This document shows positions 1 to 32,352 of a stretch of 32,352 nucleotides of DNA, one piece after another (position 1 is the stretch's first letter; every line of letters starts with the position of its first letter). Source of the DNA: a virus; IMG/VR virus record IMGVR_UViG_3300047170_000036, positions 1 through 32,352 of that record, one strand, 5' to 3'. The notes beneath the pieces were generated by a model. The model ran no database searches. It was given only the letters and a program-made list of their open reading frames with translations, and was not told where the DNA came from. The translations under genes and the position numbers were made by a program.

Positions 1-1
1 A

Positions 2-1417
2 TACCGACATCTCGCGTCCAGGTTCGGTGGCGAACCAGAGCGCCGTAAGCAGATGGGTAATTTCTGGAAGCTGGCGGGCGACGATCCGGTAGGCTTCGAC
101 TACGCGGCGGGTGACGGGACGGCCACGTGGCACCTATATCATAAGCAGCTGGAGTCCATGTCCACGCCGTTCGACGCCGAGGGACGGTCTCTCGACGCCA
201 TCCGGAGGCTGGAGAGCGGCGTCACCCGCACGGTATACCGTATGACACGGCGAGGCGTCCGGATCGACGAGGGGCGCCTCGCGTGGGTCATAGACGAGCT
301 GGGGCAGCGGCTGGCTCAGGCATCCAAGGCGCTGCCCGATAACTTCAACGTGCGGTCGTCGTCGCAGATCAGGGGGCTGATGGAGAGGGCCGGACATACC
401 GACTGGCCGCTGACCGACCCCACACCGAGGTTCCCCAACGGGAACCCGTCGTTTACCGAGAAGTGGCTCAAGTCCACTCCCCTCGGCCGCGACATCCTGG
501 CAATCCGTAAATACGGCAACTTGCTTAATTCATTCGCTATACCGACGCGCGACCGGCACATTCATAACGGGCGTGTCCACGCTACGTTTACCCAGATGGC
601 GAACGATGAGTTCGGGACCATCACTGGGCGCTTCTCCTCCTCGGAACCGAACCTACAGCATGTGCCCAAGCGGACCAAGGAAACGGCGGAGTTGATCCGG
701 TCCTACTCCGTGCCCGACGAGGGACTTGACTGGTGGGACGCGGACCTATCACAATGCGAGCCGAGGCTCTTAGCCCATTACGGGAACGTAAAGGTCCTCG
801 TGGACGGCTACCTATCGACCCCGCCGGTTGACGCGCATCAGGCCGTCGCCACGGCGGCCGGCATCGACCGGGAGGACGGCAAGCGCCTAAACCAGACGAT
901 CATTACCGGTGGAGGCCGTAACAAGATCATCAGTATGCTGGGACCGAACGGCGCGTCGATCTACGACCGCTATTTCGAGGCGATGCCAGAAGTGAAGTCG
1001 TTACAGAAGATAGCCGCGCGGCGCATGGAGCAGCGGGGCTACGTGATATCGCTTAAGGGACGTCTCGCGCGGCTGGAGAGCAGCAGCAAGAGCTATCTCG
1101 CGATCAACCGCCTGCTGCAGTGCGGTAACGCGGACATCATGAAGGAGGCCATGGTCCGTATCGACAGCCACTTCGAGGCCGAGGGGGACGAGGTAGCGAT
1201 ACTGAACACCGTGCACGACGCCCTCGGCTTCCAGGCCGACGCCAATAATAAGCAGCACCGTAAGATTATGGAACACGCGCTGCGCCTATTTACGGACTAC
1301 GGGCCGGATGATAAATATGGCACATACCTGCGGGTTCCGATGGCCGCGGAGTATGGTATAGGCAAGAACTGGGCCGAGGCCACCTACCCGAAGACCAAAC
1401 TCACATACGGGGGGTAG
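2..1417 (+). CDS. dpoZ: Family-A DNA polymerase, 5' truncated by window edge (DpoZ candidate)
   Basis: The reading frame is open from base 2, so the gene starts upstream; the ATG at 53 is an internal Met. Numbered from that Met, residues 15-25 (FDYAAGDGTAT) fit exonuclease motif III, so a 3'-5' exonuclease domain probably precedes. The polymerase core follows: TGRFSSSEPNLQ at 191-202, motif A DLSQCEPR at 231-238 with the metal-binding Asp, motif B around REDGK at 273-277, YVISLKGR at 330-337, GNADIMKEAM at 358-367 and motif C VHDA at 387-390. Three normally conserved positions differ. The residues equivalent to E. coli Pol I Phe762 and Tyr766 read Gln and Thr, and the Glu after His-Asp is Ala. 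Proximity to purZ, mazZ and datZ suggests the DpoZ type described for phage phiVC8, which prefers Z over A; that assignment is inferred from context. The gene ends just before the VRR-NUC gene. Confidence 0.88.
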   Translation, partial: YRHLASRFGGEPERRKQMGNFWKLAGDDPVGFDYAAGDGTATWHLYHKQLESMSTPFDAEGRSLDAIRRLESGVTRTVYRMTRRGVRIDEGRLAWVIDELGQRLAQASKALPDNFNVRSSSQIRGLMERAGHTDWPLTDPTPRFPNGNPSFTEKWLKSTPLGRDILAIRKYGNLLNSFAIPTRDRHIHNGRVHATFTQMANDEFGTITGRFSSSEPNLQHVPKRTKETAELIRSYSVPDEGLDWWDADLSQCEPRLLAHYGNVKVLVDGYLSTPPVDAHQAVATAAGIDREDGKRLNQTIITGGGRNKIISMLGPNGASIYDRYFEAMPEVKSLQKIAARRMEQRGYVISLKGRLARLESSSKSYLAINRLLQCGNADIMKEAMVRIDSHFEAEGDEVAILNTVHDALGFQADANNKQHRKIMEHALRLFTDYGPDDKYGTYLRVPMAAEYGIGKNWAEATYPKTKLTYGG

Positions 1418-1422
1418 GTAGG

Positions 1423-1896
1423 ATGGTGGTTGAGACGGACATCCAACGGACGATAATTGACGCCATCGAGAAGGGCGTGTCCGGGTGGGCCATTAAGATG
1501 TCGAATGCTTATACGAACCACATTCCGGACATACTGGCTATGTTCCCTCTCGGCAGCCATGGAACACACACCATGGTGATCGAAGTAAAGCGCATCCTGG
1601 CGATGCCTGTCCGCGATAGTGATTTTGTTAAGTTCGCACACCCCTTGACGGCGGGTCAAAATCAGACTTTAATAAACATACGCCGAGCAGGTGGGAGGGC
1701 CTGCTGGTGGGCGGTCTACAAAACCCAGACCGAGGATGTGGTCTATATAGGTCTTGACCGAACCAGCATGCCGACACGAACGGAGTTTATAGATAAATGT
1801 CACCGAAGAAAGACGGGGCCGAAGGGCCTGCCCTGGGAAGTTTTCATAGTGTCTCTGCTGAGAGAGGCGTTACACTTGACGAACTACTCAAAGTAG
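1423..1896 (+). CDS. VRR-NUC family nuclease
   Basis: A 157-residue protein with the layout of VRR-NUC nucleases of the PD-(D/E)XK superfamily. It has an N-terminal ETDIQRTIIDAI helix, then GWAIKMSN, then the catalytic core IPDILAMFP (residues 33-41) followed by VIEVK (about 52-56), and the Q-containing helix AGQNQTLINIRRAGG (about 77-91). Asp, Glu and Lys of the core are all present, so it should be active. In other phages such proteins act as structure-selective or junction-resolving nucleases in replication and recombination, often beside helicases; the exact substrate here is unknown. It starts 5 bases after the polymerase stop with a GGTAGG ribosome site, and its 3' end overlaps the next gene by about 100 bases if that gene's first ATG is used. 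Confidence 0.72.
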   Translation: MVVETDIQRTIIDAIEKGVSGWAIKMSNAYTNHIPDILAMFPLGSHGTHTMVIEVKRILAMPVRDSDFVKFAHPLTAGQNQTLINIRRAGGRACWWAVYKTQTEDVVYIGLDRTSMPTRTEFIDKCHRRKTGPKGLPWEVFIVSLLREALHLTNYSK

Positions 1897-2252
1897 TGTT
1901 GCATAATCCCGCCGAGGATGGTCCGCCCGCTCCGCGTGGCGACATCATTTCGGCGTCGTCCGGCGTGCTGGACGACATGCGGAGAGTCCTGGTGGAGCGC
2001 GGAGCGACCTACGCGGACATCGCCGACAACAGCCGGGTATTCAGTGCGCTGATGCTCTCCCTCGGCGTCCGGCCCCCGGACCATATGACACCCACGCAGT
2101 TTCACTGCCTGGCGAACATATGCACGAAACTGGCGCGGGTGACGACGGGCGACTGGTTGCACGAGGACAGCTACCTGGACATCGCCAACTACGCGGTGCT
2201 GATCCTCGCCGACATCCGCCGCAACCGTCGCTCGAAGGGAGGAACCCTGTGA
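1797..2252 (+). CDS. DUF6378-like phage protein
   Basis: The C-terminal two thirds, from LDDMRRVLVERGATYADIADNSRVF through LARVTTG to YLDIANYAVLILADI, match the pattern of small phage proteins annotated DUF6378: a helical domain with a conserved K(L)ARI stretch and a following D-x-x-D-(I/L)-A-x-Y helix. Function of that family is not established; its frequent place beside nucleotide-metabolism genes suggests a MazG-like helical fold, which is only inference. The start is uncertain. The ATG at 1797 overlaps the nuclease gene by 100 bases; a GTG at 1896 would overlap its stop by one base, and an ATG at 1977 would trim the poorly conserved N-terminus. The stop overlaps the purZ start codon by four bases (GTGA). 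Confidence 0.6.
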   Translation: MSPKKDGAEGPALGSFHSVSAERGVTLDELLKVVLHNPAEDGPPAPRGDIISASSGVLDDMRRVLVERGATYADIADNSRVFSALMLSLGVRPPDHMTPTQFHCLANICTKLARVTTGDWLHEDSYLDIANYAVLILADIRRNRRSKGGTL

Positions 2253-3385
2253 TATTAAAAAATTTCGTGCATAGGGGTAAGGCGTCCGTCATTGTCGGGG
2301 GCCAGTTCGGATCCGAGGCTAAGGGTCTTGCCGCCGCGATGGTGGCTAAGGCGTGCCCCATCGAAAACCCGATCGCCACCACCAACGCGGGTGCGCAAGC
2401 TGGCCATACCACGGTCTTGCCTGATGGTCGTAAGTTCGTGTGCTACCATCTTCCCACGGTGGGAGTGATGCTGCCCGAATCTACCATATACATCAACGCG
2501 GGGTCCATCATCGATCCCGACATGCTACAGCATGAGATAACCAAGGTGTCCCTGGTTACGGGCGAACCACTGCCCGATCTCCTCAACCGCATAATTATAC
2601 ACCCCAACGCGGCGGTGGTGACGAAGGAAGACCGGGACGAGGAAGCGTCGTCAAGCCGAGGGACCACGCGCATAGCATCTACCCGCAAAGGGGTGGGGTC
2701 TGCTCTGGCGCGTAAGATAATGCGTAGTCGTCTTGCTACTGTCACGGACCATCCGGGCAAGCTCAGCGGCTTTAAACTAAGAGCGTTGAACTTGAATTAC
2801 GAGATGGAGCATAACTACAGGGCGGTTACGGTGGAGATACCGCAGGGAACCGGGCTGAGCATGAACAACGGCCCGTTTTATCCTTACTGCACCAGCCGGG
2901 ACTGTTGGGTGGGCCAGGGTCTCACCGACGCGGGTATCCACCCCCTTCACCTCGGCCGGGTGCTGATGGTGCAGCGCACCTATCCCATACGAGTCGGGCA
3001 CATCTATGACTACGAGGGAAAGCAGATCGGTGACTCGGGGCCATTCTATCCGGACAGCCGGGAACTGGAATGGGCCAAGGACCTTCCTGGTATTGACCCT
3101 GAGATTACCACCGTCACTAAGCGCGTTCGGCGCATCGCCACGTGGTCGTGCAACCAGTATATGGACGGCCTGCAGTTAAACATTCCCGACATCGTGCTAA
3201 CTACGTTCGTCAACTACTTTCAGTCCGCCTACGAACTGCAGAAACTGATGGAGCGCATGAAGGATGCCGAGATAGATGTGCAGGTATACCCCCAGCACAT
3301 CATGTCGTGGGGGCCAGGCTTCGGGGACTATGGTGAGTCTTTCGACGCCCTTAAGTGGCTCAGTGACCGGGAGGAACTAAAGTAA
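2249..3385 (+). CDS. purZ: PurZ, 2-amino-2'-deoxyadenylosuccinate synthase
   Basis: A PurA-like adenylosuccinate synthetase of 378 residues. In characterised Z phages PurZ condenses dGMP with aspartate, using ATP or dATP, to give the N6-succinyl precursor of dZMP, which host PurB then cleaves. The P-loop region reads GGQFGSEAKG (residues 17-26). PurA has GxxWGDEGKG, so the catalytic Asp is replaced by Ser22, a hallmark of the PurZ group. NAGAQAGHTT keeps the PurA His loop, and STRKGVGSA matches the PurA loop TTGRGIGPA. The GTG start at 2249 was chosen because GGGAGG lies just upstream, it overlaps the previous stop as GTGA, and the family homology begins shortly after it. An upstream in-frame ATG at 2120 would add residues with no resemblance. 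The stop overlaps the next start as TAATG. Confidence 0.9.
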   Translation: MILKNFVHRGKASVIVGGQFGSEAKGLAAAMVAKACPIENPIATTNAGAQAGHTTVLPDGRKFVCYHLPTVGVMLPESTIYINAGSIIDPDMLQHEITKVSLVTGEPLPDLLNRIIIHPNAAVVTKEDRDEEASSSRGTTRIASTRKGVGSALARKIMRSRLATVTDHPGKLSGFKLRALNLNYEMEHNYRAVTVEIPQGTGLSMNNGPFYPYCTSRDCWVGQGLTDAGIHPLHLGRVLMVQRTYPIRVGHIYDYEGKQIGDSGPFYPDSRELEWAKDLPGIDPEITTVTKRVRRIATWSCNQYMDGLQLNIPDIVLTTFVNYFQSAYELQKLMERMKDAEIDVQVYPQHIMSWGPGFGDYGESFDALKWLSDREELK

Positions 3386-3750
3386 TGGCCACCCTCGGCC
3401 ACTACGGCGACTACGACGAGTATTTACGGATGCTCGTCGAGGCGATGCGCTACAAACTACGCGTCAACTCTCATAAGGGACATTTGGGGGATGTCCCTCT
3501 TGAGCAGTTGCTGGCGAAGATACGAGAGGAGATTACCGAACTAGAGGATGCCGCACAACGCGGAAGTAAAATCGAGATGATACTGGAGGCAGCGGATCTC
3601 GCAAATTTTGCGCTAGGGTTTATTATTGCTGCCCTTAAACCTGCCGTGGGGGATACTACCAATGTTCGAGCGCCTGTATCGCGAGTTGTCCTTCGTTCCA
3701 AGGTGGTCGGTAGCCAGAACGATACGCCATCAAAGCGTAGCGGAGCATAG
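3385..3750 (+). CDS. mazZ: MazZ, MazG-like dGTP pyrophosphohydrolase
   Basis: A 121-residue all-helical MazG-type NTP pyrophosphatase. The metal-binding signature EExxE then ExxD is present: EEITE at residues 48-52 and EAAD at 68-71, spaced as in the family. In the described Z pathway MazZ converts dGTP (or GTP) to the monophosphate, supplying dGMP to PurZ and lowering competition; here this role is inferred from the PurZ and DatZ neighbours. The start codon overlaps the purZ stop (TAATG), implying coupled translation. The last 30 or so residues (VRAPVSRVVLRS onward) lie outside the MazG core, look disordered, and are encoded in the 89-base overlap with datZ, so they may exist mainly because of that overlap. 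Confidence 0.8.
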   Translation: MATLGHYGDYDEYLRMLVEAMRYKLRVNSHKGHLGDVPLEQLLAKIREEITELEDAAQRGSKIEMILEAADLANFALGFIIAALKPAVGDTTNVRAPVSRVVLRSKVVGSQNDTPSKRSGA

Positions 3751-4294
3751 CTACTACGTCACGCTATATGCCGTCCAGACGGCGGACCTGATAAGGTGGA
3801 GAGGCCAGCGCGGAACATTGATGAAAGCGGCGCTGCTCCACGACTTGATTGAAAGCCTGGCGGGCGATACCCCCGGTCCGGCTAAGCGCGCCCTGTTTGA
3901 GAGTAAACCCGAAGCCGAGAGATCGGTCCTGTATGACCGTTTCGGTCACTGGGTAGATACTTCGCTTCATCCCCTCGGCACGAAGGAAATTATTAAGTTC
4001 GCGGACCTGATGGATGAAGCGATGTTCCTGGCCACCGAATATCAGCTCGGTAATAGGTCCCTCGGCAACCCCGATGACGGCTTCGTGGGGAACCCCCATG
4101 CCAAGACCGTAATATGGAGCACCCATACTCGGTTGCGCAGGGCATGGGATGCGCTATACCCGTTTACGCTACTAGCGAAGGAGGACCTGGAGGGCGTCTG
4201 GTCAGAAGCCATATTAAAGCAGATACATGGGGCATATTCCGAAGCCAGCTACGCCATCACCGATGGCGACACACAGTTAGCACAGCTCGCATGA
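3662..4294 (+). CDS. datZ: DatZ, HD-domain dATP triphosphohydrolase
   Basis: A 210-residue HD phosphohydrolase. The N-terminus FERLYRELSFVPRWSVARTIRHQSVAEHS is typical of DatZ: PRW and RT..RHQSVAEHS precede the first metal His (H29), then LLHDLIE supplies H60-D61, and FADLMDE supplies D115. Known DatZ enzymes strip the whole triphosphate from dATP, emptying the dATP pool so that only dZTP is available; the 2-amino group of dZTP is excluded sterically. The ATG at 3662 follows GTGGGGGA at good spacing. A TTG at 3626 would add 12 unlike residues. The gene overlaps mazZ by 89 bases in another frame, and its TGA overlaps the helicase ATG (ATGA). Assignment is strong because the motif order and the neighbours agree. 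Confidence 0.86.
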   Translation: MFERLYRELSFVPRWSVARTIRHQSVAEHSYYVTLYAVQTADLIRWRGQRGTLMKAALLHDLIESLAGDTPGPAKRALFESKPEAERSVLYDRFGHWVDTSLHPLGTKEIIKFADLMDEAMFLATEYQLGNRSLGNPDDGFVGNPHAKTVIWSTHTRLRRAWDALYPFTLLAKEDLEGVWSEAILKQIHGAYSEASYAITDGDTQLAQLA

Positions 4295-5703
4295 AGTGGC
4301 ATATCAAGGGAAATCCGTTTGACGTTCAGCGGACCGCCCTTGAGCGGTCCGAGGGGCGGGCAGCCTACGCGTGGTTCATGGAGCAGGGTCTGGGTAAGAC
4401 CCCCGTAGCCTTGAACGCTTTTGAGGACCTGGCGCAACAGGGAAAGGTGACCGACATGGTGGTCATCGCTCCCAACAGCCTTAAGGGCAACTGGGAGGAC
4501 GAGGCCAGGAAGTGGGAGTCTTCGGCGCGCATCCAGATATGGGACAGTCCGGCCAGATGGAACCAGAATAGCGGCGCGGATGTGCATATATTCAATTATG
4601 AATGTTGCTCCATGGCGGGTGGCGACGTAATTGAAAATCTGCTGGAGACCAGAAAGTGTCTACTGGTATTGGACGAGAGCCAGCGGATAAAGAACCCGAA
4701 TAGCACGGTAACACGGCGTGTGCTTGGCCACTTTGCTAAGTATGCGAGATACCGCCGTGCGCTTTCCGGAACCCCGATGACCAACACCGTGTTAGATTTC
4801 TGGTCGCAGCTACGCTTCGCGGGTGCGCTGAGTGGCTCAAACCCTATAGTCTTTAAGAACCGATACGGGGTGTCGGTGGCCGGCTTCAAGGGCCACAAGA
4901 AACTGGTGGGCGTAAAGAACGAAGACGAACTACGCGACATCATAAACGGCGTAGCGTTCCGAGCACTCAAGATCGACTGGGCGAAGGATCTTCCTGATAA
5001 ACTGTATCGCGAGCCAATGCGCTTGGAACTGCCTGGCGAGTTACGTGCCCACTATCAGACGATGCTTGAAATGTTCATCGTAATGTTAGACGACGACAGG
5101 GCTGTCCTCACCGACGCCGTGGCCGGACAGTATCTCAAGCTGCAACAGATTTCGTCTGGCTTCATATATGACGGCGACAACGTGCATACCCTGATGCCGA
5201 TGCATCAATTGCCGAAATTCAAGGCGCTGATGGATGTTATCGAGGCAAATGGCAACAACAGCAAGACGTTAGTGTTTGCCCATTTCCGACCGACATGCCA
5301 GAAACTGCTCGCGGCGATTGAACAGGAGACCGGTGAGCCGCCTGCCTGGATCGTCGGCGGAATGCGGACCGAAGACGTGCGGGCACAGAAGGATGCGTTC
5401 AACTCCGACACGGGGCCGAGGGTAATGGTCCTGCAGCTTTCGGCGGGCAAAGAGGGGCACACCCTGTTGGGGGGACCCTCGGTCCCGTGCCACACTTCGT
5501 GCTACTTCGAGAACAGTTTTAACCTTGGGGACCGGCTGCAGTCCGAGGACCGTAATCACCGCTACGGACAGAAGAACCCGGTGCTTTACGTAGACTTTAC
5601 GTCTAGCCCCGTGGAAACGCACGTTATACGGGCATATCAAAAAAAGAAGAAACTGGTAGAGTATCTGATCGACAATAAAGAGTATTTGACAAAAGGGGGT
5701 TAA
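4291..5703 (+). CDS. SNF2-family DEAD-like helicase
   Basis: A 470-residue superfamily-2 ATPase of the compact phage SNF2 type. Motif I is MEQGLGKT (30-37), motif II is LVLDESQRIKN with DESQ at 128-131, motif III is LSGTP (158-162). The second RecA-like domain shows KTLVFAHFRPTCQKL, then LQLSAGKEGHTL, and motif VI QSEDRNHRYGQKNP near the C-terminus. It should be an ATP-driven DNA translocase or helicase acting at replication, recombination or transcription; no primase or zinc domain is visible. The ATG at 4291 overlaps the datZ stop (ATGA), and homology starts at once with the FDVQRTALERS Q-motif-like stretch. A longer in-frame start at 4114 lies inside datZ and is unlikely. Confidence 0.85.
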   Translation: MKWHIKGNPFDVQRTALERSEGRAAYAWFMEQGLGKTPVALNAFEDLAQQGKVTDMVVIAPNSLKGNWEDEARKWESSARIQIWDSPARWNQNSGADVHIFNYECCSMAGGDVIENLLETRKCLLVLDESQRIKNPNSTVTRRVLGHFAKYARYRRALSGTPMTNTVLDFWSQLRFAGALSGSNPIVFKNRYGVSVAGFKGHKKLVGVKNEDELRDIINGVAFRALKIDWAKDLPDKLYREPMRLELPGELRAHYQTMLEMFIVMLDDDRAVLTDAVAGQYLKLQQISSGFIYDGDNVHTLMPMHQLPKFKALMDVIEANGNNSKTLVFAHFRPTCQKLLAAIEQETGEPPAWIVGGMRTEDVRAQKDAFNSDTGPRVMVLQLSAGKEGHTLLGGPSVPCHTSCYFENSFNLGDRLQSEDRNHRYGQKNPVLYVDFTSSPVETHVIRAYQKKKKLVEYLIDNKEYLTKGG

Positions 5704-5705
5704 AC

Positions 5706-6062
5706 ATGGTATCTTTTGGATCGTATCCAGGCAGACAGAGGACCCGTAAAATGAACATAACGTTGGATCAAATAGACCTGTTGGCGCGTTTCGTTATGTC
5801 CCTTAAGGACCACTACGGAGCAGTTGAAGTAAAGAATGACAAGGGTCACCGCCAGTTTATCAACCCCTGGAACCTGATGCCGGGTGACCCAGGGTATATA
5901 TTCATATTGAAAGACAGTGGGCGGGTCAAATACGGCAAGGGAACAGGCGCGACGCAATCCACGTTCATGTCCGACCGTATGGTCCAGTCGATCGCGTCGC
6001 GCCGCCAGTTAAAGCCGAGCCAGTTTCGGGCACCGTCCGGCAGCCCCATCGCGGGGTCTTAA
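5706..6062 (+). CDS. Small protein of unknown function
   Basis: No family recognised. The 118-residue frame begins with MVSFGSYPG and has a basic N-terminus. A second possible start at 5751 (MNITLDQIDLL) has its own GAGGA site and would begin at a clear amphipathic helix. The middle (NPWNLMPGDPGYIFILKDSGRVKYGKG) looks like a small beta-rich domain. It is the last rightward gene of the replication operon in this window, starting two bases after the helicase stop, with GGGGG upstream. Its 3' end overlaps the convergent leftward gene by four bases, leaving no space for a separate terminator. Codon usage and position support a real gene; function cannot be guessed. Confidence 0.6.
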   Translation: MVSFGSYPGRQRTRKMNITLDQIDLLARFVMSLKDHYGAVEVKNDKGHRQFINPWNLMPGDPGYIFILKDSGRVKYGKGTGATQSTFMSDRMVQSIASRRQLKPSQFRAPSGSPIAGS

Positions 6063-6307
6063 CCAGTAAGTTCCTTCACCACCCACATCACAGATTCCTC
6101 AAGCGCCGTGAAGCCGAGGGAACGATAGCGTCCCGACTTCACGGCGTTAAATAGAGCCTCCATTTCCTCGGCTTTCGCCTTGATAGCGTCATGCAGCAAG
6201 ATCTCCGACGCCGATAACTGCCGATACCGTTTACGGAAGCGGGAAGGTGCCGCCGACGCATCCAGGCGCGCGTCGGCGACACCGTTTTCATATATGTTAT
6301 CACTCAT
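6059..6307 (-). CDS. Acb2-like cyclic-nucleotide sponge (anti-CBASS candidate)
   Basis: An 82-residue helical protein resembling the Acb2 / DUF7681 group by eye. YRQLSASEILLHDAIKAKAEEMEAL (residues 29-53) matches the 'yR.Ls..E......IK..a.el..l' first half, and ALEESVMWVVKELTG (68-82) matches the family C-terminal signature of acidic residues, small residue, MW, small, VK, hydrophobic, T. Known Acb2 proteins are of similar length, form hexamers and bind cyclic di- and trinucleotides, so blocking CBASS (and related) signalling; that function is inferred here. It is the last gene of the leftward late operon, overlapping the holin candidate by four bases (ATGA) and the convergent rightward gene by four bases. 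The first 25 residues are unlike the family and may be disordered. Confidence 0.58.
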   Translation of the reverse strand: MSDNIYENGVADARLDASAAPSRFRKRYRQLSASEILLHDAIKAKAEEMEALFNAVKSGRYRSLGFTALEESVMWVVKELTG

Positions 6308-6780
6308 GACTTATAGCCTACCACCGCGACGGGCACGGGAGCGGTCGTCGTGGCGGTGTCGGTCGTGGTGGTAGTGCTGGCCGTGGTGGTGGCCATACCA
6401 GCCCCGGATACCACCCCCGTGGCTGCCGACGTGGCCACTACGTGCGCCGCTGCCTGGAGTAGCTTTACCACGTCAGCCAGGGCGGGCGATACCAAGGGTG
6501 CCTCAGCCGCGACGATGCCTGCCGTGCCGTGCGTCCGACCGAGGGCGTATGCCTGGGCGATCTTTTCGACGTCGTTGATCACGGGCGGCACCAGGGGTGC
6601 TATGGTAGTGGCCTCGGGCCACATGATCAGCAGCACGGTTGGAACCATGGCCAGCAGGAACTCGTGTGGCGTGATGGCCCCTCCTGCCACGGCAGCCACC
6701 GCTGTTCCCAGACCGGCAATACCCTGCCCCGTGGTGGATTGGCCCAGCCACGTCTTCAAGAAAGAGATAACCTTATCCAT
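6304..6780 (-). CDS. Holin candidate, membrane protein
   Basis: A 158-residue protein next to the endolysin. The first part has a short cytoplasmic start (MDKVISFLKTWL) and a hydrophobic stretch IAGLGTAVAAVAGGAIT (residues about 21-37) followed by FLLAMVPTVLLIMW (about 41-54). This gives two membrane segments or a hairpin, as in many small holins. The C-terminal half is Ala/Val-rich with a Thr run near residues 131-146 and no recognised domain. The family was not recognised; the holin call rests on the hydrophobic segments and on being 22 bases downstream of the muramidase gene in the same operon. The C-terminal extension is longer than in most holins, so a tail- or membrane-associated protein is also possible. 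Confidence 0.45.
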   Translation of the reverse strand: MDKVISFLKTWLGQSTTGQGIAGLGTAVAAVAGGAITPHEFLLAMVPTVLLIMWPEATTIAPLVPPVINDVEKIAQAYALGRTHGTAGIVAAEAPLVSPALADVVKLLQAAAHVVATSAATGVVSGAGMATTTASTTTTTDTATTTAPVPVAVVGYKS

Positions 6781-6802
6781 AATGTTGCTCCTTGGCTGAT
6801 GG

Positions 6803-7372
6803 TTATACGGGGAACGCTCGGTTAGCGAGCCAGCCGTATTCGAAGTCCTCGTCCTTGGGGTTCGCCTCGGCGATCTCCACGTAGTGGATCGCGGCGAACG
6901 CTCGGATAAGGGAAAGCATTACGCGCACGCCGTCCGCGCCACGGTGAGCCAGGTATGCGTTCAGCGAGGCGCGCGTCACGGTTCCGCACATTCCATCCAC
7001 AGATATTGTCTTATACAGACTCCCTCGGTCACTGAGAACGTTCAGCCCGCGTTGTAGCCACAGGCCGGGCCAGTGCGTCCCGCAATTGATGCCAAGGTCG
7101 AGCATCGCGGAGCCGAGGGGACCGTTGATCTCCGCGATCTTGTCGAATCCGGGTTGTGTCCAGTTTTGTAGTTTATAGATGGTGATGGCCGTGCCCCTCG
7201 GCATGGCGTTCATGGGACCGACATAGCCGGACGCGCGGGCGATGGCAGCCGTCACCCCCCACATCGTCTCGCCGCCTGAGTCATTAGGGTCGTTACTATA
7301 CGCGCCTTCTTCTCCGATCACCTTATCTATGTAGGCATTAAATAACTTGTCGGTATCTCCGGTGCCGCTCAT
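6803..7372 (-). CDS. Endolysin, glycoside hydrolase family 108 type muramidase
   Basis: A 189-residue lysozyme-like enzyme of the TtsA/GH108 family, which cleaves the glycan strands of peptidoglycan at the end of infection. VIGEEGAYSNDPNDSGGETMWGVT (residues 18-41) matches the family core E-G-(G/A)-Y-x-N-x-x-x-D-x-G-G-x-T-x-x-G-I/V-T; Glu22 is the likely catalytic acid. A helical C-terminal part with VDGMCGTVTRASLNAYL fits the PG_binding_3 region usually found at this place. There is no signal peptide, so export needs a holin, and a candidate lies just downstream. The ATG at 7372 overlaps the stop of the tail-tip gene (TAATG); upstream in-frame starts lie within that gene. Confidence 0.85.
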   Translation of the reverse strand: MSGTGDTDKLFNAYIDKVIGEEGAYSNDPNDSGGETMWGVTAAIARASGYVGPMNAMPRGTAITIYKLQNWTQPGFDKIAEINGPLGSAMLDLGINCGTHWPGLWLQRGLNVLSDRGSLYKTISVDGMCGTVTRASLNAYLAHRGADGVRVMLSLIRAFAAIHYVEIAEANPKDEDFEYGWLANRAFPV

Positions 7373-10308
7373 TATCTTGTTCCCGTGAGAGTTATAGATA
7401 GGTCTTGCAGCGTCGCATCCTGGCTGGACTGGGCGTCGATTTCCAGAATGTCCCCCGCCGAAAAGGATATGGTTGTCCCACCCGCGCTCGTAAACGTGCC
7501 AGGGTTGGTAGTCGCCGATGTCAAGGTGCATGTTCCCACTGACGTCCCATTCTTATAAATGGTTGCCACGTAGTTTGAAGTCGGCGCCACTTTTGCCGCC
7601 ATCAGTGAACCCGCAAAGTTTGCTGGGAAAACCACCGCGCGTGCCATGATGGCACGATAAAATACATAGTTCGTGCCACTCACAGCGGCGGGTGGAAACC
7701 CAGTATAACTCATGGGCACGTCGTAAGGATTACCCGCGCCCACTGGCAAAGTAGTCACGTTTATTCCAGCCGAGGGACTGCTCTGGCCCGCCGCGTTCAC
7801 CGCGACGACGAAGTAAGTGTAGGCGGTGTTCGGAGCCGCCGTGGTGTCCACAAATGAACTGGACAACGAGTTGGCCTGGATCAGCGTAGCAGCACTGAAC
7901 GGCTGACTGGCCCCTACGGCACGATAAATATCATAAGATGATATCGTGTAGTCACCCGCTGTCGGTGTGATAGACACGTTCGCCGAGGAGGCGCCTGCTG
8001 TCACTGTCGGTGAGGCCGGGGCCGAGGGGACAGCGGTAAGAAGCGCGCCGCTGTTGGCCGTGCTGGAAGTGTCCCAACTTGAAATATTGATGCCCGTGGT
8101 GGACACCGCGCGAACACGGACCTGATAGTTCGTGCCGGGCGTGGCGGGCGTAATGGCGTAACTGGTAGCGTTACCGGCCAGCGCGATGCTTGGTCCCCAC
8201 GCGCTGCCGCCGTTGGTCGAGATCTGTAACTGGTAGCTGCCGAGGATCGGTCCGGTGCTCGCTGTCCACGACACGTTCATAGACATCAGCGTCGTGCCGT
8301 CCGCCTGGGTGGTGCGAGAGACCGACAATGTGGCACCGGTTGGAGGGGCGATGGCGTAGCCCGCCCCCGTGGTGGTGTAGGCGTAGGCGTCTACGTCGGC
8401 GATGTCTTGTATTTGAAGCTTGAACTGATTGAAACTCACGAACTTGAAGTAAAGTGTGGACCCGACATATGCCTGTGGCAGCGAATAAGTAAACGCAGAA
8501 TTGGGGTTGATGCGTGAGAAGAAACCGCCAATCGAGTGACTGGCGGCGGTGGTCCCGTAGGCGCCGCGCTCAAGGTATGTCAGGTTAAACAGATATTCGC
8601 TGGCGCCTTGGGCCACGGCGCCATATGCCAACAGTTCGGTATCTACCAGACACAGTGTCCGTAACGCCGTGGCGTCCGCGTGGGTCGCCGTCGTGGGCAT
8701 GACGGAGTTAGATTCTGTCAGGTCAACGGCAAGAGTGTTGGCGGTGTCTGGCTGCGAAGAGGGAGACGCCAGAGTGGCGGTAAGGACGCCCTGTATCGTA
8801 GCCGAATTAATCTGGCCGATGTTACTATACGTCGTGCCGCCATCGAACGATATGTAAACGTAGCACCCGCCCCAATATTGACCCCCGCTGCACCCGATCC
8901 AAACCTGCGGCGTGCCCCCCGTCAACGAAGCATTAGGCTCGAAGATCGCGGGCGTGTTGACATTGCCTGGTAGTGCGTTGGTGTTGATCGGAGCGGTAAC
9001 GGTAGCCGTGGTGCCGGTGTAGGCGGTAACTTGCCCGATGCCGTTGGGAAATTCCTCGGCCGTAATAGCCAACATTCCCTTCTCGTCTTCATCCACAGCG
9101 GTAATGCGAACGGGAAACTGGCTAAGACCTATGTTCACGTCGGTTAGCGTAACAATGTCCCCCGGTTCGAGCAACACGTAGTTGTAGCCGAGGGTAAACT
9201 TATATGTGTTGCGGATATACACCGACCGCTTTCCTATCAGCGCGGCGCAGTAAGTTCCTATACTGGTATCACAGATCTCCGGCGCCGAGATGACCTGCGA
9301 CTGTAGCTGGCCATAGGTATCGACCGACACCTGATCCATCCAGGTAATCGAAGTGTTGTTATAGGCGTTGGCGCGATCACAAATATCCAGCTGCACACAG
9401 TTATAGCCGTCCACCGGGTCGAGGCGCGTAACTTCGATCGGCCCCTGGCCAGTGGGGCTATCGTAGATAAAGTCGTCGTAAGTCAGATTGTAGACCGGCG
9501 ACAAGTTGGGCGTATAGGTTACGTCGTTGTTGGTCAATGTCTGAGTGCCGAGGGGGACGAACTTAAGAAGGTTACCAGACCAGAATATCCACGTGTTGGT
9601 GACTTGTGCCCAGCGGGTCAGCGTGTTGTAAGCTTGCTCCTGCTCGTGTAGATAAGGAGAGAAGAATATGGTGTTGGCTTGGCAATAATCTTTCCACAGC
9701 GTCCAGGATGTGCTATCCACGTTTCCGGCCGGGAAGTTGGCCCCGTAATAGACGCTGGATAGGAAATCGAGCGTCGCGTCGGCCGGGTTAATGTCGTAAG
9801 TATTGCCATAGGGCATGGACCCTTCCAGGTTCCCGATAACTTCAAAGTTATGGGAGGGCAGATCGGGCGACGTGCCGAGGGTATAGTAGTTCGAGCACAC
9901 ATAGGCGGTGCCAGAATAGGGCAGCGCTTGAGACGGATAGTTGTCTTCCAGCCAGGACCACACGCCCTGGCCCTGGCTGCCCGCGAATAGCGTTAAACTT
10001 AAGTCGTCGAGGGAGGACAGCGACTGACCCGCCCAGACCCGATTAATTCCCTGTATACCCGTAAGGCTGCCCTCGCAGATAGCCAGGATCACTGCGCAAG
10101 TGTAGTCATACTGCCCGTCGCCCCCACCGCCGCCCTTACCGCCACTCTCACTGTCAGACTGCGCATTAAAGTCGTTATACCATATGATGTTACACGAGGC
10201 ACGGAAACGGCCCCATCCGATTGGGATGGCCATTCCCTGAACAGATGTTTGAAGATTGATGCCTGTGTATTTAGTAGTGCTCTTCGATATTGAGCTACCG
10301 CCCATCAT
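7372..10308 (-). CDS. Tail tip protein, TipJ-like, with fibronectin type III domains
   Basis: A 978-residue protein at the end of the tail cluster. The N-terminal half begins MMGGSSISKSTTKYTGINLQTSVQG and includes IPIGWGRFR, a Gly-rich loop and CAVILAICEG, typical of the phage tip attachment protein J / host-specificity group in gene-transfer-agent-like tails. This part forms the tail-tip hub. From about residue 650 there are two fibronectin type III-like domains (TGATLSVSRTTQADG... to YQVRVRAVSTTG, then APASPTVTAGA... to TYFVVAVNAAGQ). The last 110 residues (YDVPMSYTGF onward) form a separate beta-rich C-terminal domain that could bind the receptor. It overlaps the NlpC/P60 gene by four bases and the endolysin start by one. 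Confidence 0.8.
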   Translation of the reverse strand: MMGGSSISKSTTKYTGINLQTSVQGMAIPIGWGRFRASCNIIWYNDFNAQSDSESGGKGGGGGDGQYDYTCAVILAICEGSLTGIQGINRVWAGQSLSSLDDLSLTLFAGSQGQGVWSWLEDNYPSQALPYSGTAYVCSNYYTLGTSPDLPSHNFEVIGNLEGSMPYGNTYDINPADATLDFLSSVYYGANFPAGNVDSTSWTLWKDYCQANTIFFSPYLHEQEQAYNTLTRWAQVTNTWIFWSGNLLKFVPLGTQTLTNNDVTYTPNLSPVYNLTYDDFIYDSPTGQGPIEVTRLDPVDGYNCVQLDICDRANAYNNTSITWMDQVSVDTYGQLQSQVISAPEICDTSIGTYCAALIGKRSVYIRNTYKFTLGYNYVLLEPGDIVTLTDVNIGLSQFPVRITAVDEDEKGMLAITAEEFPNGIGQVTAYTGTTATVTAPINTNALPGNVNTPAIFEPNASLTGGTPQVWIGCSGGQYWGGCYVYISFDGGTTYSNIGQINSATIQGVLTATLASPSSQPDTANTLAVDLTESNSVMPTTATHADATALRTLCLVDTELLAYGAVAQGASEYLFNLTYLERGAYGTTAASHSIGGFFSRINPNSAFTYSLPQAYVGSTLYFKFVSFNQFKLQIQDIADVDAYAYTTTGAGYAIAPPTGATLSVSRTTQADGTTLMSMNVSWTASTGPILGSYQLQISTNGGSAWGPSIALAGNATSYAITPATPGTNYQVRVRAVSTTGINISSWDTSSTANSGALLTAVPSAPASPTVTAGASSANVSITPTAGDYTISSYDIYRAVGASQPFSAATLIQANSLSSSFVDTTAAPNTAYTYFVVAVNAAGQSSPSAGINVTTLPVGAGNPYDVPMSYTGFPPAAVSGTNYVFYRAIMARAVVFPANFAGSLMAAKVAPTSNYVATIYKNGTSVGTCTLTSATTNPGTFTSAGGTTISFSAGDILEIDAQSSQDATLQDLSITLTGTR

Positions 10309-10820
10309 TGTGTGCGCTCCCTGATGTGCGCCCAGACATCAAAGAATTTCCTCGGACGCGGGGAGCCGTTCCGGTATCTCGCCAATCGCGACGACCATAT
10401 CTCCTCGCGAGAGCATCTGCCGTTAAGAAATGCATGAATTATCTTGTCGTCGCCAATGTATATCCCACTATGAGAGAAGGTGCGGCCGAACTTAAACAGC
10501 ACCAGGTCCCCCGGTCTGGGTGTATCTACTTCTTTGGCCGAGAGCGACATCTGCTCCAGATACCGCTCCTGGTCCTGGTGTAAATGCCACTGGGTAGGGT
10601 AGGGCCGAGGATCGAATGATCTGAACACGCCCGCATCCACCCACGCGCGCACCAGCAGCATGGCGCAGTCCACCCCTACGCCAGGTTGGTCCGCCTGTTC
10701 TCGGTAAGGTGTTCCCTTGAACCGCATCGCCTGCTCGATTACGGCGAGGCGCTGCTCCTTCTCCTTCTCCTCGGTAATGGGTAATACCATAGGGTTCAGC
10801 TCGGGAAATACAGCGGCCAT
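10305..10820 (-). CDS. NlpC/P60 tail peptidase
   Basis: A 171-residue NlpC/P60 cysteine peptidase. The catalytic Cys lies in GVGVDCAML (C52), the His in FSHSGIYIG (H117), and the third polar residue in IIHAF (H129). In siphophage tails of this type the protein sits between the BR0599 and TipJ-like genes and is thought to help tail-tip assembly or cut peptidoglycan peptides during DNA entry. It overlaps the following gene by four bases and the preceding one by one base, so translation is probably coupled. All three active-site residues are present, so it should be active. The N-terminal 25 residues are a charged helix specific to this phage group. Confidence 0.85.
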   Translation of the reverse strand: MAAVFPELNPMVLPITEEKEKEQRLAVIEQAMRFKGTPYREQADQPGVGVDCAMLLVRAWVDAGVFRSFDPRPYPTQWHLHQDQERYLEQMSLSAKEVDTPRPGDLVLFKFGRTFSHSGIYIGDDKIIHAFLNGRCSREEIWSSRLARYRNGSPRPRKFFDVWAHIRERTQ

Positions 10821-11680
10821 CAGTATGCCGTCTCCGCTGGCGGAATATATGGAAACCCTCGGTAATGAGCCGTGTTCGAGAACACGTTACCACAGGTAGT
10901 CAGAGACCTGTCGCAACCGTAAGTAGCGGTAAAGGTATCGCCGACCGAGGGGGCCTCATATAGAGGATAGGCCAGATACATTTGCGAGTTGTTTGCGGCC
11001 TCAATGGTCCTGGATTGACCATTAGCCACGCCGCTAGTCATGGTGATGTAGCCTAACCGGAAATCGGACCCGTCAGTGGTGCGGTGTGTTCCCCATGTGA
11101 TAAGTTGCGCGGTGGGTGCGACGCCGACCACCCCCTCGAAGGTATAGTCGGCCCGGTCCTTAGTGCAACCGGAGTCATATAGCGAGTGGATGCACGAGAG
11201 TTGGAACAGGTTTCTCGGCATGTATTGCTGCAGGCATACGTTTATTCCCTTAACGGTGATAGTCGCGCCAATCGCGCCGAGGGAGATGGTGCTGGTCTTA
11301 CCCTGGAACAGTAAGACCTGGCCATACGACGTGTTGCCAAAAGTGGGCATGAACGCGCGGTATAGTGTGATCGTTGCGCCGTCGAGCAGACCGTTGTGGA
11401 TCAATAGCTTAATGTTCTCACCGGAGTTGTAGTCGGTGCCGGTGGAGAGCATCTTTATCTCCATCTCTGGAACTTCAATGGTGTTCTTCACGGACCATTT
11501 AGTGCGTGTCAGCGCGGGACCCATGGCGACATATAGCGTGCCGCCAGCCGTGATCGACTGGTCACTACTGGTCCAGTTGTTCGTAGTCCCATTGGTCAAA
11601 GCAAACGAAAACAGGTCCGTCGTCCAGAACGGTTGACGACTGAGCAGAAACGCGATAAGACCAGAGGACGCGGGGCGCAT
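10820..11680 (-). CDS. Tail hub protein, phage BR0599 / DUF2163 family
   Basis: The 286-residue protein has the classical layout of the BR0599 (DUF2163) family. It starts with a conserved PASSGLIAFLLSRQPFWTTDLFSF segment and ends in a Cys-rich knot with GCDRSLTTCGN followed by FSNTAHYRGFPYIP (about residues 253-279). More Cys residues occur at CLQQ, LSCIHSLYDSGC. These proteins form part of the distal tail hub between the DUF2460 protein and the tip. Gene order here (DUF2460, BR0599, NlpC/P60, TipJ-like) is the standard one. It is joined to both neighbours by one-base overlaps. Function is inferred from family and position. Confidence 0.85.
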   Translation of the reverse strand: MRPASSGLIAFLLSRQPFWTTDLFSFALTNGTTNNWTSSDQSITAGGTLYVAMGPALTRTKWSVKNTIEVPEMEIKMLSTGTDYNSGENIKLLIHNGLLDGATITLYRAFMPTFGNTSYGQVLLFQGKTSTISLGAIGATITVKGINVCLQQYMPRNLFQLSCIHSLYDSGCTKDRADYTFEGVVGVAPTAQLITWGTHRTTDGSDFRLGYITMTSGVANGQSRTIEAANNSQMYLAYPLYEAPSVGDTFTATYGCDRSLTTCGNVFSNTAHYRGFPYIPPAETAY

Positions 11681-12540
11681 TATTGCCTCTGCGAGATCAG
11701 GGTCACCGTCTTAAGTGACCATATCTGGTTGACAAACTTCTCGAACTCCAGGTTGTCGTCAGCGAACGTAACCCAGAAATAAAACGAAAACGTAATAGTA
11801 AGAACAGCCCCCTCGGCGGGCGCGGTGTTGAACCTGATTATCTGGTTACACGCTTGCGCAGTGAGGACCGTATATACCGAGGGGCTGACCAAAGTTCCGT
11901 TGTTATAGACATTTAGTGTATTGCTTGTATTAAGAACCCCCACAGGCTCGAACGGGTTAGTGTCATCGCCGTTGTAGTATCGACCGACCGTGAACTGGGT
12001 AGTCGTGCCGTCGCCCGTGCCGAGGGGGCCAGCCACGACGCTGTTGTCGTCGGGGTCCAGAAAGCAGAACGCGAGCAGACCACCCGCGACGTTAATGTAG
12101 AAACTTTGCAGCGTCTTGTAGTCGCTCGCGGTGGTGCCGTTAAGTTGAGCATCTGGGAGATACTCGTAAGTAAGCTCCCACTTCCATTTATTGACGCCCC
12201 AGTAACCGACACGGATGTCGCGCCCCGAAGCGGGCTTTCCGGTGCCCGTGCTCCACAATGGTGATTTCATCACGCTGAAACCGAGACCGACGAGGGTTGG
12301 ATAGGTGGCCACGTCTATTTCCTTGTAGGGGATAACGGCGCACACAAAGAACTGCGAGACGCGAACAGGCGAAGGAGTGACATGGATGACACTCTCGATA
12401 ACGAGTTGTGAGGCACGAACCGGAGGGGGTGTAATTGTGATGCAGGCTTCCACCATTTCCTGCGATACACGGACCGCGTTGGTGCCAATGTATGACGGCG
12501 CTTGAATAATGAGTTGGGAAACTCGGGCATACGTGACCAT
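11680..12540 (-). CDS. Distal tail protein, DUF2460 family, with N-terminal 18-residue repeats
   Basis: A 286-residue distal tail protein. From about residue 75 (KEIDVATYPTLVGLGFSVMKSPLWSTGTGKPASGRDIRVGYW) it follows the DUF2460 pattern: 'FPTl.g.gf...k.p.f.t....gsGrE.R.a.w', then WKWELTYEYL and later GRYYNGDDTNPFEPVG. In gene-transfer-agent-like tails this family forms the distal tail ring. The N-terminal 70 residues are an addition made of four 18-residue units built around R-(V/A)-S-Q (see the separate repeat entry), probably beta-hairpins facing outward. The gene overlaps the BR0599 gene by one base and begins one base after the preceding stop. Confidence 0.8.
   Translation of the reverse strand: MVTYARVSQLIIQAPSYIGTNAVRVSQEMVEACITITPPPVRASQLVIESVIHVTPSPVRVSQFFVCAVIPYKEIDVATYPTLVGLGFSVMKSPLWSTGTGKPASGRDIRVGYWGVNKWKWELTYEYLPDAQLNGTTASDYKTLQSFYINVAGGLLAFCFLDPDDNSVVAGPLGTGDGTTTQFTVGRYYNGDDTNPFEPVGVLNTSNTLNVYNNGTLVSPSVYTVLTAQACNQIIRFNTAPAEGAVLTITFSFYFWVTFADDNLEFEKFVNQIWSLKTVTLISQRQ
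12313..12528 (-). repeat. Four 18-residue repeats within the DUF2460 protein
   Basis: Units begin at residues 5, 23, 41 and 59 of the protein (ARVSQLIIQAP, VRVSQEMVEACI, VRASQLVIESVI, VRVSQFFVCAVI). The period is exactly 18 residues (54 bases). The shared core is R-(V/A)-S-Q followed by alternating hydrophobic residues, with Pro/Gly/Thr between units. The DNA units are less alike than the protein units, so the array looks old and selected. Confidence 0.8.
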
Positions 12541-12541
12541 T

Positions 12542-13645
12542 TCATGACGCCAACTTATATCCGAAGGTGATGTTGTTCACGTCGGTCGTGGTCCAGGACG
12601 CGCTAGTGGCTGGGTTTACCGCAAACTTATCGGCGAAGAAATTGTAGTTAGTGTTCAGATTGTGTGCACTGCCCGTCGCCGTGGTGCCACTCATGACGAC
12701 TTCTTGTTCAACGGTGCGCGCTCCAGCGTCCGTCATCTTATATCCGCCCATCACCCAAACCGAGATAACTTCTGCTGCCGACGAGATCAGAGAGTTCGCG
12801 TTAAACGTGTCAGTGTAGCCTACCGTTGTAGTCGTGTTGTAACTCGTATCTCCGTCGAACTCTGTTTCGCTTACTTCCTGCCAGTTGGCCCCCGTCAGTG
12901 GAGTCCACTGCACGGACGCGTTCTGGGTTGGAAACAGCGTGACCACTCGACAGTTGCCCATAAAACTGTTATTGGGATAAGTGCCAGGGTCGCTGGTCGT
13001 GCCGTCGTTACAGTAGAAATCGTCGATATACCATGGGGCGGCAGCGCCAAACCCAATGATACTGGCCGTGTTGTTAGCGTAAGGAGCTATGGTATTGATA
13101 CCACTGATCGACACCGCCGTGAGTCCGTTTACCCGGAACTCCAGGTATCCCACGGTGGCCGAGAGGACACATCCTATCTCTACGAAATTCCACTCAAACA
13201 CGTTTACACGGTTGGGCAGTGACTGGGCCAGGAGGACGTCAGACGCGGGAACAATGGTATTGGATCCTCGGCCCCGGTATAGCGACACGACGCCCGACAC
13301 CGGGTCGGACAGAGCATATACTTGCACTATCTCCGTCTGAGCGTCGATAATGGCGATAGATACGTTGCCCCCGGCTGGATATGTGACCTGCATGGCACAA
13401 CCCGCGTAGATCGACGTCATCAGCGTTCCGATAGTCGCTGTGGCCGTATATACGGCCATGCTCTGTAGATATAACGACCGGCCATAGCCCGGAGTGCCCC
13501 GCACGTTGGTAGACGGAACTACCTGAATGCCTGACGTAGCACCAGCAAACGTCCATGTCAGGTTACCCGCGCGTGAACACACATCCACGCCACCCGCAGT
13601 CGTGCCCGCATAGTTGTCGAAGCCGTCTACGGCCTGGTTAGCCAT
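12542..13645 (-). CDS. Minor tail protein, probable lectin-like fold
   Basis: A 367-residue beta-rich protein lying between the tape measure and the DUF2460 gene. The segment from DGFDNYAG through GYGRSLYLQS and FEWNFVEIGCVLSATVGYLEFRVNG to YIDDFYCNDG resembles concanavalin/LamG-like modules seen in phage minor tail proteins. In these, a jelly-roll half ends with a calcium- or sugar-facing 'iDDf' loop. The C-terminal third (WQEVSETEFDGDTSYNTTT...GAR..EQEVVMSGTTATG) is another beta domain often found in the same proteins. Role inferred: decoration of the tail tip and possible carbohydrate contact. Start ATG overlaps the tape measure stop as TAATG. No specific family name can be given with certainty. 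Confidence 0.6.
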   Translation of the reverse strand: MANQAVDGFDNYAGTTAGGVDVCSRAGNLTWTFAGATSGIQVVPSTNVRGTPGYGRSLYLQSMAVYTATATIGTLMTSIYAGCAMQVTYPAGGNVSIAIIDAQTEIVQVYALSDPVSGVVSLYRGRGSNTIVPASDVLLAQSLPNRVNVFEWNFVEIGCVLSATVGYLEFRVNGLTAVSISGINTIAPYANNTASIIGFGAAAPWYIDDFYCNDGTTSDPGTYPNNSFMGNCRVVTLFPTQNASVQWTPLTGANWQEVSETEFDGDTSYNTTTTVGYTDTFNANSLISSAAEVISVWVMGGYKMTDAGARTVEQEVVMSGTTATGSAHNLNTNYNFFADKFAVNPATSASWTTTDVNNITFGYKLAS

Positions 13646-16425
13646 TAACTCAACCCTCGGCCGGGAAGCTTTATTGCCCCTTTTCGCCCAGTATCGTTCA
13701 TATATGAATGAAAGCCCTTGTTAGCCGACGCCAGGGCCGAAGCCACATCCGACTTGGACAGCGAGGCGGTGCCATTAAAGTTTAGCGTAGGTGAATAGTG
13801 GTTTGCCATAGACGTGCTAGATGCCGAGCCGCCCATCAGTCCGCCACTTTGACGAAGCCCGTCCGCGAAATTTTGGGGAATGACCATCTCGCCCTTGTGG
13901 ATCAGCGCGTGCATGTCCTGTGGCACGTCGTAAGCACCAACGTCCAGTTTAGCAAATGACATGATCGCAGCCATCGCGGCGGCGGCGGCGGCGGGCGCGA
14001 TGAACGGACCGATATACGGGATCGAGGCCAGCGACGCGAACGCGCCTGCCGCGCCGACACCCGCCTGGGCGGTGATTTCGGTCTCCGTGGTGGCCGAAGT
14101 AGTGGCGATGGTGGACGCCGCTGTGCTCGCATTCGTCGCCTCCTGCATCGCGCCTGCCGCCTGGGTGGCTGCTTGCCGTGTGGCGTTACCAGTGGTCGAG
14201 ATCGCGGTCTGCTGAGTCTCCTTCGCCGTCCACTGACTCAGCATCTGCTGGACCAGGGTGGAGAACCCGGAACTGGTGTTATTATTCTGAGCATTGCGAA
14301 CAGCAGTCTGGACCTGAGAGGACTGAGTTTCGGAAATCTGAGTCACGATCCAGCGCGACAGCATCGTTTCAGTCATGTTGATGAAATCGCCCAGAACCGT
14401 CTGCACCATTTTCCTCTCGGCCTGCTGCCACGTCATCGTGCCCTGGATCAGGCCTGAAATAGTGGTAGAAGCGCGGTTGCCAATGTTGCTATAGGCGTCG
14501 GTGAAAGTAGCCACCATCGTCTGGGCCGCTTTCTGATCCGCCGAAGTTTCCTGGTTGTTAAGATTAGCTAGAGTTTTCGCCGTATCGGCCGACAGCTGCG
14601 CGCGCTGCTGTTCCGCCTGGCGCCACGCGTCGGTGCCCCTAGTAAGCGTTTTCTCCAAGTTGTCCAACAACGCGGCGTCGGAGTCCGCGTTTGACTGGAC
14701 GAGGGACTTAAGCTGCTCGATTGCGTCATCCCTGGACATGCGGCCGAGATTAACTTCCTCCTGCATCTCTTTCGTCTTCGCTGCTAGTTGCGTCTCCTGC
14801 AACTTCTCCTGCGCCTTGATCTCTTCCTCGGTAGAGCGGATCATTGCAGCCGCGTGTTCCTGCGCCATAGCCTCCTTGACCTTCAGCTCCTTTTGATATT
14901 GCGCGGAGTCTTCACCGTATTTCGAGGCCAGGAAAGATAGTTGCTCGTCCTCAAGCCGCATCTGCTCGTCGTAGTTACCTTTCGCAGCCTGTTTCTTGGC
15001 CTCGAAGGTAGCCACTTCGGTTTGAACTTCAGCGTGGCCCCGCGCGGCACCTGTCGCCAGTGACTTTAAATCAGCCTGCTCCTTCCAGTTAAGATATTCC
15101 TCGTGAGCCTTCATCTGGTCCTTGCTACCGGCGACAGCCTGCGCCTCGGCCTGGTGCCAGTAGTTAGCCTCTTGCTCGGCGATCTGCTGGCGGGCTTGCT
15201 TGGCGTCGGTAGCCGCCCCCGCTATGCGGGTTTTCAACTCGTCCGCCCCCTCGGTCTCCTTTTCGAACCAAGTCGGCGGGTGGTTCGTGGCCGCAGACTT
15301 CTCAAGGTTGGACATCGCGTTGATGGCGTTCTGGGTGTCTTGGACACGCTGCTGATTTTGCTCGCGTGTGCGGGCAGTCTGCTCAATCTGCAACTGGTTA
15401 GATATCTGCGTAACATCAATGGGCATATCAGGGTTAATCAGGGGCACCGAGGTATTACGCTGTTGCTGTTCAGCTGCCTTGGCCGTAGTCGAGGCCACAC
15501 GCTCATTGGCTGTGCTCAACTGCTGCATAAGGAACACGCGCCGCTGCGCGGTAGCGTTGTCACCCGTGATCGCGTTAAACCTTTCGATCGCCTGCGAACC
15601 GGCGTTGATGTTATTAAGGAACTCCGCGCCCTTTTCAGTAGGCGATTCAAACACTGACTTGATTTCTTGCGCCGCCTTGGGCATTGCCTGGCCTGTGGCG
15701 TCGGCGAAACTCTTTACTTGCTGCATCAAGCCCTGAATAACCGGAGCCGATGCACCCTGCATACGGGCGAAATCCGACGCCACCTGCCCAGCGATCTCGG
15801 CGGTGTAGCCCGGCATCGTCTTAAACTTATCGATAATCTGGTTAGTCGCCGCTTCATTGATTTGGGGGTTAAAGAATGCGGCAGCGCTGGCTGTATTCTC
15901 CTTTGCCAGATTGGCCTCATGTAGCGCAGCCACAAGGTGGTATGCTGCTATTGCCGCGAGGCCGAGAGCGCCGACCAGGGCCATGGTGCCCCCCGTGAGA
16001 CCACCCATCCTCTCGGTCAGGACCATCAACGAACCAGGAATACGGCTGAACCGGCCAGACATAGCCTCGTGGCCGACGACCAGTAACTCGCGGTAGAAAC
16101 CAGTCGTCGCGTGGGTAGCCGCACCCATCTGTCGGCCCGCGTTAGCCGCCTGCCCCGCCAGATTAGAGTTCGCCGCCGCCGCCTGGGCGGCCGACGCCCC
16201 CATCTGGTTGATAGCGGCACTGGCCTGCTGCGCCACCTGCGCCAGTTGACGTAACTGCTGGTCGATCTGGGAACTGGTCTGGGTAAAACTGGCCGTCGCG
16301 GCGGTCGTGGAGCTAATCGACGACTGGAAAGCCGTCATGCTCTGGATAGCCGCCTGTATCGCCGCCTGGAGCTGGGCAGCGTCGGCGGTAATAGAGACGT
16401 TTACGTTGCTGCCGCTGCCAGACAT
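13645..16425 (-). CDS. Tail tape measure protein
   Basis: A 926-residue protein, the longest tail gene apart from the tip. It begins with a Gln/Ala/Ser-rich helix (SITADAAQLQAAIQ..., residues 10 onward) and is mostly long predicted coiled coil with KAEEQ, EEIKAQEKLQE-type heptads between about 330 and 620. It has a hydrophobic segment TMALVGALGLAAIAAYHLVAAL near 140-165 and a second near the C-terminus (FASLASIPYIGPFIAPAAAAAAMAAIMSF). The C-terminal HALIHKGEMVIPQNFADGLR motif is common in lambda-type tape measures. It sets tail length and is ejected with the DNA. It lies directly after the two assembly-chaperone genes, as expected. Confidence 0.88.
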   Translation of the reverse strand: MSGSGSNVNVSITADAAQLQAAIQAAIQSMTAFQSSISSTTAATASFTQTSSQIDQQLRQLAQVAQQASAAINQMGASAAQAAAANSNLAGQAANAGRQMGAATHATTGFYRELLVVGHEAMSGRFSRIPGSLMVLTERMGGLTGGTMALVGALGLAAIAAYHLVAALHEANLAKENTASAAAFFNPQINEAATNQIIDKFKTMPGYTAEIAGQVASDFARMQGASAPVIQGLMQQVKSFADATGQAMPKAAQEIKSVFESPTEKGAEFLNNINAGSQAIERFNAITGDNATAQRRVFLMQQLSTANERVASTTAKAAEQQQRNTSVPLINPDMPIDVTQISNQLQIEQTARTREQNQQRVQDTQNAINAMSNLEKSAATNHPPTWFEKETEGADELKTRIAGAATDAKQARQQIAEQEANYWHQAEAQAVAGSKDQMKAHEEYLNWKEQADLKSLATGAARGHAEVQTEVATFEAKKQAAKGNYDEQMRLEDEQLSFLASKYGEDSAQYQKELKVKEAMAQEHAAAMIRSTEEEIKAQEKLQETQLAAKTKEMQEEVNLGRMSRDDAIEQLKSLVQSNADSDAALLDNLEKTLTRGTDAWRQAEQQRAQLSADTAKTLANLNNQETSADQKAAQTMVATFTDAYSNIGNRASTTISGLIQGTMTWQQAERKMVQTVLGDFINMTETMLSRWIVTQISETQSSQVQTAVRNAQNNNTSSGFSTLVQQMLSQWTAKETQQTAISTTGNATRQAATQAAGAMQEATNASTAASTIATTSATTETEITAQAGVGAAGAFASLASIPYIGPFIAPAAAAAAMAAIMSFAKLDVGAYDVPQDMHALIHKGEMVIPQNFADGLRQSGGLMGGSASSTSMANHYSPTLNFNGTASLSKSDVASALASANKGFHSYMNDTGRKGAIKLPGRGLS

Positions 16426-16426
16426 T

Positions 16427-16696
16427 TCAACCCCTTATAGTCATGCCAGGTTTAAGACCGAACGCAGCCCCAATATCGTTGGGATTAATCACCTGGCCTT
16501 TAGGTGGCGCGACGGGCAACCGGAGACCCTTGATGGGCGCATCAGGGTCCGGTGGTGGTTTATACTTTAAATACGACGCCGCCAACCAGTCTGTCTTCGG
16601 ATGTTTTGCCCAAAATTTGCGCAGAAGTCTGAGCCGAGGGATGGTCATCGTGCGCTCCACCCGGTCCCAGGATCCGCCCTCAATACCGTGGGCCAC
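16427..16696 (-). CDS. Tail assembly chaperone, T-like part (probably a -1 frameshift extension)
   Basis: The frame encodes a helix-rich sequence ending ...GAAFGLKPGMTIRG, with MTIPRLRLLRKFWAKHPKTDW near its start, like the downstream half of G-T type tail chaperones. A GTG at 16696 overlaps the stop of the upstream gene (TAGTG), so separate start is possible. The frame is, however, open well upstream, to 16801, and the extra sequence (QSFDGDWQSIVAELVAHGI) reads like real protein. This supports synthesis as a fusion by -1 slippage in the overlap. By analogy with lambda gpG-gpT, the fusion product would recruit tail tube subunits to the tape measure. Confidence 0.65.
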   Translation of the reverse strand: MAHGIEGGSWDRVERTMTIPRLRLLRKFWAKHPKTDWLAASYLKYKPPPDPDAPIKGLRLPVAPPKGQVINPNDIGAAFGLKPGMTIRG

Positions 16697-17067
16697 TAAC
16701 TCGGCGACGATGGACTGCCAGTCTCCGTCGAAGGACTGCCCACCGCCGCCGAAGCTTCCCCCGTATCGGTCGCGGCCCCCTGTGCCTTGAACCCGCTGAT
16801 ATTAAGTAGCTTCACGATACCGGGAGCGAGTGCCAGAGACTCGCTCCAGTGCAGCCTTTTACTTAGGTCCTCGGTTCCCACGTCGGGGTCGGTAAGTTGA
16901 ACCCCCGCCGCGATGATCTCCAGGTAAGTCCTGGCCCGCTGAAAAGGACTGGGTGAGGGGTTAGACAGCGCCTCGATCGCTGCCCAGCATCTCTCAAGGG
17001 ACCAGATGGGAAGGGGGCCGAGGGAATACGTCTTCCCCCCGATTACGAACTCCGCTTTATCGGTCAT
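16696..17067 (-). CDS. Tail assembly chaperone, G-like part
   Basis: A 123-residue protein between the tail tube and tape measure genes. The first 95 residues (FVIGGKTYSLGPLPIWSLERCWAAIEAL...ARTYLEIIAAGVQLTDPDV) fit the fold of the phage tail-assembly-chaperone group: an N-terminal beta pair followed by helices. The last 25 residues (GEASAAVGSPSTETGSPSSPS) are a Ser/Thr/Gly tail, as expected if this is only the short, terminated product of a frameshifting gene. It acts during tail assembly and is not in the virion in the lambda model. Position and size make the call likely; no active site is expected. Confidence 0.68.
   Translation of the reverse strand: MTDKAEFVIGGKTYSLGPLPIWSLERCWAAIEALSNPSPSPFQRARTYLEIIAAGVQLTDPDVGTEDLSKRLHWSESLALAPGIVKLLNISGFKAQGAATDTGEASAAVGSPSTETGSPSSPS
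16756..16780 (-). promoter_or_regulatory. Candidate -1 frameshift window in tail chaperone gene
   Basis: Read on the - strand, two G runs occur in the region where both frames are open: CAG-GGG-GCC (16781-16774) and ACG-GGG-GAA (16763-16756). Either lets a GGG-decoding tRNA slip back one base, after which the T-like frame continues. Neither is a perfect X-XXY-YYZ heptamer, so slippage here is inference. Confidence 0.35.
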
Positions 17068-17093
17068 TTCATTACCCTGTTTCGTTTAACAAG

Positions 17094-17115
17094 GCGGATA
17101 TGTGGTTATATCCGC
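17094..17115 (-). terminator. Hairpin after major tail protein gene
   Basis: Perfect 8-bp inverted repeat GCGGATAT / ATATCCGC with a 6-base loop, immediately after the major tail protein stop. On the - strand it is followed by CTTGTT, a weak T-rich tract. It may lower read-through from the highly expressed tube gene into the chaperone genes. Confidence 0.5.
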
Positions 17116-18063
17116 TTAGGTGCTGGTGCTCAAGCTAAAGGTAGACCCCGCCGCGTTGGCGTAGGCCATGAAGTCGAACTCCTGGATCACGTAATCGTCG
17201 ATCTTAGTCGGGAACGTTAGTTTACTGGCCACGCAACTATACAAAATCAACGTCGTCTGGTTGTTCCCATACTGCTGATTGAACGTTGCCTGGAACTTAG
17301 GCGTAGTGCCCATCAGCGGATTGCCGCCGAGGAACGTGAAGCCTGTCATTGAGTTGGTGTATAGGTAGTTGGCCAGGACCGCTGTATTCGCGTCTGCTGT
17401 GTTGAACGAATATACGCCGTTAACCTCAGTATACTGCCCTTGCAGCGGCGCGGATCCGGCGACATAAGTGAATGCGACGCCCGTGCTCGCATAGTAGATG
17501 CCCAGGTCGCCAGCGAACGTTGACTGATTGGCCACGGAGACATACGGGCCGAAATGAATGCTGTCTCCGGACGCTACTGTCGATACCACCGCCTGGGAGA
17601 GGACCACCGTGGTGCTCGTCTTCGACGCCACCGTGGTGCCTGCCGCGATCGCCCCCGTGGCGGTAGCGTCGGCCACCGACGCGCCTACCGTGACGCCCGC
17701 CGGAACGGACGCGAAGGTAAGAGTGGCGCCGCTGGTTGTCGATGCGCTGGTCGCCGCCGTGACCACCGCCGAGATGGTGTCCGCCTCGTTGTATACTGTG
17801 ACGTTCGTGCCGACCGTCGAGCTACCGCCAAAGAACATGTTGGTCATAATCGAGGCGGAGATCTGGGCATACTTAGCCTTGCCCTGGATCTTTACCTTAC
17901 CGCGCGCGGCGTCGAGCGCGTATTGGTTCTGGCCGTAAAGTTCCTTCAACTCGCCAGAAAAATCGACCGACACGTCTTGTAACGCACCGAAGCGAATGGG
18001 CGTGCCATTGGCGATGTCATTGCGGGTGGCGTATAGAACGCCCGAACCAAAACCAAACTGCAT
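17116..18063 (-). CDS. Major tail tube protein
   Basis: A 315-residue protein in the usual place between the tail terminator and chaperone genes. The N-terminal MQFGFGSGVLYATR...GALQDVSVDFSGELKELYGQNQYALDAARGKVKIQGKAKYAQISASI and the C-terminal TTLILYSCVASKLTFPTKIDDYVIQEFDFMAYA make up the tube fold typical of this type. Between about residues 96 and 172 there is an inserted Thr/Ser/Val-rich module (GVTVGASV...IAAGTTVASKTSTTVVLSQ...VASGDSIHFG). It resembles surface modules found in several phage virion proteins. The protein polymerises as stacked rings around the tape measure. A hairpin follows the stop codon, in line with high expression. Confidence 0.8.
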   Translation of the reverse strand: MQFGFGSGVLYATRNDIANGTPIRFGALQDVSVDFSGELKELYGQNQYALDAARGKVKIQGKAKYAQISASIMTNMFFGGSSTVGTNVTVYNEADTISAVVTAATSASTTSGATLTFASVPAGVTVGASVADATATGAIAAGTTVASKTSTTVVLSQAVVSTVASGDSIHFGPYVSVANQSTFAGDLGIYYASTGVAFTYVAGSAPLQGQYTEVNGVYSFNTADANTAVLANYLYTNSMTGFTFLGGNPLMGTTPKFQATFNQQYGNNQTTLILYSCVASKLTFPTKIDDYVIQEFDFMAYANAAGSTFSLSTST

Positions 18064-18064
18064 A

Positions 18065-18406
18065 TTATGTAACCCCCTTCACGATCGCATCTCGGAGAGC
18101 GGGAAGCGCGCCGAGAAGGTGATTATATGCCAGCGTGCTCTGCGACACGGGCGAGTTCCTGATGTGGCCCTGGACCCACGCCATGATGATGTCATGGACA
18201 GCGGTATCGGAGACCGCGACGGGGGTTGCGGGAACCGTCGTCGGCGTCACCGTGGCTACAGTAACGGCCGGTGTCTCGACGTGCTCCTCGCCTATCCTCT
18301 CGCCCGCCACGATGGGTCCCACGTGGGCGATGTGCTCGACCACACCGGGTGCCGGATGCTCCGTCTGAGTGGTGCTCACCGTGGAACCTTCTGTATTCTC
18401 TGTCAT
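18065..18406 (-). CDS. Small protein of unknown function between tail genes
   Basis: A 113-residue protein, not recognised. The first 75 residues are low in complexity, rich in Thr, Val, Ala and Pro (VATVTPTTVPATPVAVSDT), and probably extended. The last 45 (HDIIMAWVQGHIRNSPVSQSTLAYNHLLGALPALRDAIVKG) form two predicted helices. It stops one base before the start of the major tail protein, so it belongs to the same transcript. A virion-linker or tube-associated role is possible only by location. Confidence 0.6.
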   Translation of the reverse strand: MTENTEGSTVSTTQTEHPAPGVVEHIAHVGPIVAGERIGEEHVETPAVTVATVTPTTVPATPVAVSDTAVHDIIMAWVQGHIRNSPVSQSTLAYNHLLGALPALRDAIVKGVT

Positions 18407-18429
18407 TCTACCATGCTTTCTTGTTCAAG

Positions 18430-18891
18430 TCAAGGGAGAAGAATATTAATAGGAACTATAGCCATTCCCTCACCATCCAGATCGCCTGGCGTCTTGATGA
18501 TCATGCCCTCGACCCAACAGCGATACACCAAACCGCCGAGGGTGAACACGTTACGGTATGGATCATCCGGAACCAACGTAGCTTCCAGGGCATCCACGGC
18601 GTTGTTTAACTGCGTGGAGGGAATATCCACATCACTGCCAGTAAACGTATATATTACAGCGCTAGCCTTCATCAGCAGTTTAGACTGTAGACCCTGCGGT
18701 GGCTGCTGAGTGCGCTGGTCGTGCGTCTCGATAAGGTATAGCGCGGGCTTCTGGTTGGATGGCACGTCGCCCCACAGTTTGATGCGTCGGCTAGCCGTAA
18801 TAAAGAACGGCGTCGCGGTTCCGAGTTGAACAGCGGTGCATAACTTAGTAAACAACGCGTTTAACACGGTTTCACGCGCCAGGGTAGTCAT
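18430..18891 (-). CDS. Tail terminator protein
   Basis: A 153-residue protein with the layout of the siphophage tail terminator (lambda gpU / HK97 gp10-neighbour group). It has an N-terminal helix VLNALFTKLCTAV, an exposed loop, a strand ...KPALYLIETHDQRTQ, another ASAVIYTFTGSD, and a C-terminal LNNAVDALEATLVPDDPYRNVFTLGGLVYRCWVEG. Terminator rings cap the tube at its set length and join it to the head. It lies directly upstream of the tail tube genes and overlaps the gp10-like gene by four bases (ATGA). Confidence comes from pattern plus position. Confidence 0.68.
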   Translation of the reverse strand: MTTLARETVLNALFTKLCTAVQLGTATPFFITASRRIKLWGDVPSNQKPALYLIETHDQRTQQPPQGLQSKLLMKASAVIYTFTGSDVDIPSTQLNNAVDALEATLVPDDPYRNVFTLGGLVYRCWVEGMIIKTPGDLDGEGMAIVPINILLP

Positions 18892-19382
18892 GAGCGCTTG
18901 CCTGTCGCCTCGTTGATCGCGTCCGCGACCACGGTAGATATGAACTCTCGGTTCTCACTCAGGGTGTCACGAAGATAATAGTGGGGAGGTATCTTCGCTC
19001 CGGGCCAATTCTTTACCTGATAAGTAAAGATCTCTCGGCCCTGCCAGAAAAAATGCAGCACTCTGGCCTTATTCGCGGTAATAACACGGGGCGGCGTCTG
19101 GCCCCCGCGCTCCTGGATCGCGGCATAAGCCACGCCGCCTGAACCGAGGGTGAGTTCAATTTGCGCGCCATACTGCTCGACATAAGACATGATGCTATCG
19201 CGTAACTTGCCCGTCACTACGTTAAGCACCTGCCCGGAAAGTTTCTCGGACTGTGTGTAGTCAACGAGAAACTCGCCTAGTTCCTTCATCTTGGTCAACA
19301 AGATCGTCAACACGGTGTCATTCAGACCGGACAGTTTCAAGAGATACTCGGTATCCCCCACCATCTTGATTTGAAGCCTCAT
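18888..19382 (-). CDS. Neck/tail completion protein, HK97 gp10-like
   Basis: A 164-residue protein with the signature VTGKLRDSI near residues 56-64, preceded by helix EFLVDYTQSEKLSGQVLN. It is followed by beta strands and a late helix (HYYLRDTLSENREFISTVVADAINEATG). This pattern (TG-x-L-x-x-S-I, YA-x-x-x-E-x-G-G) fits the HK97 gp10-like family of head-tail joining proteins, although the middle GGVAYAAIQERGGQTPPR is the best match. It overlaps both neighbours by four bases and sits between the connector and the terminator genes, as the family usually does. Confidence 0.72.
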   Translation of the reverse strand: MRLQIKMVGDTEYLLKLSGLNDTVLTILLTKMKELGEFLVDYTQSEKLSGQVLNVVTGKLRDSIMSYVEQYGAQIELTLGSGGVAYAAIQERGGQTPPRVITANKARVLHFFWQGREIFTYQVKNWPGAKIPPHYYLRDTLSENREFISTVVADAINEATGKRS

Positions 19383-20200
19383 AACGGCACCGTGTTCATG
19401 TAGGGCTGGAGCAGGGCAGTGGTAAGTGCGTCCATGTCCTTCTGTGAATAGGTCATAGTCTCCTGACCACCGAGGGTCTTGGATACCAGGCCGATACGGT
19501 CCTTAGTGCGCCAGTTCCACGCAGCCAGTTGCACCACAGCCTGGGACAGCGCCTCAGGGGTGTAGCTATAGCTGATCTCTATGTTCTGACCCTCGTCGGC
19601 ATTGGAGAAGTAATAGATACCGGACGCGGGATCCACGTAATACTGGCCCTGGGCGGGTGTGTTTGTGGAAACTGGCGTCAGCGCCGTGCCGTTGGCGTAG
19701 GTCACGCCATGGTCCACGTTCCACAGCCTTGCCGTGGTCACGGCGGGACTGGCCACACTCGGTATGGTCCAGGGTTCGTCGCTTATATAGTATCCCGCGT
19801 AATAGGATACCATCACGTTGAACGTGGGACCCTGCGGAAATATGTATCCATAAGTGTAGATCTGCTGATGACCGTAAGTATCGTCACCATTCCAGGGCTC
19901 CAGCACCCAGCCCTGGCCGAAGGGAGCACTGATCTGCTGTTGTATGGCGGACCCCTGAACCTGCAGCGAAGTGACCGACAACACCGGCCATTCGCGCAGC
20001 ATCAGGGTCGGGCGACCCGTGCCGGACCGTATCTCGTTAACCAGTCTATAGGCAAGCGTCGGCCCCCGATCGAGCATGTCAAGCACCGAACGGGAAGCCG
20101 CTGTCAGCCAGGCTTGTAGCGAAGTGTCAGACGAGGCATCGGTGATGCCGAGCCAGGACTTAAGCGACGCGAGACTAGCTAAAGTGTTCTGGACGAGCAA
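19379..20200 (-). CDS. Head-tail connector (adaptor) protein
   Basis: The first 100 residues (LASLASLKSWLGITDASSDTSLQAWLTAASRSVLDMLDRG) match the gp6-like head-tail adaptor pattern: an N-terminal 'lK.wL.i...sdD..L..li..As..v...l.r'. The C-terminal VQLAAWNWRTKDRIGLVSKTLGGQETMTYSQKDMDALTTALLQPYMNTV is the usual last helix pair. The family is normally about 100-200 residues. This one is 273 because of a beta-rich insertion in the middle, with Tyr/Gly/Thr-rich strands from about 95 to 215. It binds below the portal ring. Position after the capsid and small virion gene is standard. Confidence 0.72.
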   Translation of the reverse strand: MLVQNTLASLASLKSWLGITDASSDTSLQAWLTAASRSVLDMLDRGPTLAYRLVNEIRSGTGRPTLMLREWPVLSVTSLQVQGSAIQQQISAPFGQGWVLEPWNGDDTYGHQQIYTYGYIFPQGPTFNVMVSYYAGYYISDEPWTIPSVASPAVTTARLWNVDHGVTYANGTALTPVSTNTPAQGQYYVDPASGIYYFSNADEGQNIEISYSYTPEALSQAVVQLAAWNWRTKDRIGLVSKTLGGQETMTYSQKDMDALTTALLQPYMNTVPL

Positions 20201-20203
20201 GGA

Positions 20204-20695
20204 TTACGCAACCTGGCCCGGAGCCGTCTTAGGGTCGAGACCCATGCCTGGCGTAGCCACTTTGGTATCGGAGCCGAGGGGCATGGTCGAAGTGGGTTGA
20301 GTGTTCTCCTCGGTAGGCTCGTCGTGTTTGTGGTTCTTGAGCGTCGCCGCGTAAGTAGCCTCCACCAGTTTCCGCAGCGCGCCGACCGTGACACCCTTGG
20401 GGATGCCGACGCCCTCGGACTTAAGATACTGCTTCATCTGTTGCTGCGTCATTGGGCGTGAGAAGTCCTCAGGCGATGGCGCGTCGGTGTCGTCGTCCTC
20501 CACCAGGTCTTCGTCCTTGGCGGCAGGCACCAGGGTCTTAGGCGTCTGACCCTGCTTAACAAAGCCATGGCTGCCGAGGAGAACCTTCGCGAGGGGGTCA
20601 GGGACGGTTACGAGACCTTCTTCCCCGATCTTATATTCCTCGCCCTGGTGAGAAACAGACGAAGCTCCGATAGGAGCCTGGAGAGTAGTAGCCAC
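20204..20695 (-). CDS. Small virion-associated protein with HeH-like motif
   Basis: A 163-residue acidic, Pro/Glu-rich protein of unknown role between capsid and connector genes. The N-terminus GASSVSHQGEEYKIGEEGLVTVPDPLAKVLLGSHGF forms a small beta module seen in other head-gene products; a similar stretch opens the protein encoded at 27476-28027. Residues about 82-113 (MTQQQMKQYLKSEGVGIPKGVTVGALRKLVEATY) look like a HeH/SAP-type helix-extension-helix, often linked to nucleic acid binding. The rest is probably disordered. The start codon is 65 bases downstream of the capsid stop, after the hairpin at 20724-20747. Confidence 0.55.
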   Translation of the reverse strand: MATTLQAPIGASSVSHQGEEYKIGEEGLVTVPDPLAKVLLGSHGFVKQGQTPKTLVPAAKDEDLVEDDDTDAPSPEDFSRPMTQQQMKQYLKSEGVGIPKGVTVGALRKLVEATYAATLKNHKHDEPTEENTQPTSTMPLGSDTKVATPGMGLDPKTAPGQVA

Positions 20696-20723
20696 AGTAT
20701 TATCCCTTTCTGTTTAACGCATC

Positions 20724-20747
20724 GTTGGCCCCGTCTCCGGAGCCAAC
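20724..20747 (-). terminator. Strong hairpin with GAGA tetraloop after capsid gene
   Basis: On the - strand the two arms GTTGGCTCCG and CGGGGCCAAC pair over 10 positions (one G-U) around a GAGA tetraloop of the GNRA class. It begins 13 bases after the capsid stop. No T tract follows, so it may stabilise or process the capsid mRNA rather than end transcription. Confidence 0.55.
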
Positions 20748-20760
20748 TTCACATATGGGC

Positions 20761-22272
20761 TTAGTTGTTGCCGATGTTGGTGATGATGCCCATCGACGGC
20801 GGGAAGTAATGCTGCAAAACCTCGTCGGCGTAGACGCCATATTGATACTTGCGGGAGACGAGTGGCCACTCGATCTGGTAGTAGTCCTGGCGGGTCCGGA
20901 TCTGCGCCACGTTCGACACGTTAGACAACGGGTATGGCAGCCGCTCCGTGTAGAACAAGATCGTGCCCGGCGGCATGTTGGGGTGGATCTTGACCGGAAT
21001 GAGTTGCCCGCCCGCCATCGAGAAGCGGTTGAGATACTCCTTGATCATGACGCCGCCCGCGATCATGCCGTCTTTGACGTCCACGTTGAACCGCAAATTG
21101 GACGTCGCCGAACCGCCGACCAGGATCTTCTTGCTGATGTTCAGCGCTTCCTGGCTGTTGACGTAGATCACAGTCGGGGACAGACGGTAGACATCCCAGA
21201 AATGCTTCAACGCCACGTCAACTTCGACAATGCCACCTTCGTTGTCGGACGTTAGACCGGTGCCGGTTCCGGCGGTGCCCGTGGCCTGCGCGGAATAGTA
21301 ACTGTTGCTGCCGGTCTTGACCACCTGCGTCAGCAGACCGTCAAACACCAAGGTGTTCGCCGAGTTATCATTGGTGCCGAGGGACGCCGCCGTCTGGGTG
21401 CCGGTCGCGGCGGCGGTGATGACGAGGGAGTTAATCGAAGTGATGGCACCCAGGAGTTCACTACCCGCCGCCCCCCAAAACCAAGCGTATCCGAGAGCGC
21501 CTGATGTGGTCGTGGTGGTCGCGGCGATGGAGCTGGTAGCGCCGCTCGTGGTAACGGTGGCGCTGGCAGAAAGTTTGCCGGTGCCGCCACCAAACGTATC
21601 GGACGAACCATCCGCGTTAGTGCGGACAATCTGGCCTTGCACACCGCCGGTCACGGAACCGTTGATGTAACCGTCCAGCGTAAGTGGAGCCACGATGACG
21701 GACCAGGTTTGAGCGGCGAGAGTGCCACCCGTGCTGCTGCCTGTCAGAGTGGGGGTGCCGCCCTGGCCGATCGAGACGCTGCTGCACCCGCCGAGGATAA
21801 GCAGCTCCTCGCCGATCATCGTGGCTTCGAGCAGGGTCTTCGCCGCAATGGCGCGAACATCATCGAAGCCCATGCCAGCATACTGCGCCTCGAAGTCCAC
21901 GTTGTCTTCGAGACCGATGCCCTTATAGGCGGCGGTGTAGTCCTGCGTCGAGACCGCGATCACGCCGCCACGATTGCCGCCCGATACGCCGAGACGGACG
22001 CCCGACGTGTTGATGGCGGTGACCGCGCGCCAGTTGGCCTGGATGCCACCCTTACCGGAGACGCGCGGCATGGTGTTCCGCAGCGGCGTCAGGACGGGAT
22101 ATAGGAACTTGGCGCCAAGTTCCAGGTCGTAGAACGTCAGGCCAGACGTAGCCGTGCCGCTTTGCGAGAAGGTAGACTTCTGCAAAATGTCGCTCATACG
22201 CGGGTCGGCGATGGGCGATTCGTATGCCTTGCGGAAGGCGGTGAGGGTTTCGGCAATCTGGTTCGGGTTCAC
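20761..22272 (-). CDS. Major capsid protein, HK97 fold
   Basis: A 503-residue protein in the place of the major capsid gene. The N-terminal arm (residues 1-60) and GAKFLYPVLTPLRNTMPRVSGKGGIQANW are followed by helical and beta regions typical of the HK97 spine helix and A-domain. The C-terminal part ending ...YQYGVYADEVLQHYFPPSMGIITN is also typical. A Gly/Ser/Thr-rich block at about 162-305 (SVSIGQGGTPTLTGSSTGG... to ...TQTAASLGTNDNSANTLVF) looks like an added surface domain. The GTG start at 22272 has a strong ATAGGAG site. It follows the protease/scaffold gene and is followed by a stable hairpin, consistent with high expression. Confidence 0.85.
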   Translation of the reverse strand: MNPNQIAETLTAFRKAYESPIADPRMSDILQKSTFSQSGTATSGLTFYDLELGAKFLYPVLTPLRNTMPRVSGKGGIQANWRAVTAINTSGVRLGVSGGNRGGVIAVSTQDYTAAYKGIGLEDNVDFEAQYAGMGFDDVRAIAAKTLLEATMIGEELLILGGCSSVSIGQGGTPTLTGSSTGGTLAAQTWSVIVAPLTLDGYINGSVTGGVQGQIVRTNADGSSDTFGGGTGKLSASATVTTSGATSSIAATTTTTSGALGYAWFWGAAGSELLGAITSINSLVITAAATGTQTAASLGTNDNSANTLVFDGLLTQVVKTGSNSYYSAQATGTAGTGTGLTSDNEGGIVEVDVALKHFWDVYRLSPTVIYVNSQEALNISKKILVGGSATSNLRFNVDVKDGMIAGGVMIKEYLNRFSMAGGQLIPVKIHPNMPPGTILFYTERLPYPLSNVSNVAQIRTRQDYYQIEWPLVSRKYQYGVYADEVLQHYFPPSMGIITNIGNN

Positions 22273-22345
22273 TTTATTTCTCCTATCGGTGAACCTGTTG
22301 TTCCTTGCTCAAGGGAGTTGAGAGCCGGTGCCGTCTCCGGTCCGC

Positions 22346-24622
22346 TTAGCTTTTAGTCCCACGATGGAAAATCTGCTGGCCACCCGCCGCGTGGGTAAGG
22401 CGAAGTGCCGCCGTGGCCAACAAGTCAGGTGAGAAGTGTTTCATGAGTTCGCTCGATGGGGTCGCCAGACCACCCGCCGCGCCTCCGTCCACAGTCTTAT
22501 CCACCACCTGCAATTTGACCGGCTGGATTTGTGCCGGTTGTGCCTTGATGGCCTCGATGTCGGTGGCCATCTTGGTCAAAGCGCCGATCGCCTTATCGAG
22601 GCTCGCACGCAATTCCTGGTTCTCGGCCGAGAGGACTTCCATACCCTTAGCCAGCCGCCCCCCGTCGATCCCGGCTGCTTTGCCCGGCATCTCACCGCCA
22701 TAACACTTGGCACCCATGGCCGAGCAGTGGTCGTGCATCTCCTGGATCTTGCCGACGTGTTCCTTCGGCATGGCTGCCTTGAGCAAGCCATAAGCCAACG
22801 GCGAACCCGCCGACTTCTCCAACGACAGCCCGCCAAGGTAATCAAAATATTTACGAAGCTGCGTGGCCGGGACCGAGGACGCCGCCATTTCCAACATTTC
22901 GGCAAACTCTTCGGTTTCGTCGATATCGAACAATTCGGACGTCTCCTCGTCCACCATGTTCTTCAACGTGCCCACAAGCGAGGCGATGTCGCCCTTAAGC
23001 TGCGCGGGAACCGGGCTGCCGTCCTTCTCCTGCACGGCCTCCATCTCGATAGAGGAGTGAAGCCAGTTTAATTCGTCGATAAGGCAGGCCAACCTTGATA
23101 CAGTGTGCATGCCCTTCTGTAGCTGACCAGTGACGAAAGCCTTATCAGCGGCCGAGGGGGGATCCTTGCCGATCACCTTCTTCCACGCCGCGATGATTTT
23201 GCTCTTCACCGAAGACAATTGCTGCGCGGTATAGCCCGCGTGATTAGCGGGCTTGTTGATGTAGGACCACGCGGCGCGGACGTGCGCCTCGGTATCGATC
23301 GGATAGCGCTTCTTTTTATCCGCTTTGTAGCCAGGGTCCGCGTAGGTCGTGTTGCCATAGGGCTTCGATCCGTCGCCAGGGGCGTCGGCCGCTTTCTTCG
23401 CGTCCTTGTCTTGGAGAAACGCGGGAAGTTTCTTCTTCCCCTCCGCCGCCTTGGCGGCGTCCTCCATGTCCTTCTCTTCCTTCATCTTCTTGGCCTTAGC
23501 TTCGGCCTTACGCTTCTCCTCGGCATCTATCACCTTGGAGTCGTTGACATCCGCCTTGCTAAGTGCGGCGTTAACCTTCTCCAGCGCGGCGTCAAGCTGA
23601 GCCGAGGGAGTGTCCAGCTTCGCGTTGTGAGAGATCGCCGCAGCCTTCGAGACGTGGAATGAGCCATCCTTGGCCCGCCACCCCTGCGTCACTTCGTTAC
23701 GCGGGTCTTCGTTCGTGGCCGACTTTCCCATTGTGGGTTGCGTCCCGGCATTGGACGGGCGTTTACCACCCTCCACCGGCATCGAGACGCCCTCACCTAC
23801 TGCCGTGTCCTCGGCATAATCAGCCGGAACCTCCATTTCGGTGTCGTCGGCGTTGTTGGGCACGCCGCCAGGGTGCGGCGTGATTTTGGCCTCGCCGGAT
23901 GGCGTCAGCGTTGACATGCCGCCCTTTGGGACCGTTACTACAGACGAGCCGCCTGGATTGGCCTCCGTCGCGCCCTCCAACCCGGCTTCCTTCTCCAGTT
24001 GCGCGCGAGCCTTGGCAATAAAATCGCCAAAACCCGTCGCGCCCGCTGCCTTGGCGAGAGACTGAGCACGCTCCGTTACCATGCTGTTGGTGATGGCCAC
24101 CGTATTCTCCTCGGACATGTAGTGGGCGAAAGACCGCTCCTCGGCGGCGCCGTGCATCTTGACCATGGTGAAGTGCGCCCCCGGCATGGCCGGGTTGTCC
24201 ACGAGACTTATCTCGCTCGGTTTGGCGGTATAAAACTTAGTGCCGCCTTGCGTCCAGCGCTTAACGTAGTCGCCACCGATCGAGAAACCCGTATAGACGC
24301 CTTCCTTTACCTTCTGCCATGCCCCGTCGTCCACCACCTTACCGCAGACTTCGATCGCCTTGCTATCGTCGTCATACTGAATATCGGTAAGACGCCCCGC
24401 CGCCGACTTTCCGTGCATCTCGCGCACGTTGCCCATCGACACGGGCAGCCCTACGGCTTTAGTGGCCTCCTGCGCCTCCTTGGACCATTCCTGGAAGTGC
24501 GGAACCGAAGTCTCGTAATGAAACGTCTCGCCCGTCTTGTCCGGCTGTTCCAGCGCGGCGGTCCCATAAACCAGACGCTGCTCCATGTCCACCTTAGTTA
24601 GGGGAACGAAGATCCGTTTCAT
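22346..24622 (-). CDS. Prohead protease fused to scaffold-like domain
   Basis: A 758-residue fusion. The first 155 residues form a capsid maturation protease of the XkdF/S78_2 kind: VSMGNVREMHGKSAAGRL carries the catalytic His (H70), GVYTGFSIGGDYV the Ser (S114), and PSEISLVDNPAMPGAHFTMVK closes the domain. The remainder is charged and partly coiled coil (AEEKRKAEAKAKKMKEEKDMEDAAK), as in scaffolds. It includes a DUF6582-like segment, GNTTYADPGYKADKKKRYPIDTEAHVRAAWSYIN, and a helical C-terminus. The protease would free itself and digest the scaffold after capsid assembly. The ATG at 24622 was chosen because it lies just after the portal stop; an in-frame start at 24655 would overlap it and adds an unlike sequence. 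Confidence 0.82.
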   Translation of the reverse strand: MKRIFVPLTKVDMEQRLVYGTAALEQPDKTGETFHYETSVPHFQEWSKEAQEATKAVGLPVSMGNVREMHGKSAAGRLTDIQYDDDSKAIEVCGKVVDDGAWQKVKEGVYTGFSIGGDYVKRWTQGGTKFYTAKPSEISLVDNPAMPGAHFTMVKMHGAAEERSFAHYMSEENTVAITNSMVTERAQSLAKAAGATGFGDFIAKARAQLEKEAGLEGATEANPGGSSVVTVPKGGMSTLTPSGEAKITPHPGGVPNNADDTEMEVPADYAEDTAVGEGVSMPVEGGKRPSNAGTQPTMGKSATNEDPRNEVTQGWRAKDGSFHVSKAAAISHNAKLDTPSAQLDAALEKVNAALSKADVNDSKVIDAEEKRKAEAKAKKMKEEKDMEDAAKAAEGKKKLPAFLQDKDAKKAADAPGDGSKPYGNTTYADPGYKADKKKRYPIDTEAHVRAAWSYINKPANHAGYTAQQLSSVKSKIIAAWKKVIGKDPPSAADKAFVTGQLQKGMHTVSRLACLIDELNWLHSSIEMEAVQEKDGSPVPAQLKGDIASLVGTLKNMVDEETSELFDIDETEEFAEMLEMAASSVPATQLRKYFDYLGGLSLEKSAGSPLAYGLLKAAMPKEHVGKIQEMHDHCSAMGAKCYGGEMPGKAAGIDGGRLAKGMEVLSAENQELRASLDKAIGALTKMATDIEAIKAQPAQIQPVKLQVVDKTVDGGAAGGLATPSSELMKHFSPDLLATAALRLTHAAGGQQIFHRGTKS

Positions 24623-24624
24623 AG

Positions 24625-27021
24625 TCACGGCGCCACCCGCAACTCGATGTGGCACCGACAGCGCGGGTGGCCTGGAGTCATGCGGTCGCCGCTGGTAAAC
24701 GCGGAGTTCATCGCCACGAAACCGTCAAGTTCGTTCTGGGCACAGATCGCCGCGCACACGCGGTCGTCGCCCATCGTAACCCAACGCTTCAACGAAGTCA
24801 TTCCCAACGCACCCAACAATTCCGCTCCAATCTCCAGTCCAGCAGAATTGGCTCTTAATACCTCGGCCCCCGCGATAAGCGCGGCCCTGGCTTCTCCAAA
24901 TACTGCTGTCTCTATTCCAGCAGCCAGAGCCTCGGCTGTCAAGTTTTCCTGTATTCCCGACTCCAGGGCACGCTCCACCATGTTAACCGTGGTTTCAGCG
25001 ATGTTCATCTCGGCCGAAAGATCAGGGGTCAGATTACCAAGATGGTCATAGTCAAGCCCAACTAGTTCAGCGGCGCGGGCTTTTGCCCAGGCCGTGGCCG
25101 AGAGGGCCACCTTCGCGATCAGGTCCATGGCGGCGTCGTAGCCAGACATGACGATATCCGCCGCATCTTGCGCAACAGCCCGCAGATAGCCCGCGATCCG
25201 GCCAGGCACATCCCGTAGACCAGATAAGTCCACCGACTCCGCGATCTTCCTGGCGATCGGGCCGTTAAACAGTGAAACTTTCCCTAGACGCCGCAACGAC
25301 GCCTCGATGTGTTCTCGCGCCTTAGCGCCAATCGAGGACAGGATCTCGGTAAGAACATCCTTGATCTGCTCCGTGGCCTGAACAATTACTTTGCGGTCAT
25401 TCGGCGCCGATAGAAGCCTCCGCTCGGTATACTTTCTCAACCCTTTCCCAAAAGGGATGTCGGCCAGTTTGCCTACCCCCGTCTTGGGTTTTTTAGCAGG
25501 CTCAGGGGGCGGGGTGGTGTCAGGGGGCTCCCGCGCGCCCTCTCGCGTGGTTCCCATGCCCTTTACGTCGTCGTTAACTTCTCCGGCGCCAGCGGCCCCG
25601 CCAGCGGCACCAAACTGATTAGTAGGGGCGATGGGAACCCAGCCGGTGGGCAGCAGGGCCAGATGCTGATCGCCGCCGTCAATGGCGTCCTCGCCCAACT
25701 TATCCAGAGCCTGGTTGATCGAGAATATCCCAGTTTTAACGTAGTCGGTGAGAACTTTTGCCTGGTCAGCCGCGTTGACGTCATCGGGTGTCTCGAACGC
25801 GAACTCGATGTCACGGCGGTTCCATTCGCGCCATATGATAAGGTTTATCAGCGAAGTAACCCAGCTCTGAATGGGGGCGAGACCCTCCTCCAGCGCCTGT
25901 TGCTTCTGACTCTCGGCCGTGGCCCGGTTAACCTGTTTAACAAAGGGCGTGGGCGAGATCGAAAACGCAAAGCATGCGATGCGCGTAACCCATTCGTCGG
26001 TCTCGTCAGTCAACGCGCCGCTCTTGGTCTCGTGAATATTCTTGGTCGTGCCACCGGGCACAAACCGCCCACGCCGCCGCGTGCCCGTCTGCCCCTGTAG
26101 TTGCTCGTCAAACCAAGTCTGGAACTCACGGATCTGGTTCATGGACCAGGTATCCGGAACCCCGATAAGGGCCTCGGGCATATTGCCCTCGGTATAATAT
26201 TGCAGCAAGAACGTCTCTCGGCGTAGCGCGATCGTGATCGACATCACAATCTGCTCGACCGGACTATATCCCATCACCTTATGGGGCCGCACGTTTCTGG
26301 GCTTATAGATCATGTCCCGCGTGGTATAGTTCACGGCGGGAAGACCCTTTAAGATCTGCTGGTAAGCCGGAAGAGGATATTGCGGCGTCTTCCCCCAGTC
26401 ATTAATTACGCGCTTGATGGCCCCGCCGTCGAGCACGTCGAGACCCATCATCGTGCCGCCCCGGTTGCGCCGCACAAACAGGGTCGGCGCGTCGATGACG
26501 AACAGGTCCTCCAGGATCTCACGCAGCCAGGTGTCCCAGAACTGTTCACCGTCCGGCATGGTAAAAAAGTCGCGTATCTCATTGATTACAGGGTCATCAG
26601 GCTTAACGCGCTTCCTGCCAGCGGCCGAGGGCCTCGGCTTAATGTTCCAATTGAGACGCACCATCTGGTCCTTGCGGGTCTCGATGATGGTCCGCAATAC
26701 GTCCCAACTCTCGGCCAGAGCCCGTAGCTGCCAGAACTGTATCGGTTCGTATGGCCGAGGAGTGGTGTCTAGGTTGTAACCTGAGGGAAAGTCAAAGATA
26801 CGCCCCGCCACTTCCGGTGGGGCGCTGGGAGACATGGGGTTGAGCGGACCGAACCAGTCAGCGGGCGTCCCGGTGACGATACCTGGAGAATATCCGCCAG
26901 GATAGGTATATCCGTAGCCCGAATACTGTAGCGAGTAGGGGTTGCCAGGGCCATTCGGGTCCATCACGGGCGATTTCGCCTGTGGGAGGGGGGTAACGCG
27001 GCCCTGAGTGGAGTCTACCAT
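24625..27021 (-). CDS. Portal protein fused to MuF-type minor head protein
   Basis: A 798-residue fusion. Residues about 60-470 form a phage portal: IQFWQLRALAESWDVLRTIIETRKDQMVRLNW, then MGYSPVEQIVMSITIALRRETFLLQYYTEGNMPEALIGVP, and EWVTRIACFAFSISPTPF. After a Pro-rich linker (TTREGAREPPDTTPPPEPAKK), the C-terminal 270 residues are mostly helical and end with the MuF-type motif KRWVTMGDDRVCAAICAQNELDG...TPGHPRCRCHIELRV, with the conserved Cys and PG-HPRCRC. In most phages these are two genes. The portal forms the head vertex for DNA entry; MuF proteins are ejected or associated with it. The start ATG lies one base after the stop of the 37-codon gene upstream. Confidence 0.85.
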   Translation of the reverse strand: MVDSTQGRVTPLPQAKSPVMDPNGPGNPYSLQYSGYGYTYPGGYSPGIVTGTPADWFGPLNPMSPSAPPEVAGRIFDFPSGYNLDTTPRPYEPIQFWQLRALAESWDVLRTIIETRKDQMVRLNWNIKPRPSAAGRKRVKPDDPVINEIRDFFTMPDGEQFWDTWLREILEDLFVIDAPTLFVRRNRGGTMMGLDVLDGGAIKRVINDWGKTPQYPLPAYQQILKGLPAVNYTTRDMIYKPRNVRPHKVMGYSPVEQIVMSITIALRRETFLLQYYTEGNMPEALIGVPDTWSMNQIREFQTWFDEQLQGQTGTRRRGRFVPGGTTKNIHETKSGALTDETDEWVTRIACFAFSISPTPFVKQVNRATAESQKQQALEEGLAPIQSWVTSLINLIIWREWNRRDIEFAFETPDDVNAADQAKVLTDYVKTGIFSINQALDKLGEDAIDGGDQHLALLPTGWVPIAPTNQFGAAGGAAGAGEVNDDVKGMGTTREGAREPPDTTPPPEPAKKPKTGVGKLADIPFGKGLRKYTERRLLSAPNDRKVIVQATEQIKDVLTEILSSIGAKAREHIEASLRRLGKVSLFNGPIARKIAESVDLSGLRDVPGRIAGYLRAVAQDAADIVMSGYDAAMDLIAKVALSATAWAKARAAELVGLDYDHLGNLTPDLSAEMNIAETTVNMVERALESGIQENLTAEALAAGIETAVFGEARAALIAGAEVLRANSAGLEIGAELLGALGMTSLKRWVTMGDDRVCAAICAQNELDGFVAMNSAFTSGDRMTPGHPRCRCHIELRVAP

Positions 27022-27022
27022 G

Positions 27023-27136
27023 CTAATTCACCAACATTATACCGCGCGCCTCCATGACAGTGCCGGGCGGTTGAATGGTGCCATCACCGGCCGTGCGGCC
27101 GAGAGCAACAGCGCATATGAGGGCGAAGTTGCTCAT
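27023..27136 (-). CDS. Small peptide gene upstream of the portal gene
   Basis: A 37-residue frame (MSNFALICAVALGRTAGDG...). The ATG at 27136 is preceded by GTCGTGCC with no clear ribosome site. It ends one base before the portal start, so coupling would explain its retention. A longer in-frame extension upstream to 27340 is Arg-rich and overlaps the 75-residue gene, so it is unlikely. The peptide starts hydrophobic and then has DGTIQPPGTVMEARG; no family recognised. Could be a genuine small virion gene or a leader. Confidence 0.4.
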   Translation of the reverse strand: MSNFALICAVALGRTAGDGTIQPPGTVMEARGIMLVN

Positions 27137-27167
27137 GGCACGACCATGACGCCATGCGCGCCACCCG

Positions 27168-27254
27168 TCAGCAACAACGCGGCCGGGGCGAACCAAGCGG
27201 CGCCGCCGAGGGGACGACCAACAGCAGCGCGGCAGCCAGGAAAAACCTATACAT
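27168..27254 (-). CDS. Very small hydrophobic peptide (28 residues)
   Basis: Starts with MYRFFLAAALLLVVPSAAP, a signal-peptide-like or single membrane segment, then a basic tail with two Cys. The site GTGGGGACAAA lies at good spacing from the ATG, which overlaps the stop of the 75-residue gene. The neighbouring frame continues hydrophobic (WFAPAALLLTGG) to a stop that overlaps the next ATG, so a frameshift, real or from an error in the sequence, is possible. Confidence 0.3.
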   Translation of the reverse strand: MYRFFLAAALLLVVPSAAPLGSPRPRCC

Positions 27255-27474
27255 TTTGTCCCCACACCATCACGGCGTCTGTCCGGAGTATCATCTGATA
27301 CAGGTCGTCCTCTCCCACTCGATCCAACATCCGGGCGCACTCGACGGCGGAATGCTTCGCCGCCGAGTAGTTCAGCAACAGCCTTATCCGTTCCGGAAGG
27401 CTGTCATGGGCCATCATCTCGGCCTCGCGCGGGTCAAGCCATAGCCCAGAACGGTGCCGGGTGGTCCCAGCCAT
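27247..27474 (-). CDS. Small helical protein of unknown function
   Basis: A 75-residue protein beginning MAGTTRHRSGLWLD and running as helices from LPERIRLLLNYSAAKHSAVECARMLDRVGEDDLYQMILRTDAVMVWG. No known family recognised; the arrangement of Leu and Ala suggests a compact helical bundle. The ATG lies one base after the stop of the virion-like gene upstream, and the last codons overlap the small hydrophobic peptide gene. It belongs to the late operon just before the portal gene. Confidence 0.55.
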   Translation of the reverse strand: MAGTTRHRSGLWLDPREAEMMAHDSLPERIRLLLNYSAAKHSAVECARMLDRVGEDDLYQMILRTDAVMVWGQNV

Positions 27475-27475
27475 G

Positions 27476-28027
27476 CTAGCCCAGGACGGTGCCGAAGACG
27501 TATATGTCCGCCGTCGCCGCCGCGCCCTGCGCGGTGGTCAGCGAAAAGTAGACCGAACCAGGCGGCGTGATGATCGGTCGCGCGGCGGCGAGGGTAAGTT
27601 CGATGGCGAGGGTCGCGGCGGTCAGACCGGAGTATGCCTGCGTGTTCGCCACCAGGGCCGTGCCGCCCTTGCTCGCCGCCGTATAGACGCCGCCCACGGC
27701 GGTAGTCAGCGAAACAGAGGCGTTGGTAACAACGATGCGGTCCACGTAAAGTTTGGTGTAGGCCGGATCGAGACCATACTCGCTCAGTGCGATGGCCTGA
27801 TCGGTGGTCACGTTCATGTTGGCGCCGATCAGCTTGCCGAGGAAGTTCAGCGCCGTATCCGCCACCGTGACGATGCTGAAACCCGTGGCGAGCAGATCGC
27901 GGATATCGGCCTGCGCCACGCTCTGGACGATACCATCAGCGTCAATGGTATAACTGCTCCCATTGCGAGACTGGATCTGACTCAGCCCATAGCCAGGGGG
28001 GGCCGACATCGTAACCGTAAGTGCCAT
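27476..28027 (-). CDS. Putative virion structural protein
   Basis: A 183-residue beta-rich protein, first of the leftward structural operon after the promoter-like site. The N-terminus (SQIQSRNGSSYTIDADGIVQSVAQADIRDLLATGFSIV) is a small module similar to the N-terminus of the protein at 20204-20695. The rest is Ala/Thr/Val-rich strands ending YFSLTTAQGAAATADIYVFGTVLG, like a surface decoration or spike-type beta sandwich. No family name is certain. The start has a strong AAGGA site that lies inside a palindrome (28034-28049). Confidence 0.55.
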   Translation of the reverse strand: MALTVTMSAPPGYGLSQIQSRNGSSYTIDADGIVQSVAQADIRDLLATGFSIVTVADTALNFLGKLIGANMNVTTDQAIALSEYGLDPAYTKLYVDRIVVTNASVSLTTAVGGVYTAASKGGTALVANTQAYSGLTAATLAIELTLAAARPIITPPGSVYFSLTTAQGAAATADIYVFGTVLG

Positions 28028-28033
28028 CAGCGT

Positions 28034-28049
28034 ATTCCTTCCAAGGAAT
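28034..28049. promoter_or_regulatory. Palindrome overlapping a ribosome-binding site
   Basis: ATTCCTT-CC-AAGGAAT is a perfect 7-bp inverted repeat. Its AAGGA arm is the ribosome site of the - strand gene starting at 28027, six bases downstream. Pairing of the arms in mRNA would hide the site; as DNA it could also be an operator. Confidence 0.5.
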
Positions 28050-28106
28050 GGTTATGCGTTCATCCCCCAGCAAGAACGCTGCCTGCGGAAGACCATACTC
28101 AGAGTA

Positions 28107-28136
28107 ACAGTATCACACCGTCGCGCCACCTGTCAA
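28107..28136 (-). promoter_or_regulatory. Promoter-like site for the structural operon
   Basis: On the - strand: TTGACA (28136-28131), 18-base spacer, then TACTGT (28112-28107) preceded by TGA, giving an extended -10 of the TGnTAnnnT form. It overlaps the end of the membrane/coiled-coil gene and faces the operon beginning at 28027. Confidence 0.5.
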
Positions 28137-28613
28137 TCAGGCTCGTGCGTTTTCACGTTCCCGAACGTTTTGGCCCGTGGTCCGTAGAGACTCCACAAGC
28201 CGCTCCAACTTCCCCTCCAGGTGGCTGAACTGTCCCTGGCGCAGTGTCTCAATCTTGTCCAACGCGCTAATTTGTCGTTGTTCGGTGGCGATAATTCCTT
28301 GCATGATGCGCGCCTCGAACGCCGCCAGGTCGGTTTTGCGCACCACTTCCAACGACAACGCGTTATGCTGATCACGCATTTTGTTTAACTCCAGGTCAAG
28401 CCGGGCGATCAGGATTGTCACCTGGTTGTTCATGTCGTGACGGGCCTTACCTTCATTAGCCGCGAACGTCCGCGCTATGTGATCCGCCTCGCGACGAACC
28501 CCAGCGATTTCCGCGTTGAAGTATTTAAACCCGCCAAACAATGCCGTGATCAGGGTCAACACTACCCCGATCAGGGCGATTATCTCGGCGTTTATGTCCA
28601 TGTCTACCGCCAT
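28137..28613 (-). CDS. Membrane-anchored coiled-coil protein
   Basis: A 158-residue protein whose N-terminal AEIIALIGVVLTLITALFGGFKYF (residues about 9-32) is one membrane segment. The rest is a long amphipathic helix with heptads from EIAGVRREADH to RQGQFSHLEGKLERLVESL. This is the shape of inner-membrane spanins (Rz-like) or of some holin-associated and tail-membrane proteins, but position between terminase and head genes is unlike a spanin. The ATG at 28613 is preceded by TTGGAG at nine bases; a TTG at 28628 is possible. Stop lies at the TTGACA of the promoter-like site. Confidence 0.6.
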   Translation of the reverse strand: MAVDMDINAEIIALIGVVLTLITALFGGFKYFNAEIAGVRREADHIARTFAANEGKARHDMNNQVTILIARLDLELNKMRDQHNALSLEVVRKTDLAAFEARIMQGIIATEQRQISALDKIETLRQGQFSHLEGKLERLVESLRTTGQNVRERENARA

Positions 28614-28639
28614 TCTAGTTAGCTCCAAGCCGGGTCGAG

Positions 28640-30178
28640 TTACTCGACCACGACAAATCCGTTTTGGAGAAAAACCCCAAGTTCTGACTCGGGTATATTA
28701 ATTGTGCCGTCCCTACCCATGTCGTATTTCTTGCCATCACGGCCATACATCTGTGGGTAAGACGGAGACTGTGGGCGCATTCTCAGGGTCTTCCTGGACC
28801 CCTCGGCCTTGATGACCGTCTGAGTATTAAGCGTCCGGTAATATTCATATATGCCCTGACCGTCCTGGTCGCCGAGGATAAGTTCGGTCCATAGCCACAC
28901 GTAGGCGTCCGCCCGGTCCGGTGAGTAGCCCGCCTTGGTCTTGTCAAAGCTTAACGTCAACGCGGTAAGTTGGTCCTCCAGGTGGCGGAACTCGCCGACG
29001 TGACGTATGCGGTCCTGCTCGCACAGCGAAGAGACCGGTTCGGCGCGCGCTATCTTACCACGCGACGCCCTCACGGCCTTGAACGGAATATTGGGATCGA
29101 TACTGAAGATGGTGTTGCCCACCATCTCGCCGCCGTTATTCGCCTCGCCTATTATAATGTCGGCTTCCCACTTGTGAAACAGCCCTATAGCGCGCCTGCC
29201 CCACTCGTTCGGACTATAGCGTCCCGACGCGTCCTCCACGAGCCATCCCGTGCCGTCCTCGTCAATTCCGCCAACCATTATTCCGGTTTCGTCGGACCCC
29301 TCATTGTTCGACGCCGCCGGATCAATCGCGACCACGACGCGCACGAGTTCTGGCAGTTGCCGAGGATCCCGTCTGTTCCTGTCGAGCAGTTCTTGCTTCC
29401 ACAGCGCCCCCTGGACGTCTTCGAGAATTTCGGCGTCCAGTTCCTGACGGCCTAGTCTCGTGCCCTCGTATTGGCTTATCAGGATACGAAAGTTCTTCGA
29501 GAGGTTGTTGAAGTTTTCCGCCGTTCTACCGCGAGTTACACGGACCCGTAACTCGGACAACCGCCGGTTGTTGTCGGTAATCTTGGAATTGGACAGGTCC
29601 ACCAGGTTCCTGATCAACTGAATGGGCTTGGGGGTGGTGGTGAAGATGGCGTAGGACCAGTCGCCCAGGCGCAACCCAAACATCGCCTGGTCAAACATTG
29701 CCTGCGCGCCGCCCCTTACCAGGTCCCACGCGGCAAGTTCGTCCCCCCACAGGCGGTGACACTGCGGTCCGCGTGCCCGGTCCGGTGCCTCGGCCGAGAA
29801 ACCCCTGATGATCGAGCCGTTAGTCAGGTAAATCTCGCCGAGGGACCGGTTGTATCCGTTCACGCTGATACACTCAGGAGGAATGATCTGAAGAAGGCCG
29901 GACTGCCCCTCGTAACACACTGACCGAAGATCCCCGTGAGTCGCCGCGACGACGTGGGTGATGGTGTCGGGGTGCTGCCACGTCTCCCAGGCGATGTGCT
30001 CACCGGCAAGGCGCGTCTTGCCGTTGCCCCGCCCAGCAAGGTAAAGCCACACGTCCCAGTCGCGGTCGGTGGGTGGTAACTGGTTGGGCCGGGCGTCAGC
30101 AATCCAGTCCCGGCGGTGGGCGAGCATCTTGATGCGGCCAGCCGATCCGGTGAGGGGTCTGTCATCGGGGGTGGCCAT
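28640..30178 (-). CDS. terL: Terminase large subunit
   Basis: A 512-residue packaging motor. The ATPase domain has a Walker A motif LAGRGNGKT (about residues 47-55) and a Walker B motif LWGDELAAW with Asp146-Glu147. The C-terminal RNase H-like nuclease has VVVAIDPAAS with its catalytic Asp, GEANNGG and SPDRADAYVW, which supplies the last metal ligand. It cuts and pumps phage DNA into proheads at the portal. It lies with the small-terminase candidate and a small gene between them, and 8 bases separate it from the latter. All catalytic residues visible are intact. Confidence 0.92.
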   Translation of the reverse strand: MATPDDRPLTGSAGRIKMLAHRRDWIADARPNQLPPTDRDWDVWLYLAGRGNGKTRLAGEHIAWETWQHPDTITHVVAATHGDLRSVCYEGQSGLLQIIPPECISVNGYNRSLGEIYLTNGSIIRGFSAEAPDRARGPQCHRLWGDELAAWDLVRGGAQAMFDQAMFGLRLGDWSYAIFTTTPKPIQLIRNLVDLSNSKITDNNRRLSELRVRVTRGRTAENFNNLSKNFRILISQYEGTRLGRQELDAEILEDVQGALWKQELLDRNRRDPRQLPELVRVVVAIDPAASNNEGSDETGIMVGGIDEDGTGWLVEDASGRYSPNEWGRRAIGLFHKWEADIIIGEANNGGEMVGNTIFSIDPNIPFKAVRASRGKIARAEPVSSLCEQDRIRHVGEFRHLEDQLTALTLSFDKTKAGYSPDRADAYVWLWTELILGDQDGQGIYEYYRTLNTQTVIKAEGSRKTLRMRPQSPSYPQMYGRDGKKYDMGRDGTINIPESELGVFLQNGFVVVE

Positions 30179-30186
30179 CTATATGA

Positions 30187-30471
30187 TTATTCCGTAGTGT
30201 GCACGGTGACGTCGGGTTTATCGATCCTCGGCATCATGTGCATCGACTGGACGCAGAACTCACCCCATGACTTGTTGTCGTAGCTAATGGAATGTATGGC
30301 GATGTGACCCGAAGCCTTGATGTAGACCGGATAGCCCTGGCGTTCCTTGTGAATACCGTTAAGAGCCACTTTTAGTTGGTCTTTGACGACCGGGGGGACG
30401 TTCTCATACGCCGCGACGTGGTGTAGAGCAGAGTATACGTCGGGGGCCGTAAACTCGATGTAGTAACTCAT
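30187..30471 (-). CDS. Small protein of unknown function between terminase genes
   Basis: A 94-residue protein with no recognised family. It reads MSYYIEFTAPDVYSALHHVAAYENVPPVVKDQLKVALNGI, then strands GYPVYIKASGHIAIHSISYDNKSWGEFCVQSMHMMP, an alpha-beta layout seen in small DNA- or protein-binding accessory proteins. Its ATG overlaps the stop of the small-terminase candidate (ATGA), so it is translated with it, and a packaging accessory role is only a guess from location. Confidence 0.6.
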   Translation of the reverse strand: MSYYIEFTAPDVYSALHHVAAYENVPPVVKDQLKVALNGIHKERQGYPVYIKASGHIAIHSISYDNKSWGEFCVQSMHMMPRIDKPDVTVHTTE

Positions 30472-31025
30472 TGGTGATTAGCCTTCTCAGTTGCAGCACG
30501 TTCCAGTTGCTCAGTGAGGCGGTCCAGCTCCTCCTGTAGCTGCGCGTCGGTGGCCTCGGCCTCCGGAGAGAACGTCCGAAGACCGTATGCCTGGCGCTCG
30601 ATCTCAGTGGTGCGGACCATGACACGGGATAGTTTTTCGAGCAGGTCGGCGGGGGACTCTCTGGAGCCGCGACACGGGAGGACGTGACCCGTGAGCGGGT
30701 CGGGTAGTAACTTACCCGCGAGTTCGAGACCGAGGCGATCGACCAGGGTGGACGCGATATCACGGAGACGGGCGACGTCCTTCCGGTGAAGCGAGACCAC
30801 CTGCGCGGCCGAGAGGACGGCCTGTTCCGAGGGGTCAAAGCTAAACAGGTGGACCGAGGAGAGAACCTTCTCTTCCGAGGGCGGTTTGCGCTTGTTCCAG
30901 CCTTTCTTGACGGCTAGAACACGAATACGTGATATGGAAGTTCCATACTTCGCGGCCAGAGCTTCCTCGGAAAGGATGCCTGCCTCGTATTCAGAACGAA
31001 GGGCGCGGAGACGGTCCTCGTCCAT
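30468..31025 (-). CDS. terS: Terminase small subunit candidate
   Basis: A 185-residue protein. The N-terminal part (MDEDRLRALRSEYEAGILSEEALAAKYGTSISRIRVLAVKKGW) is a helix-turn-helix; LAAKYGTSISRIRVLAVKKGW is the recognition-type unit. Next are helices with ARLRDIASTLVDRLGLELAGKLL, then a charged coiled-coil C-terminus (LQEELDRLTEQLERAATEK). This matches the HTH plus oligomerisation layout of small terminases that recognise packaging sites. The ATG at 31025 was chosen over an in-frame start at 31076 because the extra residues are unlike the domain and GGAG lies upstream of the former. Repeats at 31119-31250 just upstream could be its target. Confidence 0.72.
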   Translation of the reverse strand: MDEDRLRALRSEYEAGILSEEALAAKYGTSISRIRVLAVKKGWNKRKPPSEEKVLSSVHLFSFDPSEQAVLSAAQVVSLHRKDVARLRDIASTLVDRLGLELAGKLLPDPLTGHVLPCRGSRESPADLLEKLSRVMVRTTEIERQAYGLRTFSPEAEATDAQLQEELDRLTEQLERAATEKANHQ

Positions 31026-31118
31026 GGAATATAATTCTCCAAATGGTGGCCGAGGGGGATGATAACACACGGCCATCTATGAGGGAATAGTGGAAAGAAT
31101 GCGGGGTTGTAGATGGGG

Positions 31119-31184
31119 GACGATTGACGGGGGTATGGGGGACGATTGACGGGGGTATGGGGGACGATTGACGGGGGTATGGGG
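31119..31184. repeat. Three tandem 22-bp repeats
   Basis: Three exact copies, starting at 31119, 31141 and 31163. Each consists of GACGATTGAC followed by GGGGGTATGGGG. They lie about 90 bases upstream of the small-terminase candidate start. GACGATTG appears once more at 31542-31549. Such an array could bind a phage protein, for example a terminase or a repressor. Confidence 0.85.
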
Positions 31185-31201
31185 GCTGTCAAAGCCCCCA
31201 T
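31179..31201 (+). terminator. Hairpin at the end of the 22-bp repeats
   Basis: Perfect 9-bp inverted repeat ATGGGGGCT / AGCCCCCAT around GTCAA, followed on the + strand by TTATT. It looks like an intrinsic terminator for rightward transcription; the leftward side lacks a T tract. No rightward gene is seen just before it, so it may protect the terminase genes from antisense reading or act as a protein site. Confidence 0.45.
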
Positions 31202-31210
31202 TTATTGAGG

Positions 31211-31250
31211 GTTGCCGAGGGTTGCCGAGGGTTGCCGAGGGTTGCCGAGG
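31211..31250. repeat. Four tandem 10-bp repeats containing GCCGAGG
   Basis: Four exact copies of GTTGCCGAGG, with a partial copy (ATTGAGG) before the first. Each junction makes the octamer GCCGAGGG, the word that is scattered through the whole window. Lies directly downstream of the 45-codon leftward gene. Confidence 0.85.
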
Positions 31251-31256
31251 GTGGAC

Positions 31257-31394
31257 TTAACCACATTCGGGTAGTGAAAGACCACGGCGCAAGATCTCAA
31301 GACCCAGGCGGTAGGAGGCAAGGGGCATAATAAGATCGATAGCGCGGGCGTAAAGATCAAATAATTCTTTGTCGGTGTAGCCGAGGAGAGACAT
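31257..31394 (-). CDS. Small protein of unknown function
   Basis: A 45-residue frame, MSLLGYTDKELFDLYARAI followed by DLIMPLASYRLGLEILRRG. Predicted as two amphipathic helices. AAAGGAC lies 10 bases before the ATG. Longer in-frame or overlapping frames upstream lack a good site. It is the most upstream leftward gene found. A short regulator or terminase-linked gene is possible, but no family is recognised. Confidence 0.45.
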   Translation of the reverse strand: MSLLGYTDKELFDLYARAIDLIMPLASYRLGLEILRRGLSLPECG

Positions 31395-31472
31395 GGGGGT
31401 GGTGTCCTTTGTGGAGTTTTGACGAGAAAAATGTAACACGAGAGGAGAAGAAGGCAAAGGAGGATGCGAAAC

Positions 31473-31535
31473 ATGGGAGATATGCAAAAGATGAAAGGAT
31501 ATAGTATATATTCGACGGAGCGCGGGACTAATTAG
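31473..31535 (+). CDS. Possible 20-codon leader peptide
   Basis: A perfect AAAGGAGG (31456-31463) precedes ATG at 31473 by nine bases; the frame reads MGDMQKMKGYSIYSTERGTN and stops at 31535. The ribosome site is the best in this non-coding stretch, but the peptide is unlike any known protein and could be chance in an A/G-rich region. Confidence 0.25.
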   Translation: MGDMQKMKGYSIYSTERGTN

Positions 31536-31586
31536 GGGCTCGACGATTGCTGTTGGTTGTCAATATGTCACCCGGTATGGTTACCA

Positions 31587-32035
31587 TGCGTTCCGCGCAA
31601 CCCGTGCTCCGCGCAACCTCATCCTGTGTTCCTGTCATTGCATTCCGCGCAACCCTGCCCTGTTATTGCGTCCCGCGCAACCCCGCCATGCGTCCGACGC
31701 CTCCAACCCCAACCCCGCGCGCGTCCCGCGCAACCCCGCCATGCGTCCTGCGCAATGACAACCCCGCCCTGCGTTGGATGCAATGTTCCCCGCGCAACTC
31801 CCCTTTGCGTTCCGCGCAACCTGCGTTCCGCGCAGCTTTCCTTTGCGTCCGGCCCCCTTGCCGCGTTCTGCTCGGCCCTGCGCCCCGGACATTGCGTTCC
31901 GCGCAGATCGGCATTGTGCTGCGCGCGGGTGGCGCCGCGCCCCTTCCCGCGTGGTTTCCTGTCGTCGCTGGCGCTGTCTGCTTCCCGCGCAACCCAACAT
32001 TGCGCACGGGACACTTGCGCACGGTACACTTGCGC
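31587..32035. repeat. Intergenic region with repeated TTGCG-n5-CGCAA units
   Basis: About 450 bases without a convincing gene, built from a recurring short inverted repeat. The best copy is TTGCGTTCCGCGCAA (31806-31820); near copies start at 31587, 31639, 31666, 31740, 31822 and 31892, with half sites between. The word CCGCGCAAC occurs eight times, always in the same orientation. Toward the end, TTGCGCACGG appears as two direct copies. Frames on the - strand are open here only because the repeats contain few stops. This could be a replication origin with iteron-like sites, or an array of operators in front of the rightward gene at 32108. Confidence 0.65.
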
Positions 32036-32068
32036 GCGCCCCGCCCGCGCGGTATGCTTCTTTTTGCC

Positions 32069-32089
32069 GGCGGGGGGTGGTCCCCCGCC
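32069..32089 (+). promoter_or_regulatory. GC hairpin in the leader of the alanine-rich gene
   Basis: 8-bp stem GGCGGGGG / CCCCCGCC around GTGGT, 18 bases before the ATG at 32108 and just before its GGAG site. It could modulate translation of that gene. Confidence 0.4.
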
Positions 32090-32107
32090 CCGCCCCGGAG
32101 ATCCCCC

Positions 32108-32352
32108 ATGCCCCGCACCCCCGCCGCCGCCGATGCCGCCGCCTTCGCCGCCTTCGCCGCCGCCGCCGATGCCGCCGATGCCGCCGCCGATGCCGCCCGC
32201 GCCGATGCCGCCGCCGATGCCGCCTTCGCCGCCGCCGCCGATGCCGCCTTCGCCCCCCGCGCCGATGCCGCCGCCGATGCCGCCTTCGCCGCCGCCGCCG
32301 AGGCCGCCTGCGCCGCCGCCTCCCGCGCCGCTGCCGCCGCCGCCGCCGGCGC
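32108..32352 (+). CDS. Alanine-rich repeat protein, 3' end outside window
   Basis: Open frame to the end of the window from ATG 32108, with CGGAG as ribosome site at eight bases. About 81 residues are visible: MPRTPAAADAAAFAAFAAAA, then units such as DAA, DAAA, FAAAA and RADAA. Alanine makes up most residues with Asp, Phe, Arg or Glu every third or fourth position, a pattern that would give a long helix with one charged/aromatic face. Nearly every Ala codon is GCC. Similar (A-A-D-A-A) stretches occur in some phage proteins annotated as putative immunity proteins, but the non-repetitive part needed for that call is not in the window. Being rightward, it is divergent from the terminase operon. 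Confidence 0.55.
   Translation, partial: MPRTPAAADAAAFAAFAAAADAADAAADAARADAAADAAFAAAADAAFAPRADAAADAAFAAAAEAACAAASRAAAAAAAG

Follow-up and report, generated by a model that had tools for sequence, protein, structure and literature searches.

Does the gene string at the start of this viral sequence, in which purZ, mazZ and datZ follow a family A DNA polymerase gene, serve to make DNA with 2-aminoadenine (Z) in place of adenine, and is its polymerase one of the DpoZ enzymes already described? The sequence analyzed, hereafter called the window, is a 32,352-base IMG/VR virus record. The Z-cluster as such is already known, and the first-pass annotation had read this one as a complete cassette with a DpoZ-type polymerase.

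Organization of the Locus

As the first-pass annotation had stated, purZ, mazZ, datZ and the family A polymerase gene are all found on one strand within 5.7 kb (Table 1). The word complete must be qualified: the four genes are present, but the contig end truncates the polymerase. Because the record starts inside this gene, only the C-terminal part of the protein could be analyzed, and its exonuclease catalytic motifs lie off the contig. Two genes that had not been named before, coding for a VRR-NUC-like protein and a DUF6378 protein, sit between the polymerase gene and purZ. The overlapping start and stop codons claimed for purZ, mazZ, datZ and the helicase gene are real and could be read off the sequence: the purZ/mazZ junction is TAATG (3383-3387), the datZ/helicase junction is ATGA (4291-4294), and mazZ and datZ share 89 bases, from the datZ ATG at 3662 to the mazZ stop at 3750. 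The VRR/DUF6378 and DUF6378/purZ junctions are TAGTG (1894-1898) and GTGA (2249-2252). The order Pol-(DUF6378)-PurZ-MazZ-(DatZ) recurs in the phage vB_OspP_OH and in the majority of the 74 distinct loci whose flanks are long enough to show it. Given this recurrence, the gene order is more than chance.

Table 1. Genes in the first 5.7 kb of the window.
Feature	Positions	Strand	Evidence
Family A DNA polymerase, C-terminal 471 aa, 5' end missing	2-1417	+	DNA_pol_A 6.7e-44
VRR-NUC-like nuclease	1423-1896	+	Weak PHROG matches: endonuclease phrog_93 1.1e-4, helicase phrog_2165 2.1e-4
DUF6378 gene, start GTG 1896 or ATG 1797	about 1896-2252	+	PF19905
purZ, succino-2-amino-deoxyadenylate synthase, GTG start at 2249	2249-3385	+	NF038379, PDB 7odx, tree
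mazZ, MazZ-2 type MazG-like diphosphohydrolase	3385-3750	+	PRA-PH 6e-7
datZ, HD-domain dATP triphosphohydrolase	3662-4294	+	phrog_7076 dATP triphosphohydrolase 2.2e-15
SNF2-family helicase, replication module	4291-5703	+	SNF2-rel_dom 4.8e-19; phrog_62 DNA helicase 1.9e-98

PurZ, MazZ and DatZ

In profile searches, the window PurZ scored 213.5 bits with NF038379 and no more than 139 bits with the PurA models, and its best PDB match was S-2L PurZ (7odx, 1.3e-35). A phylogenetic tree placed it in a clade with support of 100/99 that forms, together with all characterized PurZ proteins (S-2L, phiVC8, SH-Ab 15497), a group supported at 97/93, apart from the PurA branch (100/100). The first-pass annotation had named a position inside PurA as evidence against its reading; the protein lies outside PurA, with the phage PurZ proteins. 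In the HMM comparison that it had suggested, NF038379 is a better match than PurA, but the curated NCBIfam cut-offs were missed by both PurZ (213.5 versus 300 bits) and the polymerase (230.2 versus 500 bits for DpoZ_1). The NF038379 cut-off is a score threshold rather than a functional feature, and the window PurZ is on a different branch from the characterized ones. Alignments showed that the substrate residues S22, the TTVT loop at 287-290 and Q303 are kept (S23, T273 and Q308 in S-2L numbering; the roles of these PurZ-specific residues are described in PMC8342488), with S22 being a serine at the position of the PurA catalytic aspartate. The identity of the protein as a PurZ with a conserved active site is supported by these comparisons, and dGMP is its predicted substrate. 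A search of IMG/VR with the single PurZ sequence produced no matches; alignment queries were needed.

The metal-binding motif ExxE...ExxD of MazZ consists of E49, E52, E68 and D71, and the closest phage proteins are encoded by purZ-adjacent genes of phage OH and of the VP2/phiVC8-group vibriophages. This motif, the similarity to the OH and phiVC8-group proteins and the location between purZ and datZ support its assignment as a MazZ-2 type enzyme.

DatZ, encoded beside purZ and mazZ, was compared with the catalytic and specificity residues of S-2L DatZ (PMC8065100). R14, W15, V17, Q24, A27, H29 and H60 correspond to S-2L R19, W20, I22, Q29, A32, H34 and H66, and D61, E64, G68, P73, K75, K112 and D115 correspond to D67, E70, G74, P79, K81, K116 and D119. 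All catalytic residues and metal ligands (H34, H66, D67 and D119) are kept, and the only change, I22 to V, is conservative. An affiliation with general HD nucleotidases, the other observation that the first-pass annotation would have held against itself, did not occur, as the specificity residues of S-2L DatZ are present. Its assignment of the three proteins to the Z pathway was upheld by the PurZ tree, the DatZ residues and the MazZ-2 affinity of MazZ.

The Polymerase Compared with DpoZ

The best PDB match of the polymerase, by sequence as well as by fold, was phiVC8 DpoZ (7pbk). In the AF2 model (pLDDT 90.9) helix O spans residues 290-301, and motif B reads R290-E-D-G-K294-R-L-N-Q298-T299-I-I-T302-G, with Q at the position of E. 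coli F762 and T at that of Y766. Insertion 1 of the palm and the extended exonuclease helices E1/E2 of phiVC8-like enzymes are present (QMANDEFGTITGRF; FGGEPERRKQM, with R14/M18 at the positions of R161/M165). The palm insertion is weak evidence for DpoZ because its length (7) also occurs in several non-Z polymerases. Insertion 2, in helix O, is absent (the spacing of R754 and K758 is 3 versus 10 in phiVC8-like DpoZ), and so is insertion 3, between O1 and P (a loop of 5 versus 25-27 residues in DpoZ). At the positions of the phiVC8-like signatures L455 and F459 (motif B) and G548 (motif 6), the window has Q298, T302 and N, so that the 762/766 pair is Q/T versus L/F or F/F in DpoZ. T302 also takes the place of F766, the mark of Wayne-like DpoZ; the Wayne polymerase falls outside the window clade in the tree, but on a very long branch of unsure placement. 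The identification as DpoZ was rejected in view of the published signatures and the tree. The earlier claim of a DpoZ-type polymerase, read as membership in that family, was not supported: most phiVC8-DpoZ signatures are missing, T replaces F at 766 and the protein belongs to its own clade. The structural study of DpoZ found no single determinant of the preference for Z over A, and position 766 is the sole one altered in both Z-selective subfamilies (PMC8599892).

A Clade of PurZ-Linked Polymerases

The polymerase trees were computed without the motif B columns and exclude phiJL001, a non-Z relative of DpoZ. They placed the window polymerase among PurZ-linked phage polymerases, apart from both DpoZ subfamilies, in a clade with support of 98 in one tree and 100/99 in another. 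PhiVC8-like DpoZ and the window polymerases formed separate clades (100/100 and 100/99), and the AU test of a joint clade of the two gave a p-AU of 0.44, which neither supports nor rejects it. Further members were sought in IMG/VR by DNA-pattern scans for the polymerase motif, and matches outside polymerase ORFs were discarded as background (15 of 53 of the Q type and 3 of the 80 listed first of the M type). Among the matches listed there were 134 such polymerases; PurZ was encoded on the same contig in 127, and the contigs of the remaining seven end too early to judge. In a sample collected with a universal PolA motif, all five sequences lacking Tyr766 had PurZ nearby, while all the rest had Tyr766 and no PurZ. 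The same models that find PurZ in the motif-scan records found it in none of 39 Tyr766 control records. Polymerases of the window clade have Thr (Ser/Asn) in place of Tyr766, an O-helix residue that hardly varies elsewhere, and Gln, Met or Leu in place of Phe762; non-PurZ relatives retain Tyr766. The nearest relative of the window polymerase, L014, is not cut and has its full length.

A PurZ phage can do without the substitution of Tyr766: five PurZ-linked members of the clade (L044, L045, L049, L052 and L055) retain this residue. Moreover, the tree shows very few independent events of Tyr766 loss, so the link to PurZ could be due to shared ancestry and not to function, and a phylogeny-corrected sign test was powerless with so few independent contrasts. 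A literature search on Tyr766 mutants of Klenow found nothing directly usable. Earlier PolA surveys retained only F/L/Y762 sequences (PMC9069017; 762 types in PMC6302109) and therefore overlooked the window group, omitting a group of PurZ-linked phages. As judged from sequence comparisons, the window polymerase is a member of a separate, large and uncharacterized PurZ-linked clade, distinct from the described DpoZ and new here.

Proposed Function of the Locus

The active sites of PurZ, DatZ and MazZ-2 are conserved, their genes are coupled in one string, and polymerases of this type occur strictly together with PurZ. It is thus very probable that the locus serves a phage as its replication and nucleotide module, with Z taking the place of most or all adenine in the phage DNA. 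By homology, MazZ-2 would convert dGTP to dGMP, PurZ would join dGMP and aspartate to form succino-2-amino-dAMP, and host PurB and kinases would complete the synthesis of dZTP. DatZ would destroy dATP, and the family A polymerase would copy DNA from a pool with dZTP in place of dATP. The 762/766 changes may adapt the polymerase to Z:T pairs, through selection of Z over A or tolerance of Z-DNA, in addition to the control of the pool by DatZ, MazZ and PurZ. A tentative extension, to which we give somewhat less than an even chance, is that these enzymes are a third, widespread class of 2-aminoadenine polymerases (Tyr766 to Thr, Phe762 to Gln/Met), that 766 is a site of Z:T adaptation shared by three lineages, and that the five basal members with Tyr766 and DatZ are intermediates relying on pool control only.

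A serious contender, also rated a little short of even, is that the polymerase is blind to the difference between Z and A, with DatZ removing dATP, MazZ and PurZ making dZTP, and the O-helix changes being neutral or related to fidelity or dNTP supply. Pool control with a PrimPol that does not discriminate is how cyanophage S-2L works (PMC8065100), and in E. coli the purZ-mazZ-datZ triad by itself is enough to enrich the DNA in Z (PMC8342488). The window polymerase lacks most signatures of selective DpoZ, and DatZ is found in all five Tyr766 members. However, at 16 of 62 distinct Q/T, M/T and L/T loci no homologue of DatZ is seen within 9 kb, and A must be kept out there by some other means; moreover, the altered position is the one that both Z-selective subfamilies have changed (PMC8599892). 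Partial or conditional substitution, where some dZTP is made and virion DNA mixes A and Z, for example against some restriction enzymes, is improbable. Z content is unreadable from sequence, and the S-2L Z-cluster expressed in E. coli led to only partial replacement (PMC8342488), but the complete set of catalytic residues in DatZ speaks for an active removal of dATP, and complete replacement is reported for characterized purZ phages (PMC12884076). Ordinary purine metabolism without Z, with a phage PurA, a housekeeping pyrophosphatase and a general HD 5'-nucleotidase, could explain the PurZ score below the cut-off and the general HD nucleotidases among the best PDB matches of DatZ by E-value, but it is strongly disfavored and very unlikely in view of the PurZ tree position, its serine at the PurA catalytic aspartate, the dATP-specificity residues of DatZ, the MazZ-2 affinity of MazZ and the synteny with Z-cluster phages.

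Comparison with Known Systems

The Ochrobactrum phage vB_OspP_OH (MT028492), which has a Z-cluster with MazZ-2 (PMC8342488), shares the order of the window: polymerase, nuclease, DUF6378, purZ, mazZ-2, (small orf), datZ and SNF2 helicase, with its "putative nuclease" in the place of the VRR-NUC-like gene. Its PurZ and polymerase fall in the same new clades (about 39% and 33.5% identity, respectively), but its polymerase has M762/S766 instead of Q762/T766, and it has Mu-like baseplate genes, in contrast to the siphovirus-type tail of the window. The phiVC8-like cassettes (Vibrio phage phiVC8 and Acinetobacter SH-Ab 15497) have the same purZ-mazZ-datZ order; their DpoZ shares with the window polymerase the E1/E2 helices with R161/M165 equivalents and palm insertion 1, whereas insertions 2 and 3 and L455/F459/G548 are missing from the window. 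Cyanophage S-2L has the triad and a VRR-NUC gene, but PrimPol instead of any family A polymerase and MazZ-1 instead of MazZ-2. In the Wayne-like PurZ0 phages (Arthrobacter), a family A polymerase also adjoins a PurZ-type gene, but this is PurZ0, there is no DatZ or MazZ, and the polymerase, with F762/F766, is outside the window clade.

The PurZ-linked clade is a natural test of the Z preference of DpoZ, which amounts to 1-2 orders of magnitude for dZTP over dATP: two of the three DpoZ insertions are absent, yet 766 is altered as in both subfamilies. Controls are built in, namely near relatives with Tyr766 and one cultured phage, vB_OspP_OH. If selective for Z, these polymerases would provide new enzymes with which to copy Z-DNA.

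The DUF6378 protein is predicted by AF2 to be all-alpha. Its conserved residues K103, R106, D116 and D120 hinted at a MazG-like all-alpha NTP pyrophosphatase; a Foldseek search with the model gave no convincing match (best E 1.2). PF19905 matches all 14 members of the family. The gene is conserved directly upstream of purZ, with 179 ORF matches (not deduplicated) at most 600 bases upstream, which brings it out as a regular purZ partner.

Gene organization of the cassette

The window spans an entire linear IMG/VR virus record (32,352 bases) that is probably incomplete. On the minus strand, the right-hand part holds a structural module of the tailed-phage type, with terminase, portal, head protease, tape measure, tail and endolysin; the plus-strand genes of the left 5.7 kb are the last part of a replication module. 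The first-pass annotation had described an apparently complete cassette of purZ, mazZ, datZ and a family-A polymerase on one strand, with purZ, mazZ, datZ and the helicase joined by overlapping starts and stops. The four genes are indeed all in the plus-strand region and nearly every cassette junction overlaps (by 89 bases for mazZ/datZ), but completeness has to be qualified because the polymerase is truncated at the contig end, which had been overlooked together with a VRR-NUC-like and a DUF6378 gene.

Features of the viral record
Feature	Coordinates	Strand	Remark
Polymerase	2-1417	+	Cut at contig end
VRR-NUC-like gene	1423-1896	+	
DUF6378 gene	about 1896-2252	+	
purZ	2249-3385	+	GTG start
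mazZ	3385-3750	+	
datZ	3662-4294	+	ATG start
SNF2 helicase	4291-5703	+	
Small ORF	5706-6062		Directly after SNF2 helicase gene
Structural proteins related to Brevundimonas phages	6304-31076	-	
Major structural protein	20761-22272		
Portal protein	24625-27021	-	798 aa

The same order, nuclease and DUF6378 gene included, is found in Ochrobactrum phage vB_OspP_OH, previously listed as a Z-cluster phage (PMC8342488). Of 74 distinct loci with sufficient flank, 32 have the order Pol-DUF6378-PurZ-MazZ-DatZ and 15 have Pol-DUF6378-PurZ-MazZ, so that the window cassette belongs to a large group. DUF6378 was present in 56 of the 74, MazZ in 64 and DatZ in 54. In most related loci the gene immediately preceding purZ is DUF6378, a regular, unexplained partner; the window's DUF6378 protein matches a PHROG labelled 'phosphofructokinase', and a gene so annotated is also found close to the phiVC8-like cassette in Burkholderia phage Bm1.

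The major structural protein is 62% identical to those of Brevundimonas phages Polewnik (ON529863, locus L261) and Strzyga. The Brevundimonas phages related by structural proteins have no PurZ and a polymerase with Tyr at position 766 (E. coli PolA numbering). An exchange of the replication module seems to have taken place, and the relatedness of the structural proteins suggests an alphaproteobacterial host. The portal protein, with an apparent C-terminal head-morphogenesis domain, is directly adjoined by a protein of 769 aa whose N-terminus is that of a head-maturation protease.

PurZ, MazZ and DatZ

The window PurZ scored 213.5 bits with the NCBIfam PurZ model, below its cut-off of 300 but well over the 139 of the best PurA model; the closest solved structure is S-2L PurZ (7odx). 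A 45-protein tree placed it with Ochrobactrum OH and IMG/VR PurZ in a 100/99 clade that is distant from PurA and has the characterised PurZ of S-2L, phiVC8 and SH-Ab 15497 as its sister group; a grouping inside PurA had been named beforehand as evidence against a Z genome. In the window protein the catalytic Asp of PurA is replaced by Ser (GGQFGSEAKG), and the TTVT loop and Q303 are present, all of them tied to PurZ substrate contacts (PMC8342488). The window MazZ keeps the ExxE...ExxD motif and matches only genes beside purZ in phage OH, VP2/phiVC8-group vibriophages and Alteromonas ZP6, which constitute the MazZ-2 set in PMC8342488. DatZ matches phrog_7076 (dATP triphosphohydrolase). Comparison with S-2L DatZ (PMC8065100) shows conservation of all four metal ligands, of R19, K81 and K116, which bind phosphate, of the sugar gate W20 and of P79; I22, which keeps out the 2-amino group, is conservatively replaced by Val.

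A distinct polymerase clade

The polymerase clade is the part of the finding worth following. By sequence and by fold, the best PDB relative of the window polymerase is phiVC8 DpoZ (AF2 model, pLDDT 90.9; Foldseek E 1.1e-23). Motif B reads K-R-L-N-Q-T-I-I-T-G, with Gln at 762 and Thr at 766, where Tyr is otherwise nearly invariant. The Foldseek list includes 3hpo, a Bst polymerase Y714S mutant with a G:T mismatch, which shows that the equivalent Tyr (Y714 corresponds to Y766) was studied before in relation to mismatches. The one characteristic change that the two known DpoZ subfamilies have in common is Tyr766 to Phe (PMC8599892). The DpoZ label of the first-pass annotation does not fit: helix-O insertion 2, insertion 3, L455, F459 and G548, signatures of phiVC8-like DpoZ (PMC8599892), are absent, and the likeness is confined to extended exonuclease helices and a weakly diagnostic palm insertion.

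When 101 polymerases were placed in a tree with the motif-B columns removed, the window polymerase fell within a 64-row clade (SH-aLRT 98), all members of which have PurZ nearby except L157, located at a contig end. A second, careful tree of 64 rows recovered the window clade (100/99), phiVC8-like DpoZ (100/100) and ordinary phage PolA (100/99); a sister relationship of the first two was neither backed nor rejected (p-AU 0.44). The window polymerase belongs to a Q762/T766 subclade, its nearest relative (locus L014) being 67-68% identical, and that of Ochrobactrum OH to an M/L762 subclade, with S766. Tyr766 is kept by five basal members and replaced by Asn in two. The former (L044, L045, L049, L052 and L055; L762/Y766) are PurZ-linked, with DatZ in 5/5, and are possible intermediates or pool-only Z phages. 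Two large phage contigs (L072 and L138; 111 and 161 kb), on which DatZ was not found, carry a PurZ-type gene and a distant F762/Y766 polymerase outside the cassette.

Linkage of non-Tyr766 polymerases to PurZ

The first loci were retrieved via PurZ, and the link therefore needed samples chosen another way. Among the best matches to a universal PolA motif, PurZ adjoined 5/5 non-Tyr766 polymerases, and every other match had Tyr766 and no PurZ seen. Scanning for DNA patterns of the Q762/T766 and M762/T766 motifs yielded 134 polymerase ORFs, near-duplicates included, with PurZ on the same contig for 127; the contigs of the other seven stop before the expected purZ place. No counter-example was found among the 134. 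The PurZ model that detects PurZ on the pattern-scan contigs found it in 0/39 whole control records with Tyr766, Polewnik included. Across the full set of aligned polymerases, a residue other than Tyr766 occurred in 88 of 93 PurZ-linked ones and Tyr766 in 84 of 86 without PurZ, the remaining two being on truncated contigs. Since Tyr766 was lost in very few independent changes on the tree, function and common descent are not separable statistically.

A large viral PolA survey (PMC9069017) kept only F, L or Y at 762 and PMC6302109 classified by the same three residues, so that Q762 and M762 polymerases were left out of both schemes. From NCBI viral proteins, the Z-phage survey of 2026 (PMC12884076) distinguishes two DpoZ groups, and neither Ochrobactrum nor DUF6378 is mentioned in its main text.

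Proposed pathway

The Z genome proposed in the first-pass annotation is, judging from sequence, very likely. The best reading is pool control by PurZ, MazZ-2 and DatZ together with a polymerase whose O-helix would be re-shaped beside the nascent base pair. By family biochemistry, MazZ would convert dGTP to dGMP, PurZ would combine dGMP with aspartate to give succino-2-amino-dAMP, DatZ would remove dATP and host enzymes would complete dZTP. Thr766 may give preference for Z or mere acceptance of Z-DNA. That the polymerase has no role in Z would agree with S-2L, which manages with a non-selective PrimPol, but DatZ was not seen nearby in 16 of 62 distinct T766 loci, which argues for a polymerase contribution.

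PurZ-like genes in bacteria

A PurZ-like gene with Ser at the PurA catalytic Asp (GGQFGSEGKG) is present in about 16 bacterial genomes (L402-L417), including Agrobacterium salinitolerans (L412), Bradyrhizobium, Hellea, Sphingomonas, Methylobacterium and Fibrobacteria. Most have a dCTP-deaminase-like gene (weak PF22769) directly after it; in L412 the pair is at 9992-11032 and 11032-12054, and the second protein has an apparent transmembrane helix at its end. PADLOC gave no match, and normal PurA was also present in 10/10 genomes checked. The two genes are possibly an unrecognised chromosomal nucleotide-modifying pair.
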